NCBI GenBank assembly: GCA_021399435.1
Contig: JAJTUP010000050.1
Coordinates: 405,168 to 469,167, forward strand
Source: Diaporthe sp. PMI_573
Lineage: Eukaryota > Ascomycota > Sordariomycetes > Diaporthales > Diaporthaceae
Length of the DNA: 64,000 nt
Reading direction: 5' to 3'
Shown here in pieces: positions 1-64,000 of this stretch (the first letter of the stretch is position 1; every line of letters starts with the position of its first letter). The position numbers were made by a program, and so were the translations under genes. The notes beneath the pieces were generated by a model. The model saw only the letters and a program-made list of their open reading frames with translations. It searched no databases and was not told the origin of the DNA.

Positions 1-345
1 ACCAAGAACAAGTTTAGATGGATATCCGTTGCTGTCGGCGTAGAAACAAACGATCCCATATAAGGCATGGCGGTTGCGAGACCTCCATCCATCAAATGAA
101 ACGTGTATCTGCCCTGGGACGTCCTTCAGGCTCTTGATAATGAAGGCCTTGTTGCTCTCATGAATCTGGATAATTCGCTTGCGGACGATATCGTGGCCAA
201 TATGAGCTTGAGTCTGCTCAACGGAGGGGTTCAGGTACTCGAAAATACGCCGAAGCCGTGGGTGTTCAACTTGGCGGAAAGAGCCGTGCACGCTTCTCAG
301 CCATTTGTACCCCAGCCCAAAACTTTGTAAATACCGTACTATCGC
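1..345 (-). pseudogene. hAT transposase fragment (core, cut by window edge)
   Basis: Read on the minus strand, bases 1 to about 255 give one open frame typical of the central part of fungal hAT transposases: an FEYLNP motif (the FLNPSL position of the family), then IHVSFDGWRSRNRHALYGIV, the usual strand-turn-strand before the first catalytic Asp region. The frame stays open toward the window edge, so the rest of the element lies outside. Upstream (above about 345) the reading frame loses family resemblance. A second, more damaged relative lies at 59.5-60.1 kb (HISFNSWTARN, LYGIACF). I see no start codon or zinc finger. Confidence is good for the family, low for whether the complete copy is active. 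Confidence 0.75.
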
Positions 346-1590
346 ACCGATCCCCGAAGTACTTGCGCATGAGAGGACTGTCAAACAGGCGCCTACACGA
401 CGACAGCGCTCCCACGACTGCGTGACTAATTCAAAACTCTTTGTTCACCAAATGCACAGATCTGTGAAACAATCGAACAAAAATATGTTGCCATTCCGAA
501 GTGCGTACATCACAATGAGTTAGATTGTGGAGAGGGTGTTAGCCAAGGCACTCATTTCTTGCTCAGTGACCTCGAGGTTCAGGTGTGGGTGGAGCAAGCC
601 TGACGAAGACGGAGGAGCAACACAAGGATGTTGCTGTAGTTCTTTCCGACAATACCCGCACGGAGGTATTTGTTGAATGTGATTCTTATCCTTGATTCTA
701 AATCTATTGAATCGCCAACGGCCCGATAGGTATTTAAAATATGTATAGTTCTGATTTCGACCGCTATCCCTCCTGCCCTGGCTTTCTTAATGTGAGAGCT
801 GCTGCCTTGTTCCTTGTTAATGGCAGGATGTTACGTTTTATGATAATTATAATATGTCGAGAGGTCAGGGGAAGATGCTGGGCAAAGATTGCTTGAGGGC
901 AGATCAGGATCTGAACATTCCGTGCTATGTTACGATTGATACCTAACTACATTGTGATTCCAGTGCGTCTAGCCACCCATCTTATAACCTGACCTGCCCA
1001 TCCCTCATGGATCTCGATGCACGCTGGCCTGAGCGAGGCTCAGCCCTGACTTGGGCGCCATATGGGCCTGAGCGGTGCTGCGGTGCCTTTCGCCGATACT
1101 ACGGTGCCCTTCACCGGGCCTCCGACGGGCCCGAAGTGCTGCCTTCCAACATAATATGATGTATCTTAAATGATCTTTTCTTCTCTTGATTCCGTGCTCG
1201 CTGTATATGTATCGCGCCTCTAACGACTCTTCGTCCATTGCCTCTATGGCATCATCTACTTAGCATCTATCGATATAGCTCAATGAAGGCTTCGTCTACA
1301 TTCAATGTTCCCCGGTCATTCCACTGCTCTTGCTCAGTAATCTATTATAACTGCACTTTCCGAGCGAGGCAGAATTTTGCCTCCAAACCTGCCCAGCAAC
1401 ATCGGTTTAAGGCAATACCTTGCGAAAGGTCGGAACCGTCGACTTAATGTGCTGACCCAGACGTATCGACCAGTTGCCAGAGAGAAAGGTTAATTGTTAA
1501 CTTCTCCACCCGAAGTTGCTTTAACTAATAAAGTAGGCAAAGACTGACTTTATGGGTCTCAGTGTGCTAATAGAAAAGGTACTACACGAC
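346..1590. other. Intergenic stretch, no supported gene
   Basis: No reading frame here has convincing composition or splice structure. Bases 1010-1150 form a short GC-rich patch with imperfect repeats around 'gggcctgagcgg' and 'cggtgc', surrounded by AT-rich sequence; this looks like decayed repeat material. Nothing else stands out. Confidence 0.5.
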
Positions 1591-2001
1591 TTAACTGTTA
1601 TTACCCTTGGGGAGGTGTATTGTTGCTTGTCTCCATAGATACGCGTAAGTTTCTAAAGCATCGCGGGTCCAGCTTTCACAATCGGGATAAAGCCTCAACA
1701 TGGGTCGGATATTGGCAAGGCATTCTTTAAATATATTTTTCAGCCTTATCGCTGCCTGGTGGTTTGCCGTTGTCGGTTTATCGTTGTATCTACGCGACTG
1801 GATCTTGAGGAGGAAAAGTATATAAATGGGAGTGCTATGTCGTCCGTCCTTTATCATTTCCCTTTTAAGTGCTCTATACACATACAGTTCTCGGAGGCTT
1901 CGAATCTCGGGATTCCTCTCGAGAAAAGAAGCCAGCCAGCGTTTTCCGAGTGGTTGTGGCCTCGGCTGAGAGTCGCTTACCCGAGCCGCGAAAGTCCTCA
2001 T
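1591..2001 (-). pseudogene. Possible pogo-type transposase DNA-binding fragment
   Basis: The frame starts with ATG at 2001 and gives 136 aa. Near residues 17-36 it reads PLGKRWLASFLERNPEIRSL, which resembles the CENP-B-type HTH region of Tc1/pogo transposases (compare GTKWARRFVDAQPSLKT in the intact element at 10.9 kb). The remainder has no DDE motif and looks like random drift. It lies only 15 bp downstream of the sirtuin-Ulp1 stop codon on the same strand, so a spliced extension of that gene is the alternative, but no domain supports it. Confidence 0.35.
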
Positions 2002-2016
2002 TTCGAGCCTAGTTAT

Positions 2017-5000
2017 TTACTCCGTCGACAAGGAACAGTCCTCGTGAATCTGATGGTCTCTGAGATATTGCTGTATCAGGACCTCAATGTGTTGTCCAGC
2101 CGCGGCCATGTCAACTTCCTCCACAGCCCTTCGTAGGCACACGAGACGCTCACGCCTCTTTATTTCTTCACCCCTTTGGCAAGCGATATTTTTCGTGACG
2201 TGCTTGATCTTGCTTTCAAGTTCGCTCCTCAAGACGACATTGCTCTTCAAACCCTTGGCAGATTTAATCATATCTCTGAGGAGAGTCTCGTCATGTTGCA
2301 GTTCGTGCAGGGGATCTTGCAATTGATCGGTCAGAGAGGATCGTGCATTTTCAATGGCCGACATCAGGGTTGTCAGTTGTTGAAGAGCTGCCTGAAACGA
2401 TCGGAGCTTGGAGACGCAGGCATCAATGTGGTAATTTGCGGCCTCTTGCTGTCGTTGTAAAAGTTTTCTCATGGTGCTCTGCAACTCTCTGTTACCCTGA
2501 AGCGTATTCGCAGAGGCTAAAGTCGCACTAGCCGCATCCATATCGTCTGGGGATAAACCGAGGAATTCATGTTCATATGCGACTTTGTCAGAAAGCATAT
2601 CCCAGAGCCGTAAAGGGCCTGCGACCGGAACGTCGCTATATTGGCCGCCACGGCTAGCCACGTGCACAAAATTGACGTTTGTACCTAGAGCGAGCAGAAA
2701 CAGTCGATAAAGCTTGCTGTCGATCGAGGATGGCGCGTCTATACCAGCAGCATCGTAGGCAGTCATAATGATACAACAGAGGCCGCAGTCGTAAGAATTG
2801 CTCTGCTGCAGGATTTTGGTCGGATGTGCAATATGCCAGCCTTTGTCCCAGTCATTGTACGGGTCTGGGAGCCGATTGGTGACAAAACGGCGAGCTAATT
2901 GCAAGCACTGGTCATTATTGTCCTCAGTTGGCCCGTTTGGATCAAACAGCACAGCCTCACGTGGACCCACGTAAATTCTGAGCAACACCCAGTGCTTGTT
3001 GTTGACGTTGATTTGGAGGGCAAAAGTACTAGACTCGTGGCACGGGAGTGTCCATTCAGTTGAGTCCTGACAGTCCCACGCGCCGCTGGACATAGTACTG
3101 ATTTGAGAGGCAACGGAGGTAAAATACTCCGCAAAAGTGTTCATAAGGCAATCATTGAGCCATCCACTCTGATCATTGTTGCATTTAAGCCTCTCGAGAT
3201 CCTGTGGAAGGAATGGCAGCAGCGGTGCGAAAAGATACGGCTGCGCTGGGCCTGCAGTATCTTGAGTTAAGTCGATCGGATCCTGCTGACTGGTAATGTG
3301 GGAATGTCTCGTAATTCCAACCTTAGTAGGGCCCAGGCACTGTGTGTGTTGTGGTGATAGTTGTGCTGGTGTGGATGGTGTGGATCGGTGGGCGAGCGAT
3401 TCAGGCAATATTTTGCAAGAAGATGGCGTGTCACTAGCCTTTTTCTCCAAGTCCCTCACGCCCCAATTTTGGCTTGGACTGCTACCTGTGGCTAGCTCTG
3501 ACGTATTGCCATTGGGTCCTTCGGAGTAGCTGTGACCGCCTCTTTCAGAGGCGGGATTAGCGACTGAAGTAGCTTGATTTGATCTGGACTTGGTGTAGGC
3601 TTGAGACGTTGACAGCTGTGGTGAGAGAGCTAGAGATGTGTTTGAATGTTTGTGTGTTGTCTCGGGTGATCGGAGGACACGAATCTCTAGTACATCCAAG
3701 TCAGCTGAAGGAACTGGAAAGGGCTGGATCTACAAAGTACCTTCTCTGAAATCAGCATCCTGCGGCTCAATTGTGAGGCGGTATTTGAGTTCAGAACTTT
3801 GCGCAAGACAACAAACTCGAGTAGTAGGATGTTGCTCGCACAGCCAGGCCACTCCCCCGCTCTGTTCGGCAGCCCTTTCACGGCGAAGAGCCTTTTGGAG
3901 TATGTTCCCATAGAAAGGAACAAAGTTGGCTTCACTAAGCCCAAGAGCCCCTATGTTCTTCCAGAACGCAGCTTTTCGTAATGAATGTATACCAAAGAAT
4001 AGAGCGACAACCTTGAGCTTGAAATCATCCGAACTTGTATCGATGTCAGAATGAGCTTTAGGATAACGTCCATGTGATCTCAACACCCATTTCCGCGTGA
4101 TAATCTCAGCGGTACGTCGAAGCTGGATTACAGCCCGAGGGGTTCCCCAATTATTGGTGTCGAACTCTGCAGTGACACAGTCACAGACGAGTTTGGGAGG
4201 CAGGTTTCGTATAACCCATGGCGCGAAATAGGCTGTTCCATCGTCTGAAGTGCCATCACTCCTGATCTCGTGTTGATCTTGGTAGTTGTGCAGTTCATCG
4301 ACTTTTAGATCATTGCTGCTGCACTCCTCCCTCCCACCTTTGCGTTGATTGATTTTTCCGCTTTCAATACGTGCTTCGCAATACTGCTTCACCATGTTTC
4401 GCCAGTCACTTCGTAGCTTTTCCATCCTACCATGGGACGCTTTCATAGCCCCAGTATGCTTGATGTCTTGAATGCCTTTCCAGATGGGAGATTCTGGACC
4501 CTCGACTATTCGATGGTCTGTGGGTGAAGTGACGATTCTGAAATCCTCTTCTTCCTCTGCAACCTGAATGTCGGAAGTTGTACCAAGAAGATTGAGCTTC
4601 AAAGCAAAATCATCACACTTGCCACGGATAACAAAATTCCAGAGGTTGTTTGTTTCCTGGGGCGGAGGATCCACGTTCAGCCACGCTGTGAGTCCGTGCT
4701 TCTTTGAGCGTGTTGCCTGGCATAGCTCCCTCACAAGCTTTTTCACGCCCGGTATTGTAAGGGACGTACCGACCACAATAACGACGTTGGGGACAGAACG
4801 TAAGTCTGCTTGAGAGACTTTACCAATAGCTTCTGCATCCGGGCTAGGTCCGTGGTATAATACCACACGTGGCGTGAGACGTCCAATTCCATGGCTCCTT
4901 TTTCCATTCTGTTCTGTGCGAATCCGGTCATTCTCTGCGCATGCTTTACACAAAGGGGCCTCCGGCCCTTGGAAGAGCAATTTGTCAAAACCTTGAATGT

Positions 5001-5669
5001 GGCTGCATTTCGTACATTGTATCTTGTCGAGTCCACCATGAAGCTGTATTGTCACTGGCCAGGGTGCCTCCATATTGAGTGGTATATTAGTTGCCAGAGG
5101 TTGGATCGACGTGTCCAGGCAGTCAATATTCTGACTGTAGAGACGCATCAAGCGATCATCCTCAGCAAGGGCTTTGAGCGTCTCGTGAAAAGCAGTGGGA
5201 ATAGCATCTCTTGCTAGATCCGACAACTCTGTAATCATTTGGTGAAATCTCTCCGTAGACTTCTTGTTGTTGTAAACTGAGATGTCAAATAGGTCTTCGC
5301 CTTTGCCTTTCACCTTTGACTTGGCCTGGAAGGTCTTGAACAGTCCTTCCTTGGATCGAAAATCGGGGACTGCTAAGTTAGTTAGTTAGGGATACAACGT
5401 GCCACTGTCGATATGAAAGAAATAGACTTGCTTCCTGCGGACACGGAAATCCCGGCTCCAGCAACCACCACAATTTTTTTCTTGCATTGCAAAGCCTTCA
5501 GCAAACGCTGCAGAGGAGCACTGGTTGCAGTATCCTGGTGGTCAAGATCGATTTGTACAGCACGTTGATGCTGGTCATTCGCAACTCTTCGCTTTTTGTA
5601 AGGGGGCATTCCGTCGGTCTTAGCTATGATCTCGCCGCCACTCAGCTGAGATTTCTCAGAACCGTCCAT
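2017..5669 (-). CDS. Sirtuin-Ulp1 fusion protein (Hst3/4-type deacetylase plus SUMO protease)
   Basis: Model: exon 1 5669-5432, a GC-AG intron 5431-5370, exon 2 5369-2017; 1,197 codons including the stop, in one frame apart from a TAG at codon 626 (3732-3730). Residues about 60-370 are an Hst3/Hst4-type sirtuin, an NAD-dependent protein deacetylase: GAGIS at 71-75, PDFR at 81-84, QNID at 159, catalytic His 190 (LHGG), zinc cysteines 198/201/220/223, and GTSL. Residues about 800-970 are a Ulp1 (C48) cysteine protease: His 872 (KHW), Asp 889 (FDPNG), Gln 935 and Cys 941 (YDCG). Between them sits PIDLTQD, like a VIDLT-type SUMO-interaction motif. A coiled-coil-like tail follows. The Ulp1 frame has no ATG before residue 822, inside its own catalytic domain, so it cannot start alone. 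Expected nuclear. Domains are seen; a joint function is inferred. Confidence 0.8.
3730..3732 (-). other. In-frame TAG between sirtuin and Ulp1 halves
   Basis: This stop is the only interruption in the shared frame from 5369 to 2017. CAG to TAG is a C-to-T change in a CpA context, the classic RIP substitution, so a nonsense mutation is the simplest reading. A 27-nt GT...AG stretch at 3740-3714 is a multiple of three and would remove the stop, but it is shorter than usual fungal introns. A longer intron using another donor or acceptor, or stop-codon readthrough, cannot be excluded. Confidence 0.85.
5370..5431 (-). other. GC-AG intron in the sirtuin exon junction
   Basis: The exon ends GCAGGAA and the intron begins GCAAGT, the standard consensus for the rare GC donor. 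The 3' side has a CTAACTAAC branch-like stretch and ends TTAGCAG. Splicing restores SAGIPDFRSKEG, which is strongly conserved in sirtuins, so the non-GT donor is well supported. Length is 62 nt. Confidence 0.85.
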
Positions 5670-6041
5670 TCCTACACTACTCGTCGTAAACCTGCGGTGG
5701 ATGGTGTTGTGTGGTGGTTGTAGTGGCCCGTGACAATGAGCGGAGGGGATTGCGGGGTTGTTCCAGCAACCGGCAGCTATCGGAAAATTGCGGATGTCGG
5801 GTTACTTATATAAGCGAACGTGAACGCTGAAAAAAGAAATTCCGACCCCTTGTTCGGTGGTCAACGGCCAACGTCCCGGTCAACATACATACGCCCACCC
5901 AGTACAAGGAATTAAGCGTGCAACCTACTATAAATTCTTGTACCCCCATTTCCGGCCGGGCCCCCATTCCGGCCACCGCCGCTTCTCGAAGTTGCAAAGG
6001 GCATGTCTATCAAACTCAATGGCTGCGTATCTGAGAAAAGT
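5670..6041. promoter_or_regulatory. Upstream region of sirtuin-Ulp1, no clear gene
   Basis: This is the likely promoter side of the fusion gene. I see C-rich patches (ggccgggcccccattccggcc near 5955) but no clear TATA box, and no credible ORF. Confidence 0.35.
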
Positions 6042-6168
6042 GTGCCTGAGGCAGCAATGTGTCCATCACGACAAAACCAGCCCCCCTAACGGGAGGGGTC
6101 GCACTAGGGTACCCACACCAGACATTATCAATAACACAAAGTGACCACCCCATCAGTTGGACCCAAAT
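6042..6168 (+). repeat. Dispersed repeat family, copy A
   Basis: The shared block starts 'gtgcctgaggca', contains 'gacaaaaccagccccc' and ends near 'ccaccccatcagttggaccc'. It is related to copies at 15844 (same strand) and 34968-35119 (opposite strand). This copy is the most diverged of the three. It has no coding capacity; a MITE or a solo terminal fragment of a larger element is likely. See the findings. Confidence 0.7.
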
Positions 6169-6319
6169 TCTCTCCCACCCTATCATCCTATTCCTGATTT
6201 TGGAAATAAATTTCTTGATTCTTTGCTTCCAAGTATACGACTCTCTACCATTGACAGAATCGTCGGTCAAGATGGATGTTTTTAGTAAGCTTCGACTTTA
6301 AGCAGTCGTTAGTTAAGCT

Positions 6320-7870
6320 CGTGTGGGAGTTCGTGCAACTGTGGACAAGCTGATGATGAGGAAGCAATTAGCAGGTTATACACTGTCTACTTTTTCGCAT
6401 TGGCAGTATTTCTCCAGTTTTTTGCCAGCACGTCCCGCCAGTGACCGCCATATCTGTAAAGGAACTGCCAAACGTTACGGAACAAATGTCGGCCGGCGTG
6501 CTCACCGGTTCACATTTTGGAGCGCCCGTCATCCCGCTCGCTCTCCGCCCTCCTCCTGCTGCCAAACAGGCTTGGGCGGGAGGAGGAAACTATCCGGCGT
6601 CGAAGACAGCGGCCGTACGAAGCTATGCCGCGGCTCGGTTCCCTCGTCATGCGTCATGAATTTAGCCATGCGGAACAGGTCAAGATCGAGACCTGCCCTT
6701 ACAGGCCTGTAGGAGGACAGCCTCCCGGCGTCATGTGCTGGTCGACATTGGCGGCTGAGACGGAGAGGCGGCTTGCCGACCGCAAGGGCGACCCGCTCTC
6801 AGAGACTCAGCCTACGGGTCTTCGTTGCATCAAACTCGAAGGACTGGACATAGAGAAATGAAAAGCCGAATATGGCACTGGAGCGGCTCCAAGCCGCGGA
6901 GGACTGGCAACTCCCCAAGATTTTCATCGCGCTGTGCGCCGACGACGAAATCTCGAAAACGGGCTGGACGTGTAGAGGATGGTTTCGACGATTTGGCCGA
7001 GAGGAGGAGGCATGGTGGCCAGGTGGTTGGGCTTCTGGAGTTGGTTGCGTGTGGCTAAGGGGGACGCTCTGGTTCCAGCCTTTCAGAATCGACGGGTTTG
7101 AAGCCCTGTATTATGGTAAAGTGGCTGATGGCGACTGACCCTAGTCCTGCCGCGGAGGGAGGATGTGGGATTGCGGGCGAGAGCCGAGTCGGAGAAGCCG
7201 CCAGGGCCACGCAGAGGTCGAGGATGGCGGGAGTGCGGGAGCCGTCGTCGGCGGGCGACTTTGCCGCGTCGACCACAGCAAACCATGCAGCGGCGACCAC
7301 GCCGCTTTCTATCAGAGATGAAAGCGCCAATGAAAGCGATAGTCCCGTTGGCGGGGGTGCCTCGGGAGGAAATGCTGGCAGCACGCCTACCAAGTTCACA
7401 ATCTGACCCTCTAGACGTCGTCTGACGGTGGTGCGCCGGACAGTGGTGCACTGGGGCCCTAGGCTGACGCTTCGGAGGAGAATGCCGCATAGCTGAAGAG
7501 GCCGGAGGTTGAAGGAGAGCAGTGGTGGCGGGGGTGCTATCACTGCTATGCTCCAAGGTCGTGTCTGATGGAAAGGGGGAAACCCCTGGGTAGACAACGA
7601 CGACCTTATTAGTTTCGCCCTGTCGGCCCAGACAACGTCAACTTGAGGACGTATTTGGAGATGGCCCAGGTCAGCGGCGGATGTGCAGCGGATGCCGATG
7701 AGGTACGGCTGGCCAGTGGTCAAACACCATGTCCTGGTGCTATTTCAAGCGCCTCTAGAAGAGGCCCAGTCTCTGGAGACATGCGAAGATCATACCACTC
7801 AAAAAGCCCGGGATCATCTTCACCGTCCACCCTAAACTTCCCAAGCCATCGGGTTCGTACCCTATGACTA
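6320..7870. other. GC-rich island with open frames on both strands
   Basis: Bases about 6480-7560 are much more GC-rich than their surroundings, so long frames are open by chance on both strands. The longest is 7055-7723 on the minus strand (222 codons, opening with TTG and lacking a family motif); others lie at 6517-6861 and 6872-7138 on the plus strand. None has a recognisable domain or clean intron signals, and which of them, if any, is coding cannot be decided by eye. Confidence 0.35.
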
Positions 7871-7996
7871 GAATCGTCCAAACCCATTCAAAATTGCTGA
7901 CAGACATACATTCCCAACATCCATATATCCAATCTGGTCGCCATTATTTCCGGAAAACAGCTGCCAGTACACACTAGATAACCCAGCCTTATTGAA

Positions 7997-9682
7997 TTAT
8001 GCATCGGTCTCCTCCCTGCTGCCCGCCAAGAGCGGTTTGCGCCCATATACGGCAAGCCTAGGTGTCGGTCAACATTTGAACAACCCCTGACAAGTGACGC
8101 CGCCAAGGCTATAGGAAAAACTTACACAATATAGTAAAAATGGATCTTGGTGTCCTTCAAATCCTTCCTCACATCGACGAGAAACACCTCGACCTCCTCG
8201 ATCGTCCAGCCGAGTGCCTTAGTGAAGATGTTGATGGTCATGCCATGTATACCATCCAGGATGTTGGTCATCTGCATCAAACCCACAGCCTTCTCCCGCT
8301 CGCCCTTGGCCCACGGGTTCCCAGGGAGCGCAAACTTACGTTCGACAACATCCACGAACCCGGCCTGGATCATCTGGCTCTTGAATCGCGCCGCAGACCG
8401 TCCGCTACGCCCCACCCTCTCGACAGCGTCGAGGAACAGGCGGTTCCACTTCTCCAACGCCGTGCCCGCCAGGGAGCCGTCGATGCACTGGAACTCGGCG
8501 TAGTAGTCCTGGAACTCGGCCCAGCCGCCCGGGTTGAGGTTGTCGAAGCAGTAGCCGAAGATCCTAGGAAAGTTGCTGAAGGCGCCGATCATGAAGCGCG
8601 AGTGGATGTAGTCAAACTTGTGCGTGAAGATCCATTCGTCGTCGGCGTCGTCGATCTCGAACCGGCAGTTTGGCGGGACGTATTCGGGCTGGATCGGGCT
8701 GAGGTCGGTGCCCAGCACATCTGACGCGGGATTTTCGTTTGCTGTGAAGAGGGTGAGACGTGGTGTACCAAGGGACTCACTTACGGAGGACTCATCATAC
8801 CGAATTCTATACACCAGATTCCGGTTCCTGTACGGCTTCGGTCAGGACTGCTCATGAGAATGACGCCCTCCCGTCTGCTTACCGGTGCCAAGATCGAGTA
8901 CGCGTGGCGGGTTGTCAACTGGAGCGAGGGCCAGTTTTCCGAACAACGCGACAGCGATAGAGTGTTGCAGATCTGATATTGTTTAGTATACTGAGCCCTC
9001 GGTAGCTGGTGTGCAAGACATTGCCACTTACCAAGACGCTCTTGTTCTGACTGTTTTGGTCAGAGTGCTCAGACAATATCAGGAAGTGGTACTCTGCCGA
9101 TCAACTCACGATGTCGTTTGGTAGGAAATATTCTTCTCTCGAGTCAGCAAGCATGGAAGGCCTAGGTTAAGGGAGGGAGCAACTGACTTCCTTCTTTATA
9201 CTTATGAAATGTCCGTCCGTACTCCTCGACAAACTGGAAGACGCTCGAGCTCACGGATACACTAGACGACCTGAGAGAAATGAGCGTTGGATCAGTATTA
9301 GGAATGATGTTGATATTCACGTACGCCCGTTCAACATCTCCGATGGAGGAGTCTGCGTCGCTACTGTCGTCCACCTAGAGAGTCTCCGTCAGGGCATCCA
9401 CTGCTCAAGTGTATTGCGGCAACTCACACTTAATCCCGTAGAGAAGACACTCGGAGGCCCAACCGAGTCATTGTCGTTGACATCTTCCTGCGACTCGCTG
9501 GGCGGCTGCTGCGGCTGGACCTCGACGGGTTCTGCAGCGACTGCATGACTGGCGCTGGCGCCGGGCTCTCCCGGTTCCATGGTCTCGGGACGGGGAGCGT
9601 CGGCGGCAGCGCCGTGGGGCGCTTCTGAGACCTGGGCAAGAGGGCCGCACTGCTTGGTCATGTCATGGCCCTGATCAGCCAT
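7997..9682 (-). CDS. LaeA-like SAM-dependent methyltransferase (nine exons)
   Basis: Exons, read 5' to 3': 9682-9428, 9374-9325, 9270-9188, 9135-9110, 9050-9032, 8972-8883, 8827-8801, 8741-8126, 8057-7997; all introns are GT-AG and the spliced length is a multiple of three (408 aa). The N-terminus (MADQGHDMTKQ) is Pro/Glu-rich and disordered. It is followed by the family block FQFVEEYGRTFHKYKEG-KEYFLPND-EQERLDLQH, the SAM-binding LDLGTGTGIWCIEF, then VLGTDLSPIQPEYVPPN and a VYGRKP-type C-terminus. Methyltransferases of this class resemble the secondary-metabolism regulator LaeA, but most paralogs are uncharacterised and act outside the velvet complex. No biosynthetic backbone gene is adjacent. 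Every splice junction restores a conserved block, so the gene looks intact. Confidence 0.9.
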
Positions 9683-10597
9683 CCTCACCTGCCCTTCGGC
9701 ACGAGTCGACTGCAACCCGACGCGGGGTTTCACCACCACTGCCACAGCCCAAGACCTCCTTTGGATAATGCCGGCGTGTTTGCCCAAGTTCCCGTGACAT
9801 CGAGCAATGGAGACGGCAGAGCGACGCGACACAGTTGCCCTTGGACCAGACGAGCACTAGAGCAACGGAGCGTCGTCTTATGTTGATTGAGCCTCCACCT
9901 GGCTGTTATGGACTGAGTCATGTTCGGCTGGACGCATTGAAGCCCTAGCCTATTCCGTACTAGCGGTGCCACTGTCCGTATTCAGAACCAGCGGCGTGTG
10001 GGGCTAGGATTGCCTTGGCGACCAAGGCACTCGGGTATATTGCGTTACGGCTGCCCTTGTTCCCTTCCTGTTCATGTACAAACTGGTCGGGTGGTCGAGA
10101 TATGCTTATATACTAGAACGGCCAATTTTGAGACAGAGAGAACCTAAATCGTGGCCATGACGTTCAGGCAAAGGCCGATGGCGCCGGTGCCGACACAAAT
10201 CCTAGTGAGTCGTCGGCCGCAGGCGGCGCCGAATATGTGGAGTGCATGGGCGACGTTGCGGGCGTGTAGGCGGCCACTACAGCAAATGTATCGGATATAG
10301 GGGTAAAGTCCAGTTGTCCAACAGAGACCCCCTTCGTACTTAGAGGGCTCCCAACTAAAGTAGCTGTCATCGGGATGGAACCATACGATGCCGTAGAGGC
10401 ATTACTACTGGAGCTTGCCCCAGAGACTATATCAGATACGCAATGATGATTTGCTTGCCGTTGGACTTTGATTGGCCTTTTCCCAGTCGTTCGGCCGTCA
10501 TTGGCTTCTTGCTCCAATACTCGGATGGGAGCCCGTCGTGTGTGGGCCAGACCTGCGTATATCGATATCCACCGAAATTCTGGCCCTTATATCGATA
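9683..10597. other. Upstream region of the methyltransferase; weak ORF at 10164-10517 (-)
   Basis: The minus frame at 10164-10517 is open for 117 codons, Ser/Thr/Pro/Ala-rich, opens with TTG rather than ATG, and is closed upstream by a TAA close to the insertion point of the pogo element. It may be the truncated end of a gene broken by that insertion, or chance. The rest of the interval shows nothing supported. Confidence 0.3.
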
Positions 10598-10725
10598 ACG
10601 TGGTTGGACAGTCAGCCGGTCAGGACAGATGCCCGGTCACTTTTGCTAACTCCACCAACTTTAGTCAACCCCAGCACCCACCCAGTGCAATAGAATCAAT
10701 AAAAGCTGGCACCAATTGGTGCCAA
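10598..10725 (+). repeat. Left terminal inverted repeat of the pogo element
   Basis: Begins acgtggttggacagtcagcc after the TA at 10596. It matches the reverse complement of 12795-12922 with one mismatch. Confidence 0.93.
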
Positions 10726-10917
10726 TTGCTTCAAATTGCTTATTTCTAATTGATTTGGGTAATTTAGAGTGGTGGTATGGTTGCAGTGCCAGTCTGAAAA
10801 TTTAAAGTTTGGGTGAGCAGGTCTGTTTTTGGTGCAGATCGCGTCCCCATTTTTCGCGTTAGTCTCGCATCACCCTACCTACTTAAATATTCAACACGCT
10901 AGAAGTCAACATCTACA

Positions 10918-12600
10918 ATGCCAACCTACTCAAAAGAAGAAAAAGTCAAACTAGCGCTTCAGGCAATTGAGAAATCTAAAAAAAATCAAAAGAAACCCTT
11001 AAGTGCACGTCAAGCTGCACGGATTTTCAGCGTTCCACGCAGCACAATAATCGACAGGATGAACAACCGACCACATCGCGAAGAATCACGCGTCGAAAAG
11101 CATAAACTTGACCCAGTCGAAGAGCAAACGCTTATTCGATATATAATTGAGCAAGATGCACGAGGATTTCCAATGCGACTTTCTGGTGTGGAAGATATGG
11201 CCAACCTCTTGCTCGCGTCGCGTGATGGCAAGCCTGTTGGTACCAAATGGGCACGACGCTTTGTGGATGCACAACCAAGCTTGAAGACCAAGTTTAATCG
11301 GCCATATAACTACCAGAGGGCTCTCTGCGAAGATCCAGAGGTTATTGGGAACTGGTTCCGGCTCCTCCGCAACATGATGGCCAAATATGGGGTCCTAGAC
11401 GATGACCTATACAACTTCGACGAGACTGGCTTCATGATGGGTGTGATAACCGCAACATTGGTTGTTACACGTTCTGATCGACACGGAAAAGCCAAATCTA
11501 TTCAACCTGGAAACCGGGAATGGGCAACAGCTATTGAATGTATCAATGCGAAGGGCTGGTGTATCCCGCCGTTCGTGATCGTCCAGGGTGCCTACCACCT
11601 TGCCAACTGGACAACGGAGTCTGGCTTTCCACCAAGCTGGATAATCAAGCCTACTCCAAATGGGTGGACAGATAACGAGACTGGTCTAGAATGGATTCGG
11701 CACTTCGACAAGCATACAATCAAGCGGACCAAGGGTAAATACCGGATGCTTGTCCTAGATGGACATGAAAGCCATATATCAGCGGAGTTCGAGCAATACT
11801 GCAAAGAGAACAACATTATCCCTATTAGCATGCCACCGCATTCATCTCATCTGCTCCAGCCATTGGACGTTGCATTGTTCTCGCCATTGAAGCGTGCATA
11901 CGGCGATGAGATCAACCTCTTCATCCGGGCCTCGATCAACCACATCACCAAGTCCGAGTTCTTCATTGCGTTTAAGGCAGCCCACGACAAGGTCTTTACG
12001 GAAGAAAACATGAAAGATGGGTTCAGAGGGGCTGGTATTTCTCCATGGAACCCAGACTCTATCATTTCTAAGCTGGATATCCGCCTACAAACTCCGGTGC
12101 AATCCCTCCCCGTGTCACCATCGAAATGGGAATCACAGACACCCTCTAATGCCCACCAGACTGTCCAGCAATCAAGTTTCATTCAGGGCAAGATCTCTAA
12201 CCATCAGGGCAGCTCCCCTACACCAATTATCCAGGCAGTTGAAAAGTTCACGAAGGGTGCACAAGCAATGGCGCATCAGATCACTCTTTTGAATGATCGG
12301 GTCCGTACCCTTGAGAAGGCTAATATTGGGCTCGCCAAGCGCCGGAGAGCTAAAAGAAGTCGGGTACATCTTGGAGGGGCACTTAGTATTGAGGATTCCC
12401 AGGCGATAATCGAGGAAAAACAGAAGGGGAAGCGGCCAGCTGGTGAAATCGGTGGTGGCGCAGAGGAGGCGGACCGCGGCGGACCGAGCAAACGACGATG
12501 TGGCAACTGCGGCGAGACTGGGCATTATGCAACAACTTGTCAGAAAGATGTAGAAGGGTCTAGTCAGTCAGATTCTGAGTGTATAATAGTACATTTTTAA
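10918..12600 (+). CDS. Fot1/pogo-family transposase, 560 aa
   Basis: An intronless ORF from ATG at 10918. Residues about 5-50 are a psq-type HTH (ARIFSVPRSTIIDR); 60-130 a CENP-B-type DNA-binding domain (GTKWARRFVDAQPSLKTKFN); 140-380 the DDE core with Asp 168 (FDETGF), Asp 281 (LDGHESH) and Asp 317 (LQPLDV). The DD35D spacing fits the pogo/Fot1 group. Cut-and-paste transposition is the expected activity. The C-terminus is basic and carries a CCHC zinc knuckle (CGNCGETGHYATTC, from residue 528). Length is usual for fungal pogo enzymes. A remnant matching residues around 345-355 (TKSEFFIAFKA) occurs at 23.09 kb. Confidence 0.95.
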   Translation: MPTYSKEEKVKLALQAIEKSKKNQKKPLSARQAARIFSVPRSTIIDRMNNRPHREESRVEKHKLDPVEEQTLIRYIIEQDARGFPMRLSGVEDMANLLLASRDGKPVGTKWARRFVDAQPSLKTKFNRPYNYQRALCEDPEVIGNWFRLLRNMMAKYGVLDDDLYNFDETGFMMGVITATLVVTRSDRHGKAKSIQPGNREWATAIECINAKGWCIPPFVIVQGAYHLANWTTESGFPPSWIIKPTPNGWTDNETGLEWIRHFDKHTIKRTKGKYRMLVLDGHESHISAEFEQYCKENNIIPISMPPHSSHLLQPLDVALFSPLKRAYGDEINLFIRASINHITKSEFFIAFKAAHDKVFTEENMKDGFRGAGISPWNPDSIISKLDIRLQTPVQSLPVSPSKWESQTPSNAHQTVQQSSFIQGKISNHQGSSPTPIIQAVEKFTKGAQAMAHQITLLNDRVRTLEKANIGLAKRRRAKRSRVHLGGALSIEDSQAIIEEKQKGKRPAGEIGGGAEEADRGGPSKRRCGNCGETGHYATTCQKDVEGSSQSDSECIIVHF

Positions 12601-12794
12601 GCGGTCTGCAGCGGACCGCCCAATTACTTGGTCTGGATGGTGTAGATTGAGGTTAATTCTGCACGGCTCAAATGCTCCATTTTGGTGGGGAAGCCGATTT
12701 TCCCACCAAAAGTCGGCCACTTTAGACTGGCACTGCAGCCACGCTAACCTCTCTCAATTGACTAAGTCGATTGAAATTGAGCAATTGAGACTAG

Positions 12795-12922
12795 TTGGCA
12801 CCAATTGGTGCCAACTTTTATTGATTCTATTGCACTGGGTGGGTGCTGGGGTTGACTAAAGTTGGTGGAGTTAGCAAAAGTGACCGGGCATCTGTCCTGA
12901 CCGGCTGACTGTCCAACCACGT
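12795..12922 (-). repeat. Right terminal inverted repeat of the pogo element
   Basis: Reverse complement of the left repeat; ends ...ccaaccacgt followed by TA at 12923-12924. Confidence 0.93.
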
Positions 12923-12924
12923 TA

Positions 12925-13915
12925 GCTGTTGAAATCGATGTGGAAGTTACAAGCAGAATTGAGGGTATGTAAAAGGAGGTGGCGGCCAGGGAAATTAGGT
13001 GATCTGCCTTACGTACAAGCCACACATAGCCTTAGTTACGGGGTCGCTGTTAGGATTTATACCAGTCCGCAGTTACAGTCACTAACAGTGGCTAGTAGAC
13101 CCACTTTATATCAACGAAATCAACGAGATCCACCAATTTCAAGGTAATATTGAGTTGGGCAGCTTACTAATAAAGTCCTCCATTGAGTTGGTTGAGTTGG
13201 CCGTTGATCAACTCGTTGATCAACTCGTTGATTACGTTGAGTTGTTTGGGTCTCTGTTGTGGTTTGTGTGTTGTCGTTGGCTGAGGTGTCACTCTGCCAT
13301 CCCTTTTCGTCGGACGGGGACTCGTGACCATCATCAGTTCCGTCGCCGACCGTTCGGGTTGATCCCGAAGGAGCAATATGATGGATCTTGGATATTACTT
13401 GCAAGGGCCAGCGAATTCTCAGTGATGTCTTGAGGAGCCCCGTTTCGGCTTTGCAACCAGGTGGGTCGTGCACCGGCTGGGGAGGGTTTCCACCTCAACT
13501 TCGTTGAAAATCCCCCGATTGCAGTCCGGCAAACTTCAGACTTTGGTTATTACTCAGCACCTTGAAAGTTGCCAAGTCCAACTTCGTTCCTCAAGGCTCT
13601 TTTGGGCAAACCGCTTGCGGTTTGCGTCACCTGTGCCGTGTCGTCTTCCTGTGGTTATCACGTGAACTTGCACCTCCGGGTTGCACCTAAGCACCATCTG
13701 GCATCTGCCGGGCCTCTGAGGCTTGCTACTGGCGGTGCACAGACCAGCCCTAGCCACCTTGCCGCCCCGCAAAGAGAAGCCGTCATCGGGAGGAATCAGT
13801 TGCAACATGGATGATGAGACTTACGCAAATATGACGCCAGCATATATTTCCCTGCGGTTTCACTACGAGCAATGTATTCGACGTCAGGCATTTCTTGCTC
13901 TGCTTCTCTACCAGC
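12925..13915. other. Interval with a gttga-rich simple repeat, no supported gene
   Basis: Bases 13150-13245 are a degenerate microsatellite built on gttgagttg and gttgatcaactc. The latter is palindromic, so the stretch could fold. A minus frame across it (13120-13473) is Thr/Gln-rich only because of the repeat. The last 100 bp before 13916 are probably the 5' leader of the RNase III-like gene. Confidence 0.45.
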
Positions 13916-14438
13916 ATGGATGGTGCCACGTCGCTACAAAACATCATCGATTATCACTTCAAAAACGACAAGCTACTCAATGAGGCCATTCTCGCAGCAG
14001 GAGCTTCGGTCTCAGACGTTCAAGTTGATGGCAATAAGCAAGGAAACAAAGGTCTGGCTCTGATTGGAGACGCTCTCATTCGCTTGGCCATCGTCGATCA
14101 GGGTTACGCAGATGGAGCACGTACAGGTGAGGATCAAGGCCTAAGTGGCAATTCACGTTTAACATCACATAGGGGAAAGCAGCGATATTGTCAAGGATCG
14201 CGGATCAAATATGTCTCTCGAGAGGGATGCTCATAAGCTCGACTTGGGCAAGTTCGTCATAAAAAACCCTAGTCAAGGGAAGTCAGTGTCTCGATCCACA
14301 CTGGCGTCCACTGTCGAGGCTTTGGTAGGAGCTGTCTGGTTGGACTCGGTCAGGGACTTTGAACGGGTACGAGCAGTGATTAAAAGGTTGAGGATTATTG
14401 ATGACGGAGGAGGTTCCGCTGGAGAACAGAAAGACTAA
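13916..14438 (+). CDS. Small RNase III-domain protein, probably catalytically dead
   Basis: Exons 13916-14126 and 14173-14438 with a 46-nt GT-AG intron give 158 aa. The intron junction restores GARTGESSDIVKD. The fold motifs are visible: NKGLALIGDALIRLAI stands where active RNase III enzymes have NERLEFLGDSVL, and LASTVEALVGAVWLD where they have ADALEALIGAIYLD. Of the four metal-binding acidic residues, the Glu of LEF is Ala and the Asp of ADA is Ser; Asp and Glu remain in the other two places. There is no double-stranded RNA-binding domain. It could bind RNA or dimerise without cutting. The start follows a further in-frame ATG at 13895 only by frame choice; the ATG at 13916 gives the family-like MDGATSLQNII. 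Confidence 0.8.
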
Positions 14439-15843
14439 AACAGCCCCAATTCAAGCATAGTCATCCCTCCGCGGCCGTTTACGTCATGACCGCTTCCTCT
14501 GGCGAGGATTCAGCCGCTTTTTTGTCCACTTCCATGATCCGATAAATAAATTCTTCAGTGGATCTGCTAGGATATTCCGTCATTCAACGGAGCTAGCGAG
14601 GCCTGGTCGAATAATGGCACAGTTTGCCCTTTTTGCTGGATGGCCTCATCTCCAGGCTCACAGAGAAAGGAAAGCTGCCAAGCCCGAGGATGCTGGCAGC
14701 CACATTGGTTAAACGTAGTTCAGCTTGCCAGCATAGTCATCGATTCTGAAGGCTCAGTCCGGTGCCTCCAAGCAATGATGCCAACCGACACCGCTTTACG
14801 ACGAAGTGGTGGCTTCGGACTATATTCTGCGTTTCGAATGGGGAAATCAAAGCAGTCATACGCCTTGATATCCACTATGGAGAGAAAGAGTCGCGTGTGT
14901 TGCTGACGGATTGCGGGCCAACCACAGAGAGTGCGTTTAAGTCTGAGTGGGGGATATCTTCGAGCGGCCGGCCTACTTGTTTTATAGTGACCGTGCCGGG
15001 GCAATTGGAACCGTGGAGCCAACGAATTGTGCGTGTACAGTAGATCCCGCGTGGTACACCCGCGTCATCCTGGAGGAACCTAGCAATCCTGATATTGTGA
15101 GCTCAGATGGTTGAGATTAGCATCATCAGGAACATTGTGCTATGCTCGTCAGAGAAGGGCAAACTTGCAGTTGCTGAGAGGGACTGTGAGCTTTTGTGTA
15201 TATCACTTGATGCCAGAGAGTTAGGTACAGGAACGGGGTGTCAAGAGTCTCGGAGGACAAAACGTAAACAAAGTCTCAGCCCAAGGCCCAAGGCACAAGG
15301 CCCTTCGGCAACTTAGGTATCAAACCACCGAATTTTTCAAGCACGTCCTGTTTTGTTGCTGTAGCATCTCCCAGAGAGACGGCGTAATTCCGCCCCACTG
15401 TTCTTCGGTTGCTTCCCAGAAGCTCGTACAGTTCTCCGTTGTTCTGCCAGAACGTTAGCTTGACAGGGCGACATTTCCAGGTTAAGGATACACGAGACAT
15501 GTGAGACTCCAAGGTCGAAATGGTCTTCTGACCGTGAGAGCATTGGCACCGATAGGAAGCTACTGACGGGAGATATCTAAACGGGCCAGTTTTGTTTGCA
15601 TTACTTCCAATCTACGGAAAATCAGCATGTGTTGAAGTTCATCGTGGAGCTTTACAAGACGGGCCTACCCTATATCTCAGTGCTAGAAAGATACCAGGGT
15701 GCTCACGTATTCCCCCACACTTGCGCAAGTACCCTCTAAACAATATTAGTCGCATTTCATGGTCACGAGGATTCGCTTTTCAACCTCTCCCACGCTGGAC
15801 ATAGTCCTCATGGGAATTGGGAAATGGTCTCATTCTGTCAGAT
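14439..15843. other. Interval with two weak ORFs
   Basis: Two frames have protein-like composition but no recognised family. On the plus strand, 14762-15043 reads ...RTIFCVSNGEIKAVIRLDI and then HYGEKESRVLLTDCG. On the minus strand, 15276-15497 reads MSRVSLTWKCRPVKLTFWQN. Both would need extra exons I cannot place. They may be decayed or partial genes. Confidence 0.35.
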
Positions 15844-15955
15844 GTGACGGGTGCTTTGGGTTAGGTGCCTGAGGCATCAATGGTTGAATCATGACAAAAC
15901 CAGCCCCCTTACGGGTGGGGTCCCACCAAGGAACCAAGACAAGACATCATCACAA
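15844..15955 (+). repeat. Dispersed repeat family, copy B
   Basis: It begins gtgacgggtgctttgggtta and includes gacaaaaccagccccctt and acgggtggggtcccacc. It matches copy C (35119-35007, reverse complement) almost base for base over about 112 bp, so both are much younger than copy A at 6042. It includes a GC-rich near-palindrome (ggtggggtcccacc). Confidence 0.85.
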
Positions 15956-15984
15956 AGCGTCAGGGGTCGGTTGACGCGTTCAAG

Positions 15985-16140
15985 AAATGAGAGTTTCAGC
16001 GAACCGCGCCACTCGTTCGACCGAATCGATCGATTTCGATCGAACGTTTGGGCCCGTTCGATTCGATAGCGAATAAAATTCGATTCGATAAAGACTTGGC
16101 ATCGAATTAGTCTATCAATTCGATTCCCGTTCGTAAGATG
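15985..16140. repeat. TTCGAT-rich low-complexity block
   Basis: A run of ttcgat, cgatcgatttcgatcg and related words covers about 16010-16125, ending near gtccatccctggtg. Such blocks occur near the ends of fungal DNA transposons and this may be a MITE remnant, but no paired inverted repeat was found. Confidence 0.5.
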
Positions 16141-16431
16141 TCCATCCCTGGTGTTGGAGAAGTAGCATGGATGATAAGTGTTGCATAGGCAGCCACAGGA
16201 AACGGTGTCACACGATTACGCGTGAATCGTCAGAACAGTGTTACAGGTCTGTTGCAGGGTCAGCAGGTCTAGTATCATACCTCGCCTCTTTACCTATAAG
16301 AAGGAGGAGAGCAAGAACAACCAGCATGAGAAAGAGACAGGAGACAATCATTCCGATCATCATTAGATTATGAGTTACCGGTACCTAGTGAGAGCGCGCG
16401 GTCCGGCAGTCTGCTGCCTCGACTTTCAATA

Positions 16432-17535
16432 TTGAATTATGAGTTCATCTTCAAAAGTTATCACTGGAGTGAACGACGGAAGCTCAGTCTTTTGAACCGG
16501 GACAAGGAGAGTCTACGGCGAGATCGCAGCGCATCGAACTCGGTGATTGTAACTTGGCAGATCTCATTCGAATCTATCCGTTCCGAGCGGCCATCAGCAG
16601 CTGATCTACTTTCGCTGATGAGTTTTTTCGACCGCCAGGGAATCCCGGATTGGCTGGTGCGGCCGCCTGACAACATCGTGAGCCATGAAGGCGACGCAGA
16701 TAAGGGCAAAGGCGATGTGAGCGATGACAGCGAGAGTGAAGACGATGACAACAGTGATACTTCCAGTGCTAGCGACGCTTCTGAGGACTCAGCTGCGCAG
16801 ACCTTTGAGGACGACCTACTAATGCTTCGAAACTACTGCCTCATATCCTTGAACAAGACAGGGGACATATTTGAAATGCACAACCTCGTGCAACTAGCTA
16901 TGAGGAAATGGTTGAGCGTCGATAAGAGAACAGAAACGTTCAAGGAACAATTCATTGATCGGATAGCGCGTGCGTTCCCAACAGGGGAGTACAGCAATTG
17001 GGCCAAATGTGAAATGCTGTTTGCCCATGTGGACAGATTGGTCGAGCACCGTCCACTGGGTGGAAAGCCGCTAGAAGAGTGGGCGCAGGCCCTGTATAAT
17101 GGCAGCTGGTATGCGCAGGAGCAAGGCAGATACAGCTTAGCGGAGGTAATGGCTAAGAAGTCGCGGGATGCTAGGATTGAAGCACTAGGGGATGAGCATC
17201 AACTAACCTGGTATAGCGTGTCAATGGTTGCTGAAGTCCTTCGATGTCAAGGGAAATATAAGAAAGCTGAGAAGCTGTTTGTGGAAGTGATGGAGACTTT
17301 CAAGCAGAAACTCGGGCATACCCATCCTGACACGCTCACCAGCATGGCCAACCTGGCATCAACATACTGGAACCAAGGCAGATGGGAAGAGGCCGAGAAG
17401 CTGGAGGTGGAAGTGATGGAGACTCGCAAGCAGAAACTCGGGCATGCCCATCCCTCCACGCTCACCAGCATGGCCAACCTGGCGATCACCTGGTACTCTC
17501 AAGGACGTATCACTGATGCTATCAACTTGATGGAC
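16432..17535 (+). pseudogene. NLR (STAND) gene fragment: end of NB-ARC plus TPR repeats
   Basis: From about 16483 the frame reads LSLLNRDKESL-RRDRSASNSVIVTWQISFESIR, then ADLLSLMSFFDRQGIPDWLV, the winged-helix end of a fungal NB-ARC domain. An acidic low-complexity insert follows, then HNLVQLAMRKWL and kinesin-light-chain-type TPRs (QKLGHTHPDTLTSMANLAS, YWNQGRWEEAEKL and a near copy). Such proteins act in non-self recognition and heterokaryon incompatibility. The P-loop half is missing: sequence before 16480 does not match. The 3' side ends in the next TPR, where LINE sequence begins at about 17535. The gene is therefore broken at both ends. Confidence 0.85.
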
Positions 17536-18115
17536 TTGTGCATCTTGCGAATGCGGGCTAGCATCAGAGACAGTGGAACACTTCCTATTCCGCTGTGCAA
17601 AATGGACCGCGCAACGGGAAGGCATGTTGCGATGCTCACAGGCAAAGATGGGAAACCTATCATACTTCCTGGGGGGAAAGGCGGCGTCTGACGGTGACAA
17701 ATGGACACCAGACATGCGGGCAGTACGCGCGACGATCAAATTTGCCATTGCAACGGGGAGGCTTGACATGGACCAGAAGCCTCAGGCACACTAACTATTC
17801 AGATTGAATCCTACTAACATCATACAGTCTCATTTTGGCAGACCGTGCTTCAGCTGCTGAGGATAGGATGCTGAACACTTGGAGAAATTGGCCTTCAAGC
17901 AGGCCTGTCACTGCATATACATCAGATTGGACCAGTCAGTAGAGTGAAATTGTGGGGCTTCGGGTGATTATGGAAGAACCGTACGAAACGAAAATAGCTT
18001 AGCGCAAAGGCCCTCTGGGGTGTGTCCCCCCGGGCGAAATAAAATCCATCCATCCAACCCCCTCAGACGTGTGTCCCCCCGGGCGAAATAAAATCCATCC
18101 AACCCCCTCAGACTG
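17535..18115 (+). mobile_element. 5'-truncated Tad1-type LINE (3' end only)
   Basis: The frame cysteine-rich around CECGLASETVEHFLFRCAKW (from about 17545) is the zinc-binding end of fungal LINE reverse transcriptases; it continues through GNLSYFLGGK and WTPDMRAVRATIKFAIATGRLD and stops near 17794. The 3' tail contains tgtgtccccccgggcgaaat followed by aaaatccatccatcc, the tailing repeat of this clade. The tail unit of about 45-50 bp is present twice (about 18018-18067 and 18068-18115). Only the last roughly 580 bp of the element are present, as after incomplete target-primed reverse transcription. Confidence 0.85.
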
Positions 18116-18325
18116 GCAGGTACTGGGAGTCTGCAATCTTACTCTTCTTCCACTGCTTCATGGGGTCGTCCCGTAGGATCCTTTCTTCATGTATTGTTTC
18201 CACATCTTCCAAGCCCAACTGGTGGAGAAATCCTTTCCATCTCCCAGCCGGTAATGCTTTCGTCAACCCGTCTGCCATCATTTGTGCTGAGGGTGTATAT
18301 TCCACCTTGATGGTGTGGGACGACT
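18108..18325 (-). pseudogene. Ty1/copia retrotransposon fragment (RNase H end)
   Basis: On the minus strand the frame reads KVEYTPSAQMMADGLTKALP and AGRWKGFLHQLGLEDV, the conserved C-terminus of copia polyproteins just after RNase H. Only about 65 codons remain. It abuts the LINE tail at 18115, so one element inserted in or next to the other. Confidence 0.85.
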
Positions 18326-18679
18326 ATCTAGCAAAACAACACCAGTTGGGCTCTGATCAGAGCCCAGAGAGGCCGGAGGAAGGTCTCCAACAACTCTCTG
18401 AGCTAGAACCCCGGGGCCCAGAGCGGCGCCCGGTCGACGGCGAAGTGGCCCCGACGCGCGGGCCCAAAGCACCCCCTGCTACGCCGGTTGAGGCTAGCAG
18501 CGCTGATCAGAGCCTAGAGAGGTCTGATAGCCCCAGCAACGGCCAACCTTCACACCCATTAGTGCAGGCGCCTCACGCTGAAGTGAGGGCGATGGTAGTC
18601 CAGTCCCATTCTGCCAGCTCAGGGGTCAGCCCCTATGCGGCCCAGCAACGGCGCCGCTGGCTCTTGGCAGACGTTTGCA
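18326..18679 (+). other. Pro/Ser-rich open stretch with an internal duplication
   Basis: The words ctgatcagagcc and agagaggtc occur twice (near 18352 and 18502), so part of this region is an old duplication. The plus frame is open (rich in Pro, Ser, Glu) but has no family resemblance. It separates the copia fragment from the transcription-factor fragment. Confidence 0.35.
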
Positions 18680-19444
18680 ATGGCTGACCCTGAAGCCCCA
18701 GGATGTCTCTCTCTCAGCGCGCTCTTCTTGGGCCCTCGTCCAATAGGCCAGCCGTTGGAGGGCCTGGGAAGTTTCTCTCGTGTTATAGCCATGATGACGT
18801 TCAGCATCGAAGAGCAAAAGATATTGGATTCGAGCCGCTGTTGGATCTTTGACGCGTCGCCTTCCACCGCCGGACAGTCATACCAGGCCCAGCTTGTTCG
18901 AGATCGGGATTCGGACCTCAGCCTGTTCGGATTCGAGGCGCCATTCCAACCCCCCGAGAATGTCTATGAAGCCAGCAGGAGGCGCTACCTCCGCCTTATT
19001 TCCATACTCAGGGACGCCCCGCTCAGGCATCTGTACGCATTGTGCGGCTGGAAAGCCACGGACGCGGAGACCGATGCAGCATCGAATGCTCTATCCGAGT
19101 GGATGCGTAACAACAGCGAAAGAGCTCGGAAGTGTGCTTTGCACGCAGGGGCACTTTTCGGCGATGTTCGGAACCAGGTCTATAAGATGCCCTTTGATCA
19201 GCTGTTCCTGCTCATCTCTATACTATATCTGTGGGCATACCAAAAGCTGTCGCCAGACGATGGTTCTGTTGTTGACGCTATGCCTGTTCTCCGTATCGAC
19301 TGTGGCGTGGATGAAACAATTGCAACGTCATGGATACAGGGGGAAAGTCATTATATAATCCACATCACGGGTGATGTGGTTGATAGAGGCCCGGATGAAG
19401 AGATTGATCTCATCACCATATGCACGCTTCAATGGCGAGAATAA
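18680..19444 (+). pseudogene. C-terminal part of a fungal C2H2-type transcription factor
   Basis: The frame from ATG 18680 gives about 254 aa: LSALFLGPRPIGQPLEGLG, then a helical region (RRYLRLISILRDAPLRHLYAL, ALHAGALFGDVRN, FDQLFLLISILYLWAYQKL). This matches the middle-to-C-terminal homology region of large fungal transcription factors with N-terminal C2H2 fingers. No zinc finger or nuclear-localisation region is found upstream, where copia and LINE debris lies, so the gene appears decapitated. It could still be translated from 18680, but would lack DNA binding. Confidence 0.6.
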
Positions 19445-19457
19445 TCCAACGTCTAGT

Positions 19458-19908
19458 ATGAATGAGAATTTCGCTCAAGGTTTTACTTCGACGTAAGTCA
19501 GGTGTTGCCAGATTACGCTTCAAGTTGTGATCATGAGGTGGGCTTAAACTAATCTTTTCACGTAGGATCAACCACGACCAAGTTTCCCGGCAAGATTACA
19601 TCGAAATGATCAAGAAACTTCTCATCGAGAACTCGACGGTTCTGCACAGCATCAAGGAAGTCCTAAGCTGGGACGCGCCGGACGGCGCTGGCGGAGGCTG
19701 TGTCGCGCACCAAGTGCATTTCACGGACACGAACAAGGAGACTGGCGTTAGTACCGAGTCACATTCGCTTGTGCTGGCCAAAGTAAAGGTTGTTGGTGGA
19801 AAGAGGATGTTGTTCAGTATCACGGAAGTGTTGAAGACGGAAGTGTTGAAGACGGAAGTGTTGAAGACGGAAGTGTTGAAGACGGAAGTGTTGAAGCCGT
19901 TCAAGTAA
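19458..19908 (+). CDS. NTF2-like (SnoaL-type) small protein with a TEVLK minisatellite tail
   Basis: Exons 19458-19492 and 19566-19908, with a 73-nt GT-AG intron, give 125 aa. The core reads SRQDYIEMIKKLLIENSTVL, then SIKEVLSWDAPDG, VHFTDTNKETG and SHSLVLAKVKVVGGKRMLFS. This looks like the second half of a cone-fold NTF2/SnoaL-like protein; an N-terminal helix usual for the family is missing or lies in an unrecognised exon. The C-terminus is a five-fold repeat of TEVLK. It starts 14 bp after the stop of the transcription-factor fragment. A specific function cannot be given. Confidence 0.6.
19822..19896 (+). repeat. 15-bp in-frame minisatellite, five perfect units
   Basis: The unit is acggaagtgttgaag, encoding TEVLK. 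Five units are identical, which implies recent expansion. Each unit keeps the frame, so copy number can vary without breaking the protein. Confidence 0.95.
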
Positions 19909-20121
19909 GACGTTTACAGCTGAAACTCCATTTTTCTGATCCAACGGGCATCACACACTCAGAGTCTTCATATCACTTGGTCTGCGGTATCTAACTCTTA
20001 CCTGGCTCTCTGATGGTCATCAGTCAATTCAGAAGCTGCCATGAGTTTGAAGACTACGAGGTAAACGAATCTCGACGAGAAGAGACTCTCGTGGGTTCAT
20101 GATTCTACAGCTCCCTATTAA

Positions 20122-21162
20122 TTATCTTTGGTCTGCCTGGTACCCGTGATCTAAACCACTCTCCTTCATAGGTAACACCACGGGATCCTCCAACGAAGCC
20201 TTGTACAGTGAACTTGAGTCCGGAATAATCATCATGTATGCGATGTAGCATAGCATCCGCGCCTTGATCATGTCTGCGAGTCCACGAATTTCCTCGGGCC
20301 TTTCCTCCATGGCCTGGTCTGGGAATGCCTTTCGGTACAGGAACTGGTGTAGATTCTGCAGCGGTGCAGTTGCTTTGGAAATAGGTTCCCCCCAAGTTTT
20401 TACCAATGCCTCAGAAACAGCTTCAATCGAAATCGTGTGCTGATAACAAGACTTGGTAATTGCAAGGTCGAGAAGAAAAGTTTGAGTCCAGAGAACGTGA
20501 TGTGGTTGCACATGATTCCTCCACCCGCCCTTGTCTCCCCCAGTAGCGTTCATCTGGCGCTGATCATACTTTGGAGGTTGACTGGATCCGACGTATTTGG
20601 AGCTTGTGTGCCGCTCGTTTGGTTCCTTTGAAAGAATACAAATGAGGCTCTTGGAAGTCTCGGAAATTCTCCATCATTGACCTGGGTTCGTGCATTGCGG
20701 GTGGACATTCGACTGAGTAAGATCTTTTCAATCATCTCGATGTCGCCGAGGCCACATGCGTTCTGCATCCAACTCAAATGCCCGCCTTCACAGCCGTGTC
20801 CCCAAGTGAGGTACTCATGGCCTGTCACTCGGCACAAATCATGTTGGAGAAGCTCCAGCACCATCGTCCCTTCCTGCAGGTTTTCCAGAATGTATGGCTG
20901 GATGCAGCTGCGTCTTGCCAGAGGATCGCGACCTCCCAACTGCATGAGCGGCATCTGAATCTGGTCATGTGAAGGTGGCTGTGTTTACCATTGTTTCCCA
21001 ACTAAGCTTAAACGTACCTTCGAGTAGGTGGCAGCGCGATTCGCTTCCACCAATCTCAAGGTCTGTGTTCTCGAAGAGATTAATGATTTCTCCTATCCTT
21101 ACCAAGAAAGGATCGGAGCAGGGCCCGAGGAATGTCATGCTTACGCCGTGAACAGGCAGCAT
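20122..21162 (-). CDS. Hypothetical protein, split over several frames
   Basis: Three minus frames look coding and probably belong to one spliced gene: 21162-20965 (MLPVHGVSMTFLGPCSDPFL...), 20954-20550 (QLGGRDPLARRSCIQPYILE..., HLSWMQNACGLGDIEMIEKI), and 20553-20122 (HHVLWTQTFLLDLAITKSCY, ...SIEAVSEALVKTWGEP). Typical intron words (gtacgt at about 21017, ag near 20960) occur between the first two, but no single set of junctions keeps every frame. I do not recognise the family. Either an exon boundary is unusual or the copy is damaged. Confidence 0.45.
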
Positions 21163-21970
21163 TCTTACAGGGGTACTCGGCGGGTGTGTTGCAACACTAA
21201 TTTTCTCAGGTTTCTCGTTTCGTCAGCCCGCTTCTTCTTTTGCATCTCATGCGAACCAATTATGTGCGATGCAATTTGACAACAGGTATGCTGAAGTAGG
21301 AAAACCTACAGTTGAGAGTATATAGAATATAATCTGAACCTAGCCCAACAGACACAACCTCGTGCTACTGTATGCAGGCCTCAACTATCGAGAATAAGGT
21401 GTTCCGTCAGACAATTGCAGATCGGAAGAATAAACGCTATTACAACCGGCCATGTTCCCATCAGCGTCCACCGGGTCAGTCAACTCTTCAGACTTGTACT
21501 CGTCAGACCCTTCATTCATATCAGAACTAATGCCACCCGATTGACAACCTTGGTCTTCGTCCCTATTCCAATGTCGATGTGACGATCACTGGTTCCTAAG
21601 TCCTCTAAACCTGTAGATCAGGGTTTATATTCAGGATACGCAGCAAGGCGGTAGATTAAGCAATGGGGTTCTGACAATGATCACAGCTAGTAAAAGCTAT
21701 TCGTAAATGAATACTTAGATTAACTGCTGAAGAGCTTCCAGGAATTCTCCTGCCGTGCAAACACCGCAGCATGCGATTCATCTCCACTTCGTATTTACGG
21801 CCTGGGCATTCTAATACCTCAACAGGCGTTTTGTTCACATAGTAATGCAAGATCAGACGTAAGAATTATCCTATCAAAGTATTGTATTGTGGTACGTAGG
21901 GAGCAGAGATTAAACTAATCTTCAACGCCTAACCTTGTCTTGTCTCACTGAAAGGACCGCTTTTCGTAAG
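21163..21970. other. AT-rich interval, one weak ORF at 21656-21850 (-)
   Basis: The short minus frame (65 codons) contains VEVLECPGRKYEVEMNRMLR and could be one exon of a gene, but nothing else in the interval supports it. Confidence 0.3.
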
Positions 21971-22186
21971 TTACTTCTTCTGCATCTTGTAATCCCACGC
22001 GATCCGTTCCTCCACGTTTCGCAGTGTCAACTCAGGCCAATGGGCGCAGGCCGAGCAGTTCTCATTGCGTGCTTGTATCTCTGTCCAACTGCAAGGGCAG
22101 TGATGGTGAGTGCTCCCTATGCATGGATCATAACAGTATGTGTTGTGCCCGCAACGGCTGTTGTTGGTAATCATGAGCAAGCACAT
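21971..22186 (-). CDS. Small cysteine-rich protein with CGHNTYCYDPC motif
   Basis: From ATG 22186 this gives 71 aa. After residue 12 it reads CGHNTYCYDPC, HHCPCSW and CSACAHWPELTLRNVEERIA. The Cys/His pattern suggests metal binding. There is no signal peptide, so an intracellular protein is likely. I have no functional assignment. The N-terminus is uncertain because an upstream exon is possible. Confidence 0.5.
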   Translation of the reverse strand: MCLLMITNNSRCGHNTYCYDPCIGSTHHHCPCSWTEIQARNENCSACAHWPELTLRNVEERIAWDYKMQKK

Positions 22187-22288
22187 GGCCTTAATCAAGG
22201 ATGGCGTTAGAAGCCTCACCGATAAAGCAGGTAATGACCACTAGGGGTATCCGGGTATACAAAGAAACAACAACGATACATTACCCCC

Positions 22289-22567
22289 TTATCCACGCGG
22301 ATTTAAATTTCCACTATAGGACGGCTCAGGGGTTGCTGGTAAGGTTTTGTTCAAAATATTATGGCCCGGGGCTGGGACCTGGGACTTGCCGTTATGTTGG
22401 CTATTCTTGTTCAGTCTATACAAGTATATTTGTTTTATTATACCCGTGGCAATTGCAATTAAAAAGATTGACCCGATAATGATTAAGACTATCGTGGTTG
22501 ATAAGTTGCTGTTCTTGGTCTTGTGGTATGTTGTCGATTTCCTTGAAACAAAAGTGGAAAGACCCAT
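22289..22567 (-). CDS. Small single-pass membrane protein, 92 aa
   Basis: From ATG 22567. Residues about 24-44 form one hydrophobic segment (TTIVLIIIGSIFLIAIATGI), followed by Lys/Arg/Tyr-rich sequence and a Pro-rich C-terminus. Positive charge flanks both sides. No known domain. It lies about 100 bp upstream of the cysteine-rich ORF on the same strand. Confidence 0.45.
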   Translation of the reverse strand: MGLSTFVSRKSTTYHKTKNSNLSTTIVLIIIGSIFLIAIATGIIKQIYLYRLNKNSQHNGKSQVPAPGHNILNKTLPATPEPSYSGNLNPRG

Positions 22568-23074
22568 GCTTTGAAAGTGTCATGGAAGGATATATACGTG
22601 TGTGTATGTGTGTGTTAAGCTGATGGTGACTTGGGTCTATATAGGTAGGTCAGTACAGTATACGAATTTTATCATCCGGCAATAATGTGAAATTCAATTT
22701 CCATTTCTTGAGAATTTTGGTCCGTACTTTGATCACATTCGGCTGAGCATACGGTGGAAGGGAGTGGATTTATATGTACAAGGCTCGTCAACGACTAACC
22801 TTAAAGAAGTTTATAAAGTTTGAAAAATTAAAGGGGGAAGTGGGTGGGGGGCAATAGAATGCGGAATAGAACCAACCCCTGCCACCAAAATACATTTGAT
22901 TTCGAAGCACCGTAAATTTTCACTTTGTGGTTTCTGTAAGAAGGAGTTAAGAATTCTGTTCTAAGCTTCCAATAATAACATTCAAATTACCTCACTTGCC
23001 TTCTGTCTTACTATAACATTTCGCCTGTGGGACACTATGTTTTCTATATATACAACCCGACGACCAACGCCGGC
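22568..23074. other. AT-rich intergenic sequence
   Basis: No coding signal. The stretch is AT-rich with short GT runs near 22600 and a polypurine patch near 22830 (aaagggggaagtgggtgggg). Confidence 0.45.
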
Positions 23075-23135
23075 GTCGCGTTCCAGCCGCATGACCAAGT
23101 CTGAGTTCTTTGTTGCCTTTAAGGCAGTCGTCCAG
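23075..23135 (+). pseudogene. Short pogo transposase remnant
   Basis: About 60 bp reads SRMTKSEFFVAFKAV, matching residues 343-357 (HITKSEFFIAFKAA) of the intact transposase at 10918. The flanks do not continue the match, so only a sliver of a related element remains. Confidence 0.7.
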
Positions 23136-23334
23136 CTCTCCGCCCTGGTATCCCTTTTTGTTATAAAAAGTCTTGATTATCATCTTGGCCCAAATCTCCT
23201 CGCATATCACAAGCCCCCTCCCCTTTAACATGGGTTTCGCTGCTAAATGTATACTGTTCCTTGCCTTATCATAGATTTGCACTGTTTAACTACATTGATT
23301 CCGATAGATATGATCGTTTTGCGTAGCGATGTGA

Positions 23335-23580
23335 TTGATGTTTGTGCAGAGAGCGTACAACCAGGAACGCAGAAGCAGGCTATCGAATGATGATGGTACC
23401 TCCAGTCCGACGGCTATATGCCAGGCAGCCCAGACACTGTGTAAGCGAGAGTCATCTGGATCGAATGTATGTATGCAGGGATCTGGTTGCGAAGTCTTCC
23501 ACTCCTCGTTCCAATTGTTGAAAGGCTCCGGCAGCCAATGACGGACAAAGCGGGAAGCCAGCTCCTCGCACTTTACTGAA
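23335..23580 (-). pseudogene. Ulp1 protease relic
   Basis: On the minus strand one frame reads CEELASRFVRHWLPEPFNNW, then WHIAVGLEVPSSFDSLLLRS. This follows the order of the fusion protein's Ulp1 region (LQLARRFVTNRLPDPYNDWD ... AAGIDAPSSIDSKLYRLFL) with clear divergence. The stretch holding the catalytic Gln and Cys is replaced by unrelated residues, and no upstream sirtuin is present. A neighbouring frame at 23590-23640 (FTCVKVKLELSSAVI) may be the strand preceding the catalytic His. Confidence 0.65.
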
Positions 23581-23599
23581 TTGTATTTTGATCACCGCG

Positions 23600-24100
23600 G
23601 AAGATAATTCCAGCTTAACTTTAACGCAGGTAAATGGCGCCTCGTGCAAAACCTCGTTTCGTCTTGTAAGCATAACCTAGTACAAGCCCCGTGGCGGAGC
23701 CATAGAACTCCTTTGGTAAACTTTATAACGTCATCGTTTACATTCAACAGAGTGTTTGGCGCAGCCGAAAGTTTCTCGCTATCAGGCACAATTATAAACT
23801 GGCGCAAGACAATAACACAAGATGGAGCTCATGGTATGCCATTTTGAGGGCGGCATCGAATCTCAGAGATGCAACTGACGGCTACTTTCACAAATGGGTG
23901 GACGCGGATTGCGCCGAATTTGAAGTAATACGAAAGATACGCCTTGGAAGCAACGTACCTGGAAAGAAGGAAGAGGCGTAACCAGGACAATCACCTCCGA
24001 AGGTGACGAAGACGGCGCTGTAGCGGGGATTGTCGCCGAACTGTGTGCTAACGAAGTTCAGTGGGCATGCGAATCCAACACATGATCAAGTACCGATACG
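23600..24100. other. Degraded sequence between relics
   Basis: Short frames with stops on both strands; no supported gene. Probably the upstream part of the Ulp1 relic and the start of the following pseudogene. Confidence 0.35.
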
Positions 24101-24109
24101 TGCCATTTA

Positions 24110-25075
24110 CAATGGGAAAAGCACGATATAATAGGAACGCCAAGTGTGGCGACTGTTTGAATTTTTCAAGGAGGCAGATAGAAAGATAGGGGAGGATTTC
24201 AAGGTCGAGAGGGATGAGTACACCAAGAAGTTCTTCCACAGAGTTCGCTTCTTTTCCGGACAACTGCTGGAGCAGCGGTGGATGCAGAAGCACACCTTCA
24301 GCCGCGTGCTTTTCGATCGACCGACGTCCATTGGTACGATCATTGGCAACGCAACTATGGACATAACGTCTTGGGTGTGACGGAGGACGAGAAGGTGCAC
24401 ATTAAGGATAAGGATGGGAGCTTTATCTAGGACGTCTACCCGCAGATGATTGTAGCCCACTCTACTCTCATACGCTGCCCTGAATGGCTTGAAGAGTTGT
24501 CAAGCTGTTGCTTGACACCAGCAAGACATATGCGGATCCTCGATCTCGTCACTGCGAGGCCGACCATCGATGCGAGTACTTTGATTTAATTGGTGGCACT
24601 AGCACTTGGGGGGTATAAACTGTCGTCATCCTATCTGGTTTTTCTGCTAATAAGCAATCCTACGTGACGACTACTTCGGCAAAGGAGCAGTAACTGTTGT
24701 TTCTGAGATCAATCTGACTAATCACCCTCACTATGCAGCCTATCTCGCCTCCCTCGCAAACACCGGCCTAGTCCGCCTAGGTCACCACGTCTCGCAGCTC
24801 CGGGTGCTCTTCAAATTTGGCCTTGCGGGGAAAGAGCTGCGGCATCCTGACAAGCTGCTGGTGTCGTTTGATATAGACCCGACGGTCGTCGTGCCGGAGT
24901 CTGATTTGCTTCACGAAGACGTGGAAGACTGGGCCACGCGGATGCAACAAACAGGCTGGTTTCAGCTTGAATGCAAGGGCGTCCTCAGCCCGTCTTTCTA
25001 GCTTGAGCTCGACCTGCCGCCGGAGGACGCCAGTGCACAAGTGCCGCTGTACATCAACGTCGTAATGTGAATATC
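24110..25075 (+). pseudogene. Decayed gene of unknown family
   Basis: Successive plus frames keep protein-like blocks: FFKEADRKIGEDFKVERDEY and RVRFFSGQLLEQRWMQKHTF (24144-24300), then VHIKDKDGSFI-stop-DVYPQMIVAHSTLI (24390-24470), then YAAYLASLANTGLVRLGHHV, KLLVSFDIDPTVVVPESDLL and FQLECKGVLSPSF-stop-LELDLPPEDA (24735-25070). Stops and frame changes separate them. The blocks sound like one large protein, but I could not name it. Confidence 0.5.
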
Positions 25076-25132
25076 GCAAACTTCTGACAAGTAATGTAAG
25101 AGGACCAAGGAACATCAGACAGAGACACATTC

Positions 25133-25366
25133 ATGGAGAACTCGACAGAAGACAAGCCGAAACCATCCGAGGTCTTCACCGAAGCTTCTGCATTTGCCGA
25201 GGAGTGTGATGCAATCATCTCCCGCCGTTGCGGCGACCCCAACGTTCTGCCTTATCTCAATGCTCGCCTCTCTGTCACAGAGGAATCTTTTGCGGTCTTT
25301 GTAGAATATGAATACGATGGCCTTGGGGAGCAGGCCGCCGTGATAAATACTGTTCAGGCGGAATAG
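25133..25366 (+). pseudogene. Open fragment between the two ruined genes
   Basis: 77 codons, Glu-rich (KPSEVFTEASAFAEECDAII, FAVFVEYEYDGLGEQ). Probably continues the decayed gene before it. No family recognised. Confidence 0.3.
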
Positions 25367-25609
25367 TTCTTGCTCACATTCACGCCCGAGGACACACTGC
25401 AGGCTAGAATCAGGCTTATCTTGAGTATATACAATGCAATAACGCTGGCATGCATTTATTCTGGGACATGGGTCTGATCTATGAACCGTTGCGGCCCCCT
25501 CGACTCTATTGCTAGGAAACGGTACAGAAAGGAAATGCTGCGCAGAGATTGTCCTAGGCATCACGTGGTAGAGTCAAATATCTCTCCAAAGCTGGACAAA
25601 ACACACTCA

Positions 25610-26844
25610 AGACCCATGTCTTCAAAAGTCGCAATATTGAACTGTCACAAACCGAGAGACAAATCTACGACTACGTCTATACTCGAGCGAAGAGGACTTT
25701 CCAGGAAAACGTTCAGGCAGGCACTGTCATGAAAGCCTTCACCACCATATTCGCGCAGCTCCTGCGACTGAGGCAGACATGCTGTCACCCGACCCTTGTC
25801 AGAAACCAGGACATTGTGGCAGAGGAAGAGGAGGCCGGAGCCGCGGCTGATGCTGCGGCGGTCTTGCTGACGACATGGATCTCTCGGCTCTGATCGAGCG
25901 GTTCACAGCTGATACCGATGACGAGAAGGACGCAAATGCATTCGGGGCGCATGTGCTCAAGCAGATCCGAGATGAGGCGACCAATGAGTGCCCTATCTGT
26001 TGTGAGGAACCAATGATTGACCAAACGGTCACGGGCTGCTGGCACTCTGCATGCAAAAAGTGTCTCCTAGACTACATCAATCACCAGACAGACCACCACG
26101 AAGTACCCAAGTGTTTCAACTGTCGGGAGGTGATTAATTCTCGGGACCTTTTCGAAGTTGTGCGCCAGGACGACGACCCGGAGCTCAAGTCTGAGCAAGC
26201 CACACCGCGCATAAGCCTCCAGCGTCTCGGTGTCAATGCCTCCTCGGCCAAGGTGGTCGCCCTAATCAAGCACCTCCGAGCCCTGCGCAGGGAGAGCCCC
26301 GAGATGAAGTCGGTCGTCTTCAGCCAGTTCACATCCTTCATGACGCTCATCGAGCCAGCGCTGGAGAAGGCCAACATGCAGTTCCTCCGCCTGGACGGGT
26401 CGATGGCGCAAAAGGCCCGCGCGGCGGTGCTGGACAAGTTCCGGGACAGCAAGAAGTTCACGGTGCTGCTCCTCAGTCTCAAGGCGGGCGGCGTCGGCCT
26501 GAACCTGACGAGCGCCAAGAGGGTGTTCATGATGGACCCGTGGTGGAGCTTCGCGGTCGAGGCGCAGGCCATCGACCGGGTGCACCGGATGGGGCAGGAG
26601 GACGAGGTCAATGTGTACCGGTTCATCGTGAAGGACAGTGTTGAGGAGAGGATGTTGAAGGTGCAGGAGAGGAAGAAGTTCATGTGAGTGTGGACCCCCC
26701 CCCCCCCAAAAAAAAAATCAGTCCGGGCGATTCACTTCGGTGTTGCTGACTCAATTTATCTGCAGTGCTACGTCTCTGGGAATGATGAACGACGAGGAAA
26801 AGAAGACGCAGCGGATCGAGGACATCAAGGAGCTTCTGAGCTAA
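25610..26844 (+). pseudogene. RAD5-type SNF2 helicase, 3' part only, frameshifted
   Basis: A frame from about 25640 reads IELSQTERQIYDYVYTRAKR and LLRLRQTCCHPTLVRNQDIV. At about 25862 one base appears to be missing. The next frame (25875-26683) gives a C3HC4 RING finger (CPICCEEP ... CFNCREV), then helicase motifs IV-VI (VVFSQFTSFM, LRLDGSMAQKARA, LLLSLKAGGVGLNLT, AQAIDRVHRMGQ). A final exon follows an 82-nt intron (26684-26765) and ends ...IEDIKELLS at 26844. The order matches Rad5 (error-free post-replication repair). The ATP-binding DEAH lobe and HIRAN domain are absent. Confidence 0.85.
26694..26719. repeat. Poly-C then poly-A homopolymer run inside the RAD5 intron
   Basis: About 16 C followed by about 10 A directly after the donor site gtgagtgtgga. 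Homopolymers like this are prone to slippage and to sequencing error. Confidence 0.9.
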
Positions 26845-27228
26845 ATATGGGAGCAAGCATTTCTGGCGACATTTTGGGCAGAGGCGCTGTCACGAACTCA
26901 TTGCTTGGAGTCCGGTGGTTGATTAACGAATATCTCGAAGAGGAGGCTCCTTATAGCATCCGCGAATATACTTGCTCCACATCCGTAACTATCAGCGGTG
27001 GGCGACATAGAGGAATGTATTGTGCAACGGTAAATATGAACTTGACTCCCTCTTCACCGTGCTGCAACTCTCCGACGCTTTTGTGCGTGTTCGCCTGGTG
27101 AGTGTCACCCGGTATCTTGCTCGTCACTGGATATTTTCCCATGATTTCATGCGGTGGCTGACATGTAGACATGTTCTAGGATGAAAAGACGCAATGCTGA
27201 TTATTATCACTACCGCCCCCCAAGTATC
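26845..27228. other. Gap between RAD5 ruin and scytalone dehydratase
   Basis: No supported gene. The two genes face each other, so this holds their 3' ends. Confidence 0.5.
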
Positions 27229-28028
27229 TTACACGGAAACAGCAGCCTGCAGCTCCCTGACCTCCTCAGAGACAGCGCCCTTCCCCTCGGTCTTGGCCGG
27301 CTCCGCCTCCTCGCCAAAGTTGTCCCTCCCGTCGGCAAAGACCTTCTCAAAGTCGTACTCGCTCCAGCGGATGTCCGGGTTGAGCCCCGCAAACTTCCAG
27401 ACGCCCTCGACCTTGCGGTACCAGTGCATGTTGTAGCTGTGGGCGTGGCCCTTGACCTTGACCTCCTTGAGGCTCGCGTCGGTGTAGACCTGGTGGGGCA
27501 CGCGCAGCTGGTGGTGGCCGATGACCTCGGTGTCCGAGACCTTCTCCCAGCGGGACCCGCCGACAAAGTGCTGCGTGCGCAGGAGCGGGTTGCCCAGCAC
27601 GGCGTTGTCCGAGATCATGGCTATGAACTCCTCGGCTGGCATCGCAGGCCACATCTTGTCGAGGAAGGAGCGGTAGTCGATCTGTTTTTGGGGGTTGGTC
27701 CATCTCGTTAGCGAGCCAGTGAGAGAGGGGGGTGGCTTTGCTTGGCTACACGGGGGATCTGCGTGTGGCGGGCGGGTGGATCGACTGGGCTTGTGTGCGT
27801 GGGTGTGCGTGCTGGCTTACACGGAGGGTCGGGGCGATGCATCTGCTCAGCCGCTTCCAGTCTTTGGAGTCATAGCTGTCTGCCCACTCGAACAAGGCAG
27901 CGTTGAGGCCGAGGTAGTCTGATGATCAAGGTCGTCAGTCAATTATCGTCCAAAAAGATCAAAGCATGCTTGGGCTTTGACATGCCTGAGAAAGTGATCT
28001 CATCTGAGGATGCCGAGTTGGAACCCAT
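27229..28028 (-). CDS. SCD1: Scytalone dehydratase (DHN-melanin biosynthesis)
   Basis: Exons 28028-27986, 27918-27821 and 27681-27229 give 197 aa. The enzyme dehydrates scytalone and vermelone in the dihydroxynaphthalene-melanin pathway. Family blocks are complete: [94 protein letters not shown] and [17 protein letters not shown]. The active-site Tyr and Asp of [10 protein letters not shown], the Tyr of DYRSF and the two His (QHF, GHAH) are present. The first intron (27985-27919) has a GC donor; the second (27820-27682) is a normal GT-AG intron of 139 nt. The gene looks intact although its neighbours are ruins. No other melanin gene is in the window. Confidence 0.95.
27919..27985 (-). other. 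GC-AG intron in scytalone dehydratase
   Basis: Exon 1 ends TTCTCAG and the intron starts GCATGTC, ending ATCATCAG. Only this junction joins ITFS to DYLGLN as in the family. Confidence 0.85.
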
Positions 28029-28357
28029 GGTGAAGGATATCTGTTTGCGCGGGTGTAAATCGATTCGGACTGAAGAGGTATGGTATGTGTGTGTTAAAGG
28101 TAAGCTTTTCGACAATCACAAATGCGTGAGCAGCCAACACCCCTTCCACCACCCCACCGAGATCGAAAGGGGACGGAGATCTGGCATTTATGAATCTCAC
28201 AAGCCCTCTACGCCACCATCGGTGTGAGGGTGGTCCGACACGACACAACCACACCGGTGCCCCCCTGTTCCGGCCGTGGGCCGGACGTCCGGAGGTGGTT
28301 GGGGAAATGCGCGTTGGCAGCGCCGAAGCCCCTGAGCCACTAGGCCGCACCCCCTTC

Positions 28358-28525
28358 GCTTGTCACTTGCATGCTCCCGTCCTAACCGCGTGCATCCATT
28401 CCCTTGCGCAGGATCAGATGGTAGGATTTGGCTGCGTTGGCGGGGTTATGTGTGCTGCGTACTTCCACTGATTGCATGAAGGGTACAGTAGTCTTTATTG
28501 GCACGACCGGGACTGGCTGTACTTT
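28358..28525 (+). repeat. Diverged direct repeat, copy 1
   Basis: It shares 'cacttgca', 'aggattt', 'ttggcggggtt', 'cacttccactg' and 'agtctttat' in the same order as 28693-28840. Many differences are C/T or G/A, as expected from RIP of a duplicated sequence. It is non-coding. Confidence 0.75.
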
Positions 28526-28692
28526 TGTGCTTGTGATTGTGATGAGTGTGATTTCTGATACATTGGGCCCCCCCAGCGTCCGAACACCCGCTCGGTCGCC
28601 AAGAGTGTCTGTTCCTCCGGGTTGTGTAGTTCGGCGCCGAGCGCTGTCTACTAGGTAAAACATGCTGTTAGACTTGGTTGACTTGAGGCCAT

Positions 28693-28840
28693 TGCTTATC
28701 ACTTGCAAATTCCCGTTTCACGCTCCAACCGCAGGACCCGTTGGCAGGATTTGTCTGTATTGGCGGGGTTGTATATGCTGCGCACTTCCACTGGCTATAT
28801 GAGCAGTACAGTAGTCTATATCGGGACAACCAGGACTGGG
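28693..28840 (+). repeat. Diverged direct repeat, copy 2
   Basis: Partner of 28358-28525, about 330 bp downstream in the same orientation, and the more AT-rich of the two. Confidence 0.75.
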
Positions 28841-29310
28841 TACACATCGTATTATAGCCAGTAATACAGCCACATTTTTAAAGGGTTGAAAGCGTCATTG
28901 TGGAACCTCTCTGGCTTGGGTATCTTCTTATCTTCTATCTGGCTATCCCATAGGAGGTTGTCCTATGGAAAGTTCTTCCAGAGCAGAGTATCACATAGGA
29001 GGACGAGTAGTTTATATGGTTTATTGGATAGAGACCTAAAGTAACTATCCACGCTGTCGTCATGTGTAGAGCACTTTGTATGAGCCACGTCGTGGGCCCT
29101 GGGTCTCCCACCGGGCGTGTCCCATCTTATAACCCATGAGGGCGGCGTAGGCTGCGATCAATCGTGCCTGGCGCAATTTGAAGGTAGTGGACCGAGATCC
29201 GGGTCCATTTTCCGGGGGGGATTCTGTTGTTCCGTAGTGAATGACCACAGTCCATGTCCGACTCTAAAACGGCCTCGCCACTATTGACCGCTGCCTCGTT
29301 GGTCCCGGAG

Positions 29311-29862
29311 TCAAACGCTGAAAACTGACAACGGTCGTGCCCAGGAAAGCTCCATGCATCGCATCATCATGGCTTCTGCTTGGGAGGGTATCCGTATGGG
29401 GATGTTTGAAATGCTGGATACTGCTTCGCTTTGACTGTTGTGTGACAGGTCAGTGCTTATACCTAGACTTCTATGGCTGCCTCCACGTCCTTTCCTTGGG
29501 GTGGGGGGACTGATTTCGGGGTTGCTCTGTGCTGGGGTGAGGATGGTTGTTGTATCGACGGGTCCGGAATTTTGACTTGTTCGGCTCCCTCTGGAGCCTT
29601 GTATGAGGCTGGGAAGACTGGCAGCAGGTACGCTGGCAACTCGTTTCAGTTCTATGCCCTGGGATGGTCTGATAGTTGTGATCGTGGTTGGGAGCACGGT
29701 GTTCTCGTTTCTTCTATTCCCTCCACGTCCTTTCCTTGGGCTCAACATGATGTTGGTCGGTTTAGCAACAGGATTGTCTTGTTCTTTATGTTGGGAGGTT
29801 GCTATTATACGTGTGAATATATTTGGTGTTTGCAAAATCTCAGGTTTTCCCAACTGTATCAA
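29311..29862 (-). CDS. Possible protein with two PRKGRGG motifs
   Basis: The minus frame is open for 183 codons with a basic, Ser/Thr/Pro-rich composition; SPRKGRGG and TPRKGRGG occur about 80 residues apart, encoded by a repeated 20-bp word (ctccacgtcctttccttggg on the plus strand at 29482 and 29723). It opens with TTG; the first ATG lies shortly before the first motif. An opposing plus frame of 249 codons (29473-30222) overlaps it. Either may be chance. Confidence 0.3.
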   Translation of the reverse strand: MIQLGKPEILQTPNIFTRIIATSQHKEQDNPVAKPTNIMLSPRKGRGGNRRNENTVLPTTITTIRPSQGIELKRVASVPAASLPSLIQGSRGSRTSQNSGPVDTTTILTPAQSNPEISPPTPRKGRGGSHRSLGISTDLSHNSQSEAVSSISNIPIRIPSQAEAMMMRCMELSWARPLSVFSV

Positions 29863-29929
29863 ACACTACCGCAGGTATCTTGGACAATAATTGACCCAGA
29901 TATTCTTTACTGGGAACTCTACTCGCCAA

Positions 29930-30222
29930 ATAAGTCGATCGTCTCCGTGGACCGCCTTCTCAGGCGTAGACGACAGAAGCGCGACGAACCTCAGGAAAGC
30001 CATGAAAACCAGGAATGCCAAGCCTCGATCTCAAGCGTCGAGGACATGTCGGAGCTCCTGCGGCAGCAGCAGCAGACGTACGGCTACTACGGCACGCAGC
30101 GAGTCGCGAGTAGTACCATTGTTCCGCAGCAGATGAAGAGCTTCCCAATTAGCTCTGAGCCTGTTGAGCTTCCTACCCCCAAGGACGAAACCTTGGAGAA
30201 GGAGCGTCGTGACGGCCACTAG
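29930..30222 (+). pseudogene. Cytoplasmic tail of a membrane protein, truncated
   Basis: The frame reads RLLRRRRQKRDEPQESHENQ, then SSVEDMSELLRQQQQTYGYY, STIVPQQMKSFPISSEPVEL and a charged end. The Arg-rich start followed by an acidic/Gln-rich tail is typical of the part following the single transmembrane helix in fungal WSC-like or mid-type membrane proteins, but no such helix or ectodomain precedes it in frame. Confidence 0.45.
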
Positions 30223-31790
30223 GCTCAGGTTGCCGTTGCAACACTGATTGTGTGTTCATGAAATTCGGTTTGTTTGCTTTTCAAGTTCTGGGAATCTGGA
30301 CGAGTAATGAAGACGAAGAGGGCGAGCGACAGCCTCTTGCTGTCGATACGGAACGATTTCCCTCTTGGCAGCCGGAGGTCTTCTGGTCACTTACCCAATG
30401 GTCGTCGATGACAGTAGCCCGTTGTCAGGACATATCCGGCGGTGGGAACAGCCTACAGCGACTTTCCCCTTCCGCCGAAGATCTTCCCATAGGGCGGTTT
30501 ACCGGAGCACAGCCTTCATTGGAGCAACTTCTCCTTGGACGCTTGGCTTCCGGTGTCTGCGTTGATCCCCTTGAAAGAAGGGCATCCGTAACGACGTGTG
30601 AGGATCAGATAGATACTCATTAATGAAGTGATGATTTGATTTCAATCCGCAAAATTGCAATGGCGAAGACAGCAGACCTCTTCAAGGCTTGTGAAAATGC
30701 CTGTTCTGGATGCTGCCCTCCAGAGGTCTTTCCTAGACTGCTGTGACTACAGCTCCCTTAGACAGAACAAGTGATAAATACGCCAGTGCTGCAGTCCTGG
30801 TGCACTCTTTTAAAATGTGAATCAGAGCTGAGCTTGTCAGGTAGTTCTCAAAGAAGTCCCAAAAAGAAAAACAGTATTTCTTGGCTCGAGAGACCGGGGT
30901 TCCAACTTTGGTTGTCTCCCGCGGTTTCTTCTCGATAAATGCTGTGCAACGTTTGAGTTGGAGACAGAGAAAGATTGACACCCAAATTTACTGATAGGCG
31001 TGGAATTGAATGACCCATAAAATGGATAAACAGAGGCTGTCTGCTGGCACTTGTACCAATGTGACAAACCATCGTAGGCAATGTTTACAAGACTTGGTCA
31101 GCATGCATCTGTAAAGTCCACAAAAGTTCCACAAAAACTATACGTAGCTGGAAAATCGACCATGTTCTGTACAAGGTCAGAAGAGAGAAGAGTGGTGCCT
31201 CAAGCCCTATATCACCTTCACCAACGTGGTGGCTCCCAAGGGAAAAGGTTTGCCTTTTACCGCTGGGGCATAGGTACACCATGAGCACCTTGCTGTAGCG
31301 CCAGCAAAGCCTAGCGCTTTAGCCCCACAAGATCTTGTGTTATTTTTAAGACAACGAATGCTATCTTGTGAGCTATTCCAGATTGTAAAGCACAGCCGTC
31401 TTCAGATGCTTCAAGATGGCTGAGCCTCCGTCAAAATCTAAGCACGATCGTCCCTCATTTATCGTCTGCTAGCTCTCATCCGCTCACACACTTTGTCAAC
31501 CTCAGAAATGACAGTGCCTAATTTTCAAACTCGCTGCGTACAACCTCAATCGACCTCGTGCATATCTAAATTCTACCTGGTCATCCCTCCGTAACCCTCG
31601 TAACAAATGCACACAGACGCTAGGGTCCAAAACCCCATGTGTACCTAGATATCACTCCTACAAAAAGCCACAGGTACGGTCTACTCCTTATATTTCATTA
31701 CTGACACGAGGACTCTGACAGCAACATATGCAGAGCAAACTCGCAAATGAGAGACCAGATTCCAGCACAAGAAAAGCCCAGCTCAGCAAA
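30223..31790. other. Interval without a convincing gene
   Basis: The best frame is 30252-30623 on the plus strand (123 codons, MKFGLFAFQVLGIWTSNEDE...), with no known motif. Other short frames at 30733-31288 overlap on both strands and are not supported. Confidence 0.4.
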
Positions 31791-32302
31791 ATGATTTCCA
31801 TTGGTCCCTTCACCTTGATTGCAGGGATAGCGATAGCCATCCTCCTGTGTTGGGCATGGCTACCCTTTTTCCTGATAGCCAAGCTGTTCAAGGGTGGGTG
31901 ACCACTGCAAACAAGGCGACCTCCTCCCCGTGCGCGCCACCGCGGGCGAGGTCCGTTATCGAGCCGAAGGCTTCGTCCCGCCGCTACAGGTCCTGCGCCG
32001 CGACCCCCCAGGCCTTTGACCCGGAGGCCCGCCACCACGAGTATCTCAAGGTAGACCCGTGTCTGGCCGAGCAGCACTTCCAGAATCGAGAGGCTAGGGA
32101 TGAATATGAGGCCACGTTCGGCTTGGGACGTGCGAGGAGCGGCGGCCGACACCCGCGCCTCGGGGAGAGAAGGAAGAAGTCGGCGGGCTTGGCGACGCAG
32201 GAAGTCAATAGTGGTGTCCAGAAGCCAGCGGCTACGATGAGCCGTAACGGAGAGAAGGAGCCGTGGGAAGATATTGGCCTTCAGGTCGAGGAAAAACAAT
32301 GA
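31791..32302 (+). CDS. Small single-pass membrane protein (two exons)
   Basis: Exons 31791-31897 and 31990-32302 with a 92-nt GT-AG intron give 139 aa. The start is ATG after a clean frame; residues 6-30 are hydrophobic (FTLIAGIAIAILLCWAWLPF) and form a signal-anchor. The rest is soluble and charged: ATPQAFDPEARHHEYLKVDP and FQNREARDEYEATFGLGRAR, then a basic Ser-rich tail. I do not recognise a family. A long minus frame over the same bases (31688-32374) is probably its shadow. Confidence 0.5.
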
Positions 32303-32908
32303 CGCTGATTCATAGCATGAGACTTGGGAGCGTGACGGGTGCCCAGCAAGGAGCAATGCTTTAAGTTGGAACATTCGATGAAAGGAATCACATCACTATA
32401 TCTTGAATTCTTAATCTCGGTTTATGATCAGTTAGACCTGCCTAGTATGTACTGGTTACTCACCGTAGTGGATCTGACAAGACCTTAGCTGCCTGGGCAG
32501 TCCAACCTCATACGTAGTGGAACGTCCTATTTCGGACATTTATTTGAGGCAATTATCTGTAGGGGTGTCGCTAATTACGATACACTTCTGGCGGAAAACC
32601 ATGCCCTTGAGTATCCCCGTCATCTTCTGCCCACGGCTGGAATTAATGACAAATTTACAACTACACAATTTTCGAAAGCCTGAGATACGAAGCATTTCAG
32701 GATCTACGCATGGGTGAGAGTTGAATAAGAGCTGAGAAAATCCTGGAGAAAGGTCTAGGAAACAACAAATACCGCCCTGTCTTCGAAGGAGGTAGTGTCT
32801 GAATGTTTGCTTCCTAATTTGTACTCACTCTATCTAAGCATGCACGCGCAAGAGAGCCTTGACCGGTAGATAGGCGTCGCTCCATCTACACGCCTCATTT
32901 GCGTGAAT
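32303..32908. other. AT-rich interval, no supported gene
   Basis: No frame with protein-like composition. Confidence 0.5.
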
Positions 32909-33880
32909 CTAGGACTCATAGCTCTTCTGAAGCCACCGAGTGACATTCTCACCGAACTCCTTTGGGGATTCCAGCACTCCCCAATGACCACCATCCAGGG
33001 TGACATTGGTCAGTTGCGGCAGCACGCCCGCCTGAATAGAGGGCAATATGCCCTCCTTCCTGCAGACGACATCTCCCTCGTACCCGAGGAATAGCGAGGG
33101 AACATTCACAACCTGGTTGTCGGGGTTTGGTTCCTCATCCTGCTGGCCGAAAACGTGGCTCTTGTACCCTAGGTGGAGTTCACGTCAGCAATTTTTTGAC
33201 TACACACGAGACCTCCCTGGCAGGCTCCAGTCCACAGCCTTGCAGGCGGAGAAAGTAGCTCACAGCACGTCGGGGCCTCGAAACCGTCCCGCTTGAATCG
33301 CTCGATGAAGGCCTTCTTGGCCTCCTCGGTGGCATACGGCAGCCGCTTGATATCGAAACCTTCGCCTCTGTTCTCCAGCGCCTTGCGCATACCGTTCTCA
33401 GTGCAGAAGGTATCCTTCCAAGACTCAGGCGCGTGTAGAATGTCGAAAAGGATGTCCGAGTTCTCATTCATCAGCTTTGCCCCCTAGATGAAATCTTGGT
33501 TAGTAAAACCAGGGCTCAAGATGATGTTCCATCTCAGCAAGCCCAAGAGGAAACATGAAAGCGCCGGCTCGATCCTTTACCAGTCTCAAGATGCCCTGCA
33601 CACTGTGGTGTAGGTACTGGGAGAGGTGCAAGAAGCTTCCATGTTGTCTTGCGGCGCGTATATAGCCCAAAGGAAGTAGGACCAGGGTGCAGGGAGGACT
33701 CGAGCAACATACGTCGTCTGCAGTAAATAGCTTCCAGTACCAAAACGTTCCGTACCCAAAGGCCTGCTGCGTCTGCGCCAGTACTTCATCAAGGTCGAAG
33801 GGGCCCCTGTTCGCTCCCATCCACGGCACATTGATCATGATCAGACCATTGACCCGCTCGGGGTGAAGGTTGAAGAGCAG
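32909..33880 (-). pseudogene. Epoxide hydrolase-like alpha/beta hydrolase, 3' half
   Basis: Exons 33880-33713, 33483-33264 and 33168-32909 join with GT-AG introns. The protein reads SRAAQLLFNLHPERVNGLIM, INVPWMGANRGPFDLDEVLA, FGYGTFWYWKLFTADD-GAKLMNENSD, APTCWYKSHVFGQ, FLGYEGDVVC and LDGGHWGVLESP. The last two hold the acid and catalytic His of this fold (HW). The N-terminal half with the oxyanion HGxP and nucleophile GHDWG motifs is missing: upstream of about 33880 the sequence is unrelated. It cannot be active as read. The 229-nt intron is open in one frame, so its boundaries are less certain. Confidence 0.75.
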
Positions 33881-34967
33881 CTGGGCAGCGCGAGATAAAC
33901 CTCACGGAACCAATGTAATGGTCTGACAGGGTAGAGCAGGGGGCATTAATTACATGATATTATTGACGCAAATTAACCGAAATCTTCCAGTGCCTGAGAT
34001 TCCCACGCACACGATTCCATCTAACCTCCCAGCCAGAAGAACAGATAGGAAAACATCTAGATGGCGTGCACTTAGCCAGCAGAGATATGTCGAACGCAGG
34101 AGATCCTGCCCGCCCAACTGGATTCGCGCCACCTTGGCCCGAATAGGAGCAGATGAATCTGTGTGTGACTAGAAGATTGTCAGACAATGTTATTAGTGTG
34201 GCAATAAAACCATATGCACCTTGACGCATCCGCTGCGATCGTGATTTCTGACTGCGTGTTGGTTTCCCGGGTCACGCTGCAAATGACCACCGTGTCTATG
34301 TGCGATTGGCTACGAGATGCAGAACGCTGCGCCAGATGGTGTGCTGCTCATGGTAGCAAGCTGTATTTGATGATAAAAGTAAAGGCAGGAGTTTGTGTTG
34401 CACACCCAGGAAGCAGATCCAAGATGACCGCTTAGGAGATGCAATGTATTGAATGCTCTTTTGAACGACAAGGAACTGGTCACAAAGTATCGACAACACA
34501 TTGATGAGATTGGGCTGCGGCAAGATTTCGGATCAGGACACTGCGATGCTGGTCTTTGCAAGGAAGCAGCGTGAAATCTTGCCTCATTTGCGCCGATGCT
34601 GATTTCTCGTCACGAAAAAAGCGGTTTGCCAAGTAACAACTGCAATCTACGTCAGTAGTCATCAAGACAGGGCATACATGCTTTTAAGCCCTAATCTCGT
34701 AAGAATTAGAAGGCTGCCTAAGTGTCGCTTTTCAATTGGTGGTTGGAGTGATTATGGGTGTCCAAGTGGCGCTCACCGCGCATCAGCAGGCGTGCTGGCA
34801 TGCAGTCACTCAGGGCGCGCTTTGACAGCACAAGCCGCACCGCGAGCCGCTGTCTCGGCACTATAAGCGCTAATGCGCGGAGTAAATTGAACCAATCAAT
34901 GGGCACCTAGACGCCCCAACACCAGCACTAGCTGTCAGATTATCACCCTTTTAGGTATGTGGGACGT
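33881..34967. other. Intergenic region, no supported gene
   Basis: Several short overlapping frames occur on both strands; none looks coding. The 5' half of the hydrolase is not here. Confidence 0.45.
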
Positions 34968-35119
34968 GTAATTATGGTCCAATTGATGGGGTGGTAACTG
35001 TGTGTATTGTGATGATGTCTTGTCTTGGTTCTTTTGGTGGGACCCCACCCGTAAGGGGGCTGGTTTTGTCATGATTCAACCATTGATGCCTCAGGCACCT
35101 AACCCAAAGCACCCGTCAC
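34968..35119 (-). repeat. Dispersed repeat family, copy C
   Basis: On the minus strand this matches copy B (15844-15955) almost completely between 35119 and 35007, and continues to 34968 with sequence shared only with copy A (ccaccccatcaattggacc). It lies about 200 bp upstream of the dynamin-like start codon, so it may contribute to that promoter. Confidence 0.85.
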
Positions 35120-35313
35120 GTCTGACAACTTTCAAGAGATGTCAGTTGGCTTGGCGTACGAGAACCATTCTAATCATTTACGTCAGCGTGACGAAATCCA
35201 CGATTGATGTCAACTCTACTGGATATATAACCTTCACGCTTTGAATTGAGCCAGTGAAGAAAATATAACAAGTCCTGCTCGTCAAAGATTCCCTAGACGA
35301 ATTGTATCTAATC

Positions 35314-37753
35314 ATGTCACGATCCGTCGAACCGACTGTCATGGATTCGCTCCGTTCGAAGGGCGAAGCTGGCCTTCTGGATGCCATTGATCTGCTGAGA
35401 TGCCAGGGAATCAGCCATTACATATCTCTTCCTCAGCTGATTGTATGTGGTGATCAATCTTCTGGCAAGAGCTCGGTCTTGGAGGCCATCTCCGGCATTC
35501 CCTTCCCGACAAGAGACAACATGTGCACACGATTTGCGACAGAGGTCATTCTCCGTCGGGCACCCACAACCGGAGTCTCGGTGGCGATTGTACCAAGCCA
35601 GAGCAGGACAGATTCGGAACGCCGGTCCTTGGAGAATTTTCATGAGCCGTTGAAAACTCTCGAGGAATTGCCTCCCTTGATCGAGAAGGCAAAGGTGGCA
35701 ATGGGATTGGCAGAGATGACCAAAGCCTTTGCGGAAGATGTTCTTCGGGTTGAGATCTCTGGACCCAAGCGTCCCCATCTTACGATTGTCGACCTACCGG
35801 GGCTAATACACGCAGAGAACAAATTACAGACGGCCGCAGATGTGAATATGGTACAGGAGATGGTGAGGTCCTACATGGCGAACGGGCGCAGCATAATCCT
35901 GGCCGTGGTTTCAGCCAAAAACGACTACCCCAACCAAATCGTCCTGAAAATGGCTAGGGATGTTGACAGGCGGGGACACAGAACTCTAGGGATCATCACG
36001 AAACCAGACACGCTCCCTGCCGGATCCGAGAGTGAGGGGTCCTTCGCAAATCTGGCGCGGAACCAGGACATCGAATTTCGCCTCGGATGGCATGTTCTTC
36101 GGAACAGGGACTACGACAACAGAGACACCTCGTTATCGACGCGGGATTCCATAGAGATGGACTTTTTTTCGAAGGGGATCTGGGGAGAGTTTCCGAGGTC
36201 TGCAGTTGGGATCGACGCTCTGAGGATACGACTGAGTCGGGTTCTATTGGACCAGATTCGAAACGAGTTACCCGATCTGGTTGAAGAGATACAACTATCC
36301 ATCCAAGAAACGAGAGCTAGGCTTGAGCGGCTCGGTACTCAGCGACGTACGCTTGACGAGCAGCGCGCATTTCTCCTCAAATTCAGCCACTCGTTTCATC
36401 TCCTCGTCAAAGCTGCGACTGATGGGACATACGGCGACAGTTTCTTCGGAGACTGCAAAACGAAGGAGGGCTATAGCAGGCGGCTGCGTGCGGTGATTCA
36501 GAATCTTCATCTTGAATACGCGGCGAATATGCGTGCCCACGGACATCAGAGGCATTTCGTTGATGATCAGCAGGCAGATTCTCTGGGCAACCCGGAACTA
36601 GGGACGCAGCCGGAGGTCGTTTCCCGGAGTCGTTTTCTAGGGGATATTTCGGATGCTCTGAAGCGGGCGCGGGGCCGTGAGTTGCCTGGGATGTACAACC
36701 CATTGATAGTGGGAGATCTCTTCTTTGAGCAGGCAGAGCCGTGGGAAAAGCTGACAGAGCGCCATCTGAGGAAAGTGTTGGATATAACGCGGGCATTCTT
36801 GGATATGGCGGTGTCGCATCTCACAGACGACGTTACTGCGGGGGCCATTCTCGACGATGTGGTCGGTCCCGAAATGGACAAGAGATGGACGGAGCTAGAA
36901 GCCAAGCTTCAGGAGCTCATCACGCCGTATCAGAAAGGGCATCCTATCACGTACAACCACTACTTCACCGAAACGATCCAGAACGTACGGCATCGCCGGA
37001 TGGAAGAAGAGGTGTCCCGAAGATTATCAGCATTATATGGCGTTCAGCAGATCACATCACTGGAAGAACTTCCAGCGCGGAAGGTGAAAATCACCAACCT
37101 CGTCACGGCCTTGTCGCGGCGAAACGAAACCGACATGAACTTCTACGCTAGCTCGGAAATTTTAGACTGTATGATGGCGTTCTATAAGGTAAGCCAAGGG
37201 AGATACTTCCCCGGAAGGTATTACTAATCGGGCAATTCAGGTGGCTTTGAAGAGCTTGGTTGATAATGTCGCAATCTACGCGGTCGAGTTACTCCTTGTC
37301 CAGAAGCTGCAAGAGTTGCTATCCCCATCAATGATCATGGAGATGGACGCCGAGCTATTACAAAGGATTGCAGCTGAGTCGCCAAGTGCCGCTGCTCAAC
37401 GAGAGCAATTATCTCGAAAGCTTGAAGTTCTCATGACTGGAATGGAGACTTGCCGTCGGTATGCTAACCAGAGTGCTCGGAGTAAGTCGCTTTTCCTATA
37501 GTAAACATTTGGAGCGCCTGGTAGTGAAGGGTTAGGTTTTCCATACTCTACTAACTATCTAGGAGCGTCTACTTGGGACGACTCAGGTTCAGACGACAAA
37601 TCCATCCCGACGCTTCCATGGTCTGTGACCCCGAACCGAGTACAGCTGACTGAGCTGATGTATGCTAGCACGATCGCAGGTCGGTCGAGGACGGAGTGCC
37701 GATTTCCAGCGTTACAGAAGCTGCTCAGTCAAATGCTGGTGACTGGTCTATAA
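35314..37753 (+). CDS. Dynamin-like GTPase
   Basis: Exons 35314-37188, 37241-37481 and 37563-37753 give 768 aa. The G domain is complete: P-loop GDQSSGKSS (about residue 46), switch Thr in TRDNMCTRFATE, DLPGL (G3) and TKPD (G4). A middle domain follows, then a GED-like helical region (VALKSLVDNVAIYAVELLLV, LLQRIAAESPSAAAQREQLS). There is no PH or Pro-rich domain, so it belongs to the Mx/Vps1-like fungal family expanded in filamentous ascomycetes; specific roles of these paralogs are mostly unknown. The start ATG precedes SRSVEPTVMDSLRSKGEAGL. The last exon is uncertain: another frame (37696-37878) with a KKKKKK run also looks coding. Confidence 0.88.
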
Positions 37754-37879
37754 AACATGGACCCGATGTTTTGACTGAAACAATGCTAAAGTCTTTACCG
37801 AAGAAGAAAAAGAAGAAGAGAGATGGTGAGTTTAGTGGAGCACGTGAGAAAATGGAGCTTGCCCCGCCCGATGGATAGA

Positions 37880-38886
37880 ACGGAAAGGCCGTTTAAGTGA
37901 TCTGCGTGACTCGGGACGATAAGACAGACGAGAAAAAGAAAGCTTCTTGGGGATTTGATTACTGTACCGGATAGGCAGAGATCGAAGCAAATTGCAAATA
38001 GTGTATCGTTACGGAAAACGCTAATGATAGGTCTCCTACCTTACGGTGGGACTCCGTTCTCGTAGTGGGGTTTCGGCAATACTGTTTCAAATTCCTATTA
38101 ACTATCGGTTAGCTTGTGCCTTGCAGAGGTGAGAGACGGAAGAACAATGCAAGACTTTCAGTGTCCTGGGTTTAATCGTGATCAGGAGACATTGATGGCC
38201 ACTTGTAACTGATGGCGACAAGCGTTTCTCGACTGGATTCATGAAGCCGAGGTTGGAGAGTGGGTGTGTGAACCGTGTCATACTGTAGCGCTGGTTGATG
38301 CATCAAAAGCAGGGCTTAACAGCTCCTGACTGTTTGCATTGGTGACCCGCTGCGCCCCGACCACATGCCCCAACATGCTCGTCAGCGTGAATCTGGATGT
38401 CGTCCCCACAGCATATGATTCGAAAACACGAACGCCTTGAGCATGCACGGGCTCGATCATAATACTCAATCGAGATCCAAGCCACAAGCTGTTACGAAAA
38501 CATGACAGTCGCTTGCCTTCCATACAGAAAGGCGCCCCGCTGGCCAATTCAGACGAATTAATCCGACCAATCCAAGCGCTCGTTCCAGCGTTCGCGCGCT
38601 AGCGGCGGCCATTGGCCGACCTGAGTCACAACGCCATCGTCCTGGAACGGGTAATGGGTGGGGCAGATAAGAGTGATTTCAGGATTTATGCTCTAGGCTC
38701 CTGTAACCTAATCGCCACGAAATGCGGCGGGGATCCGATAATAGATCCGACGATCGAAATTTTGCCGCTGATCGAGCATCGCTGCTTGAATTACAAAACT
38801 ACTTTAGCGAAGGCCCCTGTTCGTAATTGTTGTCGCTCGAACAAAGCTGGCTCTCCTCTTCAGACACTATACACAGGCTCTGAAAG
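37880..38886. other. Intergenic region, no supported gene
   Basis: A minus frame at 38278-38547 is open for 89 codons but has no motif. The last 250 bp are presumably the endosulfine promoter and leader. Confidence 0.4.
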
Positions 38887-39417
38887 ATGGATTCACAGAA
38901 CCAGCCAGACTCCAAAGCGAATGTCTTCCCCCCATACCCTTCAACGCAGGAAACAATGAATACTTATTCTGAAGCCAAGCAACCTAAGAAAACGGACAGG
39001 CAGCTCCTGCACTTGTACGGAAAGGTACCAACCACGGGAGGCCTTCTCCATCGCCAGTTAGAGGTATCTACACAGTCTTATCATGCCGCCATCTAGTCTG
39101 GATCCAACTGATCCGGTTATCGATTCTAGGGAAGAAAGTACTTCGACTCCGGTGACTTCGCGCTCTCACAGGCCCACAAACCCTCCAATGCCGGAGCTAT
39201 CAAGACCGGGAGCGAACATCCTCTCCGGGACAAAATATCCCACCCCTTATCCCCGTACCAGGCTCCAGTAATGTTAACGAGGACGCCAACCAGCAACTGC
39301 CAGGCGAGGAGAATACTGGCGGCGAAAAGCATGCAAGCCGTCTCCATGAGATTGATCCTCAGAATAGCAATTTGCAGGGTGGATCCGAGAATATGCAGCT
39401 TGGAAATGGCAGTCTAA
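38887..39417 (+). pseudogene. Endosulfine (Igo1/ENSA family), frameshifted after the core
   Basis: Exons 38887-39063 and 39130-39417, with a 66-nt GT-AG intron. The core is intact: KKTDRQLLHLYGKVPTTGGL, then GRKYFDSGDFALSQAHK, with the Ser that Greatwall/Rim15-type kinases phosphorylate to turn endosulfines into PP2A-B55 inhibitors, then AIKTGSEHPLRDKISHPLSP. At about 39255 the frame shifts: the in-frame tail (YQAPVMLTRTPTSNCQARR...) is unlike the family, whereas the +2 frame continues with the expected PGSSNVNEDANQQLPGEENT. One lost base explains it. The truncated product of 154 aa would still contain the phosphosite. Confidence 0.85.
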
Positions 39418-39685
39418 ATGCTGGTGTCTGTGACACAGCAAGCCAGCACTCCGTGTGGTCCGTGACGACAGAACTTGGGATCATTATCGTGTGGACTCAG
39501 GAGCTCGCTGACTACAGTGATGCTTTCCGAACAGTCTCATTTGATAGGCGTACAGCTCGGAGTATTCAACTGTGGGGCTTCGAGAATCTAACCTTTTTGT
39601 ACCGACTCAAACTGGTACTTAGTGATAGCTGCTCCCCAGAATTCACCAACGAAGAAGCTACTCTTCTCTTGCCTTCAGACTCAGC

Positions 39686-40492
39686 ATGGCGCCGCTCATC
39701 TGCAGAGTAATTAATGCTCTTGGCCAGGGTATTCCCAATGCTCATGTCACACTGGACCGACTAATATCACACAAATCCGGATTGGTGCGGCATGTAACCT
39801 TCACTGAAACGAATGGCTTCACACATTTCTGGACCACGAAATCTCAGACAGGCAGGTCAGGATGGGCACGAATCCTAGAAGACAACCATAGTATAATAAA
39901 TGGCTTGCTCCATTTCCACACCCACTGGGGAGTCATTCCTATCGAGGTCGAATTAGGAGGCGAGAAGAGTCACTACATCCTGATTCAATTATTTGATGCT
40001 TCTACTTATCAAGTTCAGCACTTTGAGTTCCTCACACCGGTTGCCATAGTCCAGAGATATGGTCAGTGGTCGGCAGAGGAGGATGAAACGCTGATTGAGC
40101 TCAAGCGAAAGGACTTCAACAGTCAGCAGATCTACGACTCAAAACGCCTTGATGACCGATCAGTGAGTGCCATTACATCAAGAATCAAGGCTCTCAACAG
40201 TCGCACTCGTCACAGCCTTCTCTTCTTCGCCAGCAGCCACCATTCCGAGGAATTCTACAGCCATAAGTCAATAAGCGGAGCAAGGACCTCATCTGACGAC
40301 GAAAATTCTCGTATCTCGCAGTCTGCAGACTTAGTATATAAGTTCGTTCTCGATAGCCATAGTCAAATGCCAGAGCTACAAGCAGACCCAGGCAATGAAC
40401 AAAACGCTCAGGCTGGCATGATTGTGCCCTCCACTGCGCAACACCTTGGTTTGGTATGGGTAAACGAGAATGATACAGCTGCGGAGACTTAA
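39686..40492 (+). CDS. Transthyretin-like plus Myb/SANT-like protein, 268 aa
   Basis: A single-exon ORF from ATG 39686. Residues about 2-115 resemble the transthyretin/5-hydroxyisourate hydrolase fold: LICRVINALGQGIPNAHVTL at the start, THWGVIPIEVELGG and SHYILIQLFDASTYQ at the end. The C-terminal YRGS motif of true HIU hydrolases is absent, so urate-pathway activity is unlikely. Residues about 130-175 are Myb/SANT-like (QWSAEEDETLIELKRKDFNS ... ISRIKAL-type helices), suggesting DNA or chromatin binding. The tail is acidic and disordered. Its start lies inside the long +2 frame that follows the endosulfine core, so the two genes nearly touch. Confidence 0.6.
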   Translation: MAPLICRVINALGQGIPNAHVTLDRLISHKSGLVRHVTFTETNGFTHFWTTKSQTGRSGWARILEDNHSIINGLLHFHTHWGVIPIEVELGGEKSHYILIQLFDASTYQVQHFEFLTPVAIVQRYGQWSAEEDETLIELKRKDFNSQQIYDSKRLDDRSVSAITSRIKALNSRTRHSLLFFASSHHSEEFYSHKSISGARTSSDDENSRISQSADLVYKFVLDSHSQMPELQADPGNEQNAQAGMIVPSTAQHLGLVWVNENDTAAET

Positions 40493-40736
40493 ACAGGCAG
40501 AGGATATTAGTCTAGCTAGGCAGAAATTGACGGCATGATACTGGATTCCTAGGGTTACTTTCATATTCACAGAGTACCAATTCCAGATTTGGTAATGTCA
40601 ACTGTCAGTAGACGTGGTGTTCATAGAGTGGGCCATAGCATCTAGTGGGTATCGTAACAGTATCACTCAAAGTAAAAGGGTAAGGTTAATCATTTCATGG
40701 TTAGATATAAACTGAATATCGATTTTTTTGCTTTGC
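40493..40736. terminator. 3' region between convergent genes
   Basis: AT-rich, with no ORF; likely holds the 3' ends of the transthyretin/Myb gene and the facing small gene. Confidence 0.3.
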
Positions 40737-40988
40737 TCAATTTAAGATGTGGCGTGGTAGAACGCGTTGGGAATTTGACGCCGATGTTGCCGCATTCGCG
40801 GCTGCGGTTCGGGTGGTTTTCTTCGGCGCTTTAAGACCTCCACTGATCACGGTTTCATAGAGCTCTTGGTTCGCTTGACTTTCTTGACTTTTCGCACTTG
40901 GCTTCCGGTTGCGCGGATTCGACGCTCGAGACGCGTCGTCGACCGCGACCGCGTCGCCCACGATCTCTACATCCGAATTGGGCGCCAT
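40737..40988 (-). CDS. Small basic hypothetical protein, 83 aa
   Basis: From ATG 40988: MAPNSDVEIVGDAVAVDDAS..., then NRKPSAKSQESQANQELYET and KAPKKTTRTAAANAATSASN. Disordered and Lys/Ala-rich, possibly nuclear. No family known. The coding call rests on composition and a clean ATG only. Confidence 0.4.
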   Translation of the reverse strand: MAPNSDVEIVGDAVAVDDASRASNPRNRKPSAKSQESQANQELYETVISGGLKAPKKTTRTAAANAATSASNSQRVLPRHILN

Positions 40989-41906
40989 GGCGGGGTAAGT
41001 TATGGGTAACACCATGTCCGCGGTTCCGTCGTCGTATCTCCTTGTGTGATGAAGCTGAGAAGTGTAAGCCGATGCCGCGTTGCAAGGCTCTGCAAGGCTT
41101 ATTCAGGCGTGTTTAGCGATGTTGAAATTGAAAAGGAGAAGAAACCGACGGATCCTGTCAAGCGATCTTGTGCCACTCAGGGCCTTTGGGTTATTGCTTA
41201 TCATCTACCTGTCCAACTTCCTCTTTTCATGCTTCTCGATGGCTGAAAGACCCACGCCTACGGCACTATTCTCGCGTGTTATAATTCCCTACTCGGTCAA
41301 TATGGATAAGCCGTGGTTTCTCGGTCATTCGATGCAGGTTGACTTCAGTAGCCGTTTCTACCATAGCCACGCATAAAACTGCGGTAAAGGGCAGGGTATC
41401 ATGTGAACTGGAACAGGATTCAGCATTAAGGTGAGCTTGTTCACTGATTTCTTCAACCTTGCAGGATTAGAAAGCTGATTTTGGGTACCCCGGCATCCCC
41501 CGCGCTCAGCGTTCCTAGGCTTTCTCCTTTCTCGCTCTTCCTTGTGATTCTCCGGAGTGGTACAACAGAATGGTCATCCTGGCCTCATATGGGCGCTTCT
41601 TTGTTCGTTTCTGGTGTCTCTGTAGTCCTCATTTGCAAATTCAAGCCACGAACCCAGACGTCTCAGCCCCCGCTGGTGCTCCCGCCGCTTGATAAAGGGT
41701 CAATCTTCTACTTTCAACTGTATAGCCTTCGCATATTGTGTAGCTCTTGAGTAAAGACCTGCCAGATCCCAAGAATGTGTCAGATAAAGACCATCAATCA
41801 CTTCTACACACCTTCACGCTCAACAAGTTTCTCCTCGCAAAACTCAATCCTTGTCCCTCGTCAACAGTATAGAGACGCAAAGTGTATTTGTCCAAGTTGT
41901 AGGTTC
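40989..41906. other. Intergenic region, no supported gene
   Basis: Only short frames without motifs. A hydrophobic plus frame near 41180-41250 is too short to call. Confidence 0.4.
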
Positions 41907-42578
41907 CTATATGTTCTCCCTGTATCTGAACGGTGGTCTGATCTCTCGAGTCCGGGTCCGTGTAACACGGGTGTTGGTGACGTGTTCACATCCGCTTTCT
42001 CTCCTTGCTTTGCGACTATTTCGAATGGTCTTTCTCTGGATTTCTCGCGGATTCGGTTCGAATGAGGTGATGTCTGGTGGTTGCTCCCCTTTTTCACCTT
42101 GCTGTACGGATGCAGTTTGTCCTTGTTGTGTGCTTTTGACTCGGGGAGAACCAGTGCTTGACTCCTTGCCATTGCCATCATTGAGGCTAGCGGTTGGTCT
42201 AAGTTCCCAATCTAAAAACCTTTGATCTGTACCATTGTCAATCTCATTGCTGAGATGTGAATCTGCACCGTTTTCTTGATGTTCCTGACTGAGTGCCCAC
42301 AAATCATAGCTGTTCTTGCCATGGTTAGGTTGGTGTGGTAGAAGAGGAGGTGTCGCTATCTGCGAAAGCCAATCGTGAATTGGAATACAATCCGACCCAG
42401 GATGGCTTGTGTGTTCTGCACCAGAGGTCGGAGAAAATATATCGTGAATAGGAGCTAGAGCGTCGCGTGCTGTATCTTGCAATTTCCTCCTTTCTTTGCA
42501 GTCGGTGCAACCGCACTGATTGATTTCGTCGCAGTCGCTGCAGTGACTTGTGTCCTGATCCTCGGTATGGCGGGTCAT
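41907..42578 (-). CDS. Hypothetical protein with N-terminal Cys cluster, 223 aa
   Basis: From ATG 42578. Residues 11-30 read TSHCSDCDEINQCGCTDCKE, a compact five-Cys cluster that could bind metal. The remainder is hydrophilic and disordered, with a basic Arg-rich end (TRVTRTRTREIRPPFRYREN). No homology recognised. Composition and length favour a real gene. Confidence 0.5.
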   Translation of the reverse strand: MTRHTEDQDTSHCSDCDEINQCGCTDCKERRKLQDTARDALAPIHDIFSPTSGAEHTSHPGSDCIPIHDWLSQIATPPLLPHQPNHGKNSYDLWALSQEHQENGADSHLSNEIDNGTDQRFLDWELRPTASLNDGNGKESSTGSPRVKSTQQGQTASVQQGEKGEQPPDITSFEPNPREIQRKTIRNSRKARRESGCEHVTNTRVTRTRTREIRPPFRYRENI

Positions 42579-42958
42579 AGCCTTGACTTATCAGAATAGA
42601 ACCCATTAATACGAGAAACAGGCTTGGCACAAAAACGAACACCCACAACTTATTGAGGTATTATAAGGTGCTGCCACGTTTCGATGACAGACGAGACTAT
42701 CCATTTTGTTCAGTGATTCCAGACCGTATTTTATGGGATACTGTAGCTGCGGACGGGCACAACCAGGAAGAGTCTGTCACTTAGGACACGAAAACCACTA
42801 GGCTTGGCTTCTGCCTTAAGTTCCGGTACTAACGTTACTGAGGAACATGCAGGTACTTCTGTATCGGTGTTGTATGTTTTGTCTTGCTTTGTTTAGTTTG
42901 TTATGTAGTGTATTTTCTACTCGGGAACTGCAAATCTCGACTGGACCTCAGGGCTACG

Positions 42959-43177
42959 TCAATTCCCGGGCGTAAAGTCTTTGGTGATATTGAAAGTCCG
43001 ACGGATCTCCTCTGGAGTTTTGCCCTTGATCATATTCGCAACTGTTTTGCACCCAAGGTCAAGGAGTGCCTTGATGTCCATGTAATTGGCAGCGAGAAGA
43101 ATTTCAAAGAGCATCTCCTGGTCTACCTCCATATACTTCTTGGGAATTGACCCCCTTGTTCGTGAAGCGACTGACAT
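42959..43177 (-). pseudogene. SKP1 C-terminal half
   Basis: 72 codons from ATG 43177 read [40 protein letters not shown] and [19 protein letters not shown]. These are the helices of SKP1 that contact F-box proteins in SCF ubiquitin ligases. The N-terminal BTB-fold half that binds cullin is absent upstream, and the usual EEEEQIRRENEW tail is missing. No introns remain. It is a partial duplicate; if expressed, it would bind F-box proteins without cullin. Confidence 0.85.
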
Positions 43178-43199
43178 TCAAAGCCAGCTGTACTGTAGA

Positions 43200-43841
43200 T
43201 TGACTTAGGACAAGATGTTCCTGAGCCAAATACAGTATGTAGAGTGGAGATTGAATAGGATATAAATCATCGGTAATAGCTGGAGTATAGTACTACTGTG
43301 CAGTAGAATGACCTTTTAGAATACAGTACATATGTACAATACTACAGTACAGCTCTAGTGAAGGAAAGCATCTGAGGCATTTAAGTCCTTACAGATACAT
43401 ACAGTACATATGCCACTGTACAGTATTCTCCTCCAAGTGAGCTGGTCTTCACTCATGCACAAAAGATCGCTACGTGATTTAAGTAAAGTACAGTACTGTA
43501 CGAAGTCTCTCCATTTTATCAACATTTAGTTCAATTTGAGCCTGAACTTCATCAACCGAAAGTACCCTAATAAAGTTCCCACCCAAAGAAAACACACCTT
43601 TGAGTACTTTTTGGGTTCTGTATGTCATATTTAGCCAGAAACAGAATCATTGGTCTGCTGAAAAGGGGTGCAAAACGGAACAACTTTTCAATACCATGAA
43701 CGTACATACAAAGCCATATGGCCATTCAACGGTGAAGGAGGCATCACTATTTGAGATACAGCCACCCTAGGCAAGCTCATAATCCTTGCCAATGTTGTTG
43801 TCCCGGATTTACTCAACCTAGCAGCAACTGACCAATTACAT
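43200..43841. repeat. AT-rich sequence with repeated acagtac/gtactgt words
   Basis: Between 43285 and 43500 the palindromic core agtact/acagtac recurs at least six times (for example aaagtacagtactgtacgaa at 43484). The stretch can form several small hairpins. No coding signal; it resembles RIP-affected TE debris. Confidence 0.5.
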
Positions 43842-44357
43842 ATGGCGGGGATACCGTATCCGCGCATGACTCGATCCGCCTTCTCGCGAGTTCCTGCCTT
43901 CGCTTCCCTCGAGCATAAGACAACTCTTCGAATCGATGACGTCTACTTCGACACCGATGACCTCACTTTGGAAAAAATCCTTGCCCTCTCCCCACTGCGC
44001 CGTTTTATGCACTATCTTAATGGAAGGGTTGGTGATATTTGTGGTCCGATCGGTGCACCGTGTTGTTATCTCGAGCGGCCACGGCGGCTGGTACTTCCGC
44101 GATCCCGCATATACCCCGGCATATTAGAAGACATCGGAAGCATCGACGATGCCCACCGAGTCGAAGCCCTGTACACCAGCGGATACTATCGTCTTGAAGT
44201 TAATGTTACGAGTCCTCTTTCTTCCATCCCAAGGTCTCACACGGCGCACATCACCGCTGACTATCCTATGGCTCCGGCTCATCCCTTCACTTTGACCCCA
44301 TGCATTGTTGTCTGTGCTGTGTGTTGTATTGAGTGCAAAATTAAAGTGGCAGTATAA
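43842..44357 (+). CDS. Hypothetical protein, 171 aa
   Basis: From ATG 43842: MAGIPYPRMTRSAFSRVPAF, RIDDVYFDTDDLTLEKILAL, LRRFMHYLNGRVGDI, and IGSIDDAHRVEALYTSGYYR. The first 125 residues have a good coding composition. The last 45 (HPFTLTPCIVVCAVCCIECK) probably read into an intron or 3' flank. No family recognised. Confidence 0.45.
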   Translation: MAGIPYPRMTRSAFSRVPAFASLEHKTTLRIDDVYFDTDDLTLEKILALSPLRRFMHYLNGRVGDICGPIGAPCCYLERPRRLVLPRSRIYPGILEDIGSIDDAHRVEALYTSGYYRLEVNVTSPLSSIPRSHTAHITADYPMAPAHPFTLTPCIVVCAVCCIECKIKVAV

Positions 44358-44394
44358 TCTATCTGCGTAAGAAACATCTCGTCAACTAGCTGCA

Positions 44395-44640
44395 GAACCA
44401 AAACATCACCGACTGCGCCGCTGCACCCGGCCCTGCCAGGATAACGACCATGTCAGGAGGATCCCATGAGGACTTCCAGACTATGCCGCTGCCTCCGACC
44501 CTGTCAGATTGACGACTATGTCTGGATGACTAACAGACCAGCTCACAAGCGCTAGCAATAAAGCTTGGAGCCGTAATGTTGGGACTGCCCGCTGCCCCCG
44601 GCCCTGCCAGGTTTACGGGTATGTCCTGAGCGCAGTGTTT
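44395..44640 (+). repeat. Imperfect repeats around 'ccgctgc...ggccctgccagg'
   Basis: Three related units at about 44418, 44487 and 44588 share ccgctgc-ccggccctgccagg and then a-t-g-tc-tg words. They diverge mainly by C/T changes. Non-coding. Confidence 0.6.
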
Positions 44641-45481
44641 GATGGGTGACTGAGACCTGGTATAGGACGCTGGCCTGTGAAACTACCGTCATGCCGCCAC
44701 TAAACGCGCCTTGCCTACAGTCGAAGGGAATGCGGCGTTCAGTGCGAACACGCCGACTGCCTAGAGGCCCTGGAAAACGCCTTCGACATTTGCTAATCGT
44801 CCCTGCCCACAGGCACTTGTTGCCACTGACCCATATTGCTTGTCTCGGGCCCTTGATGGCGACAGAGAGATGGTTGATGCAGAGCCTCGCGATGTAGGAA
44901 GTGGGCAGATAGAAAAGCCAAAAACATATCACCCGTGCCCGCCAACCTCCATACGATAGCGGCAGATCGACATGTTTGTTTGTCGCACAGGGAAACGTGT
45001 TGCGCGGGCGTACCTTGGCAGTGCCACTTAGTGAGAAGGGAAGGAGGGATAGAAGGGGCCGGGGAGGGGGGAGGGGTGGTTAGTGTTTAGGGGGTGTGTA
45101 CAATGGGCTCAATCAATGCACCACACGTTATACTCCTGCCCTTGGACTGCGCCAGTCCCCCCGAGCAAGAAAAATAGAGGTAGTGAGGCTTGTACGATCG
45201 GATCTAACGTGTCTAACCTCTCCTAACATAGTGCTGGAGAATAAATCGTAGGTGGCTGAAAATCTCTACGAATATAACCCCCTTTCCGACCCCTCGGCCC
45301 AGGTTCATTTGTTGCCCTTGAGACGCGTGTTACTTGGTTCCTCTACCAATAATGCCCTGCTTACTAAGTATATAAGTGCGCATCCCCGCCACAACCGGCG
45401 AACAGAAAGTTGTATCTCCAGTCCTCCTACTACCCCTTCCTCTTGCAGTGTACTGTGTGAACAACACTTGGCCGAAACAAG
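44641..45481. promoter_or_regulatory. Upstream region of the 2OG-like gene
   Basis: No supported gene. A purine-rich block (gaagggaaggagggatagaaggggccggggagggg) lies at 45034, about 450 bp before the start codon; it may be a promoter element or a simple repeat. Confidence 0.35.
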
Positions 45482-47367
45482 ATGCCTCCTAGAAAAAGAA
45501 AGGCCCCACCGGTGACACCGGCCGAGATTCCAAATGATCTCAGCTCCCAAGACTACCACAAAGCCCTGATCGACCACTTTTCGTCGCCACAAAACTCGAC
45601 CGCGACTTTCGGCGGCTCCATCGCCTTGGAGGATGTCGCTCGGCTCCTGAAGGGGGGAGAAGACCCTCCAAGCCAGGCCGGTGGTCCAGTCAACAACGCT
45701 AACATAGGGAAGAAAAAGAGCAAGGAGAAAAGGAAGTCTACTCCAGCGCCGGCAACGATGGCAGCGGTAGACCCACGTCCTATCGTGATCCGCTGGGACC
45801 GCACCGACGATTCAGCGGCTAAGCTGAAGTTCCCGATCAAGGATCACACGGAGACGTTCGAGGACCTTGTGCGCGACTGTCAGTCTGCCGCATCTGGGTC
45901 GCAAGGACAAGACGTGAACGACGACGCAAGCGTGAGCAAGGCCTCGGCCATGGATGATTCCAGGTTCTCCACCAATCTGTGTCCGTACAAGTTGGGCATC
46001 ATGCCTCGGATTGAGCAGCTTTTGCTGCCTAATATTGCAGACATCGGGCGCGGGGGCGTCAACGACGGAGGCTCTGTCGTGGCCAAGATGGCCAAGATCA
46101 TCGTGAGTAGGGGGACGAGAGGAGGAGCGTGCGGCCTGAACCTTTCCACCGGCCGTCATGCAGGTGTTCTAGATTGGCGCTAACGTGCTGCGTACGGCAG
46201 GTGTACAAAGGAGCCCCGGGCTCCCTCAAGAGCGATTCCGAACCCCCCTCTGGGAAGGCGCCGTTTGGGTCACTGGTTCTATGCCTGCCGAGCCCGTATG
46301 AAGGCGGAAAGCTGACTGTGAGCCACCCCGAGGGCTACAAGACGTATGACTGGGAAGCGACGCAAGAAACCGAGGCCTTGTATTGGGCCGCTTTCTCCAG
46401 CGACTACGAGGCAATAGTCTCGGGAGACGTCGTGATGCTGGAGTACAAGCTGTACTACGAGCCACGAGCCTGCAGTGAAGAAGACTCTCTCTCCGGACTG
46501 AGCTGCGGGACGGCGCCGGTGAACATTCCAAGCCTTGCGTCGTACGATATCCTGCAAAATCTGCTCGCCGAGTCGCAGTGGATGCCGAAGGGTAAGTCAA
46601 AAACCCCAATCCCATTCCTAGCAGCAGTCCAACTGCCAAAGAGGGAGGCGCGCCACCATGGTGCACGCCGGCTCACTGGACGACGAGTTTTGCTAAGTTG
46701 ATTGGCGTGCAGGCGGAAAACTGGGCATCTACTGCGTTCACGCATACCCGACTACGATTTCGAAGGTCCCGGAAATTAAAAGGGGAAGCCGGATAAATTA
46801 CGAAGCCGGTCACCACGAAGACGAAAACCCACCAGAAAGTGAAACCCTCCCCAGCGACAAAATTAACGCTCTCAAGGGTATCGACTTGTCAACCTTCGCC
46901 GCCCTTCGTCATCTCAACCTCGACGTCCGTCTGACGCCGGTTGTCCCGGCGCCCCCCAAAACATCCACGTTCAAGTGGTACGAAGGCGACCATTTCCCGC
47001 TTGAGATAACCGGTGGCGAGAATGGCACGGTAATGATATCACGGGCTGCTCATGACAATGCGGAGGAGCTTGCGGAACGACTGGGTGATAAACTACACGA
47101 TGTCGAATGGGTCAACGAGCCATGTTGGCGACGCTTGGCCTGGATGCATTACGTGAGTCCGCCCTGCACCACCCTTCCTCCCTTTCCCCTCAGCAACGAG
47201 GTCGCTTTTTGTGAGAAGGGAAGGATGTGATGACTGATTGATCCTACCATCAGATTTACGGAGACAAAGCCGAGCCGCCTGATGTTGTGTTCTGCCGTAT
47301 GGCTCTGATCGCCACCATCCCTCCGGCCGCCGATCGCTTCAGGAAGACGAAGAAACGAAGGAGGTAA
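45482..47367 (+). CDS. 2OG-Fe(II) oxygenase-like protein with lost iron ligands
   Basis: Exons 45482-46102, 46201-46591, 46713-47152 and 47254-47367; introns are GT-AG and the product is 521 aa. After a basic N-terminus (MPPRKRKAPP) the jelly-roll core reads VYKGAPGSLKSDSEPPSGKA, FGSLVLCLPSPYEGGKLTVS, then YWAAFSSDYEAIVSGDVVML. In active fungal relatives these blocks are KPHVDTP and WAAFYSDCEHEV: the H-x-D pair is D-x-E here and the second His is Ala. Iron binding and hydroxylation are therefore unlikely. The C-terminal 200 residues (GIDLSTFAALRHLNLDVR...) have no known domain. The ORF is intact, so it may be kept for a non-catalytic role. Confidence 0.8.
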
Positions 47368-47599
47368 AGAGGAGGGCGCGGCCAAACGCTCTCGCGTGCT
47401 GATCCGGACGCCCGAGAGACACGTATGGGGGAGTCGTGCTAAAATTGGTGTGCCTGGCAGGCATCATCAGGTAATAACCGAAGTCACCATAGACAGTGAC
47501 ACGGATTTCTTGCGGGGAAGTAGCCATGTGGCAGAGAGGGGTCCCACATTCTCTTTTCTTTGTCGGCGCGCGGGACGCGTCCGCCTTGCCGGGTTCATA

Positions 47600-48030
47600 G
47601 GACACAACAGACAGTGAGCCGTTCTTCAACATCATCCACCTTGTCCAAACGCTCCATTGCTTCCATATCTCTTATATGGCGCTCCTGGTCTCGAGATTTG
47701 AGAACGTGTTCGTACTGCACGACAGCGAGTTAGACTACTTTCAATACAAGTACCCATGAGTGAGACACCACTAGGGCCTCTAGACACTTACCATCGACTT
47801 CAGCTAGACACCGTCTCAAGTTGCTTGTTCACTGTGCCGATATAGCCGTTAACCTCTGCAGATATACCATCCATGTCTCGTTGGAAGTCAGCATGATCGT
47901 CTGTGAGCTGACTTGGCCACGAAGCCATAGCATTGTCCCCATGTTTGCGGATGTTCTTCAAGGTGTCTTTGGTATTATTGAGGATGTTCTATGCATGCAG
48001 AAGTTTGCAAGTGAGAGCAAAAAGCTGCTG
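47600..48030 (-). pseudogene. Coiled-coil gene fragment, 5' end replaced
   Basis: Two minus-strand blocks read QLFALTCKLLHASNILNNTK, HADFQRDMDGISAEVNGYIG (48030-47830), and, after a probable intron ending gtgcag, YEHVLKSRDQERHIRDMEAM and DKVDDVEERLTVCCVL-stop (about 47725-47600). They look like the helical end of a larger protein. Upstream, at 48033, the sequence switches abruptly to a Ulp1 relic in the opposite orientation. Confidence 0.45.
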
Positions 48031-48032
48031 CA

Positions 48033-48097
48033 CTGAGGACAACAATGACCAATGCTTGCAATTAGCTCGCCGTTTTGTCACCAATCGGCTCCCAGAC
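48033..48097 (+). pseudogene. 65-bp Ulp1 relic, near-identical to the fusion gene
   Basis: These 65 bp match the reverse complement of 2863-2927 with two differences, both transitions, and encode EDNNDQCLQLARRFVTNRLP as in the fusion protein. Neither flank continues the match. Such a short, fresh sliver points to recent copying, for example filler DNA at a break repair. Confidence 0.9.
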
Positions 48098-48670
48098 GAG
48101 CGCCGCCTCTCCCACGGCGACGCATACAAGTTTTCCCCAACCCTTGCGGCACTTCTTAGGCGGCAACCATGGTGTACGGTAGTGATGCGACGAGCTTTGG
48201 CTTGGATCAAATTCATGACCATCCGACTCGACGAATCATCTACTGCCAGCATTCTCAGCAGCTCCTACAGTCTTCGGCAACCGCTCAACTGTCGGCTGCA
48301 TGCAGGCTGCGTGCGTCATACGGCACGAACTTAAAATCGCTTTCATACAGACCTTCTACCAAAACAAGCTGATCCTCTACCGGAGACTCTTTTTCAGATC
48401 ATTCCGGATCTAATTCTCTCAAGCCCCTGGCAACCTTTGCTTAGGTAACACTGCCACCGCGCACTGCGCTGCTCGCACCACTGCCATATTGCACCTACCT
48501 GAGGGGAACACTACCCCGTGTCTCCTGAGTTGCTTCTTCGGTGGCTGGGTCTATGCTTAAATAACTCGACGGAGTGTCTGCATGTTGCTAGGCGCCATAT
48601 CCCAAATCTCGTCAGCCCTCATATCATATGGTAGTATATTGCTGCGGGATGTGCCCCGAGCTTTTAGACG
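48098..48670. other. Degraded interval, no supported gene
   Basis: Short frames on both strands only. Confidence 0.45.
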
Positions 48671-49144
48671 ATGACAACTCCGGTAGCTGGAAGTAGCCAA
48701 GAACCCTGTCAAGAGGGTGATGGCGGCTCTTCAGTCGGGGCACAAGATGAAACGAAGTGTTTTCTTATACAAGGAAGCCACAATACGACCTGGCTCCATG
48801 CACCTTTTCCGCAGAATACCCTGAAAAAGCGACCTATAGAAGATAATGATTCGCATAGCGAGAGAAACGCCCGAATTCAGATTGAACAACAGGGATTACC
48901 ATGTCCCTTCAGGTTACGATACCCTGAAAGAATTGAGTTCGACATATGCCCAACCTATATGAAATGGAGACGCTTGCGCGAGCATCTCATCGTCCGGAAA
49001 CATCGGCTACGGGACCAATGCAGAACATGGGGCATGGCTTTTACAGACGAGAGAGATAATGAGAATGAGTTAGAGTACAGGACCCCGGATCTCCAGCGCT
49101 TAAATGCCCCCAGCACCAGCCCTGCTGACCCAAACCAGCTTTGA
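48671..49144 (+). CDS. Degenerate C2H2-like protein, 157 aa
   Basis: From ATG 48671. Residues 80-130 read LPCPFRLRYPERIEFDICPT, WRRLREHLIVRKHRLRDQCR and TWGMAFTDERDNENELEYR. Fungal proteins with C-x-F-R...C...H..H-R-x-x-C-x-x-C-F spacing have this layout; here the second Cys of the last pair is Trp (CRTWGMAF) and the closing His is lost. It is probably an eroded zinc-finger protein of unknown role. Confidence 0.5.
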   Translation: MTTPVAGSSQEPCQEGDGGSSVGAQDETKCFLIQGSHNTTWLHAPFPQNTLKKRPIEDNDSHSERNARIQIEQQGLPCPFRLRYPERIEFDICPTYMKWRRLREHLIVRKHRLRDQCRTWGMAFTDERDNENELEYRTPDLQRLNAPSTSPADPNQL

Positions 49145-49491
49145 GAGTACTGTCAGCAATGGGCATCACCGTGGTTGATATTGTAGCTAGGTCTGGATTG
49201 TATACCCTGCGATAATTTAATGGAGAAACAGTCCCTTGATTCTAATTTAGAAAGCAAAATCGAAACTTATAACTCCTGGGACGAGGTTAGTTACAGCAAC
49301 TACACCGTTTCCTAATTTAAGGAATTCTTGTTTCCAAAGGTAGTATAGCAGACAGTTAACAATGCAAAGCTGACGTTCTTAAATCCTGAGAAAGACCTTA
49401 CATTGCAATATAAAAAGGTAAATGGAATTCCGCATTAGATTTCCGAATCTAAAGCTCACAATTCTTTTCATGCTATATATGTAAATCGAAG
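49145..49491. other. AT-rich interval, no gene seen
   Basis: High AT content and no ORF; possibly RIP-affected. Confidence 0.5.
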
Positions 49492-49824
49492 ATGGCGCAG
49501 AACTTAAATCGAAACTCAAATCACGCAGAGATAATCAAGAATGCTGTGGACAAGCCAGGGTCAATAAATTCAGGCATGACCACAGCAAGGAATGATGGAG
49601 ATAAACATTTTGAATCCGCACCAAAGCTGATCGGCAAGGGCACCGTGGCCAGCAAATCCGTCAAACAATATGCCGAAAACAATGCATTTACCAATGTTAA
49701 AGAACAACAAGCCCTGAGCAATTCTGATGCTCAACATAAGGAAACGCACATATCCAGCGAGGAGCTTTTCATCTGGACTTCTACGGAATTCCAAACTTTC
49801 CCAAACACACTGCTTAAAAGATAG
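49492..49824 (+). CDS. Hypothetical protein, 110 aa
   Basis: From ATG 49492: MAQNLNRNSNHAEIIKNAVD, KLIGKGTVASKSVKQYAENN... Asn/Lys/Ser-rich, no motif, AT-rich codons. A minus frame over the same bases (49570-49983) is hydrophobic and probably its shadow. Weak call. Confidence 0.35.
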   Translation: MAQNLNRNSNHAEIIKNAVDKPGSINSGMTTARNDGDKHFESAPKLIGKGTVASKSVKQYAENNAFTNVKEQQALSNSDAQHKETHISSEELFIWTSTEFQTFPNTLLKR

Positions 49825-50111
49825 TAATGCATTATAATAAAATACTGTACCATGTCCCATAAAAATGGACATGCTGTAAAGAGTACGAAGAAGGAGTCCT
49901 TGTTGTTTGCGGCCAAAGGTGAAACTCGCCAGTTTTAGTAAGCAGAAGTACACTGGAAAGGCTTTTTCAGAATACCAATTCATCGGCTGGATTGGAAGGA
50001 TGCTTTGTTACATATAACGTAATAGTTAATAACTAACCACATATAAGTGATGATTAGAGACCATTGATATATATGCGATGGCTTGCGTGGCCACAACAGG
50101 TGAGGACTAAA

Positions 50112-50354
50112 CTATGGGGAACAGTAAGGACCATCTTGGCTTAGAACGCAGTAAGTAGTGCCACCACAAACCGCAGAAAGTTGCCACTGTCCTTTGAAAT
50201 CACATATATACATAGACCCGTCTGGCGCTTCGTTACCATCACGATCGGTAATGACGGGATGACCGCCACCGCAGCCCCAAGTGTTGGTAACGCACGGCTC
50301 GGATGCTGCAAGGTTGAGTGCAGCAAGCCCGAGAAGAATAGAGGCAGTATACAT
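50112..50354 (-). CDS. Small secreted cysteine-rich protein, 80 aa
   Basis: From ATG 50354. Residues 1-18 (MYTASILLGLAALNLAAS) form a typical signal peptide with likely cleavage after Ala-Ala-Ser. The mature part has six Cys (NTWGCGGGHP, YICDFKGQWQ, AVCGGTTYCV, PYCSP), enough for three disulfides, and no transmembrane segment. Size, cysteine content and isolation in a TE-rich area fit a candidate effector or antimicrobial-type secreted protein; activity is unknown. Confidence 0.7.
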   Translation of the reverse strand: MYTASILLGLAALNLAASEPCVTNTWGCGGGHPVITDRDGNEAPDGSMYICDFKGQWQLSAVCGGTTYCVLSQDGPYCSP

Positions 50355-50823
50355 TGTCGCTTGTTAGACCTAAAGAATCCGATCTCGAGTATAGAAGTTT
50401 GCTTGAGTAGGGCAATGCTGAATAGGGTTATAGAATGAAATGGATGACAGAAAACGAACAATATTGAGTGGCGTGGAGCTGGGTTTATATATTCTATTTC
50501 CGACGAGATCTTAATTTGGAAATCTTATATGGAGAATAAGGGAACGTAGGCTTGCCGTCTCACCGTCACATGAAGGAGTTGAGATTATGTTAAATATTAG
50601 TCATTGACAATGCTTAGACCTGCGATCCAGCTTCAGCGAGAGCAGAGTATTGGGGTTCCACGGCGCTGTCTCGGGAACCAAGTCTTTTGAATTTTGAGAT
50701 CAGGCTCACAGACACCAAAGTTCATTCAACTCTGTAATAAAGCTAGCTCTGACGTATAAGGATTGTACACAAAATATTGTGCTCAAGGCGAGATAAAAAG
50801 AGGTGTTTAATATTCATGAGTTC
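50355..50823. promoter_or_regulatory. Upstream region of the secreted protein gene
   Basis: AT-rich, no gene. A tatatattctattt stretch about 135 bp upstream of the ATG (near 50490) could be TATA-like. Confidence 0.35.
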
Positions 50824-51170
50824 TTATTTCATTAACCTCTGCAAGACAAAAGTAGTACTTGTGAAAGACAGTATCTTCGTCTCAAACGTATAATCCGGTC
50901 CGAGATCAACCAGCAGACCATTGATACCGCGTTGCCGCCCTGCGTTCAGTATGCTTGTCAATACTGGGTCCATCACTGGAAGGAGAGCAGACGGCGGATA
51001 CGGGATGGTGATCTCGTCGACGGCTTTCTGGTCAACCATCTCCTGCATTGGCTTGAAGCCTTAAGCGTCATAGGGCGGATCCGGGAGAGTATCGGTATGG
51101 TAGACAATCTGCTGTGTCTGCTCCACGTATGTGCTTTGCCGTTCCCTTGTCGGCATCGGAAACATGCTAA
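50824..51170 (-). pseudogene. Unidentified gene fragment with internal stop
   Basis: One minus frame reads MFPMPTRERQSTYVEQTQQI, YHTDTLPDPPYDA-stop, then GFKPMQEMVDQKAVDEITIP, YPPSALLPVMDPVLTSILNA and GINGLLVDLGPDYTFETKIL. The blocks are protein-like but cut by a stop (TAA at about 51062) and lack a recognisable family. Confidence 0.4.
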
Positions 51171-51209
51171 CTCTAACACAAGCCAGAAGACAGCTTAAGG
51201 TTATCGGCG

Positions 51210-52010
51210 TTGCTTCGTGATGTGCGGCGCGTCATTCTGAGTCATTGCTCCGTTATGGATGCATCGCCCCTCCAGGTCTATTGTTCCGCTATCGTCTTTG
51301 CCCCAGAGGGGAGCGTCGTCCGAAAGACGTTTCGTGACCAGTTTCCGACCTGGCTTTCCTTGTTACCGCAGGTGGATTCGGATTGGGATGCGTGTCAACA
51401 GACGCTCGAGGGCCACAGCAGGTCAGTTATCTCAGTCGCGTTTGCAGACAACGACAAGACGCTCGCATCAGCGTCCCAGGATGGGACCATCAAGCTCTGG
51501 GACACGATGACAGGCGGCTGTCGTGCGACGCTTAACGGCTCTAGTAGTTGGATTCTCAAAATCGCGCTTGCACACGACGGCAAGACGCTCGCGTCGGCGT
51601 CCGACGATGAGACCGTCAAACTCTGGGACACGGCGATAGGCGACTGTCGTGCAACGCTCGAGGGCCATAGCGGTGCAGTCTGGTGGGTCGCGTTTGCACA
51701 CGATAGCAAGACGCTCGCGTCGGCGTCCCCCGATCGAACTATCAAGCTCTGGGACGTAGCGACAGGCAGCTGCCGAGCAACACTCGAGGGCCATAGCACG
51801 CAAGTCTGCTCGGTCGTGTTTACACACGACAACAAAACGCTCGCATCTACGTCCGAAGATGGGACCGTCAAGCTATGGGACACGGCAACAGGCAGCTATC
51901 GAGCAACACTCGAGGGCCATAAGAGTTCGGTCTGCCCGGTTGCGTTTGCACACGACAGCAAGAGGCTCGCGTCGGCGTCCATAGATGGGACCGTTAAAAG
52001 GCTGATGAGT
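51210..52010 (+). pseudogene. HET-E-like NLR fragment: WD40 array
   Basis: The frame begins with the linker usual before the repeats (PLQVYCSAIVFAPEGSVVRK, FRDQFPTWLSLLP), then gives five WD40 units of 42 residues (TLEGHSRSVISVAFADNDKT, LASASQDGTIKLWDTMTGGC and copies). The strong similarity between units is typical of NWD/HET-E/D proteins, whose repeats evolve by concerted exchange and decide allorecognition specificity. The NACHT and N-terminal effector domains are missing upstream. The sixth unit breaks at about 52000 and a hAT end follows. Confidence 0.88.
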
Positions 52011-52011
52011 C

Positions 52012-52547
52012 ATGAAGAAGCGACGCACGTATCGGAATCCCTTTGACGAGTATCGTGAAGAATCTCGTCCTGCCCCAACTCTATTACAGCCACCTTCATC
52101 GATGACTCCCTCACTGCAAGCCGAGGACGTGGCTGGTAGTTCACACATGCTGTTAGCGATGAATACAGCGATTGGTTCCGTGACGTCCACAAGTCTGACC
52201 AGAATGTCCTAGATCCTGTTAGCTATTGGTATGAGAGGCGGGAGGAGTATCCACGACTGTCGCAAATGGCTCTCGATGTGCTTTCTGTCCTTCCTATGTC
52301 TGCTGACGTTGAGAGACTGTTTTCAACATGTGGGCGAATGGTTCGAAACGACCGGGCTAGGCTGGATGCTAATACAATCGGGATGACACAGACGGTGAGA
52401 TCATGGCTTTGTGGAGGATATATCAACAGCACGGAGAAGCTTCTTGAAGAAGTCAAGGTACCAGGGACTGATCTGTTGGCTGAGTTGAGCTTTGCGGAAG
52501 CCCGGGAGGCAACAGGGGGGATGATCACGTGTACTGTTCCTTTATAG
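52012..52547 (+). pseudogene. hAT transposase C-terminus (dimerisation domain)
   Basis: After a frameshift near 52170, the frame reads YWYERREEYPRLSQMALDVL, SVLPMSADVERLFSTCGRMV and DRARLDANTIGMTQTVRSWL, the hAT C-terminal dimerisation region. The catalytic core is missing. It directly cuts the WD40 array. Confidence 0.85.
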
Positions 52548-52549
52548 CG

Positions 52550-52685
52550 TCCACATATTTCCATTTCCATGTCCATCCATTCCACGGACCCACCCTTAGC
52601 GTCCATTTCCATCCATTCCATTTAAGGTGGGTCCAAATGGACGCCCATCCATTCTACTAGAGGCGGCGTGGATGGAAATGGAATG
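52550..52685. repeat. hAT terminal region with tccatttccat repeats
   Basis: Pyrimidine-rich words (tccatttccat, gtccatccattcc) repeat and then appear as the opposite strand (ggatggaaatgg), giving an imperfect inverted repeat. Such subterminal repeats lie at hAT ends. This probably marks the 3' end of the fragment before it. Confidence 0.6.
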
Positions 52686-52689
52686 GACC

Positions 52690-53373
52690 GCCAGCCTGGT
52701 TGGGATTCTTCTCTTTCTCTCTTCCCTGACCGAGCTTCAAAAACCCCAGGGGTGTCTCTTTCCTTTTGCCCCGTTATGCAGCCCAATGCGAACTAATGGA
52801 AACATCTTCAAGATATCTATCTGTACAACATCGAACAACAAGCACAGGAAGGTTGCCTCAAGAAAAAACACAGGAAAACAGGTATAGCAATGTCGTTATA
52901 AAACCAGTGTGATTGTCCACTTCAGCCATAGAAAGGAAACGGGAGAAAGAAAGGAGCAAGAAAGTGAGGGAAGAATGGGAAAGAAATTTAACGCCGATGC
53001 TTTACCGTCCAGCCCAATGCGTTGCTAGAAATTTTTGTTCGCCGCCTGCTAATGCGTACTTGACCGCCCACACAAAATTGGCCGGGCAAGAGTTCTGTTT
53101 CCTTCATTTCCCTTCTGCACAATGTTCCCACCAACACGCTATCGTTCGTCATCACCGTCAGGTGAGGTTTCGTCGTTTCCTAACCGTGACGACGGGTTCC
53201 CCTCCTTTTCGTATCCAGGAGGGTAGATCTCGGCCCGGAGATCAGTCGACACCATTAAAATTAATACAATGAATCGAAGAGGGTGCCCTTGCGCCCACTA
53301 ATTCCGTGGCACCACCGCTGTCGGGTGGTTATCGGAGGGACGGCATCGAAGGACGTCGCCAGAATCCGGGCTC
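52690..53373. other. Interval between hAT end and the TBC gene
   Basis: No supported gene; a purine-rich block (gaaaggaaacgggagaaaga) lies at 52930. Confidence 0.45.
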
Positions 53374-55624
53374 CTAGACCTCGAGACTGCGCTCCTTGTG
53401 CCGGCGCCCAAAGAGGGTGTGTTTCCTCCGGACGCTGCTGCTGTCGCCCGACGTAACGCTCAGCATGTCTGGTTTCCGTGTACTGGACACGGCTATCGTA
53501 GCGGCCGTCGCGATTCCAGGGGACGCCGCCGCAGCCGCGACGGCCTCCTTGCGCTGAATCTGCAGCTTCTCCTTGCGTTCCGTCCTCTGCTGGTCGATGG
53601 CGTCGCTGGTGAGGTGGTTGAGTCCGGTCCGCTTCTTGAAGAAGCATATGTCCATGAACTGATTTGCGTCCACCATCTTGCGCGGGAGACTCTGGACCAC
53701 AGCGAACACCTCCATAGGATCGTTAATGGACTTGATCTCATTCTCTCCGGCCTTGAAGATGGCAAGCGCAACGCGGAAAAGTGTCTTGGCCCCCTCGTAG
53801 AAGAACACGTCCCACACACGCAGCGTCGTCTCGGTTGGGAGGGTGCCGATGAAGCACGACATGAACCATGCCGTCAGCGCGAGGGTCACAGGTGGAAGAT
53901 TATCGCCGCTGACAGACGCGCCGTGTTTGTGAGACCGGGCGCGCCTGGACTTCTTCTTGGTGGTTCCAGAACCATCGTCGGAGATCTTGGACCACACACT
54001 GGGCAGCACGGTTTCCAGCTCGTTCATGAGCACGCTCAGGTCGACCTTGGACCCTTCGAGGTTCATCTCGTGGGTGCCCGGGAGGTATACCCTCGTGATG
54101 ATGTTGAGCAGCCAAAATGCCTGTTCCTCCGTCTCCATGAACAGGAGAAGCATGCCGCCAAGGAAGTTCAAGGACTGGCAGTAGCCGATGCTAGGGTTGA
54201 AGATGGCAAAGGCGGATAGGACTCGGCGGAGGCTCTCGATGATCGCAGGTTCGGAGCCTGGTGCTTTGGGCGTGGGGTTCGCAGACTGTGTAAAGTTGTT
54301 TCGGCTGTGTATTGGGGTGCTGCCCGGCGATGATGACTGCGGTGAAGCCTGCCCCGGCGTCAGGCCCGTCGGTGCCGCCGAGCGCCGAAACCGTACATTG
54401 TCTGGAAACGTCCGGTAGAGATCTCGCTCGATGTCTTCCCGGCACACGTCCTTGAACTCGCCGTTCTGGGCACTCTTGACCAAGTTGTCATAAACGCCTC
54501 GGTTGTTTGCCAGAATCTTGGGGCCGCCAGCATAGTAGAACCATGCCGCACCCCTCCATTCCGGCGGGATGCCCTTCCTAATGAACCTCTTTGCCTTGGC
54601 GGAGTGCTGGGGGAACCGGTTTGGCTGGTTTGTCATCAGTCCGTTCTCTTTGAGAAAGGCCTCCCACTTCTTCCTACGTCTCGCGAGGTATTCGGAATAT
54701 GGCCCGTTCCACTGGTCGTACTGCTCGCGCGTGACATATTGGTTCGATTTCCGGAATCCGTAGCGGTCATTAGCCTCGGGGTCCAGATCTTCCGGCTGCA
54801 TTGCTCCCTGCACAGGCTGCATCGGGGCAGGCGTGACTATTTTTGGCTCGGCCGAGGTCGGCGACAGAGGGGAGAGTGTATCATTGTCGGGAAGCGCCGG
54901 CGTGCTGTCTGTGGTCGGCATCGTAGATTCCACCTTCTCGAGAGCATCGATTGACGAGAACTCGTCGTGCGGGCCGACCTCTTTGCCTGAGTCATGTCTG
55001 CTATGTCGTACGCTGTCCGCCTCGAATGCTTCATCCTCGTCGTCTTGCCTTTGAAGGTCCACAACGCCAGTTTCCTTCTGTTCTGCGCTGATATAACTCA
55101 GCCTCATGTCTTTGGGTATCGATGAGGCCAGGCTCTTTCGAAAGAAGGCGTTGGTGTCGCCGATGCGGATAGCGCCGTCGGCGTTCAAAGGGAAGGTTCG
55201 GCCAGGGATGGCGATGGAATTACTCGGCTGGTTCATCTCGGAGGCGACGCTAGGCTTTCGATTAAAACTGTCCATGTCGCTGTCGTAGAAGCCTTGCTCG
55301 TACATTCCCATGACATCGTCCACGCTCAGACTCTCGCGGATTTCGATGCTGGGTGAATGAGGACCGAAGAAGGGAGAGCCTATTTCTGTTGCCAGTGCTG
55401 AAGACGGAACTTGTTTTGGTTGCGACACTGGACCTCTCGGGTTCCGTGAACAGGGTATCCTGGGCTGTGGACGTCGTAAGCTGACTCCGCATGCTTGAGC
55501 GCATCTCATCCTCGTCTAGGTACGGGTGCTGGGCCCAGGGGCCTGAACGGTTTCGTGGTGGAGACGGCGCCCGGACCGCGTGGGGGAGGCCCATATAATT
55601 ACCTGTGGCGGAATTCTGAGACAA
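53374..55624 (-). CDS. TBC-domain Rab GTPase-activating protein
   Basis: The main exon (about 55400-53374) encodes a disordered N-terminus and a TBC domain. Both catalytic fingers are present: DIERDLYRTFPDN (Arg finger) and GYCQSLNFLGGMLL (Gln finger). KGIPPEWRGAAWFYYAGGPK precedes them and LRVWDVFFYEGAKTLFRVAL closes the fold. It should stimulate GTP hydrolysis by a Rab in membrane traffic. A basic Ser-rich tail ends the protein. The 5' part is uncertain: a second frame (55595-55400: MGLPHAVRAPSPPRNRSGPW, AQHPYLDEDEMRSSMRSQLT) looks like the true start and needs one short intron near 55385-55430 to join. The gene looks intact. Confidence 0.88.
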
Positions 55625-56913
55625 GTTGCGAGGTGCAGCACCAAGGCGGTCGTAGGAAGGTTTATTATAAAGGCTTGGCGCGGCGGAAGCAAAAGTACTA
55701 TGAAGTGCAGTAACTCATGATCGGGCGTTGACAACATACAAGACACCTCCCCCACCATTGCTAGGTGTGATTACTTTCTCAGCTCTTTGACCTGACGGAC
55801 GGTGCTGACTCTTCTGAAGAGACAAACTGCATGAGCTCGAAATCAAAACGCAGTGAGCTTCTAGGTTTTTCGATAGAAACGGGCTTTTTCGCAGGTTTTG
55901 GGATGAGCGGGCTCGACTCGGATAGAACATGGCTCCGAGGACTTGATCCAACTATTTAATATCTGTCAATCGTACCTTCCCGTATGACAGGATTGGATAT
56001 ACATACCGGATGTAGGGAATGTCCCATACGATGTAGAAATCTCACTCATCATTTGACAGGACGCATCCGGGCATACGCTGAGGGCAAAAGCACGAGGATC
56101 GTTGCGAGTAAGTGCAGTGGGATGTGTAGATTATCCTAGCCTGAGTAGGGAGCGATCTCGCCAAAGTTTTAGGAGCACCTCGCCAGACCGGAAAGGCCAG
56201 CTTGCCCACTTGCCAAACGACCAGGGGGCCGAAATTGGCCCCTTTCCGAAGAGATTTAGAGACAGTCAAGATCGTATGGCTTGGCACAATGTTGGAGCTG
56301 CACACTACATCCTCCCGGCTAGCCGGACGAGTGATTTCTGCAGTACTAGTCGACATTTTCAACTTTCCCTCAGTTGCACCGAGATATGGGCAAATTTGTC
56401 TCATGTCTCGCATTCTACCCAGCATCCACCTTCCCTAGCTTACTACTTCTTCTAGTCGGCCATCTTTAAAGATGTATTTACCTACTTCAATTCTAAATGG
56501 AGCATTTTAGGCTTGTGGGCACCATAGTGGCTTTCACGGCGGCTCTCGCAGGCGACAGAGTGATGCCTATTTGTGTGAATATAAAAGGTCGTACAATATG
56601 AAAAGGGTAGGCTCGGGGAATGCCCAACCGCGCTAGAAAGGGACGCAGGCAGCCATTCATTGCACAAGCCCGATGCCTATCCTACGCCCTGTAACATTGC
56701 GTGCAAGCCTACTTCCCACACCATAAGTTTCTCATCTTACAAATTGCCCAGCGCAGGAATCTCTCTTCTTATTTTATGTGTCTACTTTCTTCTCGCCCTG
56801 TACACAAATCAACCCAAAAGCTATACCAAAACGGGGTTATGTGAGAATACCTGCAATTAAGTATAGAGCCGGAAAGCTCCCCGGTTGAGGCGCCTAGAAG
56901 CCCCCGTGTCAAC
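55625..56913. other. Intergenic region between divergent genes
   Basis: Upstream regions of the TBC gene and of the gene at 56914. Two overlapping frames at 56042-56455 on opposite strands have no motif and are not supported. Confidence 0.45.
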
Positions 56914-57714
56914 ATGTCGCCCGCCACAGAGCAGACTCCCCGCATCGGGCCCACAGGGACGCCAGAGACGTCCGTAGAGAATGGAGCTACGATATGCAAT
57001 GCCGTCAACCCACAGTCAGACAGGGCCCAACTTGCGAAGAAGGCCGCTTTGGCCATGTGAGTGTGCCTACTTTTGATCTTGAATCTTTCTCTTGTCGCAT
57101 GCTTCCGAACCCGTATTGATTACCGTCTGTCGCGTTGGCAATCCTCCCCCGCTCTCGCTCTTCATCTCCTCGGCTCTGCCAGCCAAATCCCTCACTGAGC
57201 TATCATCTCTAGCAACGACAGTGATTCTCGTCTACTACGGGCGAGCTGCCAGCACCAGATCCGAAGGCTGACCTTTGAACACAGGAGGAAAAACATGTAC
57301 AACATGGCCGGACCCCTGGACAACAATGTATATTCGTTGCCCAAAGAAGCCGCCATTGCTGACAACGCCAATGATTACAATGACAACTTGATCTCTCCAA
57401 CACATCCTATAAGCGATATTTGCATTGGCAATGTGATGATGAATAAGGGTTCCCAGGATGAGATTGTTGTCAGTTTTCCCAATAACAACAGCGCGCCTGG
57501 GGCGGAGGCTTTGGCGGTGGGGGATTCTGCTATCATTGACTTCATAGTAAATGAGGGAATAAAATGGAAGTTTCCACCTGAGTGGGATGTGAGCCACATA
57601 GTGGACTTCAAAGAGCTAGAGCTTGGGTGGCAGATCGAGATCGCCCTATATGCTCGCCTGAATTTGGAGCAGCTGGGCGATTTCGTAGCCCAACGAGAAG
57701 GAGTGCAGGCTTGA
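56914..57714 (+). CDS. Hypothetical protein, 214 aa (two exons)
   Basis: Exons 56914-57056 and 57213-57714 with a 156-nt GT-AG intron; the junction gives KKAALAINDSDSRLLRASCQ. The N-terminus is disordered, then HQIRRLTFEHRRKNMYNMAG, SPTHPISDICIGNVMMNKGS and WQIEIALYARLNLEQLGDFV. Composition and a clean splice support a real gene. I recognise no family. Confidence 0.6.
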
Positions 57715-57874
57715 GTGGGAAACCCTGCCCAGAAGCAATGTAGAAACGAACGCCCGCGGGGTCGTGGGAGGAGATCAGAGCGGAGAAGAGCCAAAAAAAT
57801 AAGGAGGCGGCTCAACCAAATACTTAAGGCTGCGTCATTGTACACTATTTTTCAATGCAATCCCTATGTTTAAG

Positions 57875-57902
57875 ACAGGGTAGACCGAAACGAGTGTCCG
57901 CC
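57875..57902 (+). repeat. 28-bp inverted repeat, left copy
   Basis: It reads acagggtagaccgaaacgag and then tgtccgcc. It matches the reverse complement of 61746-61773 at 26 of 28 positions; both differences are transitions. It touches the broken end of the exchanger gene. Confidence 0.8.
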
Positions 57903-58450
57903 AATCGTGCTCTGCGGCATTGCCAACAATTGGGATAAGAATGAGACCAATGAAATTCTTGCTGACTACGCCGGTCTCGACAATAGGATCGATGGCGTCG
58001 ACGAGGAAGTCCGCGCAGAAAGAAATCACAACCGTCGTTAGAATGAGGATTGCCGATGCAGACCAGGCGCTCATAGATGACTCGTCCGCTTCTTCTTCCT
58101 CCTCGTCCTCGTCCTCTGAGTTATCTGGCACTTCAGGGTTGAAAAGGTTCTTGTGCGTCCTCAACTGGAAGAACAGGTAGAGGCAGTAGAGGAGCAGCAA
58201 GATGATGGCCGTCCCGCGGGACAGTATCAGGACGCTCTTGTGTGCGGCGGCTTTGTCCTTGTCACTTTCGAGAACCATGAATAGGGTGGCAGGGATGACA
58301 AGTGATGCCGAGGACAGAGTCATCAGGGAGCAGGCAGTCTGGGCCGTGCCGGAAGCAAACTCCTGCTCCGTACCATTGCCGCGAGCATCACGCATGTTGA
58401 ATATTCCACCAAGGAAGAAGCACATCTGTCTAGGTGGATACATCAACAAA
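57903..58450 (-). pseudogene. Vacuolar Ca2+/H+ exchanger (CAX) fragment
   Basis: The minus frame reads QMCFFLGGIFNMRDARGNGT, AQTACSLMTLSSASLVIPAT, SRGTAIILLLLYCLYLFFQL, an acidic loop (DEDEEEEEADESS), SAILILTTVVISFCADFLVD and LILIPIVGNAAEH. GNAAEH is the second CAX signature and contains a transport Glu. Coding similarity stops right after that His at about 57910, where the 28-bp inverted repeat begins. The N-terminal helices with the first signature are also missing upstream of the acceptor at about 58430. It is truncated at both ends. Confidence 0.85.
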
Positions 58451-58539
58451 TAACGCGGCAGTAAAAGCGCGCGTGGTAATAACCACAAGCCTTCCCCGGC
58501 CAGCCAAGGACGGCAACGGCTCGGTGGCCACTAGCCGTA

Positions 58540-58797
58540 CTGATTGAGTTGCTGGTGTAGTGTCGGCGGTCACGACTTCGGATGGACGTAATCGAAGCCA
58601 GCGAGTGCCTACGGGCTTGGTATGGACGCCCAGAGCGGAAGGCATTTGATAACTCCAGTATCGGCTTGATGGAAGACGAAGCAAAGGGTGAGGCTGGGAC
58701 TAGTGGGCGGGGTGCGGCAGGGGAAGAAGATGGCGGTAGAGATGACGGTAGTGAGGAGCCAAATATATTGGAGAACACTGCTGGTGAGCATACTTAA
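58540..58797 (+). pseudogene. hAT transposase C-terminal tail fragment
   Basis: The frame reads VIEASECLRAWYGRPERKAF, the segment that follows the hAT dimerisation helix, then an acidic tail. Just upstream another frame carries VTTSDGRN, like the preceding hAT motif, with bases missing in between. It is a small decayed remnant. Confidence 0.5.
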
Positions 58798-59249
58798 TGG
58801 GCTCAGGGTTTAGCTAGTATCATGGGATCTTGTGTCGCAATTTCTGATGGATCTGGATCGTAGGATAAAGGCTCTTTATTTTTTTCTCTCTGACGACTGA
58901 AAAGAGGTCGGTTTCTTATTCATAAGGTCAATACGGCCGCCAGGACCGTTGTGTTGAACTTGCATTTTGGGAAACAGAAGGTAGCTGATACCAACCCCTG
59001 ACTGGAAGATCTTCCTTCCGGTTGATCAATTGTATGACGTTTTGGTCTGTTGGATGTGACATCTTGTTCTACATCATATATCCTCAAAGGTACGCGGCAT
59101 CCGATTTATGGTACGCGAATATCCGCTTTCTCGAGGAGTGGTCTTCCTCCTCACCACCCAACTTGCATCAACCATATCTTTACGAAAGAAATTTTTGAGC
59201 ACTTCAGACCAAGCACAATAAGGCCGCAACATCCTCGTGAACCTGCAGT

Positions 59250-59472
59250 CACTGACCCCCTGAGAAATTTCGGAGATGGCGATGCGTCATTGCGTCATAT
59301 TGCCACTGTCCATGGAGTCTCGAGGACAACATTGACGCGTCGAAAAAACGGCGTGCTTCCTCAACACCAAGCCAATCTGAAGAAGACGAAGCTATCACAG
59401 CCGATGGAGGAGTCGATCGTCGACTGGGTTATCGCTGAAGAACGTGCGAAACGGCCTCCTTCAAGGGGGTGA
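59250..59472 (+). pseudogene. Pogo-type transposase N-terminal fragment
   Basis: The frame reads DASLRHIATVHGVSRTTLTR (psq-type HTH), then KLSQPMEESIVDWVIAEERA and stops. It differs in sequence from the intact element at 10.9 kb, so it is another pogo subfamily. hAT sequence follows immediately. Confidence 0.7.
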
Positions 59473-60080
59473 TGGAGAAGCGTAGATTTAGCCAACCACC
59501 ACGGCCTACACAGAGATCGATTGTAGACGCCTTCAAATTAGACGTCTCCCAGCCACGTGACCAGGCAATCACCAACGTGTTTATCAAGTCCTTTAACAGA
59601 AGCGAGTTCAGGCAACTCCTTGTACATTATATTGTATCGGGCAATAAACCATTTACCAAGGCAGAGAACCCCATGTTGCGCCAGATCTTTGAATACCTAA
59701 ACCCAGCTATAGCCATATAAAACGCTCACCTATCTGGCGACGCTATTCGCAGCAAAATCATCTCCAAGTTCAAGAAACATTCTGCCACTATCGCCACCTA
59801 CCTGGAAAGCCGCCAGGGTCTTGTCCACATCTCCTTTAACAGCTGGACAGCTAGGAACTAACTCCTCCTATATGGTATTGCTTGCTTCTGCAGGGACAAC
59901 GAAGGGAAGCCCGTAAAGTTGATCCTAGGGGTTCCTGAGATCTCTCAACGCCATACGGGCTTTAACATTGCGGAAGTTGTCTACAGCATCTTGCAGAAAT
60001 TCAAAAATGCTTTCTTTTTTGTTGGTGTTTTTGTTGCTGACAACAGAACTAACCTACAAAGGATTAGAGGTTCGGAGATT
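59470..60080 (+). pseudogene. hAT transposase N-terminal and core fragment with stops
   Basis: The frame reads SFNRSEFRQLLVHYIVSGNK and LRQIFEYLNPAIAI-stop, continues in the same frame with AHLSGDAIRSKIISKFKKHS, VHISFNSWTARN-stop and LYGIACFCRDNEGKPVKLIL. The two in-frame stops are both TAA, consistent with C-to-T changes. It is related to the fragment at the left edge of the window. It abuts the pogo fragment, which implies nested insertion. Confidence 0.85.
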
Positions 60081-60755
60081 ATGGTTGGCTGGCTTAGCTG
60101 TTGAGCATTCGTCACTTAGAATCGCTGCACAGACAGAATTGACATGCCCCAGAAATACTGTCAATCTGTGCAGAGCACAGTCGAATCGGGGGATGAGCCA
60201 CCGCTAACTAAAATATTTATATATTCAAACCTACGGTACTTTGGGAATCTCTGCGCCTGGTACTGACACAACATGGGCACTTGGCAGAGCGTTTACTGCC
60301 AGGTGCTTACCGCAATGGGTAGTTTTCAACCAGCACAGTATAGCAGGGCAAGTCACGGCAGAACGCAGTACAGTATGCACGCACGCCGTCGCGTTACCGA
60401 CATTTCCGTTGTTCTGGAACGCCCAACTAGTATATGAGTTCCTAATTGCCGAGTTACCTTGAATCCTAGCATACCCACTGGTTTCTACGCTGTGTGGTCA
60501 TGGCAGAGGATATGGAGCACGAATCAAGCATATCAGCTGTTCCCCAAGATCCGTCATATTCAAATGAGACGACCTTTGTTCCCCTCCAGAATAGGCGCGC
60601 CCTGATGCTGATGAATGTCACGCTCCGTTCTGTCGGGTGAAGCCGGGGCAGCTTTATATCATCCCAGTCCAGCACAATATGCCTCGACGACTCGTACCCT
60701 AGGTAGATGAGAATACCAAAGTTTTAATTACGGAAAACCAACGTGGACCTCAAGG
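60081..60755. other. Degraded interval, no supported gene
   Basis: Probably the remainder of the hAT copy plus upstream sequence of the next gene. Confidence 0.45.
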
Positions 60756-61397
60756 ATGGCGTTCTCGATCATGATAAACGAGATGATGGCCTCGAAAAAG
60801 GCAAAGTATATCCTGGAAGGCATCAGGGCGGGTTCCGAAAGTTCTATATCTCTTTCGGATGTGTTCAAGACAGGTCTAATCATCATTCCCGAGTATTCTG
60901 TGCGCAAGGGACTTCGACAATTCTTCCGCCGCATGCCAACCCAGCTCTATGACTACCGGGCCCTTTGCGAGACCCTTAAATCTCTGCCAATTGATGTTCT
61001 TGAAGGACGCAACTTGCGGGGCATCATGGGCGACATGAGAAGAGGCAAGAGCGACTGGGATCCTGACGAGAGAAGAGAGATTGAAGGGTTGAAGAGTCTG
61101 GCACGAGACTCGGCTTTTAGGTTGTTATATTTATTCCTCATCGACGATGGGGAGGCCAGGGATCAAAATTCGGCCTACAATGCGGCTTTTTTTGTCGTCT
61201 CACATCGCAAGATTTTCAAGTATAGGACCCGGAAGATGGTTCGAGAAGCATTCGAGGACCGTTTCAATGTCTCGTACAAGCAGCGGCAGAATTTGGACAA
61301 ATGGCCTATCGGAGAGCAGGAGGAGGGAAGTGACGTAACTACAGAGGATGAAGGCTTCTGTGGCTTTGACTCTGACTTCGATTCCTACTCTGATTGA
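60756..61397 (+). CDS. Hypothetical protein with acidic tail, 213 aa
   Basis: From ATG 60756: MAFSIMINEMMASKKAKYIL, then VRKGLRQFFRRMPTQLYDYR, CETLKSLPIDVLEGRNLRGI, LARDSAFRLLYLFLIDDGEA and an acidic Asp/Ser end (GFDSDFDSYSD). Helical and charged, with good coding composition and no stops. No family recognised. An upstream exon is possible because the frame stays open 30 bp before the ATG. Confidence 0.55.
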   Translation: MAFSIMINEMMASKKAKYILEGIRAGSESSISLSDVFKTGLIIIPEYSVRKGLRQFFRRMPTQLYDYRALCETLKSLPIDVLEGRNLRGIMGDMRRGKSDWDPDERREIEGLKSLARDSAFRLLYLFLIDDGEARDQNSAYNAAFFVVSHRKIFKYRTRKMVREAFEDRFNVSYKQRQNLDKWPIGEQEEGSDVTTEDEGFCGFDSDFDSYSD

Positions 61398-62331
61398 ATC
61401 CTTCTGAGCCAAAAACTGGATATATGGGACTGCGCATGATTAGTTGAAGGTTGGGCGGGTTATTTTTGTCAAAAGTTGTAATTATGGAGGTCTATTTTGC
61501 TCTAAGTTGACCGGCGGAAGCTTTGTTTTCCAGTTGAAAGATAAGAATGCACTTGAAATAATTTACATATTGCATTGATCCTTGATCCGTTTGTCCCCCA
61601 ATCTAAGTATACAGAACTGGATTTGGGTCCCGCTTAGCTTGGCTCTGGGTACCTTTATGCACTCGTACAGATTTGGAATTTATACTGTGTGCACAGCCAC
61701 GCTTAGTCCCAATTAATCTGCCACTATTTTTGTTATACAACAAAAAGCGGACACTTGTTTCGGTCTACCCTGTACTGTAAAGTATATGATAGAGCCATGA
61801 AAATCAATGCACTCTCTTAGAGTGGTATGCGGATTAAGTACGGCTCTTGCGGTCATCATTGTACTTGTCAGAGTACTTTGCTCTCTTTAAGCCTGAGCCC
61901 AATTTAGCAAAGCGAAGTACCAGACAAAAGTACGAACACTATGTCTCCGGGTGTTTCGTACAGTATCTCTTCCAAAGTACCCTGAACAAAAATACAATTT
62001 AGTCTAATGCAGTTCCATGGAATATTATACTTTAACGTCCCCACGATGGTTATCTGCGGTTGTCCCCGTGGAACCTAGCCTGCAGGGTTAGGGTGTGGTC
62101 TGGCTACGTAAGCCAGCGGCACCCGTAGAAATGCGTAGCTCTTCGAGCTACATCTTGTCAACAGAGCCTGTGCCTACTGAGGATGGAGCCTGTTTTACAT
62201 ATGATCTCTCAACTTCTCTTATAGACCATCCTTCTTTTCCTTCAATTTCCACATCTAGCAGGGTGAAGAGTAAGCCTAAATAATCAACGGGTCATGAGGT
62301 GCAGAGCTCACGATCTTGTCCTCTCAGCTCA
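61398..62331. other. Intergenic AT-rich region with gtac-rich inverted repeats
   Basis: Bases 61865-61950 carry gtacttgtcagagtactttg and, 50 bp later, its imperfect reverse complement (agcaaagcgaagtaccagac), forming a possible hairpin. Further aaagtac words follow to 61995. No gene. The last 250 bp would be the leader of the C2H2 gene. Confidence 0.45.
61746..61773 (-). repeat. 28-bp inverted repeat, right copy
   Basis: Reads agcggacacttgtttcggtc and then taccctgt. It pairs with 57875-57902 and is followed within two bases by TA. Confidence 0.8.
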
Positions 62332-63456
62332 ATGGAAATCTCAAGTTTCCCCTTCGACATTCCACTTCCAGACCCAGTGTATCTCTCAGATCAAACATTC
62401 TTCATCCATCCGGAGTACGATACATTTTCAGCGCAGGACCATTCCGTCCAGCCACCGTCAACACTGCCTCCGTCACCTAGATTAGGCGCATTCGCGGAGG
62501 ACGGATACCAAAGCAATCAACGCTTTGGCATCAAACAAAGCTCTCCTCTCAATTATTTCATTTTCAATCCAGTCTCATCACAGTCCGAGTTCAGTCAAGC
62601 CACATTATTAAGATACCCGGCCTCACCCTTGGTTGACAGAGCAGTCGATGACCAGATCATCTCGACCATAGATCCTCACCACAGCTCAGCTCTAATTACG
62701 CACGATGATATCAATTTCGACGACTTCTGCAATTCTCCAACGGCCTACTCAACCCCCCCGGACGGCGCCAACCAGTCCGCGGAACCAACAGTGCCTCTAA
62801 AACATACATCATCTGAAAAAGCAAGTCACGAAGGGGACAATCTTGCACAAATGAGAAACGAGAATGATAACTCCTTGGCTGACACAAGTGATACGTCAGT
62901 ACTTGAGCTCAACACGCCGGCAGACATGAGCATCATGGTTGCCTCAGATAATCCGGGTCCTTGCTTGGACGAGACAAATCACTCGGAGGTATCGTCAATT
63001 GAAGAGGCGTCCGCGTCTGTTCAGTCTGCATTATTGCCGTCGACCCATCAAAGATCCGGAAAGTGTAACCCACCAAAGGAAAAACCAGCGGCATTAAAGG
63101 CGTCTGCGAACGCTTACAAATGCGGGTACCCCCAGTGTAACGGGAAAAGCTACCTAAGGAAGGAGCACTTGAAAAGGCATTGCAATGAGTAGGTGACATC
63201 GAGAATCGGTTATTTGTTCGTACAGAAGCTAATATGTAACTATAGGGCTCATTCAGACAATCCGGAAACATGGCGTTGTCAATTCTGCGAGATTCCTAAA
63301 ACCTTTGGTAGACGTGACAACTTCCGAGACCACCTCAAGCGCCACGTCAAACCCTTTAATAGGAGCGGGATTAGACATGAGGTAGCGGCTGCTGTCATGC
63401 TTGAGGATATGCAGTCGAAGATGAAAAGGAAAAAAAAAAGGCTTTATGTGATTTAG
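62332..63456 (+). CDS. Two-finger C2H2 transcription factor
   Basis: Exons 62332-63188 and 63246-63456 with a 57-nt GT-AG intron give 355 aa. The first 250 residues are disordered, Ser/Pro/acidic, as in activation domains. Finger 1 reads YKCGYPQCNGKSYLRKEHLK plus RHCNEAH; finger 2 reads WRCQFCEIPKTFGRRDNFRD plus HLKRH. The intron falls inside finger 1 and the junction (CNEAHSDNPETW) restores its last His. A basic tail (KMKRKKKRL) may localise it to the nucleus. This layout is common among fungal C2H2 regulators. The start ATG is the first in frame before ISSFPFDIPLPDPVYL. Confidence 0.82.
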
Positions 63457-63504
63457 GAGGCTGGATCATGTATTCCGTCCGGGAGGTATAGGGGTTTTGA
63501 TGTT

Positions 63505-63929
63505 TATTCTAAGCCCCGAGGGACGAGTACGAGGCGTGGCAACACAGCTGGGTTCCAACAGACACCGATATTCGAGACCCCAGCACATATTGGCAGGATA
63601 ACCGAGCTCAATATCCCCGCCTCTCTCGAATGGCTCTTGATTTCCTCACGATCCAGCCGATGTCAGCCGAGTGCGAGAGGCTCTTTTCTGCCGCAGGTCG
63701 ATTGGTGACTCCCCTGCGCAGCCGCCTCGAAGTCGATATAATCGGGATGTGTCTAGTGCTGCGTTCGTGGCTACAAGCCAAGATAATCGACGACCTGGAT
63801 CCTCTGTTCGTTCCCACGCAAATCGAGGTCGAGAGCAGCGCCAGAAGCGAGGCGGGCGCAAGAGAGTCAATGGCGTCATTTCTCGGCCGAGCGGGAGAGC
63901 TGGCAGAAGAGGAGAATGGGTGGGAATAA
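63505..63929 (+). pseudogene. hAT transposase C-terminus
   Basis: The frame reads TYWQDNRAQYPRLSRMALDF, LTIQPMSAECERLFSAAGRL and VDIIGMCLVLRSWLQAKIID, the hAT dimerisation domain, then an acidic end. The N-terminal and catalytic parts are absent: C2H2 gene sequence lies only 50 bp upstream. This copy is GC-richer and less damaged than the one at 52.2 kb. Confidence 0.85.
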
Positions 63930-64000
63930 CTGGTGGAGCACCGAAGTCCAGGTCCACCGAAGGCCAGGTCCACCGAAGTCCAGGTCCGCCTGAGTTCAGG
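63930..64000 (+). repeat. Subterminal tandem repeats of the hAT end
   Basis: The word gaagtccaggtccacc repeats three to four times with small changes up to the window edge, as is usual in hAT subterminal regions. Confidence 0.7.

Follow-up and report, generated by a model that had tools for sequence, protein, structure and literature searches.

Acetyl and SUMO marks are removed in heterochromatin and during replication stress, usually by separate proteins, and the sirtuins Hst3 and Hst4 are known to deacetylate H3K56ac. For the Ulp1-type proteases, a related system in plants is Kaonashi (KIU), in which many Ulp1 modules have spread and been joined to other coding sequence, with MULE/Vandal transposons (PMC6117577 and PMC13317346). 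A review also ties the Ulp1 domains of plant Vandal/MULE elements to anti-silencing VANC genes (PMC13317346). For sirtuins, the Starship Swordfish of Zymoseptoria tritici carries a sirtuin as cargo, assigned to the Sir5 type by the paper (PMC11231334). Searches of the open-licence literature listed no paper on a sirtuin-Ulp1 fusion.

In Diaporthe sp. PMI_573, a stretch of 64,000 nucleotides (the window) holds a minus-strand gene at 2017-5669 whose three exons encode a product of 1,178 amino acids, a confirmed fusion of a sirtuin with a SUMO protease. The coordinates given in the first-pass annotation were correct, and its statement that the two halves lie in frame holds; its two-exon model needs a second intron, as the unspliced frame contains a TAG at 3732-3730. 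The features of the locus are as follows.

5669-5667, minus strand: start codon ATG
5432-5669, minus strand: exon 1, with the ATG, a KKRRV nuclear-localisation-like motif (residues 25-29) and the GAGIS NAD-binding motif (71-75)
5370-5431, minus strand: intron 1, 62 nt, GC-AG, with a branch-like CTAACTAAC; splicing yields SAGIPDFRS
3741-5369, minus strand: exon 2, with the remainder of the SIR2 domain and the middle region (about residues 345-625)
3687-3740, minus strand: intron 2, 54 nt, GTACTT...GCTGACTT...TAG, holding the in-frame TAG 3732-3730
2020-3686, minus strand: exon 3, with a linker, the PIDLT motif (residues 759-763), the Ulp1/C48 catalytic domain and a long tail
2019-2017, minus strand: stop codon TAA, its final 2 bases past the end of homology with L009 and L010 (both with a TGA stop)
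284-2007, no strand assigned: 3' neighbour segment, found in L046 (contig C168) as two pieces at 99.5 and 99.8%

The product thereby reads, in order, as a nuclear-localisation-like motif, a sirtuin of predicted Hst4 type, the middle region, the SUMO-interaction-like PIDLT, an Ulp1-type protease and the tail. The sirtuin and protease halves share a frame because the length of intron 2 (54) is a multiple of three. By eye, the exon 1 layout is matched in L026, L013, L014 and the stand-alone L027, and the position of intron 1 is common to L026 (58 nt) and, again by eye, to L013, L014 and L027. An Rfam search of the window gave no matches at gathering scores.

The SIR2 domain is recognised by Pfam at E 8.6e-24 (84.9 bits against a cut-off of 24). 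Alignment to yeast Sir2 (2hjh) assigns the residues that are kept, namely GAGIS 71-75, QNID 159-162, His190 and the zinc cysteines 198, 201, 220 and 223, and GTSL 280-283 is also present. Identity of the SIR2 part to the listed matches, copies of the gene itself excluded, is at most 65% over the aligned half. The name hst4, as given by the source databases themselves, is carried by four of the 120 matches listed, the nearest being P0006 from Cytospora mali; since the specific names among the matches are hst4, the sirtuin half is predicted to be of Hst4 type. A sirtuin tree of 11 rows places the window copy with L027 and L013, apart from L016, L031 and L032. NCBIfam returned solely bacterial deacylase models for this half, far below their cut-offs.

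The protease half matches Peptidase_C48 at E 1.4e-7 (32 bits against a cut-off of 20.7) in an alignment spanning 79 residues only. The active site is present as His854 and Asp871 (17 apart) and Gln917 and Cys923 (6 apart), a spacing that is Ulp1-like by comparison with the yeast spacings. Thus both enzymes keep their catalytic residues, as the first-pass annotation had stated, and the VIDLT-like motif that it placed in the linker is PIDLT at 759-763, between the two catalytic domains. Matches to PDB structures are weak (SENP5 E 0.07, Ulp1 E 0.4), and NCBIfam gave no match for this half. Among 17 related rows, (I/V)DLT just upstream of the protease occurs in eight of the nine that keep the catalytic Cys (the window copy, L010 and L017-L023, the first two near-identical in the motif region) and in none of the eight that have lost it (L014, L015, L035-L039 and L044). 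Three of these eight (L014, L015 and L038) retain His in the aligned column, and L023 has the motif, His and Cys, with Asn replacing Asp. Three rows outside this count were scanned as well: L011 shows IIEI, L042 a C-terminal IDLT and L043 no such motif. The middle region, found at 18 genome places with fragments counted, has no recognised fold in Pfam or in a single-sequence AlphaFold model; two such models reached a mean pLDDT of 43.5 and 41.3, too poor for a fold search. In a low-confidence model the long C-terminal tail is probably helical.

Among the copies found, only that of the window is complete. A second copy, L009, is 99.88% identical over 3,331 bp, and one of the four differences alters an amino acid. 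The copy on contig C37 is without exon 1, and C183 has two copies with one half each. There are 54 genome places for the Ulp1 half and 43 for exon 2, many of them short or with stops, and in all other lineages of this genome one part is degraded. L014 and L015 join a sirtuin to an Ulp1-like part in one chain, the protease being without its Cys; this part aligns with the window half at 30 and 29% identity (E 1.9e-31 and 3.5e-30) and is missed by Pfam (L014 scanned). L011 similarly combines a truncated sirtuin of a different kind with an Ulp1 part, both of which pass Pfam. Fusion of these domain types is not unique to the window gene. L013 and L022 each have a part that is degraded or absent, and no sirtuin appears in the frames read of L042 and L043, two other C48 genes that by eye look like the usual Ulp1 and Ulp2. 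The fusion belongs to a large family that is decaying, its members having often lost one of the two activities.

Using the NG86 method, dN/dS between the window copy and L022 was 0.37 for the middle region and 0.38 for the Ulp1 domain with tail, and 0.42 against L021; the overall range for the middle region and Ulp1, 0.37-0.43, describes the modules and not the fusion as such. The SIR2 half is under weaker constraint (0.74, or 0.64 for the domain), measured against L026 at a dS of only 0.064. Ulp1 trees were built from 15 rows, then from 13 without the near copies L020 and L037, and exclude L009, L010, L012, L024 and places having several stops. For the 13 rows, a clade of the Ulp1 parts of the window copy, L022 and L021 with those of L014 and L015 was rejected (AU p 0.0017; the group was named after the tree had been seen). 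In the sirtuin tree, a single clade of the window copy, L026, L013, L014 and L015 was not rejected (p 0.111), nor was one of the window copy, L026, L014 and L015 (p 0.054), both tests being run without L028, a near copy of L014. With a single fused clade not rejected on the sirtuin side, the case for separate origins of the L014 and window fusions comes from the Ulp1 side, and one fusion followed by losses within this genome is possible. In a larger Ulp1 tree of 17 rows, L011 and P0173 sit unplaced on long branches.

Related proteins are also held in public databases. P0121, the hypothetical protein F5883DRAFT_512549 of Diaporthe sp. PMI_573, has both Pfam domains but is without exon 1 and hence without the GAGIS motif. 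P0173 (JGI source, named NAD+-dependent protein deacetylase SIR2) combines SIR2 and C48 in a single 880-amino-acid chain and is from a different organism, its best match in this genome being 45-47% with its Ulp1 part unmatched there. Its sequence begins inside SIR2, has no match to the middle region and is only remotely similar in the Ulp1 part. That part matches deubiquitinase-type and SUMO-protease structures alike, so SUMO is not certain as its substrate; a plasmid search with P0173 gave no match. Furthermore, in P0001 (87%) and P0003 (63%), both of JGI source, the sirtuin end continues into the middle region. The first-pass annotation knew of no such pairing and looked to other genomes for a homologous fusion: the literature is indeed silent as far as searched, but P0121 is public with both domains, and homologous fusions are found in P0121 on another contig and in P0173 in another organism.

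The 3' flank of the window copy is a broken Tc5/pogo-type element; in L046, the reading frame cut by the break matches a Tc5-type transposase DNA-binding domain, and the two pieces shared with L046 are separated by a repeat of about 300 bp (about 850-1155), of which there are at least 38 further copies. Past the stop codon, the window copy and its 99.9% copies have nothing in common. The gene copies are fragmented and often adjoin transposons; for example, pieces adjoin hAT elements at L041, L040 and L010, and in L010 a hAT-like transposase piece is in frame with the same Ulp1 half. No inverted repeats of 40 nt or more enclose the gene, and the three 12-nt inverted pairs at 92% that do so (searched over 1000-8000) are of chance size. 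The DUF3435 captain has at least 53 genome places, none of them listed on C164, C37, C77, C213 or C8 (contigs that may be incomplete). Starship cargo was ruled against, as no DUF3435 place is listed on the contigs of fused copies. Neither of the roles offered in the first-pass annotation, genome defence or silencing and mobile-element cargo, was demonstrated; for cargo, only chance-sized 12-nt repeats enclose the gene and no captain is listed on C164.

The in-frame TAG could suggest two separate genes, a sirtuin stopping at TAG 3730 and a protease gene downstream, but this reading is very improbable and largely refuted. The protease half has no ATG of its own ahead of its domain, as had been noted, and the first in-frame Met of its frame, at 3144, lies within the catalytic domain (GWLNDCLMNTF). 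Intron 2 is kept in the diverged copy L022 with a change of frame, where its equivalent is 53 nt and the flanking frames connect solely through splicing. The public gene model P0121, from the C37 copy, splices at the identical intron 2 junction (...DADFREEIRVLRSPE...), and in L014, L015 and L011 the sirtuin and Ulp1-like parts are continuous in an uninterrupted frame with no intron required between them. Both domains stand above their Pfam cut-offs in a single translated chain, in line with the one-frame fusion first proposed. If places were evenly spread, about 0.025 same-strand SIR2-Ulp1 pairs within 2.5 kb would be expected, a figure that is too low if the families cluster. An assembly chimera is ruled out, as two contigs (C164 and C37) and P0121 all carry the sirtuin-middle-Ulp1 chain.

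Judged from its sequence, this chimeric Diaporthe gene rather likely encodes a nuclear protein with two predicted erasers, for SUMO and for acetyl groups. A duplicated sirtuin of apparent Hst4 type, which brings its own first exon and intron, is linked via the middle region and motif to a SUMO-protease-type module. The SUMO-interaction-like motif would bring the protein to chromatin proteins that carry SUMO. Cleavage of SUMO would fall to the Ulp1 part, and the sirtuin part would deacetylate the same target or one next to it, with H3K56ac as the first candidate substrate because Hst3 and Hst4 act on it. A by-product of transposon-driven fragment shuffling, with a chance union of the halves and a chimera that is neutral or decaying, would fit the scatter of pieces over 54 (Ulp1 half) and 43 (exon 2) places, the hAT-like piece fused to the Ulp1 half in L010, the fragments beside hAT at L041 and L040, the termination of the window copy at a broken Tc5/pogo-type element and the parts degraded or missing in L014/L015, L011, L013 and L022. 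Such an origin is nevertheless unlikely, since the window gene retains an intact 1,178-codon frame and both catalytic sites, dN/dS is 0.37-0.43 in the middle region and Ulp1, and the same two domains are fused in another organism (P0173). It is more doubtful still that this is a mobile-element accessory gene, like Kaonashi, whose protein relieves silencing of the carrier elements: Ulp1 modules do adjoin hAT and Tc5/pogo-type elements at several loci, and plant Vandal/MULE elements carry transduplicated Ulp1 that the review links to VANC (PMC13317346), but the enclosing repeats are chance-sized, the transposases beside copies come from different families with no single carrier seen, and the window and 99.9% copies share no sequence beyond the stop.

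Beyond the two-eraser protein itself, we tentatively suggest that Ulp1-type proteases and sirtuins, the latter mainly Hst4-type, may have fused repeatedly in fungi, giving a new dual-eraser class that binds SUMO and erases both marks in one pass. The lineages concerned would be window/L009, L014/L015, L011 (with its different sirtuin) and P0173. If so, H3K56-type deacetylation and desumoylation would be one functional step, for which stalled forks or the silencing of the transposon-rich portion of the genome could be the setting; individual copies would have specialised afterwards through loss of one activity. Natural fusions, present in two or more genes, suggest that acetyl and SUMO marks are linked and offer a single protein for measuring reaction order and interdependence. 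They may also represent, in a fungus, an equivalent of the spread of Ulp1 modules with transposons that is known from plants.

Compared with known systems, the gene resembles Kaonashi in its Ulp1 modules, but Kaonashi belongs to plants and MULE elements, with sirtuins unmentioned in the available text, whereas no single carrying element is seen for the fungal gene. Swordfish is alike in that a fungal sirtuin is duplicated in a mobile-element context, although the word Ulp1 is absent from PMC11231334. P0121 has the same intron 2 and domains as the window gene but lacks exon 1 and is named only as a hypothetical protein, and P0173 has SIR2 and C48 in one chain with no match to the middle region and a remote Ulp1. 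The protease is like Ulp1/SENP proteases in its C48 match and its His, Asp, Gln and Cys, and unlike the usual Ulp1 and Ulp2 in its long tail and its membership of a separate, expanded family. The SIR2 part is predicted to be of the Hst4/HstD fungal type, and exon 1 layout and intron 1 are, by eye, as in stand-alone L027; where L027 and P0011 continue into a basic C-terminal part with KQSTLSFG, the fusion has the middle region and SUMO protease instead.

The window gene is a real, intact enzyme fusion, in which a sirtuin (SIR2) and an Ulp1-type SUMO protease (Peptidase_C48, C48) are laid out as follows.

Features of the fusion gene and its product
Fusion gene: ATG at 5669 to TAA at 2017, minus strand; 1,178-residue product
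Intron 1: 5431-5370, minus strand; 62 nt, GC-AG, excision restores the sirtuin motif SAGIPDFRS
Intron 2: 3740-3687, minus strand; 54 nt, excision takes out an in-frame TAG at 3730-3732
SIR2: residues 71-285; Pfam E 8.6e-24, above the curated cut-off
Peptidase_C48: residues 848-926; Pfam E 1.4e-7, above the curated cut-off

The first-pass annotation had proposed a two-exon gene in a single frame; one chain with both domains stands, but the exon count does not, as two introns are required. Its reading of the protein's layout was borne out, since both catalytic centres are kept (GAGIS at 71, QNID at 159, His190, four zinc-site Cys and GTSL at 280 in the sirtuin; His854, Asp871, Gln917 and Cys923 in the protease), the protease half lacks its own start, the first Met of its frame lying already inside the catalytic domain, and the linker carries PIDLT at residue 759, 20 residues N-terminal to the protease domain. 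We take (I/V)DLT to be a SUMO-interaction motif, and KKRRV at residue 25 is presumably a nuclear-localisation motif.

Support for intron 2 comes from two other loci of the same genome. The L022 protein is 54% identical to the fusion over 758 codons, and its intron 2 (53 nt) shares with that of the window the donor GTACTT, the branch-like CAGCTGAC and a terminal TAG; since 53 cannot be divided by three, the L022 frames can be joined by splicing only. There is one additional stop in its linker and L022 may therefore be a pseudogene. L009, a copy on contig C37, differs from the window at 4 positions over 3,331 bp, 1 of them amino-acid changing, and its public model P0121 is a single 1,094-aa protein that contains both domains and is spliced precisely at the second junction proposed for the window. 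By the NG86 method, dN/dS between the window and L022 is 0.37 for the middle region between SIR2 and linker and 0.38 for Ulp1 with the C-terminal tail, and 0.42 between the window and L021, another Ulp1 copy; the middle region and protease are therefore under moderate constraint. The ratio against L026 (sirtuin half 0.74, domain alone 0.64, dS 0.064) says little because changes are few and one copy is disrupted.

Genome profile searches, counted per exon, gave at least 31 SIR2 and 17 C48 places, and parts of the fusion matched at 54 (Ulp1 half), 43 (exon 2) and 18 (middle region) places. Among 47 loci, some overlapping, that take in part of these places, several join the two domains.

Loci joining sirtuin and Ulp1 sequence
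Window gene, L009: sirtuin and Ulp1; protease intact in both, exon 1 missing in L009
L014, L015: intact sirtuin and Ulp1-like part; protease without Cys, His motif changed; 813 and 806 aa (one continuous frame after exon 1)
L011: truncated sirtuin of another sirtuin clade and intact protease motifs; one frame, 706 aa
L013: sirtuin and Ulp1-like remnant

Other loci hold one half. L022 has a sirtuin-type N-terminus with the sirtuin itself absent (by eye), the locus DNA read for the Ulp1 proteins L017-L020 and L023 gave no sirtuin match (Asn replaces the catalytic Asp in L023), and the catalytic Cys is missing from the Ulp1-like proteins L035-L039 and L044. (I/V)DLT lies upstream of the protease in eight of the nine Cys-keeping rows (window, L010, L017-L020, L022, L023), the exception being L021, whose frame begins 32 residues before the protease, and in none of the eight that lost Cys, although these rows are related and the number of independent cases is far below 17. 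L039 is similar at its N-terminus to the window protein at 62284-63192 (49% over 273 aligned positions), which ends, by eye and with no match in Pfam, in a C2H2-like motif and whose N-terminal part is common to the Cys-less Ulp1 proteins, fullest in L039. Further extra sirtuin genes or relics, with frames open or broken, form a second group on contigs C5 (L031), C105 (L008), C191 (L032), C79 and C143; in the tree the first three cluster with L016 and L011, and those on C79 and C143 were placed from the match list alone.

Taken together, these sequences suggest a family that makes and breaks sirtuin-Ulp1 fusions. L026, a sirtuin half with 95% DNA identity to the window, breaks off where a copia-like frame starts (weak gag_pre-integrs match, below cut-off). 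At L010:3483-6764 (minus strand, contig C183) a hAT-like transposase piece is in frame with an Ulp1 half that matches the window at 99.87% DNA identity over 1,542 bp, giving an open frame of 1,094 aa; the hAT call comes from 27% identity with L041, a locus with a Dimer_Tnp_hAT match in its C-terminal part, and Pfam finds no hAT domain in L010 itself. Homology of the window to L009 and L010 ends at the first base of its stop codon (2019), and to L026 four bases before the ATG (5673); despite these ends at the coding limits, introns are kept among the recent copies. Beyond the 3' end of the gene, the window and contig C168 have a segment in common as far as base 2007, past which C168 continues with a Tc5-type transposase frame that the window is without.

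Repeats are also found nearby. A short repeat at about 850-1155 has at least 38 other genome copies (97-100%) and is missing from the matching C168 segment, and another at 6029-6169 has at least 41 (79-86%). A pogo-type element (10596-12924; 178-nt inverted repeats, 90%; 565-aa open frame for a DDE_1 transposase) has a 97.5% copy of most of its length upstream of L009. The same 260-aa frame adjoins the Ulp1 end at L009:7123-7902 and L010:2380-3159, with IBR matches below cut-offs in L009. Ulp1 coding fragments lie at 23310-23582 and 47972-48097, the latter with 66 bp of DNA 97% identical to 2863-2928 of the fusion gene. DUF3435 (Starship captain type) occurs at 53 or more genome places, mostly with stops or fragmented, and at none on fused-copy contigs among the matches listed. 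The window further encodes a dynamin-like GTPase (35269-37227), a WD40 protein with four 126-nt repeats (51177-52046) and a TPR protein (16330-17691; DUF7779 match just below cut-off) that may be an NLR-like remnant.

Outside the genome, each protein search scored about 8,000 candidates sharing most words, a scope that distant fusions can escape. Exon 2 returned 705 proteins (four named hst4 among the best 120), and a read-through of both halves returned 62, with P0121 the sole near-full-query match among those listed. The Ulp1-part search, covering partners of about 617-1,963 aa, returned P0121 and nothing else. Twelve hits were examined, eight picked mainly by length; one of these eight, P0173 (880 aa, JGI source), carries SIR2 (E 6.1e-12) together with C48 (E 5.3e-5) on one chain. 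It is not of this genome, in which its sirtuin reaches no more than 47% identity to the long matches and its Ulp1 part is without a match. Proteins with this domain architecture among the hits examined are P0121 and, from elsewhere, P0173. The best PDB matches of the P0173 Ulp1 part are 6ups (E 6.8e-5), a protein with a ULP_PROTEASE domain, and OtDUB 8efx, ahead of SENP1 (E 0.0036), so it is possibly a deubiquitinase. P0001 and P0003, on contigs of 2,627 and 3,651 bp whose JGI source is probably metagenomes, join a sirtuin end to the middle region and terminate in apparent read-through of intron 2.

On whether the domains met once or repeatedly, the protease half is clearer than the sirtuin half. 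The Ulp1 tree places L014 and L015 beside L035-L039, which lack the Cys, and the window clusters there with L021 and L022; forcing the fused rows together, a group chosen post hoc, cost 19.6 log units (AU p 0.0017), and for the protease the simpler reading is at least two fusions. A single old fusion followed by losses is possible, and the sirtuin tree does not reject one fused clade (p 0.11 and 0.054). Repeated fusion is further favoured by P0173 and by L011, whose sirtuin falls in a different clade from that of the window.

A sirtuin-Ulp1 fusion was not found described in the open literature searched. A function can be proposed that is plausible. KKRRV would direct nuclear import and PIDLT could dock the protein on SUMO, which the Ulp1 part would remove; the probably Hst4-type sirtuin would remove acetyl groups, and the tail may self-associate. 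The protein may serve to protect the genome, to help mobile elements, or neither. Published work places Ulp1 genes on accessory or mini-chromosomes in other fungi (PMC8146201, PMC10779208) and ULP1 among domains enriched in Fusarium zanthoxyli unique genes (PMC11110190). According to PMC10846017, H3K56 is deacetylated by Hst3/Hst4 in yeast and affected by them in Beauveria.
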